Assembly (NCBI GenBank): GCA_964036195.1
Contig: OZ038456.1
Span: forward strand, 24,777,792 to 24,841,791
From: Sphaerolaimus hirsutus
Lineage: Eukaryota; Nematoda; Chromadorea; Monhysterida; Sphaerolaimidae
Length of the DNA: 64,000 nt
Direction: 5' to 3'
The notes under the pieces are model-generated. The model saw only the letters and a program-made list of their open reading frames with translations. It ran no database searches and was not told the origin of the DNA. Shown here piece by piece: positions 1-64,000 of the stretch (its first letter is position 1; the number at the start of each line of letters is the position of its first letter). A program made the position numbers and the translations under genes.

Positions 1-1872
1 GGTGACCCACTGCGAATTTTTTTCTCACCCTTCCTTCTATTTTAAGCCATATTTTAGCCATTTTTTCATGTCCTGCCAAGGTTTTGTAAACTGTTACCTC
101 ACAGTATTGATACAGTGTCAATGCAAACAACAATTCATGGAATCCATTTCACATTTGATCTGATAATATACTCCGGTTACTTTACACCGTGCACGCGTGG
201 TTCCCGCTGGAAGTGTGCCAACGATGGTTGACGCCTCCGAGTTTCATAAAAAGATGACAAAATTGATTGTTGTTATAATGTTATTCATTATCATATTCAC
301 ATCGATGAATTTTTTTCATATTTTTACGGAAATCGCATGATTAAATAATCATTGGCACGCTTCCAACACGAGATATAAATCAGTGCGAGGGCAGACTATC
401 ACGTACGCCGAGTATAACAACAAATCAATTGAACAAAACCACTAAATAAGAGCGCAGGTTGACATTTTTAAAAGCATTTGGCACAATTCCAACCGTTTAT
501 AACCAATCTATTGGATTATTGCAGGGTTATGTTTTTATCTTTTGTTATGGCCTCAAAAAGATAGAAAAATCGTGTACCTTCTACTGAAGAGTGAAGACAC
601 CCGCATATTCGAGAACTGCCATTCTATTGGAATAGATGAGGTATCAAATAGGGAACATATGTATAACACATTATAACATACGTATGTATAATTCAGTGGT
701 GGATGATACAAGGAATCGATGCAGATATCTTTGTTCCGTATGTCGATTGGATACAAGAAGTACAGGGTATGTTTGAATAATAAGTTGAATATAAATTTTT
801 TGAAAGTTGCAAAAACCTCAGAAAATAGCATACTTCAACTTGATTTCAAGCAACATTTGTTTTTCCCCATTTTAGTGCTCATGAGTGCTAATCTGCTCTA
901 GTCACTAACAATGCATTTTTTCCTAAATACGTATAAGTCTGTCGACGAGGCAGTGGGAGTGGCCGCTCCAGTAACAAACCTTGGACACCAATAAAAAATT
1001 GAAGATTGCAAAAATGGTCCTAAGGTACTCTAATAGGTCCAGTGTGTTATAAAGAGTATGTGTAAAATTTTCTTTACATATACTTATATCACATATACTT
1101 GAGGGTTAATATTTACAAAATTGGACATTTCTAACACAATTTGCTGGGTAATTGGCACCCAACTATCAAGGCATAAAGCTGGAGTTACAGCACAACCATA
1201 AATAGGAGGTGAAATGAGAAATACACTAGTGGTCAGAATAGTTGAGACTTTTCACCATAGAGAAATGGGAGGCTGGGGCAGTGGTCCACCAGACTTTTGT
1301 TGCTTCCCAGTTACTTATCCCTGGCCCAATTTTGAGTACGTTGGGTTTTCAGATTGGGACTATGACTAAAAAAATTTGTTTGCTTCAATAATTCCCCAGT
1401 CACTAGATAAGAAGGTCTATAAAAAGGTGTTCAAAAAATAAAGAAATCTGGCCAATCTGGGTGATTGAATTTGAAGCTTTATAACTTGGCCATTTCTGGG
1501 CCGATTTGGATCATTCAACTCTTACAATGATCGGGACAACATGAAAATTCCATTTACATCAGATTAGTGATGTATAAATTCCGTATGCCGATCTGACCCA
1601 GTTTTTCAACATGATTTTTTTTTTTCTGAACATGTGATCTTATACTCTTGATTGAAAGAAACACAATACCGAAAGAATCAGATCGATATATTTTACCAAT
1701 CAAAAATTATAGCACTTGAAACTTATACATTTCATCCATATCAATAACCGCAGGCCCAAATCGATATATGCACAATTCTACATCACCGATTTGACCTCAA
1801 AAATGAACTCTCCAATTGTTTGTGATCATTTTAAAAGTTGATTAACAAAAATCAGTCAACAAATGAACAAGT
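1..1872. other. Unassigned AT-rich DNA, no gene seen
   Basis: No convincing coding sequence or RNA gene is visible on either strand. The ORFs here are short and of low complexity. Around 1360-1440 there is a segment related to the foldback family found at 25.96-26.93 kb and 52.89-53.49 kb (shared words include CCCCAGTCnnnAGATAAG and TCTATAAAAA). Around 555-640 a segment with TTCTATTGG resembles the family at 54986-55418. Confidence 0.5.
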
Positions 1873-2338
1873 TACCGTATTTCCTCGAAATACCCCCCCC
1901 CCCCTTGAAATACACCCCCCCCCTCGTTTGACCCCCCCCCCCCTCTCTCGAGACCACTATGAAACAATCACCCCCCCCTCGAAATACCCCCCCCCCCCCC
2001 GAATTGAGTGTAAAGGGAACGTACATGACAATAACTGTAGTTTGTGTTCAGTGTACTGCAGAACACACGTTAAAACAATGTCGGTGTCGCGTTAGAACAG
2101 TGTACATACCATCTACATACTAATATAAGTCTACAGAACCTTATAAATGGCGGTTTTTGTTGCATTTTTCGACGTCTGCGTACGTTTCAGACGACAATTT
2201 CGTACTTGGTTTTCAAAAATTTTCTTGTGAAACAATAACCCCCCCCCTCGAAATACCCCCCCACGTTTAACCCCCCCCCCCTCTCGGGACCACTATGAAA
2301 CAATCACCCCCCGGGGGGTATTTCGAGGAAATACGGTA
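1873..2338. mobile_element. MITE with TACCGTATTTCC termini and C-tracts
   Basis: The left end reads TACCGTATTTCCTCGAAATA followed by long C runs, and the right end is its inverted complement, finishing GAGGAAATACGGTA. The interior has several C-tracts separated by short spacers and a shared core with ACGTCTGCGTACGTTTCAGA. No ORF of note is present. The terminal TA on both sides could be a TA target duplication, as in Tc1/mariner-type elements. This is the most complete reference copy in the window for a family that recurs at 23078, 25202, 27269, 28618, 30006/43053 and 50950. The superfamily is inferred only from the ends. Confidence 0.75.
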
Positions 2339-5300
2339 TTGACATGAAAATTTTGTTATTTCTAGGTGACACCCAAATTTTTTTGAAAAATTTACTTTCT
2401 TCTGACCTACCATATCTTGGGTCACTGGAGTCGTATAAAGATAACATTAACGTTCACGTTAGCCCCGACATAAAATTACATTATATTTAAATATAAACTA
2501 TTTTTGCTCAGTTGAGGAGTGACGTGCACGCGAACACAGTCAGACCTCACCTGAACAAATTTCACTTATGAGACAATGGTGGAGAGTATCGACTATTCTA
2601 TCCGCTAGTGTACAACGGCACCGCAAATTCAATACCGCAAGAACGGTAAGATGAGCTACGGTTTCCTCAATTGAAATGTGCAAATTACAAACGATAGCCT
2701 GTGTTGTGCTAAAAAAATTTCAAAAAAACCTGCAGTGGTTGCAGAGATATTTAATAATTGAGAAAATTGCTCAATAAGTCGGCGGTATTTGTCGGTGAAA
2801 GTATTTGTCGGCACGTATTTGTCGTTACCGCTCAAATCGAGTCGAAATAAGCCGCAAAATCGAAGGTGGCGCGTACAAGCTCGCCAACAAATGCAAGTGT
2901 CGCCGCTAAATATAAAATGGTACTGAAAGCAATTTAATGGCTACATTTTATACCATTGGAAAACTGAGATTGTGTGCTTTCATAATCCATTGCTTTCCAA
3001 AAGCAACAATGATATGTTTTATACCAGAGTTGTTAGAATTTCTGAACTTTTTTAAAAGTATATGTAAATGTAGGTAAGTATTTTTTTACCCACCAAAAAG
3101 TATAGAAAATGTCAAATACTTTTTTTTCTTGTAATCATGTTTAAATGTGAGTGAAATACTTTTTCCCCAGGAACATGTAAAAGTGAGCACTTTTCCCTCG
3201 GAAAACGTAAAAGCTTTACTGAGCTTTACACTGGAAGACATAATAGATGTTGGGTTTTTGTGATTATCAAGTATTTTTAGAAAAATCATATGATTTCTTC
3301 AAAATATTCTTATTTTAGGAACAGAAAATTGTGATTTTAGCAACAAAAATGCATTTTCTCTGTATGCATGTACTTTTAAAATGTACACATAAAAGTGAGT
3401 AAATGTATTTACTGCATACTCGCGTACACTATTTTTTCAAGTAAATGTACGTGTAGGTGGAAATATGGCTAGCCAATCATGCATAAAAACGTAATGACAA
3501 TTTTGTGCAGACACTCCGACGACTCGAGAACGACCATGTGTGACTGAATGACGGCCCGCGGTGCACAGGGAAGTCAAAGTGAACGCGAGGTTCGCTGTGC
3601 ACTGCAAATCCGCCAACGAGGCCACAGCCCCACGACGGTACGCCCGAATGGACACTACTGCGGCCATGAAATTTATTAAGTATTTTTCTTTCCGTTAATT
3701 ACGTAACTATTCCCGTGTGATTTTAATTGTTCCATTTCCTGTTTCATTTTATTAAACTAATGAAGTTACCCACATTTTTTAAATTAATTAAGTGATTACT
3801 TTCGTTTTAAATGTACCTTTGGATATGTAACTTCGAATTTTAATTTTTAAGGTTTCTATTAAGTTTACATAGTTGACCAAAAGGGTGCAGTGTCTGGGAA
3901 TGGGTTAGAAAAGCTTTGAAGTTTCTTGTTAAGCTAAAGGTGTTGACTCTGTTAAAACACCTTGGCGCCCCGATAGATAACATTCAGAAATTTCCCCGAC
4001 CAAGTGCATTTTCATTTTAGGACTAGGTAATGGGTGGAAAAGTGGCAAAACGGCAATTATTGTCGACATGCGACTGCAAGACACATGCAGAACACAGTCT
4101 AAAGTGAAGAGCACAGCAGTGCCAATTAATTATTCCCATCACCCAGGGTGATCGGTGAACTCACAAGTGCTAGTGTCTTTGTAGCGCGTGTTCATGCCCG
4201 CAGTTCCAACCCTTACCCGGCAATGCATTAACCTTGAGTAAACCCCCGCAAATGAGCATTCTTTCTGTGGCCTTGGTCGGGCGCGCTATAAAATATTTCA
4301 CTTAAAGGGGCGCAGGGTGATAACACGTGTCACACCACCTGTTCTAAATTGTACCGTAACCTCTGAATAAAAAACCCAGTTTATGACACTCACCTTTGAG
4401 ATAATTTTATTTTAATTATGTCAGATTAATCACAGTTACCTTATTTTTGGTGTAATTCACATTTGCATTTTTATTTTTTTTCCCGCATTCACTTAAATTT
4501 TCCCGTGCCTTGTACGCTATATTATTCGTTTTCCAGTGATCATTGTTTTTGCTTTGTAATCTTCTGATTACGGTTAATTGTTGTGTCTCAGATTTAGTAT
4601 TCAGTAATGATATGGTAGACTTTTGGTGATTATAAAACACACTGATTTTACGTTTTTTCACCCACTAGAGGTTTTACGACTCACTTGTGCTATTGACTCT
4701 GACTATATTGCTAAATAAAGTTCCCGTGAAATTCAACTTGGTCCCCCTGAAGCATACTAACTGCTTCGTATTTTAATTTGATTTTATTAATTATGGCTTT
4801 ATTTTATTTACGGCTTATTAACAGTAAATCGAAGTAAACCGCTGGCTGCAGTTACGAAAGGGATTGGTAAGTTGCCGTGTCCGTCCTCGGGAACTTGTCA
4901 GGACCCCAAGGGGTACTGGCGCTGTTCCTGATTTGCGTGTAAAATCCCCGTACCATAAAAACAAACATTTGTTTAATTACACACGCAATTAAAAGCGCAA
5001 AGGGACCTGAATTTACAATTATCTGCCACGGTAATTCGACGAGTGGCGTATTTTTGTGGTAAAAATGGAAACTAGTAAAATTAGTAAAGACGTAAAATAT
5101 CTGACATACGTACATTTCAACAACTGTGTTTTATAGCTAAAATTTCAAAATGTGCTGTGCACACTAATCTGTACTGACTTTCATTGCATGTGAGACCATA
5201 ACTGAGGATACGCAATGGCTATAATTTATACCATTGTGAAGCTGAGAATGTTCCCTTTAAGCAGCGTTCACACTGCGAGCTGTGCCAACAAATTTTTTTT

Positions 5301-5473
5301 CTGTCGGCAATGGGCATTTTGTCATGACAACGCACAAATTTTATAGAAATTTTGCATGTGCCGACAAAAAAGCCTCATTAAAAAGAAACCGAACTGACAA
5401 CAAAAATATGATGAAAAAGCCTTGTTGAACTCCGAGCGAACCAACAACGAAGATTTGGACAGATGGGCAAGTA
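2339..5473. other. Intergenic relics; possible old LTR-like segment
   Basis: No gene is recognisable. Roughly 3020-3460 carries a degenerate copy of the hAT-like MITE family (starts near AGAGTTGTTAGAA and has the repeated AAAGTGAGTA/GTAAATG words). Roughly 3880-4750 contains a TATA-like GCGCGCTATAAAATA near 4273 and an AATAAA signal near 4365, the arrangement of a solo LTR, but I could not define paired ends. About 5260-5420 belongs to a dispersed GACGACAAA-type repeat also seen near 29.3, 52.0 and 57.0 kb. Confidence 0.35.
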
Positions 5474-6054
5474 CAAAGTTGTTGAAAAGTGTGTACGTTT
5501 ACCCTAAAAATATGCGTACGCGAGTACGCGGTAAATACATTTACATATACTTTAAAAAAAGTACTGTACACACTTGTACGCGTACATTTTCAAAGCATAC
5601 GCGTACGGAAAATGTATTTCAGAAATTTCAATGTGGGACATTTACTGCTCAAACCGCAAGCTTTAAACAAAATGGCACCATAATGTGATGAATAGACTCA
5701 GGTAATATGGTCTGTTGTATGTTCTACATAAAAATTATCCCATATTACCAACGTTTTTTTCTATTGTGGCAGAAATATAACCAATTTTTCGTTCATTATT
5801 CAGTTGGCACATGGTAGATTTCCGTGCAAAGTGTGTTGTCGATAAGCTATATTTAAAAAGTCATCATACTTATCTATCATTTTCTTACAGAAAAACATTG
5901 TAGACATATGAAAACGTGCCCAATTTTACATATTCTATGAAGGAAAGTACTCGTTTCATCACTCACAAGAAAAGTACCCACATTTACGCATAAGTACGAG
6001 TAAAAAGTATTTTACGTTTTCTATACTTTGTGGTGAGTAGAAAAAACACTTTAC
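5474..6054. mobile_element. hAT-like MITE, left portion, split by BEL element
   Basis: The sequence starts AAAGTTGTTG-like and contains the GTACGTTTAC/AAAGTACT words typical of the family. Its missing right end, TCTAACAACTCTT, lies at 18677-18722 beyond the right LTR. The 8 bases outside the two ends (GGCAAGTA and GGCAAGTG) match at 7 of 8, as expected for a hAT-type 8-bp duplication. The BEL element therefore landed inside this older MITE. Confidence 0.6.
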
Positions 6055-7350
6055 TGTGCTGACAGTGGCAAAATGGATGGATAAAGAAATACAAAGATTT
6101 GATAATTAGGCTCATATTTGTCCATTTACTTATTTGCATTATTTTACATTTCAAGCACTATATTAATTTACCACGCAAATTATATTTCCTGCACTATATT
6201 ATTTATCCATGGAGAATATTCAATTAGGAAAGTGTATTATGAGTATTTGATATGTTATGTGGAATATTTAGATTAAAAGGTCAAATAAGTTATTATTAGG
6301 TTTATGAACATGAAATTAGGCTCATTCAACTCGCCGTAATTTTCTGATCATTATTATATATACATTTACATGGTTTACTTGCAATTTGAGAAAGTCAAAT
6401 CTTGTAAAATATTTATGTTCTACGTATTTACCTAGGCCAGCGTCCTAATAGAGAAATAGTGTCCTGTGTGCAACTAGCATTTACGGTACGAAGCCCTTCA
6501 CGTAGGCATAATTATAACCCAGCTCACTACTTTATATTATATTTACTTTGACATTTATAATAATACCCTGCTCAAGTTAAATATGTTATAAACCCTGCTC
6601 AATTTATACACCCATTTACCTCGAATAAGTCCCAGTTTATCAATTATTTAATCTACGTTTCTAGGAAGTGATTATTATTGTTGTATTGAATATACCATAC
6701 TCTATTTACGTCATTAGGAACATTTGCACTACTATTTACAGTTTCCAAACCCTATTATATTAGTTCCAATGTGCATCAATGTTTTCTGACAAATTGAAAC
6801 CAATTAGTAAATCGGCCGAGTTTGCCGACTTCGCGCCTCTCAAGATTAATAGTTTTTCCATTAGCCCAATTTGTACCTGGTATTTCTTTACCATAAGTAT
6901 TTGAATGTTTGCACGTGTAGAATAAGCCAACTATTTCAGCTAGATGTGTCTTATTATTGCATTCATGTCTTATTTGTGCATTTGAATTTAGGAAATTACT
7001 GTAGCTGTGTTTTATACATAATTTCCATGTCTTAGCTACTTTGGAAGTTTTTACTTCAGTCTTATGACCCAGTCCCGACCCAGAAAAAAAGCTTGCGATA
7101 GAAACTTCGACTAGGAAGCTCGCTAGGCTTTGCACTTTTGTATCAAGCTGTATCTAATCAAATAAAGTACCTGAAACAATCTTGAAACCCCTTTTCAATA
7201 CGCAACTATGAAATAAACTCAACTTGGCTGTCAACAAGTGGACTTTTGGCTACAACGGGAAATCAACTACTCTAAAGGCCATTTCTCACTACGGTCTTGG
7301 AGTTGCCGGATTCGGTGGTAGAAGACGCTGATTTCGGTGGCTTCATCACA
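6055..7350 (+). repeat. BEL/Pao 5' LTR
   Basis: This 1296-bp LTR starts TGTGCTGACAGTGG and ends CTTCATCACA, so it has the TG...CA ends of an LTR. It is preceded by the target duplication TTAC at 6051-6054. The 3' LTR has exactly the same length. I count about 25 substitutions between the two by eye (about 2%), so the insertion is fairly old but not ancient. AATAAA-type signals occur near 7161 and 7212, consistent with the R/U5 side. Transcription should start inside this LTR and run to the right. I cannot place the start site. Confidence 0.92.
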
Positions 7351-7368
7351 TGGCGCAGCGAGCAGGGT
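7351..7368 (+). promoter_or_regulatory. Primer-binding site of the BEL element
   Basis: TGGCGCAGCGAGCAGGGT follows the LTR end directly. Starting with TGG matches priming by the CCA end of a host tRNA, which starts minus-strand DNA synthesis. I cannot name the tRNA without a search. Confidence 0.7.
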
Positions 7369-8608
7369 GATTGCATGACATTGTGCTATCACCAAGCCGG
7401 AACGAACTTGTGCGGCAGTTGGCAGAACTTCAAAAGTCCTGCTGAACATCAATTGGCCTTGGCTGAGCGTTGGCTGTTGATTTGCAGACAGCATAGTGCC
7501 AATATCACTGCACTCCTGTCTACATCCTGGGAGCGGTTCTACGCTCACACGCGGAGGACACTGGAGTTCTGACAAGCCTGTCAGGATTTCAGGCAGCTTT
7601 CACCAGTGTTCTGGCAAGGTGCTAGACGCTGGGCGGCACCGGCATTTGACAAGGAGTCATTGTCGGACGGTGGTCAAATTTTCGCTCGACGCTCCTGGAC
7701 ATCCGGACGCCAGTGACTGCTCGCACGTCCTTCCTATGCCAAGGGAGGGTGACCTGACGGAGACAGGATCGCCACAGAGCCACGCTAGTCAAAGGGCTGT
7801 TTTTTGGGCATTCGTGAGGTCCCTCGCTCCACTGGGTTAGGGTGGACTCATACCTTGGAAGTGCAAAAGTAGGGGTATCAGTGTACAAAGGGCTGTAGCT
7901 GACAGAGGGTTGTAGCTGACAGAGAGTGGATTTGAAAACCAAGTATTAGGATACTTGGTAGCGTGTAGGAGCTTTGTGGAGCTCCCATCAAATATACACG
8001 CTGTGCCTGCTCTCTACCATCAGATCAGACAGCACAAAAGTGCCAGAATTCTGCATTTCACAGGCGCAATTGCAGAGCAGTGTACAGAAACACTGCCCAG
8101 AATCAGAAAGTGCACCAGAGTGCACAGAAACGTGTCACAGGAGACACAGCAAGCGCCGCGCACTGCGCATAGCGGCACAGGAGCCGTTCAGGAAACAAGT
8201 GGCCGGCGTGGTCACGGGGCACACAAGCGTGCCAGAAAGAGCGCCAGAGCGCTCAGAAAGAGTGTGTACGGACCTTCGGGCGCACACTAGGGTGTACGGA
8301 CCCTCTTTGGGCGCACACTGCTGGGCAAATAAATTGTTTATTGTCCAGGTGGATTTGACCGGTGTGTTGAAGTCAACGCGTGTAAACAATCACGTCAGGG
8401 GCTTTAGGAACACACCTGGTGCCAGTGCAGTAGAGGTCAATGCGTGATAAAACACGTCAGGGGCCTGTAGGACTGCATTGGTATTGTGCGTGGCACAACA
8501 AATCTGTGGTGCACAGAGAAGTGCACAGAAAGGTGCAGGGAAGCGTCACAAGCGTCACAGGAGACGCACTATAAAGAGAAACAGTGAAAGAAAAGTTCAT
8601 CAGCAAAA
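7369..8608 (+). other. Long untranslated leader of the BEL element
   Basis: About 1.24 kb lies between the primer-binding site and the first gag codon. It has many out-of-frame ATGs and no sustained BEL-like reading frame, and it contains repeated words such as CACGTCAGGGGC (two copies near 8390 and 8452) and many GTGCACAG-type units. A leader of this kind would carry packaging and translation-control signals. None can be identified by eye. Confidence 0.55.
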
Positions 8609-10606
8609 ATGGTGCCTTCACCAATGGGTCATATCAGAAAGACCCTGGGGCCAGCAAAGCACAGGGTGGACAGTAGATTGGCAAGAGAATTTGTCAAATA
8701 TGACCCGGAAGTATTTGCGGGAGCATCAAAGGATGAGAAGAGAACAGAAATGAGGAGAATAATTGCATCTATCAAACAGGAGGGTGCAAAATTGGAGAGT
8801 GCAATGACTACAGTGAGAACTCAATTTGACGCATGGAGGGATGTCGTCAAGGACATTGACGAACCTGATCAATTGGAACAAGAACAAAAGATGTACCAGG
8901 ACTCATATGATGAATATGCAAATATGTCAGACTTGGTGACACAGAAAATTGCAGCCATGAATGTGTACATCATAGAGTTGCAAGACATGATCCAGCAACT
9001 GAGCGGAAGTACCATGTATGAAGTCAATACAGCATTCATACAGCAGATGGCTGCTCAGATGGCTCTGACAGCTCAGGGAGCTGCTCCAGGGGCCAGTTCA
9101 ACCAATGCAACCACAGCAAAGAGCGTCAAATTACAGAAACTGGAAGTTGAACAGTTTTCTGGGGAAATTGTCAAATTTCGATCATGGTGGCAAATGTTTG
9201 AATCCCACATTCACAATCGGGCAGATTTGTAAGACATTTCCAAGTTCTCATACTTGAGGAGTTTGCTGAAGGGCTCAGCATTCGGCATGATCAGTGGATT
9301 GAGTGTGACTGCAGAAAATTATGCACCCGCAATTGCAATGCTCAAAAAGAGATATGACCAGCCAGTTGTGGTCAGATACACGCTGATGAGTAATATCATG
9401 AAGCTGCAACAGGCCAGAAATACCTGTCAGGACATGAGAATTTTGTTTGATGCAATTGAAAGGCTGCTCCAGCAGTTGGAGTCACTGGGTGAATCAGTGG
9501 AGCATCCAATGCTGTTGAGCCAGCTGCAACAGAAAGTGCCACCAGAGGTCCTCAGATAAATCCAGAAGGAACAGGGAACTGAGGAAGCCTTGACGGTGGA
9601 GAAATTCAGAAAGCTGTTTGGCAAGCAGCTAGCACTCAGTGAGGCTGTACAGCACGCACAGAACACTGATGCACCAGTTCAGCAATCGCGCCAGGGATTT
9701 GGGAATAATCCACGCGCACAGCAATTCAATAATCGGTTCCAAGGCAATGGGAATCGATTCAGAGGGCCAGAGAATCCTAGGACCAGCACAGGGAGCATGT
9801 CTGTGATCCAGAATGGTCAGAGTGCACCTGCAGGCTGGATTCATGAATCCTGGGAGGCGGTGTGTGTTCTGCAATGACACACAGCAATTACACTTCAATG
9901 ATAAGTGTCCAAAGTTCAAAACTGCCAGAGAAAGGAGGATGATTTTGTCAAAGGCAGAGCGATGCCTGAGATGCCTGCAGAAAGGGCATTATATGGCTCA
10001 GTGTCAATTTACAAGAAATTGTTTCTATTGCAAGTCCAATAGGCACCACAGTGCAGTGTGCCCAGAGAAATTTGGTGACAATGGCAATGGAAACGCTGGA
10101 CGGCAAGTTCCAGCATTCAGAGCAAATGGTCAACAGAATGGCCAGCAATCAGCAAACAATGGTAGAAAGTCTGTGCCGACGGCTGGTCGACCAGCACAGA
10201 GCCAACAGAGAAAAGCCACAGTGAATTGTGTCACTGTGGAAGAAGCTGGACCAGAAATGGTGGAGACAGAAACCATATCCAGCACAGTGGTTACAGAACC
10301 AAATACAAAGCAACAGAATACGTCAGTGAACCTGTCAGTAAACAGGAATATGTCAATGTTGATGACAGCCAGAACCGTGATTGAGGCTTCAGAAATGGAT
10401 ACAGAGATGGAGCCTGAACAGCCACCACTACAGATCCAAGCATTCCTGGACACACAATCCCAGGGAACGTACATGTCAGAGAAAGTGGCCAAGAAACTCA
10501 ATTTGAAGAGTACAGGTGAACACCACATCCAGGTGTACACATTCGGAAATGAAAAGCCGCACTATAAAGTGGTAAATACAGCAAGTGGAATTCAGAATGC
10601 AGCTTA
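8609..10606 (+). pseudogene. gag: BEL/Pao gag and protease region, degraded
   Basis: This region encodes the structural polyprotein. The N-terminal part is helical and charged (8609-9230) and leads into a DUF1759-type gag core (about 9120-9560). Next come three zinc-knuckle-like motifs near 9865-10065 (CVFC, CLRC and CFYC starts, each with a downstream His and Cys), then an aspartic-protease segment with LDTQSQGTYMS near 10447-10480. It is broken by in-frame TAA codons ending at 9232 and 9559, by a frame change near 9830-9880 just before the first zinc knuckle, and by another near 10590-10606. The protease motif reads D-T-Q where D-S/T-G is usual. The ATG at 8609 (AAAATGGTG) is in good context. 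The family is clear; the copy cannot make an intact product. Confidence 0.85.
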
Positions 10607-12760
10607 GAAATGGCCAGAAAGTTGATATGGTGGCTGATGTGGTCCCGACGTTGACCACAGAACAAGTCAAAGTGCCTGTGTCAGAACAGGACAAAAAATA
10701 CCTGCAGAAGTACTTCCCAAATGAGAGTTACTTTGCAGACAGAATTCCCAAGGAAAAAGGGACAGAGTGTACGTTCAAGCCAGACATTATAGTGGGCTTG
10801 AATTATTTCTGGGACTTGATGTCCAGAAACACCAGCACCACCAGACTTCCGTCAGGATTGTATGTAATTCCATCAGAATTGGGATTACTGATGGGAGGTG
10901 GACAGCTGACGAGCAACAGAAATCAATGGACCATGGATGGCGCATATCCGGTGGTGGTCAATACAATTGTGCATCAAATTCAGAGAGAAAAGTGGTACGA
11001 GGAAGCACCATTGTCAATTGCTCCTGTACCAAATGTCAAAGATATGGACAGACTGGATACCATTGGCATAATGGACCAGCCAGACCTCGTCGAGGATGAT
11101 GAGGTCATCAAGCAATTCAATGAGAGTGTACAGAGAAACCCAGATGGACGGTACTCTGTAAAGTTCATGTACAAGCCGAATTTGCATGAGCTCCCAGACA
11201 ATAAAGCAATGGCATTCAAGAGGTTCAGGTACCTCACCAACAGGCTCAAGAAAAATCCAGAACTATTAGATAAAATTCAGGCAATCATGAAAGCACAAGA
11301 GGAGCAAGGAGTGATTGAGAAAGTGCAAGAGGATATTATGGATGGCAGAAAGTTCCATATTTTGCCTCATCAACCAGTGATAACGCCAGAGAAAACTACC
11401 ACAAAGGTCAGAGAGGTATATGATGCCTCAGCAAAGCCGCCAGGCATGCCAAGCCTGAATGAGTGCATGTACCGCGGTCCAGTGATACTACCACAGCTGG
11501 TAGGAATGTTGATGCGATTCCGATTGCATGGAATTGCACTGGTCGCAGACATAGAGAAAGCGTTTCTGCAGATCAGTCTGCCGGATAGTGACAGAGATGT
11601 GACAAGATTTCTGTGGTACAAGGATCCCACAAAACCATCCATGGAGGACAACATTCAAATTTACAGATTTGCCAGAGTGCCATTTGGTATAATCTGCAGC
11701 CCAGCGCTGCTGGCGCTGACAGTCAGATACCACCTGAATCAAGCTGGCACAGAGAATGCAAAATTGATCGATGAAAATCTGTATGTGGATAATTTGATCC
11801 TCAGTGTGGACACAGAGCAGAAAGCAATCGAATTGTACCAGGAATCCAAAGTACTGTTCACAGAGGCACAGATGAATCTGAGAGAGTGGAACAGCAACAA
11901 TAAAAACTTTACTTGGCAATTGGCAGAGTCAGATGTGGCCAAGGAAATTGTCACAACAGTCCTAGGAATGAAATGGGACACAGAGAGCGACCAGATGTGG
12001 CTGAAAACGCCAAAGACAATTCAGCAATCACAATTATCAGAAACTGACCAGAAAATCAAACTTCCCACGAAAAGGACAGTTGCAAAGGTGACTGCAGGAT
12101 GTTTTGATCCAATGAAACTCATCAGTCCTGTCTTACTGCCAGCAAAGAGATTTTTGCAGACGTTATGGCATTCAGGACCAAGTGCCAAAGAGTGGGATAC
12201 TCCTCTGTCTGAGGAACAGACAGCAATTTGGCAGCAATTGGAGACAGAATTGCTCAAAGTTGGACAGATCAAGTTCAACAGAAATTTGAATTATCAGAGT
12301 GGTGCAGATGCACAACTGCACATTTTCGTTGATGCCTCAGCAATGGCATACAGCGCAGTGGCATACATATGCCAGAAAGTGGAAAATGACAGTGGCACGT
12401 CAAGCCTGCTGTACTCCAGATTAAGACTTGCTACCAAAGAAACCAGAAGTGACAATTCCACGGCTGGAATTGTTAGCAATGTTGATCGGCGGCAGAATGT
12501 CAAAGTTTATTCACAAGGAGCTCAAGGACATCAAATTCAGTCAGACAGTCGTATGGTCAGATTCAACCTGTTGTCTGAAGTGGCTGACAACTGCGAAGAA
12601 CAGATTGGACAGATGAACAGATGCGAACTGTTTTGTCAAGAACAGATTGGATGAAATCAAGAAAATTCAGAGTGAGACAGAGAACATGCACATCAGACAC
12701 ATCGCAGGACTGGAGAACCCAGCTGACATGGCCACAAGAGGCATGAATATGTCAGAGTTG
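10585..12760 (+). pseudogene. pol: BEL/Pao reverse transcriptase and RNase H, degraded
   Basis: The reading frame is open from 10585 to about 12420 and holds the BEL-type RT. It has the conserved VREVYDASAK entry, the LVADIEKAFLQI segment with the first catalytic Asp near 11540, and the palm motif YVDNLI near 11780. The usual motif is YVDD, so the second Asp is Asn here. The connection ends in a CFDPMKLISPVLLPAK segment typical of BEL pol. RNase H follows: LHIFVDASAMAYSAVAY near 12317, then after a frame change near 12425 the IPRLELLAML and VWSDST motifs (12450-12590). A TGA at 12614-12616 sits where Trp is expected. The order RT-RNase H-integrase is the BEL/Pao and Gypsy order. Confidence 0.9.
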
Positions 12761-14660
12761 GAAGGCAGTAACCTGTGGTGGAAGGGGCCAGAATGGCTGA
12801 TGACTGGAGAATGGCCAGAGCCGAAAGTGGAGCCAGTCACGTCAGAAGTAATGGCAGAAATCAAGAGCTCAAGTTCCCAAAAGCCAGTCCAATTTACCTG
12901 GGCGCCACACAGCAAGTGGTCAGTAACCCAGATGCCTGCAATGAACAAGCTGATGATAGCAAGCAAAGCAACCCATTGGGAATTGAGATACAAAGATTCT
13001 CATCATTAACAAAGTTATTGGATGCAACAGTATACGTGATGAGATTTGTGCGACAGATGCACAAAAAGCTCAGCAGAAATGGCAGTCAGAATGTACTGTC
13101 AGAAATCATGGAAAGTATCTGTGGTACAATGAAACCACAGGGAATTGTCAGTATTGAAGAAAGAGAGATTGCGTTGGAATATTGGATCAAAGTGACGCAA
13201 CAAAATCATTACAAAGGAGTGGCAGAGATTCTGGCAACAGGCCACAGCAAAGGCAGCCAGAATGGCAAGAAAGCAGCTGCAGACCAGCAGTTGATCAAAT
13301 GGCTCAATGTGCAAATGCATCAGGATGGAATCCTGAAGTGCCATGGCAGAATGGAGCATACAGACCCCCAGGAGGTCACAGTGCCACTCATACTGTTGCC
13401 AGCAACGGCTACAGTGACTCAGCTGATCGTCAGAGATCAGCATGAGAAGTTGATGCACGCAGGAGTGCAACACACATTGGCAGCAATCAGACAAAAGTAC
13501 TGGATTACACAGGGCAGACGGGTGATTTACAATGTGACCAGAACCTGCCTGACCTGTAAGAAATTAGGAGCGAAGCCGTATCAGCTTCCACCAATGCCAG
13601 ATTTGCCAGAAACCAGAGTTCAGAGAGCCAGACCATTCCAGTACACGGGCTTGGATTATTTGGGACCAGTTTGGTACAAAGTGGACAAAGATCACAGGAA
13701 AATGTGGATCTGTTTGTTCACATGTATGGTGACACGTGCAGTTCACCTGGAAAGTGTGCTGGACATGACAGCACAGGAATTCCTGAACGCAGTCAGGAGA
13801 TTCATTGCCAGGCGTGGAAAGCCTGAGGCAGTGATTTCAGACAATGCAACGCAATTCAAGTTGACAGAGAAAGTGCTCAGCTCAAGCACTGACAAGGCCA
13901 TTAATACTGGGAAAGAATGGTCAGAAATGGTCAAAAGTGGAGCAGTACAGACATACTGTTCACAGCAACAAATCCAGTGGAACATAACAACTCCTATGGC
14001 ACCATGGCAAGGAGGAGTCTATGAGAAAATGGTGGGCATCACCAAGAAACATTTCAAGGCAGCTGTGGGGCACAAAATGTTAACCCTGCAAGAGTTGTTG
14101 ACACTTCTGCCAGAAGTTGAGGCAGTGATCAACAGCAGACCGATCTCTTACATCTATGGTGATGTGAAGAGTCTCAGAGTGCTGACACCGAAAGACTTCC
14201 TGACAGGGGAAGGTCAGATTGGAGCACCACAGTTTGATACAGACAAAGATGGAGAATTTGTGCCCAGAATGGATAATGCAGCGAAACTGCAGAAATATTG
14301 GGAGACAACCCAGCAAACTTTGGATAAGTTCTGGGACTTGTGGCATCAAGAGTACATCCCGAGCTTGAGGGAAAGGACTAAGGTGACACACAAACATGGC
14401 AGATTGATAGCGACTCAAGAACCCAAAGTGAATGAAATTGTGCTGATTTATGAAGAGAACATGCCCAGAGGTGCATGGAGGATGGGTCGCATTGAGCAGT
14501 TAGAGCCCAGCAAAGATGGACAGATTCGCTCAGCAAAAGTCAGAACTGCCAACAGAAATGTGGTCAGCAGACCACTCAATCAATTGTACCCGCTGGAAAT
14601 CAATTCAAAGACAATGGATATCCCAGAGACAGCAGTGACAGTCAAAGTGGATTTACTGGA
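12761..14660 (+). pseudogene. pol: BEL/Pao integrase, 5' frame break
   Basis: After a frame change near 13005 the frame stays open to 15531. It encodes an integrase with an HHCC zinc module (HEKLMHAGVQH followed by CLTCKK, about 13440-13560). The catalytic core has a D in GLDYLGPVW near 13650, a D in ISDNATQF near 13838, and the E of GGVYEKMV near 14015. A C-terminal module with NEIVLIYEENMPRGAWRMG near 14430 matches the domain that closes BEL integrases. Integrase joins the DNA copy to host DNA, and the TTAC duplication fits a 4-bp staggered cut. The domain itself looks intact; the breaks lie upstream. Confidence 0.9.
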
Positions 14661-17334
14661 CCCGACAATTGTTCAGAAACATGTCAGGAATCAGAATTCA
14701 GACAAAGATTCTGTACCAGATCCTGCTCAAAGGAACTCAGCATCGGATAGAGTCCTGAGGAGTGCGACAGGAAGAACCACAGCAACCACCAGAAGTCTGG
14801 TGATTGGAATGCTGTGCATGATGTTGATGCTGACAGGTGTGTCAGAGTCAGCAACGCTGAGAGAAGCCGGCAAGGCTTATAGTGAAGTATTTTCCAGAAC
14901 ATACGTTCTGGAAACCTCGACAGTAAGGTCACCATCATTGGCAGCGCGTCATGGATTGCCGCCTTTGCCTTCAGAATGGCCACCGAAATCTGTCAGAGAA
15001 ATGCAAACTTATGAGAGATTCAAGGATGCTATCAAGGATCATCCTGTGGAACAGGTGATCAGCTCACAAAGCCAGAAGTATCAGATTTGCACCAGTGGAA
15101 GGCATGGACATGCGCTTACAGTTCCTGAAGAAGTGCAATGCCATATTCCACCAAGGAATTTTGTCAAGGCAATGAAAGTTACACTTTACGCACAGAGACA
15201 GATTCCACAGAAAGAAAAAGCATACAGATGCTACATCAGAATCAAAGAAATCATCACGCACACCAGTTTTTGGGGAGCGAAAGGCATTACAGGCAATTTT
15301 GAGAAATACCAGCAAGTTGGCGTGGTAGCCTGTAACTATGCAAGAATTCACAAGATGTTCAGAGGAACACCTTTGGTGGAAATGGAGCCCAGAGTGTGGA
15401 CAACTAATCAAACCTTGAATGTGGAATATTCATGGTGTTGTCATGACAAAGAAAATGTTGTCAGTAACTTCTACATGGAAGAAGGAACCGTGGCTTCACT
15501 CGATGGAAAGACTGTAATTAGCGATTTGTAAGATTTCAGCCAGTGCAGAGCCATGATGGGACATTGCAGTTACCACAATTATGGGATCACAGTGTGGGAT
15601 ACGGAGATTTTCAAGCATCAATGTGCATATGAGAGAATTGGCAGATTTAAATCAGAGATATCTGGCCAGACAATTATTGTGTCAAAATTGCAAGCAGCGT
15701 ACTCTCACAGCAACAAGACAAAGAGGCCAATTGGCTCTGAATGTGTTCCTGGAGACACATACTACACCGATCAAGGAGATGTATTTATCCAGTTTGACAG
15801 AAGAGAAGATGTGCCTGTGGAATGGGCAATGCCAGGAAAAATAGTGGAAGCAAAAGAGTCGACAATCAGTGGAACATTATATGCCAGATTGGACAACAGA
15901 AACTCCAAGTTTCAGTTCCTGCAACATGTGGTCAGAGAGATGACTCAGGCACAATTTGCGATTGTATGGCATCAGTTATGACAACTTCGCAAGAACCAGC
16001 TGGACATGTTGACTCAGCTTTTCCGCATCGATCCAACATTGGGGATTCGAGCCATGCTGGGAAGACAGGATGTTCATGCAGAATGGGCTGGAGAAGCAAT
16101 TATGTTTTGGGAATGCAAGGAGGTGCAGCCATACATAATTTATCAGACAGGAAAAGTGGGAGAGATATGTTACAAGTACACACCAATGAGATTGGACAAA
16201 GACGGGCCCTTGTGGTTCAAGAGCCCAGGCAGCAGAGACTTGGTGGAGAAATCACCAGAGGAGGACTGCAGCCACACCACACCGCACCTGTACAGAAATG
16301 AACATGGACAATGGAAGTCCGCACATGGAATGGTGCACGTCACGGAGACGCCAATTGAAATGACATGGAAAGGACAGTGGCAGCCCTTCACGTTTGATGC
16401 GCCTCACCTGTTCACCAACATTGTCAACAGAGCGACCAATTTCATGGATGTCAGAGGCCAGATTCAGAGACTACAGAATCTAGAACATGTGCAGAACCAG
16501 TTGATCGATTACACAGCAGATATGTCATTGGATCCCAGAGTGATCAGAAATTCAATAGAAGGCATTGGAGCTGGAATTGGACAGACAGCAGCAGGAATTG
16601 GCAAGGCATATGGTCACTACATATCTGGAGTGTCAAAAGGGTACACCAACTTTATGGGAGGAATGCTGAAAGGACCCTTTCAAGTTATCATCAACACAAT
16701 CGCAATGTTGTTGGGGATCACAATCCTGATAGCTGGAATCGTAGCTGCAGGATACCTGTGGTACAATTGGAGAATTGCCACAGGAAAGCCAGTGATTCCA
16801 CCATGTGTATACACATGCATATGGAAATGCATAGTGTGTCCGTTCAAGTGCATATGGCTATGCTTCAGAGCCATCAAATATACTGTCAAGAAATCAACTC
16901 AGAAAGAGGCCAATTATCCACAGAGAAAAGTGCGCAAGACAGAGTTGAGACCAGCAATCAAGAGGAGAGCCAGATCAAACTCAACACAGTCCGTCAGATT
17001 TGCCAGGAGAGCAGAAACAGAGGACATAATGGCAAAGTCGCTATCAGCATACGTTCAGCCAGATGAAAGTTCAGCTGATGAGGGACAAGTCAGAGCCAGG
17101 AACAGAGACAGTGTTCACATGCCTGATATCCGCAAATTCACCACACGCGAACGCGCAGGAAGCGACACGGGCAAATACCTACTTCATCATCAGGCTAGGT
17201 CGGCGTTGGCATCACCAGCAACCGGACCTGCGACTTCACGCACGCCCACGACTTCGCGCACGACTACATTCACCACCAAGGCGACTGTGGAGACACCACT
17301 CATCACGTTGGCACCCACTACAACCAGCATGTGA
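14661..17334 (+). pseudogene. env: Envelope-like glycoprotein of the BEL element, broken
   Basis: The region continues the pol frame. A hydrophobic segment near 14798-14850 (VIGMLCMMLMLTGVSES) resembles a signal peptide, and a long Cys-containing ectodomain follows. Near the end comes a glycine-rich amphipathic stretch (16555-16680), then a transmembrane segment (16684-16755, IAMLLGITILIAGIVAAGYL) and a Cys-rich, basic tail. A membrane-proximal Gly-rich helix just before the TM segment is a trait of class III fusion proteins. BEL elements with glycoproteins from chuvirus-like viruses are known, so that origin is plausible but inferred. In-frame stops at 15529-15531 (TAA) and 15979-15981 (TGA) interrupt it. 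The last 150 codons are Ser/Thr-rich. Confidence 0.7.
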
Positions 17335-17376
17335 CTTTGCTGCAACAACGGGGTGCAGCAACTCTTCCGCCCGGAG

Positions 17377-18672
17377 TGTGCTGACTGTGGCAAAATGGAT
17401 GGATAAAGAAATACAGAGATTTGATAATTAGGCTCATATTTGTCCATTTACTTATTTGCATTATTTTACATTTCATGCACTATATTAATTTACCACGCAA
17501 ATTATATTTCCTGCACTATATTATTTATCCATGGAGAATATTCAATTCGGAAAGTGTATTATGAGTATTTGATATGTTATGTGGAATATTTAGATTAAAA
17601 GGTCAAATAAGTTATTATTAGGTTTATGAACATGAAATTAGGCTCATTCAACTCGCCGTAATTTTCTGATCATTATTATATATACATTTACATGGTTTAC
17701 TTGCAATTTGAGAAAGTCAAATCTTGTAAAATATTTATGTTCTACGTATTTACCTAGGCCAGCGTCCTAATAGAGAAATAGTGTCCTGTGTGCAACTAGC
17801 ATTTACGGTACGAAGCCCTTCACGTAGGCATAATTATAACCCAGCTCACTACTTTATATTATATTTACTTTGACATTTATAATAATACCCTGCTCAAGTT
17901 AAATATGTTATAAACCCTGCTCAATTTATACACCCATTTACCTCGAATAAGTCCCAGTTTATCAATTATTTAATCTACGTTTCTAGGAAGTGATTATTAT
18001 TGTTGTATTGAATATACCCTACTCTATTTACGTCATTAGGAACATTTGCACTACTATTTACAGTTTCCAAACCCTATTATATTAGTTCCAATGTGCATCA
18101 AAGTTTTCTGACAAATTGAAACCAATTAGTAAATCGGCCGAGTTTGCCGACTTCGCGCCTCTCAAGATTAATAGTTTTTCCATTAGCCCAATTTGTACCT
18201 GGTATTTCTTTACCATAACTATTTGAATGTTTGCACGCGTAGAATAAGCCAACTATTTCAGCTAGATGTGTCTTATTATTGCATTCATGTCTTATTTGTG
18301 CATTTGAATTTAGGAAATTACTGTAGCTGTGTTTTATACATAATTTCCATGTCTTAGCTACTTTGGAAGTTTTTACTTCAGTCTTATGACCCAGTCCCGA
18401 CCCAGAAAATAAGCTAGCGATAGAAACTTTGACTAGGAAGCTCGCTAGGTTTTGCACTTTTGTATCAAGCTGTATCTGATCGAATAAAGTACCTGAAACA
18501 ATCTTGAAACCCCTTTTGAACACGCAACTACGAAATAAACTCAACTTGGATGTCGACAAGTGGACTTTCGGCTACAACGGGAAATCAACTACTCTAAAGG
18601 CCGTTTCTCACTACGGTCTTGGAGTTGCCAGATTCGGTGGTAGAAGACGCTGATTTTGGTGGCTTCATCACA
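17377..18672 (+). repeat. BEL/Pao 3' LTR
   Basis: It begins TGTGCTGACTGTGG and ends CTTCATCACA and is 1296 bp, the same as the 5' LTR. It is followed by TTAC at 18673-18676, matching the duplication left of the 5' LTR. Polyadenylation-type AATAAA signals lie near 18484 and 18534. A clear polypurine tract is not obvious directly upstream (17340-17376), where the sequence is mixed. Confidence 0.92.
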
Positions 18673-18676
18673 TTAC

Positions 18677-18723
18677 GTTTACATTTACTTTTGAAAAAGT
18701 TCAGTAATTCTAACAACTCTTGG
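18677..18723. mobile_element. Right remnant of the hAT-like MITE split by BEL
   Basis: The sequence reads GTTTACATTTACTTTTGAAA then TCTAACAACTCTT, the inverted counterpart of the 5474 end. It follows the right TTAC duplication directly. Confidence 0.55.
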
Positions 18724-19414
18724 CAAGTGTGATCATTTTTGGAATGAGATATGAAGCATAGTTGTTAATATGTATTTACTTTTACTTGATAAATATGTAT
18801 ACTCAAGTACAGAGTAAATATGTTTACGTTTCCTCGGAAAAAAGTTTTTGTACTCGCGTTTACGTATACTTTTTGAAAGTACTCAAGTACAGAAAACATA
18901 TTTCTGATATTCCATTATACAGGTGTTTTGAAGGCATGGAATGGAGAAAAAGGTGAAATAAGCAAAAAATAAAGAGAAAAATGGCCAAAAATGTGAATTA
19001 AATATGATTTATAGCCATAGAGACTAAAAATAGGCTTATTTTATGTTGAAATTGGTAAAAATATGAAAATTAGTGATTGTGATTTTGAAAATTGGGGCAA
19101 AATTTTCAAAAATAAATACTGCCATGAATTATCCATATCCTTGAATTATCCCCCCATAAATTATTCATCTCCTCAAATTATCCCACCACGTTAATTACCC
19201 ATCCCCTTGACTTATCCCCTGTGTGAGTTACCCATCCCCTGAATTACCCCCCCCCCCCGTGAAGTACGCATCCCCTCACATTTTCCCCTGCGTGAATAAC
19301 CATCCCCTCGAGTTATCCCACCTGTGTGAATTACCCATCCCCTCGAAGGCTGCAGCCCCCCCCCCGCCCCCCCTGGATACGACCCTGGGTTTCCATACTA
19401 GGTGTTAAGCCAGG
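18724..19414. other. AT-rich spacer and degenerate ATTACCCATCCCC repeats
   Basis: 18755-18930 is another degenerate hAT-like MITE piece. About 19130-19380 is a string of imperfect units built from GAATTA(T/C)CC and CATCCCCT, ending in a C-tract. No gene is seen. Confidence 0.45.
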
Positions 19415-19872
19415 ATTACAGCTCAGCGGCATTTGACGTGAAACGATGACATAAAATTATGTCGTAAAATTGATTACATCAATATAGACAGAGGTACAGT
19501 ATTGAAATTTCAGAATAAGATAGTTCTAGTAATTGTGTGAAATGTCCTAAAAATAAAGAAAATAATTATTATTAAATAAGTTATTTATTTTATGTCAAAA
19601 TTTTACATCAACATTTTACACATTTTACATCAACATTTTAAATGAAACATTGTACATCAACAACAAAATTTTGATATAAAATAAATAACTACATAAATAA
19701 TGATTATTTTATTTAAAAAATTTTTTTTGACATAACACACAATTACTAGAACTATCTAGTTCTGAAATTTCAACACTGTACCTTTGTATATTTTGATGTA
19801 ATCAATTTTATGACATAATTTTACATAATCATTTCATGTCAAATGCGGCTGAGCTGTTATCAAGGCTTTATG
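19415..19872. mobile_element. Foldback element with ACAGCTCAGC termini
   Basis: The left arm begins near GGATTACAGCTCAGCGGCATTTGAC and the right arm is its near-complement, ending GTCAAATGCGGCTGAGCTGT. The arms meet in an AT-rich centre near 19600-19700 with repeated TTTTACATCAACATTTTA. No coding capacity. Confidence 0.65.
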
Positions 19873-20654
19873 TCTGCCGAGTATGCCTAGCTCCTCAAAT
19901 TACCCCCCATGTGGGTGATTACCTACCTACTGGAACTATCCCCCCACATGTAGGGTTTGAATGATGTGACTTTTTGATATCGATATTCGATATTTGATAT
20001 TTTTTCTGAACTCGATATTCGATATTGATACTATATGGAACCTTGATGTCGATATTTGATATACAAAATTGTCTATAGTTGATATTGAAATTTCTCTTGG
20101 TATAGCAAGGCATATTTCAAGTGGCATATTTTATTTTCATGTGGTAACTTAATTTAAGGACACAATACAGGGTTGATATATTGAAAAAATGGTCAATATT
20201 CAATATTTTTTAAAAATTTTTGATATTGATATTCAATATTAAAAAATGGTCGATATCTGATATTCGATACAATATATCATTTGTACCCTACGCACATGAA
20301 TGAACTGCCTACCTCCTCAAATTATACCCCCTGTTTCAAATGTTTACTTACCTCCTCAAATTATATCCCCTTCCCATCGATGAATTACTCACCTCCTCAA
20401 ATTATCCCTCCCTCGTGAATTACCTACCCTTACCCACTTGAATTATCACCCCACATGAATTACCTACCCAATCAAATTATCCCCTCATGTGAATGAATTA
20501 CCCTTCCCCTCTGAATTACAGAAGTATCCCTCTGCGTGAATTAATTATCTACCCACTTGAACTATCCCCCAACATGAGTTAACCACCCCCTTGAATTATC
20601 CCCCCACATCAATGAATTACCTACCTCCTCAAATTATCCCCCATGTGGATGATT
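19873..20654. repeat. Degenerate CTCCTCAAATTATCCCC and GATATT repeats
   Basis: The 19880-19950 and 20290-20654 parts are imperfect units of about 30 bp built from CTACCTCCTCAAATTATCCCC. Between them, 19970-20280 is a patch of TCGATATTCGATATTTGATA-type words in inverted arms. The same kind of patch recurs at 55.57-56.27 kb. No gene is seen. Confidence 0.55.
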
Positions 20655-22266
20655 ACCTACCTCCTCAAATCTTTGTGTTCCATTTGAGTTTGTTTGTAAT
20701 CACTATTATTAAAATCATTTTCAGTGTTTTCAATTGAACAGGATTCTTTTAAGTAGCTCTGTATACTCACCAGGCATTACACTTTGTATGGAAACCTACC
20801 ATAACCCATCTGAATATTGAACCAAAAATTATACAAAGAATATTTCATTATTACTATGGAACAATAAGGTAATTATGAAATTCGTCACAAGGTTTTATTC
20901 ACTAAATTATAGTGGAATTCTGCACATACTTTGTGGTTCACCAAGCAGAGCTGTTAAAAGTAATTTTTACAAAAACTTTTTTAAAATGTTTGTAATCATA
21001 AACTATTTATTTTTACTCATCCCAAGTGCAGACAACAAAGGAAATTTTTTTACTTTCACTCACAAGTAAATTGAGTATAATACTTTTCCCCAGAAAATGT
21101 AAAAGTGAGTATTTTTGAAAAACTTTTGCCCCAATTTTCACTGAAAATCACTACTTTCCATATTTTTTAACCCATTTTCACCTTCAAATTCACTTATTTT
21201 CAGCCTTTTGGCTATATATGATCTTATAAACCTTGTTGGCTAATTTTCTATATTTTTAGCATTTTGTTGCTTGTTTTTCCCTTCACTGCCTTGAAAAAAC
21301 CTAACAGAAATATGTTTTCTGTACTCAAGTACTTTCAAAAAGTGTATGTTAAAGTGAGTACCAGTACTTTTTTTCAGAGGAAACATAAATGTACTTACTC
21401 AGAACTAGGGATGGCTGGCTTTTTGTTTCAAACATTTTCAATTACGCGTTCACATGAATTACCTACCTCCTCAAATCTTTGTGTTCCATTTGAGTTTGTT
21501 TGTAATCACTATTATTAAAATCATTTTCAGTGTTTTCAATTGAACAGGATTCTTTTAAGTAGCTCTGTATACTCACCAGGCATTACACTTTGTATGGAAA
21601 CCTACCATAACCCATCTGAATATTGAACCAAAAATTATACAAAGAATATTTCATTATTACTATGGAACAATAAGGTAATTATGAAATTCGTCACAAGGTT
21701 TTATTCACTAAATTATAGTGGAATTCTGCACATACTTTGTGGTTCACCAAGCAGAGCTGTTAAAAGTAATTTTTACAAAAACTTTTTTAAAATGTTTGTA
21801 ATCATAAACTATTTATTTTTACTCATCCCAAGTGCAGACAACAAAGGAAATTTTTTTACTTTCACTCACAAGTAAATTGAGTATAATACTTTTCCCCAGA
21901 AAATGTAAAAGTGAGTATTTTTGAAAAACTTTTGCCGCAATTTTCACTGAAAATCACTACTTTCCATATTTTTTAACCCATTTTCACCTTCAAATTCACT
22001 TATTTTCAGCCTTTTGGCTATATATGATCTTATAAACCTTGTTGGCTAATTTTCCATATTTTTAGCATTTTGTTGCTTGTTTTTCCCTTCACTGCCTTGA
22101 AAAAACCTAACAGAAATATGTTTTCTGTACTCAAGTACTTTCAAAAAGTGTATGTTAAAGTGAGTACCAGTACTTTTTTTCAGAGGAAACATAAATGTAC
22201 TTACTCAGAACTAGGGATGGCTGGCTTTTTGTTTCAAACATTTTCAATTACGCATTCACATGAATA
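20655..22266. repeat. 806-bp tandem duplication
   Basis: 20655-21460 and 21461-22266 are two copies in direct tandem, nearly identical, with only a few differences (for example TTGCCCCAATT against TTGCCGCAATT). Each copy contains a degenerate hAT-like MITE with GCAGAGCTGTTAAAAGTAA. The high identity points to a recent duplication or to an assembly artefact. Confidence 0.85.
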
Positions 22267-22309
22267 ACTTGTGAATGAGTGGAGCTATTGCGGGGATTCT
22301 TTCAGGGAT

Positions 22310-22375
22310 CCTTTGCTTTTCAGGGATCCTTTCTTTTTCAGGGATCCTTTCCTTTTCAGTGATCCTTTCCTATTC
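22310..22375. repeat. Short tandem repeat of TCAGGGATCCTTTCCTTT
   Basis: Four imperfect units of about 18-20 bp are present, each with a GGATCC or GTGATCC core. Confidence 0.7.
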
Positions 22376-23077
22376 AGTTGTTAATGTTGGCCTAACATTT
22401 GACGTCAATCCAACCATCCAGTGACAAGTTATTTGAAAACTTATGAAATCTCAAACTGTGGGTCTGGGAGCTTTTGAAAAAAAATACAGTTTTATTTAAA
22501 AAAATGTTTGATTTAGAAAATGGAATTGTTGAAAAAATGTTTTTTTATGTACTCGAGTATATGTATTTATTGAGTAAAAGTAAATACATTTTAACTATGC
22601 TGCCAAGTATATGCAAAGGTATAAATATAACTTATATTAACTTATATATATTTATTGGTAAAGCTTGATTTGCGAAGTTGGCAGTAAATTCGCAGAATTT
22701 GCACCATTATTCAGATATTATCAGTGATAAAATGAGAATGTATTCATTGTATTCAGAGTGAGAATATTGAGGGGGGATGTCGAAGGGAGGGAATTAATTT
22801 GAGGAGGGGGGGGGGGGTATTATTTCGCCAGAAATTTTGTTGTTGTTTGTAACGTACGCAGACATAGAAAAATGCGACAAAAACCACCATATATGAGTTT
22901 ACAGACTTTAACAAGTATGTTGATGGTATAAACCAACATTATAATGTAACACAGTCATTGTTTTTAACATGTGTTATGCATTGCCAGTTCACAAAACGCA
23001 CCTTTTGTCATGTAATGTATTTTCTCAAATAGTTCCCCTGGGGAATTATTTTTTCCTCACTTTTTTGAGGATGGAAC
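22376..23077. other. Intergenic, MITE fragments with G-tracts
   Basis: 22740-23040 holds part of a TACCGTATTTCC-family element in inverted form, with G-tracts and the shared ACGTACGCAGAC core. No gene is seen. Confidence 0.45.
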
Positions 23078-23489
23078 TACCGTATTACCTAGAAATACCC
23101 CCAGGGGGTTTATTATTTCGCCAGCAAAATTTGAGGGGGGGATAACTCGAGGGGGGGGATCTATTATTTCGCCAGAAATTTTCAGAAATTCCCCATACGC
23201 AGACGTAGAAAAATCAAACAATTACATGGATGTACATGTGTTTATAGGCATATATAACTGTGTATACACAACAACCCTGCCCTAACATCACTTAGCCATC
23301 ACTTTTAAGGTATGTTCTGCATTGTACAGATCACAAACTACGATATTTGTCATGTATGTTCTCTTTACACTCAATTTTAGGGGGGTGTACTTTGAGGGGG
23401 GGGGGTATTTTTTCCTCAGCCGAATTTTAGGGGGGTATTTCGAGGGGGGTTTATTCGAGGGGGGGGGGATAATTCGAGGTAATACGGTA
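23078..23489. mobile_element. TACCGTATTACC-family MITE
   Basis: The left end is TACCGTATTACCTAGAAATA and the right end GAGGTAATACGGTA. The interior has G-tracts and the shared core with a TGTTCTGCATTG word. It matches the 1873-2338 copy in length and layout. Confidence 0.7.
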
Positions 23490-24473
23490 TTCAAGGGGGG
23501 AATTATTTTTTGTCAAAATTTTAAAGCACAGTTCTTTCAATTTATTTCACAATACATGCACGTTTAATTAAACAACATGCTATTCTTGTTGAAATCAACT
23601 ACACAACATACATGTGTCCCAATAGGTATAGCTATGCCCTTTCCCATTGGTAGTGCACATTGTATTTTTGAACACCAAATGCATTTGCATTTGATGACGC
23701 ATTCAATGCCCAGATGCAGCAGCTCTTTTGCTTATGCTTGCTTCATTGATGTTTTTAAGTATGTGTAGAAACCATCATCACCATCATCGTCAGTGGGAGG
23801 AACTATTCTAGGCGGGAATTGAGGAGTTTGATTCCGAAACCCGTTATCTGCACGTTTTTGGGTTTTTCAAAAATCGCATTTGAAACTTTGACATTGGCCC
23901 TGTGCGGGCATGCTTCAAGTGACAATGCTTGCCCAAACTTTTTAAAAAGTTCATGAATTTCTCTACATTTTCCATATTTACTCCATATCCACTCTGGCCG
24001 GCATATATACCTAGAGTTATGATGATTTGTTTGATGTCACATCAGCATAAATGCATGCAGATAACGAGTTTCGGGTGCAAAGTCACCTGCAGATAACGAG
24101 TTTTGGATGCAAAGTCACCTGCAGATAACGAGTTTCGGGTGCAAGAGTAGTTTGTGTAGCTATCTACGTTTTTATGTCCAAATATATCCTGTTTGGACAC
24201 ATTTATTACCTATTTTGGGTACGCAAATGCCTACTATTTACCACGATCCTTACAAAAATTTCTGACAAAATAATAAAAAAACCCCTCGAATTAAGCCCCC
24301 ATCAAATTTTGCTGGCGAAATAATAAACCCCCATGGGGGTATTTCGAGGTAATATGGTATATATATATATATATATATACGTCAGATCCGCACTAAACTC
24401 AATTTTTTTCACTTTTGCACTTAACGGGTTACGGAATCAAACGCCTCAATTGTAAATCCCTCACTCACCTAAC
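23490..24473. other. Intergenic with a 32-bp tandem repeat and MITE end
   Basis: 24057-24144 holds three units of a 32-bp repeat starting GCAGATAACGAGTTTCGG. A right end of a TACCGTATTTCC-type element (GAGGTAATATGGTA) closes near 24359, followed by (AT)n. Inverted segments around 23820-23870 and 24425-24460 (AACCCGTTA/TAACGGGTT with AATCAAAC) suggest a further foldback element. No gene is seen. Confidence 0.45.
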
Positions 24474-25160
24474 AAGGCGGGAACTTTTCAAGGGGGTGGG
24501 AGCATAGCGGATTTTGGGGTTAGCATTTTGAGGGGGGGGGGGGTCAGCCGGTCAGCACGCGTTAATAACTCGGGAACCGCTTGGCGAAAAATGTTGAAAT
24601 TTTGATATGTTATGGTTTCAGGTCGGGGCTAGTATCAAGTCCGACGATTTTTTTCTACGACCCCCCAGACCGGAGATAGGGGGGGTCTATAAAAACACTG
24701 TAATTTGCGTTTTTTTGGGTGTCGCCAAGAACATGCAAACTTTGAACATCAATAGCTCGGTCATTTGTGAACCGATTTTAGTCATTAAAATGTTAAAATG
24801 ATCACAAATGTTCGGAGAGTTCATTTCTGAGGTCAAATTGGAGATACACATTTGTTTATATATCGATTTATNNNNNNNNNNNNNNNNNNNNNNNNNNNNN
24901 NNNNNNNNNNNNNNNNNNNNNNNNNNNNNNNNNNNNNNNNNNNNNNNNNNNNNNNNNNNNNNNNNNNNNNNNNNNNNNNNNNNNNNNNNNNNNNNNNNNN
25001 NNNNNNNNNNNNNNNNNNNNNNNNNNNNNNNNNNNNNNNNNNNNNNNNNNNNNNNNNNNNNNNNNNNNNNNGAGGTTATTAACGCGTGCTGACCAGCTGA
25101 CCCCCCCCCCCCCCCCTCAAAATGCTAACCCCAAAATCCGCTATGGGTGGGAGGACTATT
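24474..25160. repeat. Inverted repeat enclosing an assembly gap
   Basis: About 24500-24580 (CGGATTTTGGGGTTAGCATT, then a G-tract and GTCAGC) is the inverted complement of about 25075-25145 (GCTGAC, a C-tract, then AATGCTAACCCCAAAATCCG). Between them, 24872-25071 is exactly 200 N. The gap therefore lies in the loop or arms of a palindrome. Confidence 0.8.
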
Positions 25161-25201
25161 CAAGAGGCGGAACTATTTGAGAAAATACAGAATTTACGTT
25201 C

Positions 25202-25610
25202 TACTGTATTTCCTCGAAATATCCCCAGCGAGTTTATTTTTCAGAGTGAGAATTTTGAGGGCGGGTTAAACAAGGGAGGGGGGTATTTTGAGGGGGTTTA
25301 TTATTTTGCCAGAAATTTTTGAAATCCCAGTACTAAATTGTCGTCTGAAACGTACGCAGACGTCGAAAAATGCAACAAAAATCGTCATTTATAAGGCTAT
25401 AAAGACTTGTATAAGTGTGTAGACGTATAAACACTGTTCTCACATAACAGAGTCATCGTTTTTAACGTGTGTTCTGCATTGCCGTATGACAAACCGCAGC
25501 CTTTGTCATTTACATTCTCTATACACTAAATTTGGGGGGGGGGGTATTTCGAGGGGGGTTATAAGTTCATAGTGTCCACTTTGAGGGGGCTATTTCAAGG
25601 GAATACAGTA
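25202..25610. mobile_element. TACTGTATTTCC-family MITE
   Basis: The left end is TACTGTATTTCCTCGAAATA and the right end AAGGGAATACAGTA, with G-tracts and the shared ACGTACGCAGACGTCGAAAA core. The TIRs match each other with a few changes. Confidence 0.7.
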
Positions 25611-25959
25611 TTTACACTCAATTGGAGAGGGGGTATTTCGAGGGGGGGCTAATAAATTTATAGTGGCCATTTTGAGGGCCATTCGTTAACGAGACCTGAA
25701 CCGACAAATCAAGTAAAAATGAGGACAGTCGCGTGCATCTTGTTTTCAGTTTGTTGGCACATTGCCGTGACAACATTTATCATTCCAATGAAATGGCAGG
25801 TTTTGCACATTTTTGCACTCATGAAAGCAATAGAATGGCAGGTAAAATATTATTATGGTGTAAACTAAGTTTCTTATTTTATTGCCATCTCATACAAATA
25901 TTTACACATTCCTGCATTCTGTTGTATGTTTCACCGGTTTTGATTCCCTTTGGCTTTGA
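25611..25959. other. Intergenic, no gene seen
   Basis: A partial G-tract MITE segment (25614-25680) is followed by AT-rich sequence without recognisable coding. Confidence 0.45.
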
Positions 25960-26935
25960 CGAAAAAAATTTGTTTCCTCAAATATTCCCCAGTCCTGAGA
26001 TAAGGGGGGTCTATAAAAACATGGTCATTTTGCATGGCTGATCTGGCCGATCAACTTCGGAGCTTAATAACGTGTCCATTTCTGGACTGATTCTGACCGT
26101 TCAACATTCAAAATGATCGGCACAACCTGTAGAGTACATTTTTGAGGTCGGCTTAGTGATGTCAACATCCCTTATGCCGATTTGACCTGGTTTTTCAATG
26201 CAAAAGAATGTTTCTGAACATGCTATCATATAGTTTAGATGACGAGAATTCATACTGGAAAAATTATTTCAATATCTCTTTCCAATAAAGCGTTGTAACA
26301 CTTCAAACTTCCGCTTCAGAACTTCAAAAATCACTAATCAGACCTCAAAAAATGGCATCTACAGGTCATGCCAATCATTCTGCCAAGTGTTGAACAGTCA
26401 AAATCGGCCCAGAAATGGCCGAGTTATTTTAGCCTTCAAATTCTATCGACCGGATTGGCCATGTAAATAAAATGACTATCCTTTATTAGACCCCAGCAGA
26501 ATACTGGGGCCTTTGAACCTATGGGAAGGAGGGTGTGCCCCATACTTGTTCCCAGTAAAGAAAAAAGTGTATTATGGTAGGATTTTTTTCCGGAAAGTGT
26601 CCATTTTATGAGAGTTATGTCCCCTTTTGTGAGAGTTATGTCCCTATGACGTCATAATATTATGTTATTGACGCAAGAATAGGATACGGTAGCGGGACAC
26701 ACTACTGTATCCTAATCTTGTTTCATTATTGTATTTCATTGTGATTATGGTAGTGTAGATTATGGTAGTGATGGAAATGTGAGATTATGGTAATTTTGCA
26801 TCACCATAATTTTGTGTCACCATTTTGTGGCACACCCCTCCTTCCCATAGGTTCAAAGGCCCCAGTATTCTGCTGACCCCTTTTATCTCAGGACTGGGGG
26901 ATTATTCGAGGAAACAAATTTTTTTGTCATAGCCC
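25960..26935. mobile_element. Foldback element with AAATTTGTTTCCTC arms, hosting a nested MITE
   Basis: The left arm (25960-26030: AAATTTGTTTCCTCAAATA, CCCCAGTCCTGAGATAAGG) is complementary to the right arm (26876-26935: TTATCTCAGGACTGGGG, GAGGAAACAAATTT). A second inner pair near 26040-26170 and 26330-26460 mirrors around the middle. A 380-bp MITE interrupts the right arm. Confidence 0.7.
26495..26874. mobile_element. Nested MITE with AGCAGAATACTGGGG TIRs and GACCCC duplication
   Basis: TIRs of about 45 bp (AGCAGAATACTGGGGCCTTT at the left, the complement at the right) bound a 380-bp element. GACCCC at 26489-26494 is repeated at 26875-26880, so a 6-bp target duplication is visible. No coding capacity. 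Confidence 0.8.
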
Positions 26936-27268
26936 AGACCCCAAACCCCAACATACTTGAAGGCATCAAAATCAGCCAACATACAACATAATGGGAATAT
27001 TCATTTCTGAGATTGCAAAACATATAAGAAACATAGTTTACACCCTAATACATTGGAAGAGTGACAAAAAAAATATAAAAAATGAATGGTGAGAATTTTC
27101 AAGTGGATATTTAATTCCAGCATTCAAATTTCAAACAGATATTTTATTGTTTACAATGAAAAATGATGACAAATAATAGAAGAGCACTCTTCTATTAGAA
27201 GAAATGCAGAAACCATAAAAGTGATTTAGCATCACAAAGAAATTGTTGTGTCTGATACTTTGATAAAG
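26936..27268. other. AT-rich spacer, no gene seen
   Basis: No features beyond the continuing flank of the foldback family (CCAACATACTTGAAG near 26948 resembles 52850-52870). Confidence 0.45.
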
Positions 27269-27480
27269 TACTGTATTTCCTCAAATTACCCGCAAGGTGT
27301 TTGTTTTTTCAGAGTGGAAATTTGAAGGGGGATGGGTTAAACAAGGAGGTATTTCGAGGGGGGTATTATTTTTGACAGAAATTTATTGAACTCCCTGTAC
27401 TAATTCGTTGTTTTTCATCTACCTCAGACATACAAAAATACACAAAACTGCCATGTAAAAGACCCTATTAGACTTATAAA
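27269..27480. mobile_element. Left half of a TACTGTATTTCC-family MITE
   Basis: It starts TACTGTATTTCCTCAAATTA and runs through the shared core, then stops where the large foldback element begins. The remaining half is not obvious on the other side. Confidence 0.55.
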
Positions 27481-28613
27481 CCCCCGTTTACCTAGATCCG
27501 AACGCTTATGAATTTTTGAAAAATGATTCATTCACGGCCCCCCCCTAAAACTTTTTTGGAAAATTCACCCCTCACAAAAGATAGCCCAAAGAGTTGTCTA
27601 AATGATGTATGTATGCCCCCCAATATAAGGCCCACGTGGGCCGTGTAAACAGCCCACACATTTTTTTATACAAAAATGCACTGATCACATTGCTCTGAAC
27701 GTTTCTTTTTATATGCTTATATTATGTTTTTCAAGGCCAGAATTTGGCCATAATACAGAACAGAGTCCTGGCTTAGTGCCAAATGCCCTTTCGACAGTTT
27801 CTTTCCAGGCAGAATTAAGATTAGGATATTTTCAATTTTCACTGTTTTGTATTGCGATCACGATCAGCTGTGATTGTGATCATTTTATCTCCTTATGTTA
27901 GATCTATTAACACAGAAAATGCTTCCACCAGAAAGAGAAATCTTAAGCAGTTTTTTTAAAACCTACACCGCTTAAATTCACCTACCCAAACATTACAATT
28001 TGATGGGCAAATTTATTAAACTTAGTACATTTCGTCCGGGGAAGGAAATTAGTAGTAAGTAAAATTTAACAATGTTTTTTTTAAATTTCGCCCCTCAAAT
28101 TCTAATGTTTGGGTAGGTGAATTTAAGCGGTGTAGGTTTTAAAAAACTGCTTAAGATTTCTCTTTCTGGTGGAAGCATTTTCTGTGTTTATAGATCTAAC
28201 ATTAGGAGATAAAATGATCACAATCACAGCTGATCGTGATCGCAATACAAAACAGTGAAAATTGAAAATATCCTAATCTTATTTCTGCCTGGAAAGAAAC
28301 GGTCAAAATGGCATTTGGCACTAAGCCAGGGCTCTGTTCTGTATTATGGCCGAATTCTGGCCTTGAAAAACAGAAGATAAGCATATAAAAAGAAACGTTC
28401 GGAGCAAGGTGATCAGTGCATTTTTGTATAAAAAAATGCGTGGGACGTTTACACGGCCCACGCGGCCTTATATTGGGGGGCATACCATACATCACTTAGA
28501 CAACTCTTTGGGCTATCTTTTGTATGGGGTGAATTTTCCCAAAAACTTTAGTGGGGCCGTGAATGAATCGTTTTACAAAAATTTGTAAGCGTTCGGATCT
28601 AGGTAAACGGGGG
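27481..28613. mobile_element. Long foldback element, arms of about 520 bp
   Basis: The left arm begins AACCCCCGTTTACCTAGATC and the right arm ends GATCTAGGTAAACGGGGGTT. The two arms stay highly complementary through landmarks such as CAATATAAGGCC and AGTCCTGGC (left) against their complements (right), with a short centre near 28010-28090. RNA from either strand would form a long hairpin. The mirrored short ORFs in it are by-products of the symmetry. Confidence 0.85.
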
Positions 28614-28617
28614 TTGA

Positions 28618-29034
28618 TACCATATTACCTCAAATTAATCCCCCCTTTGAATTACCCCCCCCCCCTCGAATTAACCCCCCCTCAAAATGGGCTGGGGAAA
28701 TAATAACCCCCCCCTCGAAATACCCCCCTCCAGAATGATTTACATCATGTATACAATGTACATGACGTATTTATTACTGCTTATTTGTATTGCAGCTGCA
28801 CATAGACTTGTTTGTGTAGCAATCTACATTTTTATGTCCAAATACATCCTGTTTGGATGCATTTATTACGTGTTTTGGGTATGAAAATGCCAACTTTTTA
28901 CTACTATCCTTATGAAAATTTCTGACAAAATAATTTAAAAAACCTTGAATAGACCCCCCCTCGAATTAACCCCCCCTCAAATTTTTCTGGCGAAATAATG
29001 AACCCCCATGTGGGTATTTCGAGGTAATATGGTA
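28618..29034. mobile_element. TACCATATTACC-family MITE
   Basis: The left end is TACCATATTACCTCAAATTA and the right end GAGGTAATATGGTA. C-tracts and the core word TATGTCCAAATACATCCTG (related to 24170-24190) are inside. Confidence 0.7.
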
Positions 29035-30005
29035 AGTATGTAGCTAGTATAAACCCTGACATTTTACAGGGTCTTTTACGTGACACATGACATTTTACAC
29101 TTTACAGGGTTTTTTACATGGCCTTGAACTGCCCCCTGGGGGTATTTCAAGGAAGATAAATTCAAGGGGGGAGGGGGAATAATTCAAGGTAATACAGCAT
29201 ATGCATTCCCCATATCCCTCACTACACCACTCCCTCATACACTTTTATAAGCAACTGTGGTAAAGTCGGTGTCGTCACAAAGAAATGGAAAAAAACATGA
29301 TCGCAGCTCGTGGCAACAATCGACAACAAACATCAGGCTCACATGAAAACATTTTTTTTCTTGTGACGACAAGCGCTCATCGCTGCATGGTCGCCAATCA
29401 AAAGCTTGTACTGACAACAAGATTTTTTTGATCAAAAAAAGCGAACCGACAACGTCAAATTTTTCAAATGCTTATAACTATGGAACAAAAAGCCCGATTT
29501 ATCTGAAATTTGGCATGTGAGTGCTCCTTATCAGTGAGTATACTTCACTGTTTTTTTATTGCAGATATGGAACTTTATTCTGGAATTATGGAACTTTTTC
29601 ACTTTTTTATTTGTCGACACAAAACGCAGACTGAACGCAGCTTTAAGAGTCCACAGCTTCCCTAGAGACTCACATGGTAGCGTTTTCACATATTTAAGAT
29701 TACAAAATGTGCTGATGCCCAAATCTGGCTCAACTTTCATTATGTGTGATGCCTAAACAAAGAAAAACTAAATACTATAATAAGTCATACGAAATTTACT
29801 AAATTTAAGAAAATTCTATTTCAGAATCCACAGCCTTCCAGTAGGTTTGCTGTCACAATTTTACACCTACGAAGTCAAAACATGTTCATTTTAGTGAATT
29901 CTGAAAAAGAATTTTCTCGGCTTTCCAATGGTATGAATCATCACAATTAGTTTTTGAAAGTCAAGCCAGATTTGGGTGTAAATCATGTTTTTGAAATCTG
30001 AAGTA
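29035..30005. other. Intergenic with dispersed-repeat pieces
   Basis: 29130-29210 is a partial MITE end. 29270-29760 belongs to a dispersed repeat with GTCGTCACAAAG and TATGGAACTTTATTCTGG words, also found near 52.0 and 57.0-57.3 kb. No gene is seen. Confidence 0.45.
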
Positions 30006-30202
30006 TACCGTATTTCGTTGAACTCGAAATACCACACTCGAAATACCCCCCCCCCCCCCCTTGAAATACCCCCCTCAGAATGGGCACTATGATTTAACCC
30101 CCCCCCCCTTCAAAATACCACCCCCTCCAAATTGAGTGAAAATAGAACATAGTACATGACAAAATGTACATTTTGTGATCTGGCAATGCATAACACAGGT
30201 TA
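30006..30202. mobile_element. Left half of the MITE interrupted by the 12.6-kb element
   Basis: It starts TACCGTATTTCGTTGAACTC, has C-tracts, and runs to ATAACACAGGTTA at 30202. The right half resumes at 42813/42821 with AAAAAGAATGACTGTGTTAC and ends GAGGAAATATGGTA at 43053. In other copies of the family the two halves are contiguous (compare the complement near 22945-22990), so this gives the empty-site structure. Confidence 0.85.
30195..30202. repeat. Target-site duplication, 3' side of the element
   Basis: ACAGGTTA is repeated at 42813-42820. The next base differs on the two sides, so the duplication is 8 bp. Confidence 0.8.
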
Positions 30203-30216
30203 TTATTATTATTATT
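30203..30216 (-). repeat. (TAA)n 3' tail of the element
   Basis: On the minus strand the element ends CACAATAATAATAATAA directly before the target duplication. A short TAA-type repeat tail in place of poly-A is typical of I-like and some other LINE groups. Confidence 0.75.
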
Positions 30217-30303
30217 GTGAACATGAGATATGGGGCCTTATCCATTGCTGGATTCCGCCCCTCTCACTCACCTACAAATCAATTAATTGTCTGCTTTGAT
30301 TGT

Positions 30304-33300
30304 TTATTGATCTGTTATCTGCACTACACATTTGCGGATCATTTCATCTATACCCTGTCTATGGCCATGGCACAGTTTGGCTCCAAGTGGGTTTGTTCTC
30401 CAATCACAGGGTATACTACATATTATTTTCCCTAATTTCATACGCTCCGTCACATTAACACTACACACATGCATTATGTGATGCAAATTTGCTACAATTT
30501 TTACGTTAACACTGGAGCAGTGTCTACACACTTTCCTCTTGGACCCACTTCTATTCCTCAGTGCGTTATATCTGGCAGCCAACCAATTAAGCTCATTATA
30601 GTAGATATTCTTTATTTCTACTTGGTCTATCACACCCCCTCGGTTGTAGACAGCTGTTTCCTGTTTGATTTTATCCCTAATGTGTATCATCCTTTTCCTA
30701 TGAATGTAGTATTTCAATTCCGACCCTTTCAGATTTTGGATAACCGTATTTATCTGTGAGGATATTATGCACTGATTAACAAGTGTCTTATTGGTATTAT
30801 CTACCCTCATACGGGGATTGCCAGAAATCAGCTTGTCGGTTTCATGTGCTCTCACCAACCACCTGGTCCTGCAAGATCTTTGCATATAGTTGTCATTTGT
30901 CAGTATTAATTGATTATATTTGTCTGACGGGAGTATGCCGTTTATGTCATACAACACAGAGCTACTGCTACAGCTAATTGGTAGTCTAGCTGCTTTTTTC
31001 ATCGTCTGTATGTATAGTTTGTCCATTTCTGCTAGTTGGCATCTATCTAGCCCAGTTATTTCGACACCGTACATCGAGCCAGGTTCCACATAGGCTTTCC
31101 ATGTAATATTAGCGGTGTGTAGCGGTGTGACTGTGCCTTTAGCTGCACTTAGAGGTAACGTGCTCAACCGTTTCATTTTTGTCACGACATTGCTTTTGTG
31201 TGCTTTGAATGGATCAGCACCTGTGTTAATTAGTACCCCCAGATATCGAATCTGGTCCGATTCATTAATTATTTCTCGCTTTGCATGTCCTGAACCACCG
31301 ACATCTATGTACCACTTTCGTTTTGCAATTTTACAATCACCCCATCGCAGCACCTCACTTTTCGTTGTGTTGATGCTCACACTCCATCTCCAAGCCCAAG
31401 AGCTGAACACACTCATAAGATGTTCCAATTCACTATCCTTAGATGCCATTATGACAATGTCATCTGCAAAGAATAGTGCTGGTATTTTTTCTTGTCCTAG
31501 ACAACATTTAGCTCCCATTTTAGTGTTCAACAGTTCAGCCGCCAAGTCGTGTATATATATGGCATAAAGTGTTGGACTCAAGGCACAGCCCTGTGCTACT
31601 CCAATCGGGTAGGCCAATGTGTCACTTTCATAGCCCCCGTAGGTCATCACTGCTTTTGTCTTAGAGTAGACATTAGCTATCGCTGTTACTAGGACGCTTG
31701 GTATACCCATCATGTTCATTTTCTTCCATAATTTGTCTCGATCCACTCTGTCAAAGGCTTTGACTGCATCAATAAAGCAGGTAACAAATGGATTACCATT
31801 CACCTGTGCATAATTGAAACATGTTTTTAGTATTTGTACATTGTCAAGTGTTCTTCGGCCCGGGCGAAACCCCCCTTGCATCTCCGTCAGCGCATCATTT
31901 GTTTCTAACCATGTAATTAATCTCCGATTAAGTACTGACATATACACTTTTTTGACATTGCACAAGAGACCAAGAGTGTGGTAATTCAGTAGATTCCCTT
32001 TGTCGCCTTTTTTGTGCAAAAGTATCATTTTGCACAAGGCTGCTTCCTCTGGTATCGGGTCACCTTCAAGCCATTTATTAAAGATTGTGCATAGAGTCTT
32101 TTGATAGTCCTCCTCTAGTAATTTCAGATGCTCATGGAAAACCCCCATGGTGCCTGCCGACTTGTTGTTTTTCAGATTCAATATAGCTTTCTCAATTTCT
32201 ATGAGTGTAATTGGTTCTGATAATTTTTTTGTCTTACCCTCAGGAGCCATAATTTTCGGGACATCACCCACTTCATGCAATGAGCACCCTGTATTGGGCT
32301 TAATCACTACTTGCCATGCTTTTTCCATTTCCTTTTTCATTGCAGTAGCAGATGCAACCGGCTCACCATTGTCGGAATAAATAGTATGTATAACATCTCT
32401 ATCCCCTGTACGTATCTTATTTACTTTTTTGAAAATTTCATTCATCTGATAGGCACCACCCTCTTTTGCCAAACGTTCTATTTGTCTCTGTTTCTGCGCA
32501 CGGTCCAGACAATTTTTCATGTTCCGTAGGTTTCTCCGTTCTAGCTTCAATTCGTTATTCAGTTGTTCTTGTGATACACTAGATTCCAACCGCTCAATTG
32601 ATTTCAGTTTCCGTCGTAATTTGGCTATTTTGCGACATTGTTTCTTTATTTCATTGGGCACCACTTTTGTGGCATTGTCATTTACGTTGACCACAGAGGC
32701 CTTGTTTATTGCTTGGATCACTCCCAAGTAGGAGGAAGGCTGACTTTTTGCTAATTCCTCTTGAAAGTGTATCTCATCTTTCTCTTTTTTTGGGCAGAGA
32801 ATCTTTGTTTTTGGGACTTTCATGTTAACTTTATATCTAAAGTTCATATAGATTGCGTTATAATCTGATTGTAGACTACTGTAGACATCACATTCATCCA
32901 CAACCCCTTTACTCATGCTTAGTGATCCATCTATGAAGCACAGATCTAGTACTGATTTAGCATTGACTCTCTTGAATGTCCAGAGACCGTCCATGCATCG
33001 ATTTGCAGGTGATAGACCCGTTGTGCACATGAAAGCATGAATAAGTTTACCATTCATGTTTATATAAGGATCATTTGTATCTATTCCTAGTGCATCATCC
33101 CCAATATGTCCATTAAAGTCACCAATCACTAGAGTGTTCTCATTTAGTTTCCTGTTAGCCTCTATCATCTTAGTTACTCCTCCCAGTATTTCACTATTTA
33201 GTTTGAATACACTGTTAGATTTCTTTACTTTACTATTGTTTTCTATGTATACAACAACGATATTGAGTTTTGAACGGTGAGTTTCCATTTTGTTTAAGGA

Positions 33301-36300
33301 ATGCCTATCAGTACAATCTGATGTACTTTTTTCTAGGCCTGGGTGATCTGTTATTTTAACACTTAATATGTTGTTTGCCAAATTATCATCAACCTTGTTC
33401 AATGTGTATTTTATTCCCTTACGGATATATATTGACAGGCCTCCGGTCTTTGGCGTAGTTTTAAACTTATGTACTCCTGAATACCCTCCTACACATGCAC
33501 TTTCTGAAGCGTTTTCATACTGTGTTTCAGTAAAACACAGTATTTCAGCACCACTTTTCCGTACTGTGTCTAGTAGACATGCTGCCTGGTTCTTAAGACA
33601 TCTTACATTTTGATATAATACGGAAAGTGCCAGTAGCGCTGAGACTAAGCTTGTCACTTTTGTGGCCTCACACCCCCCTGCAGCACTAACAGGAGTGATT
33701 AATGAAAGTAGCAGAAGTATTTGGAACAACCTACCAACCATGCAATGTTTGACATGTCTATCAATCTTGGTATAATATATTTTCTCATCTTCATGATCTC
33801 TACAGTCATCGCATTTCACATTCATGCCCTCTTTTTTAGAAGTCAAGAAGTAGATTGTTTTACTAATACGTGACATATAGAACTTTCCGAATGACAACAG
33901 TACCCCTAGCATACGGATGACCATAGCCGCGACACCTGCAATAATAATCGAGACTATACCCGATTGTAGGAAGCACCATTTAACTGGATTATAAATTTGA
34001 TCAAAAGAATCTGTCACAGTGTTCATTTTGCCAATAACGAATCGGCCATTCAATACCTCAAGCGAGCATTTTTTGCGAAAATAAAAAAATAAATACTTTG
34101 AAGCCATCCTAGGTGAGTAAAATTTGATGACGCAAGTCATTGCTCTCATACAATCTCGCAAACAATAGGTACAAATGTCTACCGGGTTACGTGTCATGTA
34201 TAGGACATACAAATTTCCCTGTGAAAAATACTCACTGTAAACAGAAAATACGTCAAAAACGTTAAAGACGTAAAATATCTTGAAATCACGAAGCGTGCAA
34301 TCCCGTGTCACTTCTAAACGCGCAAAATTTGCTAAACAGAATGTTGAAATTTTCAAGATTTTCAAAATGGGTAAATAAATAAAGGCATAAATGGTAGTCA
34401 ATGCGGCAGTATTGAAAGAACATGAAATACCCGTTAAAAGCACCATACACATCACAATCCAAATGTTTGAGTCAAAATTGCCCATACGCACACGAAAGTT
34501 GTCGCAGGAATGACGCCAATTATCTTTCCGTGTGCCAGATGTAACTGTGAGATTAATGGGACGTTTGACAGTGTCTAGTTTTTCTAAACGAGAAACCGTT
34601 TCCATGCGATCATGAATTTTTGCATATCTTCCCATTTTACGATTTTTGTTAACATCGGATCTTTCTGCAATGTTGCGATTTTTTAGTATATTAGGATATG
34701 TTTGTGCAAATGTGATTTTATGCGTATTTGAATGTTGGAGGGCGTCAATATAAATACCATCCATGGCGTCTGGGTTTCCAGGCAATGGAATGCTACGGTT
34801 TTGAAATGGTGCCCTAGTTTTACATTTTCGAAAGATAGAAATAATCCCATCCAGTTTCTCACCATAAAAGAAGACGTTGTATACAGCGCAGCATATTGTA
34901 GAGGGGCCGCTGCGCCAACCCGTCGTAACTGTGGTGTAATACAATGGGTTAGACGTCTTCGTACTCGCACGAGCGTTACCTTTTTTCAAATTTACATATT
35001 CCAAGTTCCGGGTTTTAAAAACAGTTTTTTTGAAAACAGTTGACACAATTAGGCACCCGGTTGATACATTTAGAGCGGTATGTAGCAAATCGAAATCACT
35101 GAGAATCGAACTTACCAATTTTATTGATGCTTCTCTAAAAATGACGTTATTGAACGCTGGTTTGTAGATTTCGCCTTCATGATTTCTGCCCGCCTTTTTC
35201 GCGTTTTTTCGACCTGCAAGGAAAGTATTTGCATTGGGAGTACCACAAACCCTGACAACTTTGTGTTGAGCATAAATGTACTTTATGTAAATTTGTTCGA
35301 GTAAATTTTTAAAATTGCAATGTTTAAGTTTCATACTGTATATCAAATTTTCATAATTTCCCCAAATATTATCACACATTTGGATGCTTTTTAAAATATA
35401 ATTTACAAGTCGGCGTGACACACCCCAAATATCTGTAACAAACATGGTTTTAAGGGACTGCAACAGCATGTGGCTCAGCACTTTGGTACCAGATGTGGAC
35501 GTATGCAAACCGTCCCGGGCCACCATATTTGTCATGGCCTTTAGAGGTGTTGGCAGGCACATTTTCGATTTGTGGTGCTCGAGACAAAAACTCATTACTG
35601 GAAGCACCATTACTTTGGAACATCTTGCTCTTAAAAATTCTGTCAGGGCTTGTTCCAAGTCCAAATAAAAGTAGAATATTTCAGCAGACAATTCTTCGCA
35701 CCAGACTGAATAATTGAAATCCGGGAGGGTGGGCCCAATGAGGCTGAGAATGTACCTCCCATGTGGCTGTAGTTTGAATTTTCCTGACTCTTGAATTTGT
35801 TTGACAAAGTTATATACTGGCTGCAGAAAATTTTCCCGGATGGTGACCCCCTTAAAGTCCGTAGCAGTCGCAAGTTCAATGTCTGAACTGTCTAAAACAG
35901 CTCTGATAATCACCGCGTCATATGCAGACCGATATTCATTGTATTTTAGCGCCGTGCCAATGCAGTTTAGCCTTTGTCCACAGTATAATGACCCAGTAGA
36001 ATCAATGTGCAATTTCAGATTTTCCAATGAAGCCTGCCTATATAACTCTGATTTTAGGGCCAGGCTAGTACTGTCCCTAGTTAGGTAAACAGTGTAGAAA
36101 TAGTCATAGTTCGGACATTTTGGCACCGCCATATCATCTATCACGGTGAACATATCCCGCCCATCTGATGGCCGATAGCCCATTTGGGGCCCAAAAGGTG
36201 GCATAATTTTGCAGCGACGCAACACACTGAGTGGTGCCAACAGGGTGTTGTTCAAGGACTTGTCACGCATCAATTTTTGCTCAGCCGGTTTCCCCAATTT

Positions 36301-36621
36301 GATTGATTGTTTCAAAAATCGGCTTATTTTCTTGGCAGAGTGTGCGGACAGGTCTGAGAGCTCAACGAAATCGCTTGGGCCCATACATGCTACCTCTCTG
36401 TTGCAGGCCCTATACGCACGTAGCCCCTTACGCACCTGTGAGAGGGGTGGCGCTTGTTGACCGGGGGTTGAAATCACTTGCTTAGGGGGCGCCACACTTG
36501 CCTGCTCGGGGGCTGCACTGCTGATTTGATTCGAGTTCGTCGCGGCCTCTGGCGAGTCTGAGTTAGGATGCATTCGTTTAAAGTATACAACTGAGCTCAA
36601 GCGTGGATTTTTGTTCGACAT
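30304..36621 (-). CDS. Gene D: long fusion of virus-like and LINE endonuclease-RT protein
   Basis: The frame is open for 2105 codons. ATGs lie at 36621 (overlaps gene C) and 36573, which follows TAAACGA and is preferred. In order: Pro/Ser/Gln-rich start; globular part (about 36400-35500); region with candidate introns and poor protein character (about 35500-34500); hydrophobic segments near 34480-34330 and 33975-33885; Cys/His motif CDDC...H...HxxxHC near 33815-33745; hydrophobic LFQILLLLSLITPVSA near 33735; AP-endonuclease 33640-32830 (YQNVR, TETQ, GDFNGH); RT about 32200-31150 (GGFRPGRRT, FIDAVKAFDRVDR, AQGCALSPTLY, FADDIVIM); C-terminal CRHC...H...C finger near 30540-30470. The endonuclease's final SDH is SDY here. 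No RNase H is seen. Confidence 0.75.
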   Translation of the reverse strand: MSNKNPRLSSVVYFKRMHPNSDSPEAATNSNQISSAAPEQASVAPPKQVISTPGQQAPPLSQVRKGLRAYRACNREVACMGPSDFVELSDLSAHSAKKISRFLKQSIKLGKPAEQKLMRDKSLNNTLLAPLSVLRRCKIMPPFGPQMGYRPSDGRDMFTVIDDMAVPKCPNYDYFYTVYLTRDSTSLALKSELYRQASLENLKLHIDSTGSLYCGQRLNCIGTALKYNEYRSAYDAVIIRAVLDSSDIELATATDFKGVTIRENFLQPVYNFVKQIQESGKFKLQPHGRYILSLIGPTLPDFNYSVWCEELSAEIFYFYLDLEQALTEFLRARCSKVMVLPVMSFCLEHHKSKMCLPTPLKAMTNMVARDGLHTSTSGTKVLSHMLLQSLKTMFVTDIWGVSRRLVNYILKSIQMCDNIWGNYENLIYSMKLKHCNFKNLLEQIYIKYIYAQHKVVRVCGTPNANTFLAGRKNAKKAGRNHEGEIYKPAFNNVIFREASIKLVSSILSDFDLLHTALNVSTGCLIVSTVFKKTVFKTRNLEYVNLKKGNARASTKTSNPLYYTTVTTGWRSGPSTICCAVYNVFFYGEKLDGIISIFRKCKTRAPFQNRSIPLPGNPDAMDGIYIDALQHSNTHKITFAQTYPNILKNRNIAERSDVNKNRKMGRYAKIHDRMETVSRLEKLDTVKRPINLTVTSGTRKDNWRHSCDNFRVRMGNFDSNIWIVMCMVLLTGISCSFNTAALTTIYAFIYLPILKILKISTFCLANFARLEVTRDCTLRDFKIFYVFNVFDVFSVYSEYFSQGNLYVLYMTRNPVDICTYCLRDCMRAMTCVIKFYSPRMASKYLFFYFRKKCSLEVLNGRFVIGKMNTVTDSFDQIYNPVKWCFLQSGIVSIIIAGVAAMVIRMLGVLLSFGKFYMSRISKTIYFLTSKKEGMNVKCDDCRDHEDEKIYYTKIDRHVKHCMVGRLFQILLLLSLITPVSAAGGCEATKVTSLVSALLALSVLYQNVRCLKNQAACLLDTVRKSGAEILCFTETQYENASESACVGGYSGVHKFKTTPKTGGLSIYIRKGIKYTLNKVDDNLANNILSVKITDHPGLEKSTSDCTDRHSLNKMETHRSKLNIVVVYIENNSKVKKSNSVFKLNSEILGGVTKMIEANRKLNENTLVIGDFNGHIGDDALGIDTNDPYINMNGKLIHAFMCTTGLSPANRCMDGLWTFKRVNAKSVLDLCFIDGSLSMSKGVVDECDVYSSLQSDYNAIYMNFRYKVNMKVPKTKILCPKKEKDEIHFQEELAKSQPSSYLGVIQAINKASVVNVNDNATKVVPNEIKKQCRKIAKLRRKLKSIERLESSVSQEQLNNELKLERRNLRNMKNCLDRAQKQRQIERLAKEGGAYQMNEIFKKVNKIRTGDRDVIHTIYSDNGEPVASATAMKKEMEKAWQVVIKPNTGCSLHEVGDVPKIMAPEGKTKKLSEPITLIEIEKAILNLKNNKSAGTMGVFHEHLKLLEEDYQKTLCTIFNKWLEGDPIPEEAALCKMILLHKKGDKGNLLNYHTLGLLCNVKKVYMSVLNRRLITWLETNDALTEMQGGFRPGRRTLDNVQILKTCFNYAQVNGNPFVTCFIDAVKAFDRVDRDKLWKKMNMMGIPSVLVTAIANVYSKTKAVMTYGGYESDTLAYPIGVAQGCALSPTLYAIYIHDLAAELLNTKMGAKCCLGQEKIPALFFADDIVIMASKDSELEHLMSVFSSWAWRWSVSINTTKSEVLRWGDCKIAKRKWYIDVGGSGHAKREIINESDQIRYLGVLINTGADPFKAHKSNVVTKMKRLSTLPLSAAKGTVTPLHTANITWKAYVEPGSMYGVEITGLDRCQLAEMDKLYIQTMKKAARLPISCSSSSVLYDINGILPSDKYNQLILTNDNYMQRSCRTRWLVRAHETDKLISGNPRMRVDNTNKTLVNQCIISSQINTVIQNLKGSELKYYIHRKRMIHIRDKIKQETAVYNRGGVIDQVEIKNIYYNELNWLAARYNALRNRSGSKRKVCRHCSSVNVKIVANLHHIMHVCSVNVTERMKLGKIICSIPCDWRTNPLGAKLCHGHRQGIDEMIRKCVVQITDQ
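31150..32200 (-). other. Non-LTR reverse transcriptase domain within gene D
   Basis: The palm motifs are complete: ILLHKKGDKGNL (motif 1), GGFRPGRRT, FIDAVKAFD (first Asp), GVAQGCALSP, FADDI (both Asps, near 31450-31480), KSEVLRWG and YLGVLI. The style fits LINEs with AP-endonuclease. I cannot assign a clade by eye. Confidence 0.9.
32830..33640 (-). other. AP-endonuclease domain within gene D
   Basis: This domain nicks target DNA to start target-primed reverse transcription. Visible motifs are LYQNVRCL (metal/phosphate-binding Asn), LCFTETQ (catalytic Glu), VIGDFNGH and SDYNAIYMNF. The last normally reads SDH, so the catalytic His is Tyr. TAT differs from CAT by one transition. This copy's nickase may be dead while the rest is intact. 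Confidence 0.85.
35106..35115 (-). other. Strong splice donor inside gene D
   Basis: AAATTG|GTAAGTTCG at 35115 is a consensus donor that ends a short, well-behaved exon. That exon is preceded by the acceptor TTTCCTTGCAG|GTCG near 35212. The matching downstream acceptor is ambiguous; CACCACAG|TTACGACG near 34929 would switch frame, so I leave the gene D introns unresolved. Confidence 0.5.
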
Positions 36622-37474
36622 TGTCAGTAGGGTAACCCCCCCCCCTATCTATACGCACATAAAGTTCATCGGTTCGAATACAGTTTGGCAGTTCGATTAA
36701 ATCAACTGGTTTTGTTGGAAGATATTTAATTTTTAAGATCAAAGTTCCAAGGTGTAATATTTCAGTATCGGTAGCGAATATTAGGTCTAGATATTCTGTC
36801 GGTCCATTTAAAAACAACTTACCAAAAGTCACTTCTTCATCAAAAATTGTCCCCTCGTCAAACATGTCCGTTTCGCCATTTTCAAAGGTCGGCGCGGTGG
36901 GGGTAACTAGATCGCATTCCCCATATTCGAAGCCAGTAAGTTCACTGATCGGCGCAGACGCGGGCGGATTTTTCGCTGCCTGTTTTCCTCGAACTATGTC
37001 CATCAGCTCGGCAATTTTTGCATTTAAGGATGCCACATCGGTTTCACCTGCAGATAAGTAGATAATTAGCTGCATGTCGCAGGTGCATGCACAGTAACAA
37101 AAGGTTTTTTTAGAAATTTTAAAAAAGAATCTTTTTAAAAACGTTTTTTTAAAATATTTTTTACAATTCTTAACACAGATATGTAGAATATAAATTGAAG
37201 ATATAGGAAGAGTCGTTAATACATTATGCCGCAGCCTATATGATTTTGACGCCTGGCCATTTTTTGATTTCCTATCGATGTTATTCAGTAACCCCATACC
37301 AAATCTCCCTTGCTGGTATAACTCACCGCTGATGACCTCTTTGCTCATTTTTGCCTCCGTCATCAAATCATCCGTCATCGCATCAAGGGCATCTGTGTTG
37401 TTGGTGTCGGGTTCAGTTTCCCCATCAAAGCGTGACGACAAAATAGTGTTATGCAGCGGCGTGGCCATATTCAT
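36578..37474 (-). CDS. Gene C: acidic protein, one intron
   Basis: The ATG at 37474-37472 overlaps the TGA of gene B as ATGA; a second ATG follows 6 nt on at 37468. Removing the 279-nt intron leaves about 205 aa. The protein is acidic and low-complexity in its first half (DTNNTDALDAMTDDLM, then FDEGTIFDEEVTFG) with a short coiled-coil-like stretch (SLNAKIAELMDIVRGK). A beta-rich C-terminal part follows (LILKIKYLPTKPVDLIELP). An acidic cofactor placed directly after a nucleoprotein-like gene recalls the position of a viral phosphoprotein, but this is analogy only. The stop TAA at 36580 is four bases from the preferred ATG of gene D. Confidence 0.55.
   Translation of the reverse strand: MNMATPLHNTILSSRFDGETEPDTNNTDALDAMTDDLMTEAKMSKEVISGELYQQGRFGMGLLNNIDRKSKNGQASKSYRLRHNVLTTLPISSIYILHICVKNCKKYFKKTFLKRFFFKISKKTFCYCACTCDMQLIIYLSAGETDVASLNAKIAELMDIVRGKQAAKNPPASAPISELTGFEYGECDLVTPTAPTFENGETDMFDEGTIFDEEVTFGKLFLNGPTEYLDLIFATDTEILHLGTLILKIKYLPTKPVDLIELPNCIRTDELYVRIDRGGGYPTDNVEQKSTLELSCIL
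37048..37326 (-). other. Candidate intron, 279 nt, stop-free
   Basis: The donor AGCG|GTGAGTTAT is a full consensus and the acceptor is CTTATCTGCAG|GTGAAAC. The length is 3x93 and both sites are phase 1. Translation of the inside gives a Lys/Phe/Tyr-rich string typical of AT-rich non-coding DNA, yet no stop occurs. Confidence 0.7.
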
Positions 37475-40400
37475 TCCGCGCCCTCTAAAGTTGCCGTAGG
37501 CGGACCCCCTAGGAGGGCCGCGGCCGCGGGGGGGGCACCCATTCCAAATTGGGGCGCTTGAGCGTTGGCAGAGTTTAACATGTCGCCACGGCCGCGCCCG
37601 CGGCCATAAGAAGCTGGCCCCCCGCGTCCACGGCCGCGCCCCTGCGTGGTGGATTTTTGTAGCAAGGTATATGTGCAATGTAAATGAGTACATACATTTT
37701 TAAAATTTAAATTAGATTCCAAGTTCAAAACATAGCATCTAACAGGTCCCAGACCCGAAGCTAGTTTATTAAGTGTAGCGGGGTTTATGCTGGATACACA
37801 ATTACAATGTCGCAGGAAAGTGTACAAATGAATACTAACCCTCAACATAAAGGCAATTCTTTTATTAATTCCTTGTGGGTCCGTAATTTTCCATATTCCT
37901 TTGGCGTCATATTCTGTAAATGTCCCATATTCTTTCATCTGGACCCAACAGCCGTCTGGATTGCGCTTTCTGTACGCAAGTTTGTGGCTAATTTTGGCTC
38001 TGAGCTCCATCAACGCGTCCCCCCATAAACTCATGAATGGCGCTTTGTAATTCGAACCCACACACGTAGCTAACGCAACCTGCAATGGCATACGATATTT
38101 TATATTTACATAATATTTAGAATATATCTGAGTTGAGATCATTTTAACATAACTATTATTTGACCCTTTGGTACCACATAGATATGTATCGCAAAAATTA
38201 TCAGAACTATTAGTTTGAGACTGTTGGCAACATGCCCACATTTGAAGATTTTTCGCGTATTTGCTTAAACTGTTAGTACGTATCCACACATAACGTGTTT
38301 GCAGCTGTATTAATTGGAAATGTTGGGAATTTGCCAGCATTTGTCGCCGTTTCCAGTATCTACTTGTGTTGGTGATATGTACCCACACAGCACATATTCG
38401 TAATGATTTTGAGCAAGTAAATAAATAAATATTGACCCCCAAGAATACCTCAGCAGCCATTTTGTCCACGCCACACATCAATGCACCTCTCCACCCACTA
38501 TTTGGAAAGGAGCCCGTGCATCGAATGAAACGAAAATTGTCCACGACATCATTTCCGTTTCTTTCCTTGCCCGTTTGCCAAATGAGTCTGAGTGGGATGT
38601 GACATTTTAATACATGTGCAGGCATTACAGATTGGGTGCAGAATAAGCAGAATAGTGCCTTCTTTCGATTGCCTACTAGATAAAAACGTTTTATACTCGC
38701 TAGGCCGTATAGAGTAGAAGTATTTTCGGTTATTCGATAATTTGACTTAGGCGCCATTTTTTGTATAATTTTTGGTTTGATCTGTACCACTATTGTACTC
38801 ACTATATATATATATATATTATCGGCTTTACAAGCAGTACAACCAACCCCCCAGATAGGTGAAACTATAGCTAACCTCAATTGCGGATTTTTCATAATTG
38901 CGCTGCTCAATACACGTATCAGAGCTTTGTAGGCCGGTGAATTTTTCGCGTCTTCTACGGTTGCATAGAGTGGCTCAAAAGAGCGCCCATAGCCAGTGTT
39001 GAACCAAAGCGATGTAGCATTTTCACCTTGAGCACACTGATATTGCCACAATTTACTCCAGGCACCGTACATTTTCCCCATGAAGTCGTGATACTTTTCA
39101 TCAAACTCACTCCCGTTATGCTTCACAAAAAACGGGGTGCACGCAAATACTGCATTCTCAAGTTCCATGCAGCCCAAAGATTTCGCCTCCGCCTGCAAGT
39201 TATAGGATACATATTTCGAAAGTATACGGCATGCGTAACGGGTGATTATCGCCCCCTTCATCTGGTTTTTTTCGATGCTTCGATTACCCATTTTGTTAAT
39301 AAAATGTATGGGTGAATTCAATTTATATTTCAATTCCAATGGCAATTTCGATTTGTTGGTAATTTTCGGCCACACTCGAAAGTTTGCAATATAGAACCCC
39401 AAGATAGATGTAAAAAACTCGTACCAGTAAGGACCAACCATCATCAACGCTAAAGCAATGCACGGGAATTCCATGCCATCCAGTTTCACCATCCAGGAAA
39501 ACATCATGCTTAGTGGATCTAGCGGGTCATTTAGCCAAACTATCATGTCTTTATCCGCGCGGCGACCCCGGAAATCCTGGGGCACATTGCCAATAATTGT
39601 CGTACCCATCTGAAGTGTCTGAAACAGGCGATAGCATGTCAATGACATCATTTTACTTGTAAAATATCTTTTTGAGATGATTCTTGTGTTTACCGGTTTC
39701 ACTTTGCAATTTTTTGACCATATCAATAGGTTTCTGATCATTACAGTGTGCTGTACGATGATATGCAAACGTGTACCTAATGTTTTCTTCGTATAGCCAC
39801 TATTAATTACACAAGTTTCCCCCAAAATTTTACATGACGTAGAATTATTCAAAAACAAGTGGGCAACCCAACTAGCCTCCTTTTTAGGCCCATCCATCTT
39901 CACCTTTTTTGCATCCATCTCTTTCGATGGTTCATCTTGCTGTTTTCGCTTTTGTCCGCTCACGTTTTCATTTTCAGTCTTGGTCGCAGAGGGCCCCGCC
40001 GCCATTGTAGCATAAGTTTGCATTTTAGCGCTGCTATCTTTGATCGAGTCCTTCAATTCAACGAAGCGAGCCAGCAGCTCATCACGTTTTACGCCGCTCT
40101 GTAAAACAAGTATTGAGTAAGAATAGTGTGTGTTAAACCATGAGTATGTAATTATGTATTTTCAGGTGACACAAGAAAAAATGATATTTTGCGCTTTTCG
40201 CGGTAAATTCACCACCCCAAACTCTATCGACATCTTTTTCAGATATTCTCACCTGTGTGTCGATATTGGACACTTTATCATCCAGCGCAATGGTGTCATC
40301 CATCAACATTGTTATATCGCCCTCAATTTGCTCGACTCTTTTCAGTAGCGTGTCGTTATCTTCTTTTAGCGTGCTGGCCAATGTCGCCGTGAAAGATTCG

Positions 40401-40810
40401 AACTGAAAAAGTTTGAGATGCGCGTCGATCATTAATATTAGCTGCTGATCAACTAGAAGGATACACTTTAATTTTGATAACACCCAATTGCCAGCCTGAT
40501 GTTGAGCTACGTGTATTTTTATATTAATTTGGTAGGCACAACAGCCACCCCCACTGAATTTTTTGACAAACTTTAGATTTTTCCTATATTTGAAGTAATT
40601 GACCCCACAGCTTACCTTTTGACAAAAATTGCTGGCAAGATTCATTTCATGCAGGAAGTAGTGCAGCAGCTGATTTGTCATCATGATCGCACGTGAAGCA
40701 TGATTATTCAAATCAAGCCCTGAACAGCTTTTTTGGATTTCGACAACAACTTTTTCCGGGTCAAACGCCACCCCCCCTACACTGTAGTGCCTTCGTAGGT
40801 CTGCACTCAT
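37471..40810 (-). CDS. Gene B: coiled-coil, RG-tailed nucleoprotein-like protein (spliced)
   Basis: The start chosen is ATG at 40810 (MSADLRRHY). The predicted exons are 40810-40616, 40402-40253, 40098 to about 39811, 39618-38876, 38560-38449, 38079-37840 and 37641-37471, about 632 aa in total. The parts in order are a helical N-terminus; heptad-like coiled coils (KEDNDTLLKRVEQIEGD and ELLARFVELKDSIKDS regions); a Lys-rich linker with QKRKQQDEPSKEMDAKKVK; a globular core of about 350 aa rich in Trp/Tyr/Phe; and a C-terminal GRGRGRGG/YGRGRGRG tail followed by Ala/Pro. Coiled coil plus core plus RG tail suits an RNA-packaging protein, either a LINE ORF1p-like trimer or a viral nucleoprotein. 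It ends at TGA 37473-37471, which overlaps the ATG of the next gene. No homologue is identified. Confidence 0.6.
37642..37839 (-). other. Candidate intron, 198 nt, stop-free
   Basis: The donor is TTGAGG|GTTAGTATT and the acceptor CCACCACGCAG|GGGCGC, both phase 0. The downstream exon starts the RG-rich tail. Confidence 0.5.
38080..38448 (-). other. Candidate intron, 369 nt, stop-free
   Basis: The donor is GCTGAG|GTATTCTTG and the acceptor CCATTGCAG|GTTGCG, both phase 0. It contains 123 codons without a stop. Confidence 0.55.
38561..38875 (-). other. Candidate intron, about 315 nt, stop-free
   Basis: The donor is TTGAG|GTTAGCTA. The acceptor chosen by phase is AAGGAAAG|AAACGG; other AG sites are possible. 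The inner sequence has an (AT)n tract and a low-complexity translation but no in-frame stop. Confidence 0.45.
39619..39810 (-). other. Candidate intron, about 192 nt, donor uncertain
   Basis: The acceptor CGCCTGTTTCAG|ACACTTCAG is good. The phase-0 donor could be TGT|GTAATTAAT at 39810 or another GT nearby. The frame is stop-free throughout. Confidence 0.4.
40099..40252 (-). other. Candidate intron, 154 nt, contains a stop
   Basis: The donor is ACACAG|GTGAGAATA and the acceptor CTTGTTTTACAG|AGCGGC. It is not a multiple of three and has a stop ending at 40133, yet its removal joins two coding exons in phase. This is the best single argument that splicing really occurs. Confidence 0.7.
40403..40615 (-). 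other. Candidate intron, 213 nt, stop-free
   Basis: The donor CAAAAG|GTAAGCTG is strong and the acceptor is CTTTTTCAG|TTCGAA. The length is 3x71 with no in-frame stop. Confidence 0.65.
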
Positions 40811-40854
40811 GCTGGGCCAGTTAATGCTCAACGGGGTGGCGTAGCCATCCGGGT

Positions 40855-41178
40855 CTGAAAAGTGATATTTTATTTTTGTGCATTTGTAAACCAACAGACC
40901 ATCGCATTGTATTGAGATTATATACAAGAAATCAATTTCGAGCAGTATACAGGGTGTTTCATAATTCTCGCTCATGTTTGATTTGCCCTCATTATAACAC
41001 ATACCCCATACTTTTGCTACTGTTATTGGTGTAATAATTACCGTCACTGATGAGGTGCGTGTAGGGTAAAACAGGGAAAAGGGGTATAATGTATATGAAA
41101 TTGTTAGGTTGCACCCACCAATTAGTTTTCCAAGGCTTTCAACTGACAGGGCTTTACTTTTGTATACTTTCATCTCAC
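40855..41178 (-). other. Candidate intron, 324 nt, stop-free
   Basis: The donor CTGTAAG|GTGAGATG lies 1 nt past the TAA of ORF A, and the acceptor is ATCACTTTTCAG|ACCCGG. The length is 3x108. Frame is kept across it, and the only stop is the TAA before the donor. Confidence 0.55.
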
Positions 41179-41179
41179 C

Positions 41180-42721
41180 TTACAGGTCCATGCCGCCAAT
41201 ACGCTGATTCGATGCCGTGATTAGAGCCATTTTTCGGCGCTTGGCGAGCGATCCAATGTCTGAAAACGTATGCCATCTTGTAAATACCAATATTAGTGAC
41301 AACGTAGTGCCTACACACCAATAGCTCATGCAGAAAGCGACGCTTTTGACACTAATGACATCATTTAGAGGAAGCGATACTTTAGTAAAGTGCTGATGTT
41401 TAGAGTTTACACAGACCCCCCACATTGATTTTGCTCTTATACCTTTCTCACCTTTTTTTGTGGTTTTCGAATTTTCCCCATGCGTGAATACTTCGTTTTC
41501 AAATGAGTGGACAGATTGTTTTTGCAGGGGGGTTGCACCCAGCCCCATTTTTGAGCGTACCATACTCAGCGCCAATTTTTCAGCTTTAGGCTTGTCCACG
41601 ATCGCTGCCTGAGTGGATACTATACTGCATTCACTTGTATGCCAAACCTCATAGTTATGTATGTAGACATCACACCCCCGACTTGCTATATAACCAGTCT
41701 GTTGAACAAATGTTAAAGTAACAAGATGTAATAGTGCCCACAAATTCACCTCGAACTCTTTTTCATCGATAATGCTCAAAAGCTGGGCGTCCGATTTTCC
41801 AATATTATCGGCAGCTAAACTGGCTGTTGATTTGGTGCGCGATTTTCTGGTACTGCGTAATTTTTTCTTTTCGTCCGGTTCGCCACCCTCCATGGTGTTA
41901 GTAAATTTTGTTAGTGATAATATAATAGGAACCGTTGGCCTGGAAATGAGAGCACGTAGGTGATAGCATGTACCACAAGATATTAGACAACTTTGCATGT
42001 CATTCCTAGATTGCACGATTCCATAATCTACTGTGATGCCCCTCCTTAATTCAGTTTTCAAATATGAATGGATTAGATCCCCATTTGCAAGAGTAGATCT
42101 CGAAAGAACACAAATAGATGTGTTTGCATGATGAAGTCGAGGATAGGTTTCCTTTAATCGTACCCAACACAGGTGTGTATGATATAGTATTGAAGTTATT
42201 TCATTATTTCGTTCACTTCGTTCTATTTTTCCGTAAAAACCGTAAATCTCCATCAATACAGGTAATTTTTCGTCGGAATTGGTCAATATGACATATACGG
42301 CGTTACAATACTGCCCAATAGTGATAGAATATGGAATAGTGCCTGTTAGAAGTGATAGCAAGGCTCTACCGTGCTTTTGGCAGAGTGCCAAGATCTGATT
42401 TTTCGGCAGCATACGTATGCATACCACTGTCATGCTGACAGGAATCAGTGTCTCGGCACTTTGCCAATAACACTGATAGATAGTGTCAAACTCAGACACT
42501 TTGACTAGATAGATTGAGTATTGATTGGGGATTGATAAGTAGTAGCCCGTAGTTGGGCTTTCGTATAGCGACACCAACTTTTGGCATCTGGCCAATTTGG
42601 CCATTTCGACAACTTTGTCGATTGAGGTCACATTTCCGACTCCGAGGAGTCTAGAAAGCGGCCGAAAGGCAGAAAACTCATCTGCCTTTCCTACAGACAA
42701 ACCCGCGTGTTGCGTTACCAC
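41180..42721 (-). CDS. ORF A: small basic protein, probably spliced
   Basis: The frame is open for 513 codons. The left edge starts with GTG, so an ATG is needed: candidates are 42604 (GAAATGG) or 41893, in the strong context ACCATGG. From 41893, removing candidate introns 41749-41609 and 41442-41260 gives 129 aa. That product starts MEGGEPDEKKKLRSTRKSRT, is rich in Lys/Arg/Ser, and ends QRIGGMDL at a TAA (41182-41180). The text between 42600 and 41893 reads poorly as protein and may be an intron or leader. The next gene is in the same frame just beyond this single TAA. The basic character suggests nucleic-acid or nuclear binding. No homology is recognised. Confidence 0.45.
   Translation of the reverse strand: MVTQHAGLSVGKADEFSAFRPLSRLLGVGNVTSIDKVVEMAKLARCQKLVSLYESPTTGYYLSIPNQYSIYLVKVSEFDTIYQCYWQSAETLIPVSMTVVCIRMLPKNQILALCQKHGRALLSLLTGTIPYSITIGQYCNAVYVILTNSDEKLPVLMEIYGFYGKIERSERNNEITSILYHTHLCWVRLKETYPRLHHANTSICVLSRSTLANGDLIHSYLKTELRRGITVDYGIVQSRNDMQSCLISCGTCYHLRALISRPTVPIILSLTKFTNTMEGGEPDEKKKLRSTRKSRTKSTASLAADNIGKSDAQLLSIIDEKEFEVNLWALLHLVTLTFVQQTGYIASRGCDVYIHNYEVWHTSECSIVSTQAAIVDKPKAEKLALSMVRSKMGLGATPLQKQSVHSFENEVFTHGENSKTTKKGEKGIRAKSMWGVCVNSKHQHFTKVSLPLNDVISVKSVAFCMSYWCVGTTLSLILVFTRWHTFSDIGSLAKRRKMALITASNQRIGGMDL
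41260..41442 (-). other. Candidate intron, 183 nt, stop-free
   Basis: The donor is AAAG|GTATAAGAG and the acceptor CGTTTTCAG|ACATTGG, both phase 1. The length is 3x61 with no in-frame stop. Confidence 0.5.
41609..41749 (-). other. Candidate intron, 141 nt, stop-free
   Basis: The donor is GAG|GTGAATTTG and the acceptor ACTCAG|GCAGCG, both phase 0. The length is 3x47 with no in-frame stop. Confidence 0.45.
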
Positions 42722-42746
42722 CGGAAACAGCCTCTCTGTTGGTTTT

Positions 42747-42769
42747 GGTCGGAAGACTTTTTTCCGACC
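42747..42769 (-). promoter_or_regulatory. 5'-terminal hairpin of the element
   Basis: GGTCGGAAGA and TTCCGACC (plus strand) pair to give an 8-bp stem with a short loop, about 45 bases from the element's 5' boundary. It could be part of an internal promoter or an RNA signal in the 5' UTR; function is not shown. Confidence 0.45.
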
Positions 42770-42775
42770 TTTTTT

Positions 42776-42812
42776 CTTTAAAAAGAATGACTGTCTTTAA
42801 AAAGAATGAATG
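42776..42812 (-). repeat. Two imperfect copies of flank sequence at the 5' junction
   Basis: CTTTAAAAAGAATGACTGT (42776-42794) and CTTTAAAAAGAATGAATG (42795-42812) both resemble the target flank TTAAAAAGAATGACTGTG at 42818-42835. They look like templated filler added when the 5' end was joined, rather than element sequence. Confidence 0.6.
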
Positions 42813-42820
42813 ACAGGTTA
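42813..42820. repeat. Target-site duplication, 5' side of the element
   Basis: ACAGGTTA, identical to 30195-30202. It is followed by the remaining MITE half. Confidence 0.8.
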
Positions 42821-43053
42821 AAAAGAATGACTGTGTTACGTTATAACATGGTTTATACCATCTACATTATTATTAAACTCTGTAGACTATTATACATGGT
42901 GATTTTTGTCACATTTTTCAATGTCTGCGTACATTATTAGTACTGTGAGTTCAAATTATTTCTTGCGAAAATTGCCCCCCCCCCCTCAAAATACCCCCCT
43001 CAAAGTTCTCACTCTGAAACAAAACCCTGGGGGTATTTTGAGGAAATATGGTA
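42821..43053. mobile_element. Right half of the MITE interrupted by the 12.6-kb element
   Basis: It resumes the family core (TTATAACATGGTTTATACCA, then TGTCTGCGTACATTATTAGT), has C-tracts, and ends GAGGAAATATGGTA. Confidence 0.85.
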
Positions 43054-43288
43054 AAAATGCTAAAATGAGGTTCTGGGGAGGCTGTGGATTCTGAAAGAGC
43101 ACATTCTCAGCTTCACAAGGGTACAAAACATAGCCATTACATCTCCTTAGTAACAACCTCAAATGCTACGCAATCTCCACATGTCCACCACAAAATGAGC
43201 CTGTTTTGGTTTATTAGGTATACCGTATAAGGTCATAATGGTAACCCTACTAAAATGTCTCATGGAAATGAAACAAAACAGTCCTGAT

Positions 43289-44539
43289 TAGTGATGGAAA
43301 AAGCGCCAGGCTTTTGGCGCCAAGCGCCAAAAGCACCATGGCGCTTTTCAGACCTCGGCGCCAAGCGCCAATGGTGCCAGAGCAAAATGGCGCCAAGCGC
43401 CAAAAGCGCCATGGCGCTTTTCTGGACCACGGCGCCAAGCGCCAACGGCGCCAGGAGGCTATGGCGCCAAGCGCCAATGGCGCCAGCGCCAAAGCGAATG
43501 CACTTCTTTGTGATGCATTGCATAGGCAGTTCATGGTGTCGTAAATGTGTTCCTTACTATTGCTTTGTGTGAGCTATATCACTTTCCAAAACATAATTGC
43601 ATTATCCCACAGTATACCTAAGTGCTTTTTGCTGCCAAAAAGCTCATACTAGGGATGGGAAAACGTTTTTTAATGACCCTGTTTTTTAAAAAAAGCTGTG
43701 TTTTTAAAAACCGTTTTTGTAAGTCACCAGATATGGTTATGAGTTAACATAAATATGCAGGTATGTCAGTCAAGTGGCTGTACCTTCTGATGTAATTTAT
43801 AGCCATAGAATGGATGTGGAACCATGGGATAGCATTATAAAACGAGATAGGTACCATGGAGCTTTCTGTCAGAAATATTAATTCTTGTTTCGAGTCATGT
43901 CTGTCGAATGGGTGGCGAACTTGTCCGGGAAGGTGTTTATGCCCCACAAACGCTAGTTGACTGGCTCCGATCCCAATTTAAGGCTTGCGTTTGAACTTCG
44001 TTCGTCAGCTCGTCAGCAAGTTTTGAATCGGGATCGGGACCTGTCGACATTTGTTGTCGATGTCAACAAGCATGTGTAGGGCCAATGTGGGATGGATATT
44101 ACATACTACACTAATATGTTTATAACAGCATATTATTGGACAATAGCATGAGCAAATGGAAGCTTTTACACCAAAAATGCCTCAAAATGCACCTACAATG
44201 CTATAATGTTATTCCAGAGTACCAGAGCCATTCTATTTCCGTATGTAACATCACAAAGTGACACCACGTGTGTGATATAACTATGTGTTGTACCCTGCGC
44301 GTTTTTCACTGTCTGGCGGTGGCGCTTTTTTGGCGCTTTTTTAAATGCTAGCGCCAAGCGCCAATAGCGCCAGAGCATGTTAGCGCCAAGCGCCAAAAGC
44401 GCCATGGCGCTTTTGGGACTAGCGGCGCCAAGCGCCACTGGCGCCAAACCAAAATGGCGCCAAGCGCCAAAAGCGCCATGGCGCTTTTTGCTTTGGCGCT
44501 AGCGCCAGGCGCCAGCGCCATGGCGCTTTTCCATCACTA
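43289..44539. mobile_element. hAT-like element with GCGCC palindrome arrays
   Basis: The ends are TAGTGATGGAAAAAGCGCC and its complement GGCGCTTTTCCATCACTA. The flanks carry a perfect 8-bp duplication GTCCTGAT at 43281-43288 and 44540-44547. Each subterminal region (43300-43495 and 44310-44525) is an array of short palindromes around GGCGCCAAGCGCC and AAAGCGCCATGGCGCTTT. The middle has no transposase, so it is non-autonomous. The Ala/Pro-rich ORFs here come from the repeat itself. Confidence 0.88.
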
Positions 44540-44547
44540 GTCCTGAT

Positions 44548-45028
44548 CCCAATAGTGTAAAATTAATCCTGTTTTAACCCGGATAGCCAGTGCTTTCCAC
44601 AGTTAATAGTTTAAAGTACCAAACTTCTTTTCTAAGTATATATAAACATAAAGTATTTATTTTCGCTCACCCACAACCACAAGTACCGAAAATACAATAT
44701 ATTTTTTTACTTTACTCACAAGTAAATGTGAGTAAAATACTTTTTCCCCAGAAAATGTAAAAGTGAGTATTTCTGAGAAATTTTGCTGCAATTTTTTTGC
44801 CAAATACCAGATTAATTGTTTGTACCGCAGCTGTGAATGCCGGTGCATTGAAATTGCTACCTCCGTGGGTGGCCGCGTTCTATTCCTGCAGCCTGATGGC
44901 ACGCTATGAATTGGGCACTGCGTACTTAGTGACAGAAAAGCTGGCGGATTAGCATTTTGGTGATATGTTTGGATAATATCGATTTTTATTATCCTTAAGT
45001 AGTGCTACCAATAACACAGCAAAAAAAA
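44548..45028. other. Degenerate hAT-like MITE and spacer
   Basis: 44590-44790 carries the TAAAGTACCAAACTT / GTAAATGTGAGTAAA words of the CAGAGTTGTT family. No gene is seen. Confidence 0.45.
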
Positions 45029-46945
45029 GGCTATTTACATAGGCCCCAGACGGGGACCAGTCCCCGGAAAAAATAAAAATTTTCAAAAGTCAATAATTGG
45101 TGTGTATGGGTTGTTTGCATATTAATTAGGTGAATTAACACCAAATTAGCATGCACAATGTTACTGCAAGTCGGTTACACACACCGATGCATATTTTTTT
45201 GGGTGGTGTATAAATTTAGTTTGGTTTGTCTCAAATTTGGCATGTGTGTACTCCTTCGTTTAGTGAGTTTGCATGCCAAATTTTAGCTTGGAGCGGTTAG
45301 TGAGTCGTATTTTATCTACACTTTGATTTTTGTCGATCACTGTATTTTTGTATAGTGATCAAAATCCCACAGGGGACCGGTCCCCAGTGACAATAGAAAT
45401 GGCCTGACCGGGGCCAAACATCCCTGGTGAGAAATTTTCTTTTCAGTAAAAATTCATTGTTTACTGACTGTCGGCGACAAAAATTCATTGTTTACTGAAA
45501 AAAAAAAATTTCTCTGTCGGACGTTTGTCCCTGGTTGGGGCCATTTCTATTGCCGCCAGGGACCGGTCCCTGGTGGGATTTCGATCACTGTACAAAAATA
45601 CAGTGATCGATTAAAATCAAAGTGTAATCAAAATACAACTCACTAACTGCTCTGAGCTAAAATTTGGCATGCACCAGGCTGGCCGTGACGGAACCACTTT
45701 AAGGCATAAACGCGTTACGCGCTGCCTTAAAGGGTTTACCAATCGGCAAGCGTGCAGTGGCACATGCATGAGCGCGCATCCACTCGCGGAACCACGCCGC
45801 TTAACGGGGTTCCCAAAATATAAACATGCAGGCGCGTGCGCACAAAAGTGTTTGCGGTCTGGAAACCCTCTGCTAAAGTGTTTCCATGACCGCAAGCGCT
45901 TTAAGAAAATCATAAACGCGCTGGAATCACGCGCGTTGAGTGATAAAAAATTGATTATTGATCGATTGTATAAATTTACGTGGCAGACCGCGCCGCGCGC
46001 GAAGTATGCGCAGAATACGACCATAATTGATTGAATGAAAACTTATGATAAATGTAGTAATTTATTATTCCGTAGTAAAAACAAAATATTATGATGAAAA
46101 ACTGTATGCTATTTGGTTCATTTTTCAGATGGGTTATGGTAGGTTTCCATACTAAGTTAGATGTCTGCCAAGGTATATAAGGGGCACAATTCAATTCGAT
46201 TCAAGAATGTTATTTGGGATCTGACGGGTTTAATCATACTCAGGAAATCATAAATTGGGTCCAACGTTCATAAATAAATTTATACCTACATTGACAAGAA
46301 GAAATCAAATTTTTCAACGGTGGGAAAATGTAATTTGAAGCATTTGTTTTTTTTTCAAATTGCAATTTATATGGTAGATTCCACAGTATAATGTGCTGTC
46401 AACGCAATTTCAGAATATTTCGTTTTTGCTATGGAAATATGATTTACAAAATTTATCACAAGATTTCATTCATGAAATTGTGGTAGGATTCAGTGAATAC
46501 TTTGCGGTCCGCCGAGTATATACATATGTAATTTGATGTGGGGGATATTTATATCCGAATATGTTATGTGGCTGCAACCATCTGTCTGATGCACGCCGCC
46601 AGCCAAACAATTACGTCACAAAATTTTAGAATTATTATTTTATTAGAAATGTCGCGAAATTTTAGAATTATTATTTCATTAGAAATTGTGTCGCGGGAAA
46701 GTAGTCGATACAATGAAAGCAGAGGCGGAAAAGTGTGGCAGACCCTATGGCCATTTATGTATCCCTCATAACCCTATAACCCTCATTTTTATAACCGTTT
46801 TTATACCATCACTAGGACTAGCGTAGCATATTCACCTACATCATACGCGCGAGTATCTATATAGGCTAGGAAATAACCAGAGTTGTTGAAAGTACCGAAC
46901 TTTTTTCAAAGTATACATAAACTCAATGTATTTCATGTGTTGCAA

Positions 46946-47231
46946 ATAGCATTCCAAAAATCTCTGGGAGATTTATATTTCAAAAATATATTTTAATATA
47001 AAAAAATTCTCTTATTTAATTATACTTTCTCCAGTTTTTTTTCCAGAGAGATTTTATTACATTTTATTTATGAGAAAAAAATATAATTAAATCTCACATT
47101 GATATTTATTTATATTTTCTCAGCGTTGTTTTCAGAGAGATTAAATTATATTTTCTTTTTTGACAGATTTTCGGAGATTATATTCAATTATATTTTTTGA
47201 AAATCACCCATTTTTTGGAATGCTAATTGCA
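46946..47231. mobile_element. Nested foldback MITE with GCATTCCAAAAA ends
   Basis: AATAGCATTCCAAAAA at the left is matched by TTTTTTGGAATGCTAATT at the right. Internal arms with AGATTTAATTATA-type words are inverted. No ORF. Confidence 0.55.
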
Positions 47232-47754
47232 AACGTGGTGCCACCCCAATCCCCAGCGATAACTTTGATGTTCCTGTTTTATGCAGGGTGGCCCAAAATG
47301 CAGTTTCAATCATAAATGTGGGAACTTTTAATTTTTTTTATGATTATTTGGTTGTGTTCATATAGTTATTTTTGTGATGTGCAATTAGTGCCAAAGAAAG
47401 TTTGTTTTTCAAACAATATTTTTCAATATAATCTCAGAAAATCTCACAAACAAACAAAATATAATGAAACCTCTCTGAAAAAAATGCTGAGAAAATATGC
47501 CAAGGGGGGTTTATAAGTTCATAGTGTCCATTTTGAGGGGGGTATTTTTGAGGGGGGTATTTTAAGTAAATACGGTAGCCTTTTTTAGTTTTCCTCTTAT
47601 TTGAAAAATATAAATCTCTGAAATAAAGATTTATAAAGATTTATTGAATAAACTCTATAAATATTTTTTGAATACTTTGTTTCTGGGCCACACTGGAAAA
47701 TTGTGGTTTTGGTAATGCAGTCACACTATATTCACAGTGCTAAAACAATGCATA

Positions 47755-48110
47755 CAGGGTGGTTCAATTGTGCATTTTGAAAAACATTTTGAACATTTTA
47801 ATGCTTTTCCAGATTTAAAAATATGCTTTCCTACAATGATTTGATATCTGGAAGATATTAACGACTTTATCATCTAAATTTTCATCTATATAAAGTCATT
47901 GACAATTTTTAAAAGCTATGTAATTAAGTGAATTTTTCTGCCTTTTATCAATCAGGGTGGAGTTTATTCATCATATTATCTGTGCAAAACATGACCAATG
48001 TAAAATGTTTTGCAATGTAGTTTTAGAATAGTCAATGTAATGTAAAATTTTTTGAAATTACAGCATAAAGTGAAACTTTCTGAAATGTATTTGTTATTTG
48101 AGACACCCTG
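47755..48110. mobile_element. Mariner-like MITE, CAGGGTG TIRs, TA duplication
   Basis: The element reads CATA|CAGGGTGGTTCAA at the left and GAGACACCCTG|TATG at the right. TA duplications on both sides are typical of Tc1/mariner elements. It is 356 bp with no transposase. Confidence 0.65.
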
Positions 48111-49208
48111 TATGCCCACTATATGGTTCACTCACTGGTCAGATAATGCAACTGCATAATCCCTAGCAGAGGCGGGTAAATTTTTTTATAAATAATGTTT
48201 AGATAATTCAATATACCCATTTAATTCAATGTATGAAAATTGACTTCCATTTTCTTGAAAAAATTCGATAATGTAAATTTGTTAAAATAAGATAATGTTC
48301 CCGCTAATTGGCACCGATTTTTTCACTCTGTTTGCATCATTAGCATCAATATGCATTAACGTGGCAATAAGAATGAAATTAATCGATCGCGGAGTATCGC
48401 AGCGCACGCGCAGCGCGAAGTATCTACAAAGGCTAGGAAATAACGCACTCTATGATTCAATGAACCAATGATCCGTATCATATGTTTTCCATTTTGCAGG
48501 GCATTTTCCATGACTTTTGACAGTTTGCATGACATTTGACATTTGACAGGGCTTGTTACAGGGTTTGGGAGTATGGATTTGGGGTAATTAAGATTTTATT
48601 TGATAGTTATCAAAACGATGCTCAAATTGACATGGAAATATTTTGACAAATCGAGTTGACACTAAATTCAGTTGACATCCAGTGTGTTTGGCGCGCAAAA
48701 AATATGAACATGCAAAAATATTTGAATGATCAATAACAAATTGCCATTGATCGTTAAAGCGATTCCCGGCTGCAAACACGCAGCAAATTTTATGCGCACG
48801 CGATTCCAAGACGGGAGACGCGTGCGCCTAAAGGGTTTCCCCCCCCCGCAAGCGCGCAGGTGGCACATGCGCTGCGCGACTGCGGCCCGGGAACCACGCG
48901 CGCTAAAGGGTTTCCCCCCCACAAACACTTTAGTGTGCGGCCGTTAAAGCGCTTGCGGTTTTGGCGGGCGCGCAGTGATAAACGCGCTGGAAACACTATG
49001 CGTTTCCGGCGCGGACAGCCTGGCATGCACCCCCCAAAAAAATATGCATCAGAGTGTGTAACCGATTTGCAGAAAGTTTCTGCATCCTAATTTGGTGTTT
49101 ATTAACCTAGTTAACATGCAAACAACCCACACATACCAATGATCGACTTTTGAAAAGTTTTATTTTTTGCCGGGAACCGGTCCCCGGCCGGGGCCTATGT
49201 AAATAGCC

Positions 49209-49744
49209 AAAAAAACAGGTGTATGGATTTGCGGTTAAGCGTTGTGAAGTGTCTTCACGCCAACACTTCACGGTGCTCACGAAGCGCGCTGGCGCTTCCA
49301 CGTACACTGAAGCGCTCGATGAAGGTAGGTGAAACGTGCGCAGGACACTTCACCCAGAACTTTTCGTGGTACCGGTGGAAACCCACTCATTCGCACGCGT
49401 CCAGCCCGCTTTCCGAATGCAGCCATTTCCGGCGCCATCGATAACAATGGCGCCAGGTGCCAAATTTGCACCAGTGAAGAATGGCGCCGAAAGCCAAGGC
49501 CAACGGAAGGGTGCCAACATGACGCCATTCCCAATAATAGCGCCAGGCGCCAGATGGTGCCAAAAAAGGGCACCAGTGCCATGGCGCCATTTCATCGCTA
49601 AATGACAAAATGATGAACAGACAGTATTTTTGAACATTTTAAGACTTGATTTGTGTAAGAAATGAACTAAACGTCTGTGCATAGATGTTCGGTCTGGGCT
49701 GGATCCGATTTTATTTTTTGATGAATTTTTGCATCGGCCATCAG
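49209..49744. repeat. Spacer with a GCGCC/GGTGCC repeat patch
   Basis: 49428-49600 is a diverged GGCGCC array (AACAATGGCGCCAGGTGCC, ATAGCGCCAGGCGCC) related to the hAT-like family at 43289 but without clean ends. 49215-49320 has inverted GAAGTGT and GAAGCGC words. No gene. Confidence 0.5.
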
Positions 49745-49864
49745 GAGTACATGAATTCAAGTAAAGTTAGGTGCGGAAGTTGTGCCGATCTTTTCTGCCA
49801 CTGTGAAGGTACGAAGGGGAACAGAGATGGATTCAATGGGTCAATGAGACGTATGGATACGTTG
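49745..49864 (+). CDS. Possible internal exon with Cys cluster
   Basis: An acceptor-like CGGCCATCAG|GAGTAC and a consensus donor ACGTTG|GTAAGTG bound a 120-nt open segment with the motif VRCGSCADLFCHCEGTKG. Four Cys in CxxC...CxC spacing and balanced composition differ from the surrounding repeats, so this could be one exon of a host gene. With no second exon in view it stays a weak call. Confidence 0.25.
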
Positions 49865-50949
49865 GTAAGTGTTACAAAGAACACTGATAATTTCATTATT
49901 TGAGATTAGAATTGCATGGAATTTCATCTATCATATTTGCTCGAATTGTCTCACTTTGAATTGAACCCCCCCCCCCCCCCGAAACACCCCCATGTCTGAG
50001 CGAGCTGGGGGAGTTATTAACCCCCCTCGAAATACTCCCCATTTCGAATGATGTAGATCATGTATGCAATCTGTATGATGTATTTTAATTGCTGCCAGTG
50101 CCAATTTGCATCACAGCTACGCAAGCCTAGTTAGTTAGATACCATATTTCTTCAATAGAACAGCATACCTCTAATAGAAGGGCATTTCGGGCAACGATAT
50201 GCATGTATGTAACCCCACACCTTTGATCAATCCAACTTTCAAACTTTTCTGATGCACAGAATTGAGATGAAACAAACAGCGAAATCTATTTGCAGAATCG
50301 AGTGAAGTGCACGCATGTCGGATGAAAATGACAGCCATGGTGGAGAGTGTTTTTCCAGCTAATTCACTACCACACGCCAGCATATACATTATACGTTGCC
50401 TCCAACCTCCTATACCTTGTATACAATGAATGTTCATTGTAAAAATGACGAAAAAAACAATCTATGATGAATGATGCCTCATGACGGAAAAATCATAATC
50501 ATTGGGTGATCTTAAGAAAATATAATTTTAAAAATGTGTAAACAATCCCCCAAAACATTAAATATACCTAGACACATTATTTTTAATGGAAAACAAAGAG
50601 TATAAAAAAGGTAAAACAATTTTCAGCTGTAGGAAAATGAAAAGCGGAAAGGTAAAACAAATCCTGTCGAAAAGTGGAAACATAACAGAAATGTAAATTT
50701 GAAACCCTAGCTGTACATGATGAGTGCACTCGCAGCTGGCGCGTTGATGGTGAAAGGTGCATGACCAGTCATTTGGGCTGGACCCAGTGGACAAGTGGCA
50801 GTGCGAAATACCGCAGTACATCCACGAGGCTGTGCTCAAAGTCAGTTCACTTTGTCACTTCATTGGTTGGATGGAATGCACTTTCAAAAGACCCGTGTGT
50901 ATAAACAAAAGTATATAAAGGCTTAAGCAATAAACATAAGCAATGAGCA
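49865..50949. other. Intergenic with MITE fragments
   Basis: 49940-50160 includes partial TACCGTATTT-type material with a C-tract and a start of the TTCTTCAATAGAA family (50145). The rest is AT-rich with no recognised gene. Confidence 0.45.
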
Positions 50950-51105
50950 TACCGTATTTCCTCGAAATACCCCCTGGGGATTTATTTTTTAGAGGGGGAA
51001 GATTGAGGGGGGTTAAACAAGGGGGGATATTTTGAGGGAGGTGGTTATTTCTTTGCCAGAAATTTTTTGAACACACAGTACTAATTTGTTGTTTGTAACC
51101 AGGAT
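50950..51105. mobile_element. Truncated TACCGTATTTCC-family MITE
   Basis: It starts TACCGTATTTCCTCGAAATA and has G-tracts, then is lost at about 51105 where AT-rich sequence begins. Confidence 0.6.
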
Positions 51106-51195
51106 TGGTTTTATAAAAATTATTTGTATACAAATTGTAAAAAATTGTGATAAAATGTATTTTATTTTAATTTTATTCTTGTTTCATTTTATTTT

Positions 51196-51971
51196 GGCTA
51201 TTTACACAGGTCCCGGCCGGGGACCAGTCCCCAGCAAAAAATAAATTTTTTCAAAAGTCTATAATTGGCGTGTATGGGTTGATTGCATGTAAATTAGGCT
51301 AATTAACACCATATTTGCATGCACAAAATTTCTGCAACACGGTTACACACACCCATGCATATTTTTTTGTGGTGTGTAAATTTATTTTGATTTGGCTCAA
51401 ATTTAGCATGTGTGTACTCCTCCGCTTAGTGAGTTTGCATGCCAAATTTCAGCTCAGGGCGATTAGTGACTCCTATTTTATTTACACTTTAATTTTCATC
51501 AATCACTGTATTTCTGTATAGTGATCAAAATCCTGCTGGGGACCGGTCCCCGACAATGTCAAAATAACCTCGACTGGGGTCAAACGTCCCCGGTGAGAAA
51601 AAATTTGTTTCAGTAAACAAAGAATTTTGGTCCCCGACCGGGGACGTTTGTCCCCGTCAGGGAACCAAAAAAATTGTCCCCTGCCGAGAACAAACGTCCC
51701 CAGCAGGGGACCAAAGTCGCCCTGAGCTGAAATTTGGCATGCGAACTCACTAAGCGAAGGAGTACACACATGCCAAATTTGAGCCAAATCGAAATAAATT
51801 TACACAAACCCAAAAAAATAGCATGGGTGTTGCAGTCATTTTGTGCATGCAAATTTGGTGTTAATTAACCTAATTTACGTGCAATCAACCCATACACACC
51901 AATTACTGACTTTTGACAATTTTAATATTTTGCTGGGGACCAGTCCCCAGCCGGGACCTGTGTAAATAGCC
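51196..51971. mobile_element. Foldback GGCTATTTAC element with 9-bp duplication
   Basis: The ends are GGCTATTTACACAGGTCCC and GGGACCTGTGTAAATAGCC. TTTTATTTT flanks both sides (51187-51195, 51972-51980), a 9-bp match as in Mutator-like elements, though the bases are low complexity. The arms run most of the length, with CCGGGGACCAGTCCCC boxes near the ends and GTCCCCG boxes in the centre. Confidence 0.75.
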
Positions 51972-52890
51972 TTTTATTTTATTTTAATCCTAAAAGTCGT
52001 TAAGGCTGCGTTTACACGGATTTCGTGTGACGACAAAAAAGTTGTGTCATCACAGACATTTTTTTGATGAAAATGGCAAATTGTGTGTGTGACGACAAAT
52101 TGGCCTCACTTTTTCCAACAAATATTTTTTTGATATAATGGACTCAAAATGCCATTTTTTTCTCTGATAGTCCCATAAGTATTGTTGACACAACCTATTT
52201 ATTTGAATGTGCCATGAATTGCTTGCATTTTGCAATGACTTCTCGAGCCACTGGGTGATGGCACCCGTAGAATGTTGTCACAAGCAAAGCACGTTCACAG
52301 CTTGTGACAACAATTTTGAAACACCTGTAAATCAAATGGAATTTTTTTGAGAATTTGTCGGAATGCCTCGCTAGCGAAGCCAATTTTCATGACTCCAACA
52401 AACAAATTTGATGATTTCTAACTCCATCATTTTACAACCGATTTAGACCATTCTACACTTAAAATGACCGGGAGGACCTGTAGAATTCAATTTTGGAATC
52501 TGTTTTGTGATGCCAAACTTCCCCAGCTTATTTGATGAAGTTTTTTGAAAAATGAAAAACTTTGGGAGTTGGTGTTAGCACCAAAAGGCACTGCACTGGG
52601 TCTGGGTGGAGGTTTGAAAGTAATCATAGTGTTGTTTGTTTCTAAGTGGGCTGTACATTCAGAACCGCATATTTCTATAAATTCTCTACAGATTTTGATG
52701 GTGGGGCACTTAAAATTTTCAGATTTCATTTCTGAATGAAGCTGTAAGAATGATTACAAATGATAGCTCAAATATTAGGGTGTAAACTAAGTTTCTTATC
52801 TTTTTTGCGATCTCATACAAATATACATTCCTTGTACGTTGGCTGATTTTGAAGCCCCTTCAAGTATGTTGGGGTTTGGGGTCTGGGCTA
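51972..52890. other. Intergenic, dispersed repeats
   Basis: 52003-52400 belongs to the GTGTGACGACAAAAAA family. 52545-52740 is paralogous to 54420-54600 and 55511-55560, which together hold the filled version of one insertion site. No gene. Confidence 0.45.
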
Positions 52891-53488
52891 TGACAAATTT
52901 TTTTTTGTTTCCTTGAATAATCCCCCAGTCCCGAGATAAGGGGAGTCTAAAAAGGTGGTCATTTTCCATGGCCAATGTGAACACCAACATTTGAAGCTTG
53001 ATAAATCATCCATTTATGGGCCGTTTTTATTCATTCAACACTTAAAATGATCAAGACGATTTGTAGATTCCAGTTTTGTGGTCGCATAAGTGATGTTTAA
53101 ACTCCATGTGCTGATAAACTTAAAGCTTAAAGTAAAAAGTGCTATAACTTTTGATTGGAAAAAGATATTGATGTTTGTTTTGGCCAGATGAATTGTTTTA
53201 GTCTAAGCTATATGATAGCATGTTCTGAAAAAAGTTTTTGCCATGTTCAAAAACCGGGTAAATCAGCATACGGAGTTTAGAAATCACTAAATCAACCACA
53301 AAACTGAAACCTACAGGTCGTCTCGATCATTATAAGTATTGAATGAATAAAATTGGCACAGAAATGGCCAATTTATCAAGCTTCAAAAGTCAGTGTCCAC
53401 ATCAGCCATGGAAAATGACCACCTTTTTGTAGACCACCCTTTTCTCAGGACTGGGGGATTATTCAAGGAAACAAACATTTTTTGTTGG
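52891..53488. mobile_element. Foldback element, AAATTTTTTTTTGTTTCC arms
   Basis: The left arm (TTGTTTCCTTGAATAATCCC, then AGATAAGGGGAGTCTA) pairs with the right arm (TCTCAGGACTGGGGGATTAT, then TTCAAGGAAACAAA). Inner segments at 52965-53090 and 53285-53400 also pair. It belongs to the family of 25960-26935 and lacks the nested MITE found there. Confidence 0.75.
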
Positions 53489-53833
53489 CTGTCTTCACCC
53501 AAACCGCCCAGCTGTCTATCTATCTATCCCAGAGTCCACTCAGCTATCTATCTATCCAGAGGCAACATTTTTGATGCTTCATATCTTGATCATTTTTCAA
53601 CTGATTTAGACCATTCTACACTTAAAATGATCTGGAGAGCATGCAGAATACAATTTTGGCATCAGTTTAGTTATGCCAAGCTTCCCCATGCTGATTCAAC
53701 TAAGTTTTTAAAAATGAAAAGTTTTGATCATACTATAATTAGTGATGTTAAAGGCACTGGGAAATATGGCACCGGACCACACTGTCACCACTGCAATTCC
53801 TTAGAAACAGGGGTGGCAAAATCTTGGAGGAAA
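53489..53833. repeat. Spacer with (CTAT)n microsatellite
   Basis: 53514-53555 is CTATCTATCTAT-type repeat. The rest is AT-rich and resembles 52440-52530. No gene. Confidence 0.5.
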
Positions 53834-54604
53834 ATAAAAATAAAATAGAACATTTAAGAATAAAATAAAATAAAATGAAAATTTTCAAAATTTGGAAGAT
53901 TTAACATAAGATTTGGATACAAAACACAAGCTTTGGATACAAAAACATAAGATTTGGATACACAATTGACACTTTGCATCACATTTGTCATGACAAGTGA
54001 CACTTTGCATGACATTTTACAAATGCACTCAGCACACTCCAGTAGTCCTTGTACTGAAAATGCAAACAAATGTTATCAATAATTGTAACTTTACATTTGC
54101 AGCTAGCTCACAATACCTACTGCATGTAACTTTTGCAAAGTAATTAAAAAATTGGTACCTTTCCATGTTTAGGTCAAATAATAACTTTTTTTCTGGGCAT
54201 GCAGATTCAGATTTTTTGTAAAATTATTGTACAATTTTTGTAAAAAACTGTAAAATGGTTCATTTTTTTTATTAATGTTATTTTGGAATAAAATAAAATA
54301 AAATGAAACATGAATAAAATTAAAATAAAATACAATTTTTATACAATTTGTATACAATTTTAGTATAATGATTTTTTATAAATACAACCAACCTTGAAAA
54401 GACACCTTGGCAAAAAAGCAATTCCTTGGGGCACTAGCCAAAAAGGGCACACCACACAGGCAACAGTGCCATTCCCAAAAAAATGTCACCAGCGCTGAAG
54501 GCAAGGTGCTGGTGCTTGCACTGAATGTCACTGCACCCGGCGGAGGTTCCAATGAAATTATCAAGTTTCTTAGTAGCTGCACATTCAGAACTGCATATTT
54601 CCAT

Positions 54605-55510
54605 CATAGTTGTTAAAACATATTTACGTTTAGTCAATAAATACAGATACTCGAGCACTGCGTAAATATGTTTACTGTTCCTCCAGAAAAAAATACCAGT
54701 ACTCACTTACTTGCGTACTTCTTAAAAGTACGCAAATACAGAAAATGTATTTCAAACTGACTTTTTTATCAGCTTTTTGAAGCTAAATATAGGGATAAAA
54801 TATCCAAAACAGCACAAAAATTGGCATAAACAAATTAAAAAGTGAATTTGATGGTGAAAAAGTTTGAAAATTAGTAAATTTGAGCAAAAATTTTGGCAAA
54901 ATTTTACAAAAATACCCACTTTTACGTTTTCCAGTTACAAACGTAATATACTCACATTTATGCATGAGTAAAAGTAAAAAATGAATACTGTATTTCTTCT
55001 AATAGAAAAGCGCCATTCTATTTTTTTTGCCAACTTTTTTACCTGCCGTTCTATTAGAGGTGCCGTTCTATTGGAGGCTGTCATTCTATTTGTTTCATCA
55101 ACTTTTTGACACATTTCTCATGTGAACATGAGCCTTATTTTTAATGAAGCTTGAGCAATATTTTTATATCAGAGCATCAATTTCAGATTTAACACCTATT
55201 TGAATGCTTTGCATGTTATTGCAATCTATTTTTGATTCATTGTTGTGTTTTGGCACACTCCCAACATCAGTCCTAGATGCTGTTCTATTGGAGGTGCCGT
55301 TCAATTGGAGGCTACCATTCTATTGTTTTCGTGAGAGCAAAAATGTGCCAAAACCTGCCATTCTATTGGAGGTGCTGTTCTATTGGAGGTATGCTGTTCT
55401 ATTAGAAGAAATATGGTACTTAATGTTTTCTGTACTCACCTGTGAGTAAAAAATAAATACTTTATGTTTACGTTTACTTTTGAAAAAGTTCAGTACTTTT
55501 AACAACTCTG
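54605..55510. mobile_element. hAT-like MITE with near-perfect 8-bp duplication
   Basis: The left end is CATAGTTGTTAAAACATATT and the right end AGTACTTTTAACAACTCTG. The flanks ATTTCCAT and ATCTCCAT match at 7 of 8. A paralogous empty site (CATATTTCTATAAATTCTC) is at about 52669-52687. Confidence 0.7.
54986..55418. mobile_element. Nested MITE, TACTGTATTTCTTCTAATAG ends
   Basis: The right end, CTATTAGAAGAAATATGGTA, is the inverted match of the left. The interior is a run of GCCGTTCTATTGGAGG-like units in both orientations. It sits inside the MITE at 54605-55510. Confidence 0.75.
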
Positions 55511-55574
55511 ATCTCCATGAATTCTCTAATGATTTTGATGGTTGAGCATTGGGGTTCAACTGATTCTTTTCAAA

Positions 55575-56275
55575 TGACTTTCCGATATCGATAGTTCATA
55601 TATTTTTTCTGAAACTCAATATTCGATATCAATATGATATGGAACCTCAACATCAATATTCAATATTCAATATTAAAAAATGGTCGATATTCGATATTTG
55701 ATATTTTGATATTTTCAATATTTGATATTGCAATTTGCTTTTGGTATATCAAGGCATATCTCAAGTGGCATATTGTATTTTCATGTGATTAACACATGGT
55801 TAATCATCTTTTTGCTGAAATGTGAATGGTACAAGTGATTTTAACAAGGTTTATATCACTCAAAAGTAGAAAATGGAATACAAACATGATGAATCGAAGT
55901 GTATCAGACAAATAACAATTGGTAGATATTACAGTTCATACTTATAACTTAATTGCTTAAGGGCATCTTGAAAAAATAATAAACAGCATTTTCTGGCTTC
56001 AGCACTCCAACAACCATGACATTATAAATACTGTACTTTTACTCATCAGCACATCAGATCAACCATAAATATTTCAAAATGAAAATAATAACTTAATTTA
56101 GGGACACAACATATGTTTGATACATCGAAAAATGGTCGATATTTGATATTTTTTCAAAAATTTTGATATTGATATTCTATTTATATATGATTTTTTTTCA
56201 AAATTTTCGATATCGATATTCAATATTAAAAAATGGTCAATTTCCGATATTCAATATTCTATATGATAATGGGGG
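55575..56275. repeat. TCGATATTCGATATT patches
   Basis: Patches at 55575-55735 and 56120-56270 hold inverted GATATTGATATTC-type words, as at 19.97-20.28 kb. A G-tract follows at 56270-56282. Confidence 0.6.
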
Positions 56276-56626
56276 GGGGGGGCCAAATTGGCAAGCTATC
56301 TATCTATATCGGAGGCTGCTCAGCTATCTATCTATCCCAAGGCAACAATTTTGGCTACCCCATTTGCCTTTTTGCCCCAATTTTCACTCAAAATTGCTAA
56401 TTTTCACGCCTTTTATAGTTTTTCACTTTCAAAGACATGGTTTTCAGCTATAAACATGGTTATATACCTATTTTTAGCCATTTTAAACCTACACAAGTAC
56501 ACAATTAGCTGAAAATTGGAATGAAACACATGAAATAGCGATTTTTAGGGTGTAAACTATAAAAAGGTACAAAAATTATCGATTTTGAGCAAAAATTTGG
56601 CAACATTTCTCAAAAATCACCCCACC

Positions 56627-56659
<33 letters not shown>
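56627..56659. repeat. (GATA)n microsatellite
   Basis: TAGATAGATAGATAGA tract of about eight units. An inverse CTAT tract is at 56298-56333. Confidence 0.85.
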
Positions 56660-56660
<1 letters not shown>

Positions 56661-58172
56661 CATGTCCGATTGGGGGGGGGGGGGGTTATGTGATAGTAGC
56701 CCAAAATTTTGCCTCTGGGATACATGTAATTAGCTGTATGTAATTAGCCCACTTCAAATACCTGCCACTGAAAATGGGTTCCTCAGACTGCACTTATATA
56801 ATTGCTTATGTGATGATTTACATGCTGAAGTCATGACTTTTATTGTTGGTGCCTGGCACCATTGTTTCTGGTGCGCTTTTTTGTCTGGTGCCATTTTTTC
56901 TGGCGCTTTTCCATCATTACACACTGCCTATAATTTTTCTGAGCTATTATGGCATTTAAAAACACATACACAATAAGTCACATTGTCATCACATAAAAAA
57001 CACGTTCACAGCTTTTGACAGTTATCAACAACTTTGATGATTTGTTGCATGCTGTGCGTGACAACAATTTGTAATCGTCACACTCACGCAGCGTGAAAAT
57101 CAAGTTTTTTTAGATTTGTCAGAAAGCTGTCAGAAGGCCCGGCGGAATAAAAAAAATTCAACAGTCCATAACTATTTAATGACTAAGCCAATTGAACTGA
57201 AATCACACACACATATACACCTAAGTATGATATATACTCAACCATTTTACTTGTGAATATCGAACTTTATTCCGGAGTTATGGAACTTTAAAAAAATTTT
57301 TGTCGTAGCCATGAAATCCGTGTTAATGCCGCATAATGAAATCAAATGACACCATTTTACAAAAGTTGTACAAAAAATTACAAAAATTGTACAAAAAAAT
57401 CAGAATCTGGCATGCAAGGCCAAAAAATTGTTATCATTAGACCTAAACATGAAAAACAGATGAAGTAACAATTTTTTCCATGACTTGAAAAAAGTTGCAT
57501 GCAGTAGGTATTTGTAGCTAGTTGCAAGTGTAAAGTTACAACTATAGATAACAATCATTTGCATTTTCAGTAGAAGGACTACTGGAGTGTGCTGGGTGCA
57601 TTTGTAGAATGTTATGCAAAGTGTCAATTGTTATTACAATAGCAAAGTAGAGTGTCAATTGTCATGCAAAATGTCAAGTGTCATATCAAATGTTAAGTGT
57701 CAATTATCATGCAAAATGTCAAGTGCCTTGTCAAATGTAAAGCAAAGTGTCAATTGTATTGACAAATGTCATGCAATATGTAAATTGTGTATCCAAATCT
57801 TGTATTTTTGCATCCAAAGCTTATGTTTTTGTATCCAAATGTTCACACAAGATTTGAATATGATACAATCAGATTTGGATACACATGACACGTTATAGGG
57901 TCTTTTACATGACACATGACATTTTACAGGGTCTTTTACAGGGTCTGGAAGTGGACCCAGGGCTTGAGACTGTGCCCATTTCCGTGAATAAACAGGTAGA
58001 AACTCAAGCAACAAGATAAAAATTTTACAAAAAAATATTATACAATTTTACAAAAATACAAATTTTTATACAATATTACAAAAATTCGAATATTTTATAC
58101 AATTTTTTTTTTTTTTTGAAATTTTCTATTTTATTTTATTCTTAAATTTTCCATTTTATTTTTATTCCATGT

Positions 58173-59137
58173 TCTAATGAAGTGGTTGTTTTTATGTGTG
58201 TTCTACATTGCCCAGATCATAAACCGCAGCTTTTGTCATTTATGTTCTTATCACACTCAATTTGGGGGGGTGCGGTTGTGGTCAGTGGTGGGTGTTTTCT
58301 CCCCTGTGTTGTGGCTTGTCAGGTTGGCTTGATGGTTGTTGTGTTGATGCTTTCCTTGTTTGATGGTTGAGGTGGTTGGCTTTTAGTTCAGGAAGTCCAG
58401 TGGTTTGGTTTGGATACTTTATTTCAGATTTGTCCAACAGTAATGGAAGGGAAGGTTTGAAGATGCAATAATGCTATGCAATGCTTTACAATGCTTTTGA
58501 ATGTATTTTTGAATGAATCCTACTAAACATGAGGCTTGCTTTTATACTCCTCAGTTAGCACAAAAACTGTTTGCCAAACATCTAAATATAACAAAAAAGC
58601 AAACTGGCCATGCCAAACTCAAACAGTTGTGCCACCAATGCAAATAGAATTGATCATACTGTAGACCCTACCATACCATACACCCTACCATACACCTAGG
58701 TGACACCTACATGGCACCCACAAAACAAACATTTAAACAAATGTTCACATTGCTTAAACTAGCACTTAGAAGTAGGATTCAGTTTACAGTAAACTTATAT
58801 TTAGTGAAATACATTGATACCTTTCACAGTGACAGTTTAAATACATAAAATATATTTATCACTTTTCTTGCCAAGATGGCAACAGGGGGTATTTCGAGGA
58901 GGGGTTTATAAATTCATAGTGTCTATTTTGAGGGGGGGGGGGGTTTCGAGGGGGGGTATTTCGAGGATGTACTACTTAAGTTTATAGTTTTCATAGATAG
59001 CATAATTATTTTGTTATCTTTCTGTGTTCAACAAGCAGTCAGAAACTCGCGTGATTGTTCATGTTGATTCAGTGACTCTGTAAGTGTTGAGTTCATGAAA
59101 CATTTTTGTATTTTTTGACATAATTTTTACAACAAAC
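58173..59137. other. Intergenic with MITE G-tract pieces
   Basis: 58195-58270 and 58885-58970 hold TACCGTATTT-family fragments with G-tracts. No gene is recognised. Confidence 0.45.
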
Positions 59138-59142
59138 TTGCA

Positions 59143-59322
59143 GGCAGCAAACATAGCCAAGGCAAAAATTGAATTGCATGGTGAGAATGTGACAAAATTG
59201 AACATTGCCAACAGAGACGGATTTCAAGTGCCATGGGGGCTTTTGTATCATCCCAAAAACATTGCAAAACATTTGGATGTCAATGGACCAATTTTTGTTT
59301 TTGGCTTTCCATTTTCCAGTGT
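59143..59322 (+). CDS. Possible internal exon of an unidentified gene
   Basis: The acceptor-like ACAACAAACTTGCAG|GCAGCAAAC opens a frame whose composition is protein-like (KIELHGENVTKLNIANRDG) and unlike the repeats around it. It runs into the (GT)n tract, and no clear donor is visible before that. It could be the end of a retroelement or a host exon. I do not recognise a domain. Confidence 0.25.
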
Positions 59323-59335
59323 TTGTGCTTGTGTG

Positions 59336-61540
<2,205 letters not shown>

Positions 61541-61606
61541 GTGTGTGTGTGTGTGTGTGTGCGTGTGTGCATGTGTGCATGTGTGTGCGTGTGTGTGTGT
61601 GTGCGC

Positions 61607-62434
61607 CAGAGTTGGAAAAACGTATTTACGTTTACCCGAAATACCCGGTTATTCGGGTATTTATACTTACGTTTACGTTTACGTTTTCCAAAAATATTTA
61701 CCATTATGTTTTGTGACGTTTTCCTGGCACAATTACCCGGGTACCAGAGAAAACGTAAAAATCCAGCTACACGAAACCACGCGTCTGTGAAATGTGCTCT
61801 ATTACCGCAGGACATATTGATTTTGTGTAAATAGTTATACCACTGCACCTAAATAATGCCAATTATGTTGTGAAATTGTCTTTTTGACAGTGAAAATATT
61901 GTGAATAAATGCAATCAATCAATTGTAAATGTAATCAATGTGTCAATTTTGGGATATGAACAGTGTGTAGGAATGTGTTACCTATAAATACAAGCAGAAA
62001 AGTGGAATGTGTGGATTTTAAAATCATTCACTGTTTTGTTTTATTCATATCTTGCCGAAGTTTTGCAGTAATGTTATATTTGATGAAGAAGTGTGCTAAT
62101 CCATGTGTTTCCCTAACTGCGAGGCCATCAGCACCAACATTTGTAAACGAATAGACCAACATTTAAATAAGATTTTTTTGTTTGCTATGAAATGTAAGTG
62201 AAAAATGTGGATGGAAATTATGTATACATTGTTGAAATGTTTCAACAATGGTTATTTCAGAAGCTCTGCTCATATGGGGCAAATTTTTGAAATTTTTACG
62301 TTTACGTTTTTTTTTTACGTATTCCTTGGTATTTTAAAAATACCTTACGTTTTAGTATTTATACTTTAGATTTGGAAAAGGTATTTACGTTTACGTTTAC
62401 GTTTTCCAAAAATACCAGTATTTGAACAACTCTG
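61607..62434. mobile_element. hAT-like MITE, CAGAGTTG TIRs, GTGTGCGC duplication
   Basis: The ends are CAGAGTTGGAAAAACGTATT and CCAGTATTTGAACAACTCTG. A perfect 8-bp duplication, GTGTGCGC, is at 61599-61606 and 62435-62442. Subterminal ACGTTTACGTTTACG repeats are present. No transposase. This best-defined copy fixes the ends of the CAGAGTTGTT family seen across the window. Confidence 0.9.
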
Positions 62435-62827
62435 GTGTGCGCGTGTCTGCTTTTTCTGTGTGTCTTTCTGTGTGTCTGCTATCTATTTAGATGTCTGAAG
62501 CAGAGTACTTCCAATGTATACTACCTCCATTCACCCTCATTGTTTCTGCCCCTGATTGGAAGAAGAATTTCATTGGTTAGTATACATTTTTTGGTAAAAA
62601 TTGGTAAGCACTTTTTCATTCTTCATTCATCATGTAAATACAGTCAGCTAATCATTCTCGAATTTTTATATTTTTTAGTCAAATACACTACCATGCAGAA
62701 AAGTTGAGAATTTTTACCACAGATAAATGGGAGGCTGATGGTCCACCACACTTTTTTTGCTTCTCAGTCGCTTTTCCCTTGTCCAATGTTGATGCCGTTT
62801 GATTATGCTGGGGTTTGAGGTTGGGGC
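62435..62827. other. Spacer, no gene seen
   Basis: The short GT/CT-rich remainder of the microsatellite is followed by AT-rich sequence. 62700-62825 resembles 1255-1370 (GGGAGGCTG, GGTCCACCA, TTTTGCTTC words). Confidence 0.45.
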
Positions 62828-64000
62828 TAGTGATGGAAAAAGCGCCAGGACTTTGGCGCCAAGCGCCAAAAGCGCCATGGCGCTTTTCCGAACCCCAGCG
62901 CCGAGCGCCAATGGCGCCACAGCAAAATGGCGCCAAGCGCCAAAAGCGCCATGGCGCTTTTCTAGACTACGGCGCCAAGCGCCAATGGCGCCAGAGGATG
63001 TTGGCGCCAAGCGCCAATAGCGCCAGCGCCAAAAAATGTTTGCTTCTCATATATGCAGCCATGCTAATGCACTGCTATTTATTAATTTGTTTTCGGCGCA
63101 AGATATAAGTCAACTCCATTCACTTTTGTTATTTTTGTCTTGATATTTTACAGCTGGGTGTTTGGGCTAACTATAGCAAACCATCTGTAAAAAGTGCTAA
63201 GATTTATAGGTGTTTTTTTTAATCACTTTAGGAATTTAGTAGTTTTTCCCCTAAAATAATTTTCAAATGAAGAATAGCATGAATGTTTTGGAATACTTTC
63301 GATTTTTCTACCAGGATATTGCAGTTTCGAGTTTTGCTATTCAATTTTGAACACAGGATTTTGAGGTTTCAAATTTTGGATTGCCATTGTTGGAATGGCT
63401 TCAGAAAGTGATTCCACACCCTGTAAAATCAAGTGTCAAATGTCAAATGTAATTTTACATATGATGTAAAATGTCAATCAAAATAAAAAAGAACTTATTT
63501 TGATTGAACTTTTGACATTTCGGATGACACTTTACAAAGTTGTATTTACGAAATTTTGGATGATGTTTATTACTTAACTTTACACTTTACAGGGTCCTTT
63601 GACCCTGCTTAAACAAAACTGCAAGGAACGAGCTCAGTATAGTGATTGAGCTAAAACATACATATGTGGAGAGTGTGACCAGTCCGATGAATAGTCACAT
63701 AAAGCCTTACATAATTCGGATTAGATGGGAAAAGTGTTGAATACTAATGCAATCACAGGGACATTGTTCACAAAGTAATCAAGAATAAGGTATGTTGATC
63801 CTGGAATACACTTACAGTAGCACATATACTTATGTAAATTATACTTAACAGGTCTTTCTGCATAAAATAATAATGAATTTTTAGTACTTCTTGGCGCTTT
63901 TTTGGCGCTTTTTAAAACACTAGCGCCAAGCGCCAATGGCGCCACCACGTCATAGCGCCAAGCGCCAAAAGCGCCATGGCGCTTTTCCAAACCCCAGCGC
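62828..64000. mobile_element. GCGCC-array hAT-like element, right end cut by window
   Basis: It starts TAGTGATGGAAAAAGCGCC and repeats the layout of 43289-44539, with left array 62835-63035 and right array 63890-64000. Its right end would lie just past the window. The expected 8-bp duplication should be GTTGGGGC. Confidence 0.75.

Follow-up and report, generated by a model that had tools for sequence, protein, structure and literature searches.

The 12.6-kb element in the window (the whole 64-kb stretch of DNA that was analysed) is probably one member of a multi-copy family of giant LINEs that have an AP-endonuclease, ORF1-type genes of their own and approximately 13 introns, nearly all of them readable; their unspliced RNA would be translated to supply the reverse transcriptase (RT) in cis. 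Only 5 stop-or-frame-switch events were found on the minus strand of the element in 12,493 nt, compared with 100 on the opposite strand and with 109-140 on either strand of three length-matched control stretches. Two other copies, A (C7) and B (C13), were read complete with their flanks and were found to contain open frames of 4,561 and 4,347 codons, of which 4,439 and 4,248 remain when counting starts at the first ATG within the element. The five long minus-strand frames of the preliminary description are thus real, but they are not five separate genes; elsewhere they are parts of one frame.

Insertion site and endonuclease-reverse transcriptase module

The TSD is the 8-mer ACAGGTTA, present at 30195-30202 and 42813-42820 of the window; it is weak by itself, the chance expectation being 2.2 per window. 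To look for an uninterrupted target, flanking sequence from both sides (29700-30202 and 42821-43400) was concatenated by script and compared with MITE relatives in the window. The joined flanks aligned across the junction to four relatives (25601-25199, 1869-2338, 23021-22787 and 23478-23078), in each of which the 8-mer region occurs once. Because the match runs right across the junction in all four, 30203-42820 is read as a single insertion into an older MITE, and the one 12.6-kb event claimed previously was confirmed by relatives that are uninterrupted at this point. The left half of the target MITE (30006-30202) ends in the TSD and is followed by the LINE's 3' (TAA)n tail (30203-30216, minus strand); the second TSD copy and the right half of the MITE occupy 42813-43053. 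At the 5' junction, 42780-42812 is filler copied from the target, identical to the neighbouring target at 17 of 17 nt; none of 4000 42-mers drawn at random from the element reached this score. Leader homology with three other copies starts at 42779. The element proper is accordingly placed with its 5' end near 42779, and 42780-42812 is taken as target repeat rather than element sequence; the earlier limits had captured the event and missed both of these details. Filler and (TAA)n tail together have the anatomy of target-primed reverse transcription run to the RNA end, and the window copy has the TSD and 3' tail by which an AP-endonuclease LINE inserted in this manner is recognised. TSDs elsewhere were weak (a 7-mer for copy A, nothing convincing for copy B), and an (AAT/TAA)n tail was located 156 nt past the stop codon in both copies. 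A 74-bp unit built of GGCGCCAAGCGCCAA also forms arrays in the window (43315-43485, 44351-44488 and 62854-63025), and a similar GGCGCC-rich stretch adjoins the 5' side of copy B.

The intronless module at the 3' end (30304-33609, minus strand) was delimited by Pfam, PDB relatives and conserved columns, and it comprises an AP-endonuclease (approximately 33609-32851), an RT (approximately 32007-31234) and a C-terminal CCHC-type motif (approximately 30528-30463). The RT was well clear of the Pfam cut-off (PF00078, 2e-29), and the endonuclease was barely above it (PF03372, 24.7 bits against 24.5). Relatives of the RT in the PDB were LINE-1 and R2 chains, the endonuclease motif columns were common to 22 database relatives, and the module was 79 and 77% identical in two other copies, without stops. 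The two Pfam domains, the PDB relatives and the (TAA)n tail uphold the AP-endonuclease/RT LINE that had been proposed for this end. In a tree of 54 rows without named reference clades, the query grouped with P0001 (97/91), and its identity to any row was at most 30%. A hydrophobic, signal-peptide-like stretch was detected by hydropathy immediately before the endonuclease (33670-33750, minus strand). A similar stretch occurs in each of the 4 copies displayed and, at the chosen hydropathy threshold, in 3 of the 22 database relatives, so it is not general there. One database relative, P0017, has the stretch DIELNPGP directly preceding its endonuclease, which resembles a 2A peptide.

Related copies and the upstream block

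The endonuclease segment was searched across the host genome (348 Mb, 762 contigs, with the window at C9:24777792-24841791). There were 41 matches listed (40 of 54 candidates scored), and the 24 fullest besides the window's own had 72-76% identity. When the 10 kb upstream of the best 20 of the 40 other matches was taken, block exons in unchanged order were found in 14 copies at different places, with the exons running from c1 through e1 in 12 (including L026, which is without c5 and d1 matches); the block begins at c5 in L015 and is limited to e1-e2 in L020. Because 14 of 20 copies carry these exons upstream in identical order, the block is assigned to the LINE. Mobility of the block with the LINE, as the preliminary description had it, was thereby borne out, and the contrary pattern named there (other copies ending at the endonuclease, with the block single-copy) was examined in the same set, where those 14 copies have the block. 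Exon matches across copies had 31-92% amino acid identity, and there was no stop in any exon match displayed by tblastn. Conserved DNA blocks stopped at the predicted exon limits, as in L021 (40857-40612, 40408-40245, 40101-39870, 38082-37838, 36569-35423 and 35217-35110). The c4-c5 stretch had 183 matches in the genome, and at no fewer than 16 distinct places among the matches listed it lay in a frame open for 4,000 aa or more. Two of these matches, C2:7096282 and C3:18082440, had an equal open-frame length of 4,407 aa and near-equal identity and are possibly recent copies of one element. No block exon was found within 10 kb upstream in 6 of the 20 copies (L009, L010, L012, L013, L024 and L028). 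A short relative was seen at L009:7474-10000, where the 5' leader lies approximately 1.9 kb from the endonuclease in a single open frame without the c-d-e block; this form would be either a deletion or a copy of spliced RNA.

All features upstream of the endonuclease are on the minus strand. The 5' leader (42355-42779), delimited by folding z-scores and by its homology in three copies, is strongly folded as RNA: a 303-nt stretch had a z of -6.6, and the first four 160-nt windows gave -3.8, -5.5, -2.6 and -7.4, compared with a 125-window mean of -0.15. It forms a dense run of hairpins. A 5' hairpin is found at the corresponding position of copy A too, with a different sequence, and the hairpins may be a conserved RNA structure. 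A sub-threshold Rfam match to a bacterial sRNA at the 5' hairpin, on the opposite strand, was taken as chance. Tblastn matched exon b1 (41891-41750) and the basic exon b2 (41608-41452) in 6 of 20 copies each; b3 (41259-41184), a short exon, had no tblastn match in the 20 copies and a DNA match in 3. Region c (37474-40854) was supported by collinear exon matches starting at c1 in 12 of 20 copies and by conserved GT/AG. It contains exons c1 (40854-40616), c2 (40402-40253), c3 (40098-39870), c4 (39609-39433), c5 (39198-38876), c6 (38587-38449), c7 (38079-37840) and the RG-rich c8 (37641-37474), with introns between. Exon d1 (37327-37465) was matched by tblastn in 12 of 20 copies, the acidic d2 (36823-37047) in 13 of 20, with splice boundaries, e1 (35424-36557; 377 aa, conserved GDS...DxxH) in 14 of 20 and e2 (35116-35213) in 3 of 20. 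The region between e2 and the endonuclease (34109-35115) probably has more than one intron, and in-frame reading gave one stop-free frame of 335 codons.

The window copy itself is judged from its letters to be a damaged family member. A stop interrupts it at 41180-41182, and the frame is changed within two introns and once more between c8 and d1. Its endonuclease and RT are substituted at five places in columns invariant in the 22 database relatives; a sixth substituted column, residue 986, coincides with a cut made in the query and was not counted. A histidine of the endonuclease catalytic motif and an RT arginine, both substituted in the window copy, are the usual residues in copies A and B, and a third substituted position is also unusual in both.

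Introns and the reading frame

Approximately 13 spliceosomal-type introns are predicted to interrupt the block and to be retained in the genomic copies. Among boundaries homologous to the window's sites, GT was present in 85 of 93 donors and AG in 93 of 96 acceptors, with offsets fixed post hoc after the boundary alignments had been inspected and with three of the GT/AG counted for L018 being exon letters. Donors after c3, e1 and e2 and the acceptor before c4 were excluded from this count as unresolved, and so were the c4 donor and the c5 acceptor, though these looked regular. Of the 8 donors without GT, 7 are in copies that run on into other exon sequence after c7, and the other is in L018, which is intronless there. 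Acceptors were pyrimidine-rich, GT-AG pairs bracketed low-GC segments in the window, and intron interiors could not be aligned between copies in the DNA comparison. When the window was segmented blind with a two-state model, exon starts fell at acceptor-like sites (P 0.0004), and the model gave no significant donor enrichment at exon ends (P 0.36); an RT-trained segmentation was dropped as too coarse.

The inter-exon segments were multiples of three in 113 of 120 cases, and 112 of these 113 had no in-frame stop; the mean number of stops per segment was 0.01 in frame versus 7.05 in the other frames, and the remaining 7 segments changed the frame. Only exon pairs 30-1500 nt apart were counted, which drops the two fused junctions of L018 and longer gaps. 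Six of the 120 segments cross the short exon b3, and another six are the c8-d1 stretch, which is no intron; without the latter, 107 of 114 kept the frame and 106 of 107 were open. In the window, 11 segments with 1,096 in-frame codons contained 0 stops when 76.7 were expected (P 3e-35), the two frame-changing segments (40252-40099 and 36822-36558) lying outside this set. All 11 window introns were better described by a position-free no-stop model than by a coding-periodicity model (total LLR -35.0), and 9 of 14 exons favoured the coding-periodicity model (total +21.1). Because nearly all introns have lengths of 3n and no in-frame stops, the unspliced RNA is read as open all the way from the 5' leader through the RT, as in the two copies read whole. 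The introns and their translatability had been missed when the block was previously described as a viral-type gene set.

In L018, exons c5, c6 and c7 were fused exactly; two introns were gone, no base was gained or lost and the frame was open. Since exactly two introns were lost, this copy is interpreted as the expected product of copying a partly spliced RNA. A cycle can be proposed in which the element inserts by target-primed reverse transcription and a fraction of its transcript is spliced to give the conserved ORF1-type proteins. Full-length unspliced RNA would be translated, so that the endonuclease and RT are made in cis on intron-bearing RNA, and copying of that RNA would preserve the introns. 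A stop or frame change in an intron would sever the RT from its carrier RNA, and copying of spliced RNA instead would make introns vanish exactly, as in L018. Our judgement is evenly divided on the further reading that the introns are kept because they are translatable, with the unspliced RNA serving as a messenger of more than 4,000 codons that provides RT in cis and splicing acting as the switch from genome to mRNA. If this is true, selection for RT synthesis in cis would police each intron for stops and frame.

Stop-free introns of non-coding composition would suit the avoidance of premature stops equally well if the introns are spliced, are open merely to protect intron-retaining RNA from nonsense-mediated decay, and spliced RNA yields an RT that acts in trans. 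We consider this explanation unlikely, since lengths of 3n maintained down to the endonuclease-RT frame are not so needed if spliced RNA alone gives RT, and non-LTR RTs generally favour their own RNA, a preference established for LINE-1. Slightly less probable still is that the segments are not introns and are instead hypervariable linkers of a never-spliced giant polyprotein. The in-frame lengths, the near absence of stops and the single open frame of two copies are what such linkers would give. However, GT and AG recur at homologous sites with pyrimidine-rich acceptors, the segments have the codon composition of stop-free non-coding DNA, and the exact loss of two of them in L018 is as spliced RNA would yield. 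Translation of intron-bearing RNA in cis is the reading that we retain.

Block proteins and comparison with known systems

In an alignment of 13 e1 sequences, D161, S162, D348 and H351 were invariant in 13 of 13 and G160 was nearly so, an arrangement that we take, from the motif roles, to be that of SGNH hydrolases. The Pfam SGNH model met the C-terminal part of e1 in 3 of 13 members below the cut-off (E 0.08-0.16), and a PDB profile search with e1 returned no esterase. Together these results are suggestive of an SGNH-esterase-like protein, as in the ORF1 proteins of CR1/RTEX LINEs. Against L020 and L021, dN was 0.08 and dS 0.97 and 0.88 (dN/dS approximately 0.08-0.09), the remaining pairs being saturated, and e1 is read as strongly constrained. 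Single-sequence structure models were too poor to use (mean pLDDT 37 and 33).

The block had been called virus-like and the element a chimera of a LINE with viral genes, and the basic, RG-tailed, acidic and membrane segments of the block would fit this. The window also contains another element with a viral-type fusion protein, a BEL/Pao LTR retroelement on the plus strand (6055-17676; its two direct repeats of 300 nt, 99% identical, lie at 6055 and 17377), whose ORF at 15982-17334 matches a Monjiviricetes fusion glycoprotein (PF24664, 4.7e-8); it is env-bearing and probably young. However, over the LINE Pfam recognised the RT and endonuclease alone. Region c had no homologue in the protein database, Pfam, PDB or IMG/VR, e1 had none in Pfam, PDB or IMG/VR, and no relative was found in IMG/VR for the RT or P0001 either. 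A mononegavirus-like N-P-M order for c-d-e was also considered, and was dropped after the collinear exon survey and the e1 alignment. With no viral homologue in these searches, with introns at conserved sites and with a GDS...DxxH arrangement in e1 like that of a non-LTR ORF1 esterase, a viral source of the block is not supported by the sequence comparisons, and we regard the chimera as highly improbable. Practically no credence is left to a host gene's unspliced transcript carried once by 5' transduction, or to another element landed in the LINE: introns are expected in a unit retro-inserted from carried pre-mRNA, but this is contradicted by the identical order of the block in 14 of 20 copies that lie at separate locations, by exon identities of 31-92% at the amino acid level and by an open frame shared through the endonuclease-RT module.

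RNA-mediated copying should erase introns. Exitrons are in-frame spliceable stretches of protein-coding exons, and the introns described here resemble them in their 3n length (113 of 120), lack of in-frame stops (112 of 113) and GT-AG ends. They differ in that nearly every intron of a transposable element is so shaped and in that their composition is non-coding.

CR1, RTEX and Penelope-like elements are known to have an ORF1 esterase with coiled coils upstream, and in CR1/L2/RTEX-type LINEs such as ZfL2-1 coiled coils and poorly conserved linkers come before the esterase (PMC3905857). The present element is like these CR1/L2/RTEX LINEs, so far as that text describes them, in its AP-endonuclease/RT and in a GDS...DxxH protein located after an acidic, partly helical stretch; the esterase kinship is suggestive only. 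Unlike them, it has approximately 13 introns, a length of 12.6 kb, extra b and c regions, and ORF1 and ORF2 in one frame. The available portions of two accounts of bdelloid rotifer Terminons (PMC6431247, PMC5408684) describe giant retroelements with several extra ORFs and with coiled-coil and membrane segments, as here. Terminons, however, have an Athena-type Penelope RT, are telomere-linked and reach up to 40 kb, whereas the window holds a LINE with a TSD inside a MITE.

In the part of the Penelope account available (PMC3846280), Penelope elements are set apart from all other retrotransposon types by dispersing intron-containing genes, and stop-free introns of 3n length were not found in that part. 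The retention of introns is shared with Penelope-like elements, but these have a GIY-YIG endonuclease; neither this nor an Athena-type RT was found in the window element, which has an AP-endonuclease and a LINE-type RT. No LINE of this kind was found in the literature searched, some of it seen in part and with subscription journals mostly falling outside it. A LINE family with approximately 13 nearly all readable introns would be a counterexample to intron dispersal by Penelope elements only, and it offers a testable rule for the survival of introns through reverse transcription. The many copies in one genome would make intron gain, loss and stop avoidance measurable, and the family is relevant to the question of whether LINE proteins work on their own encoding RNA.
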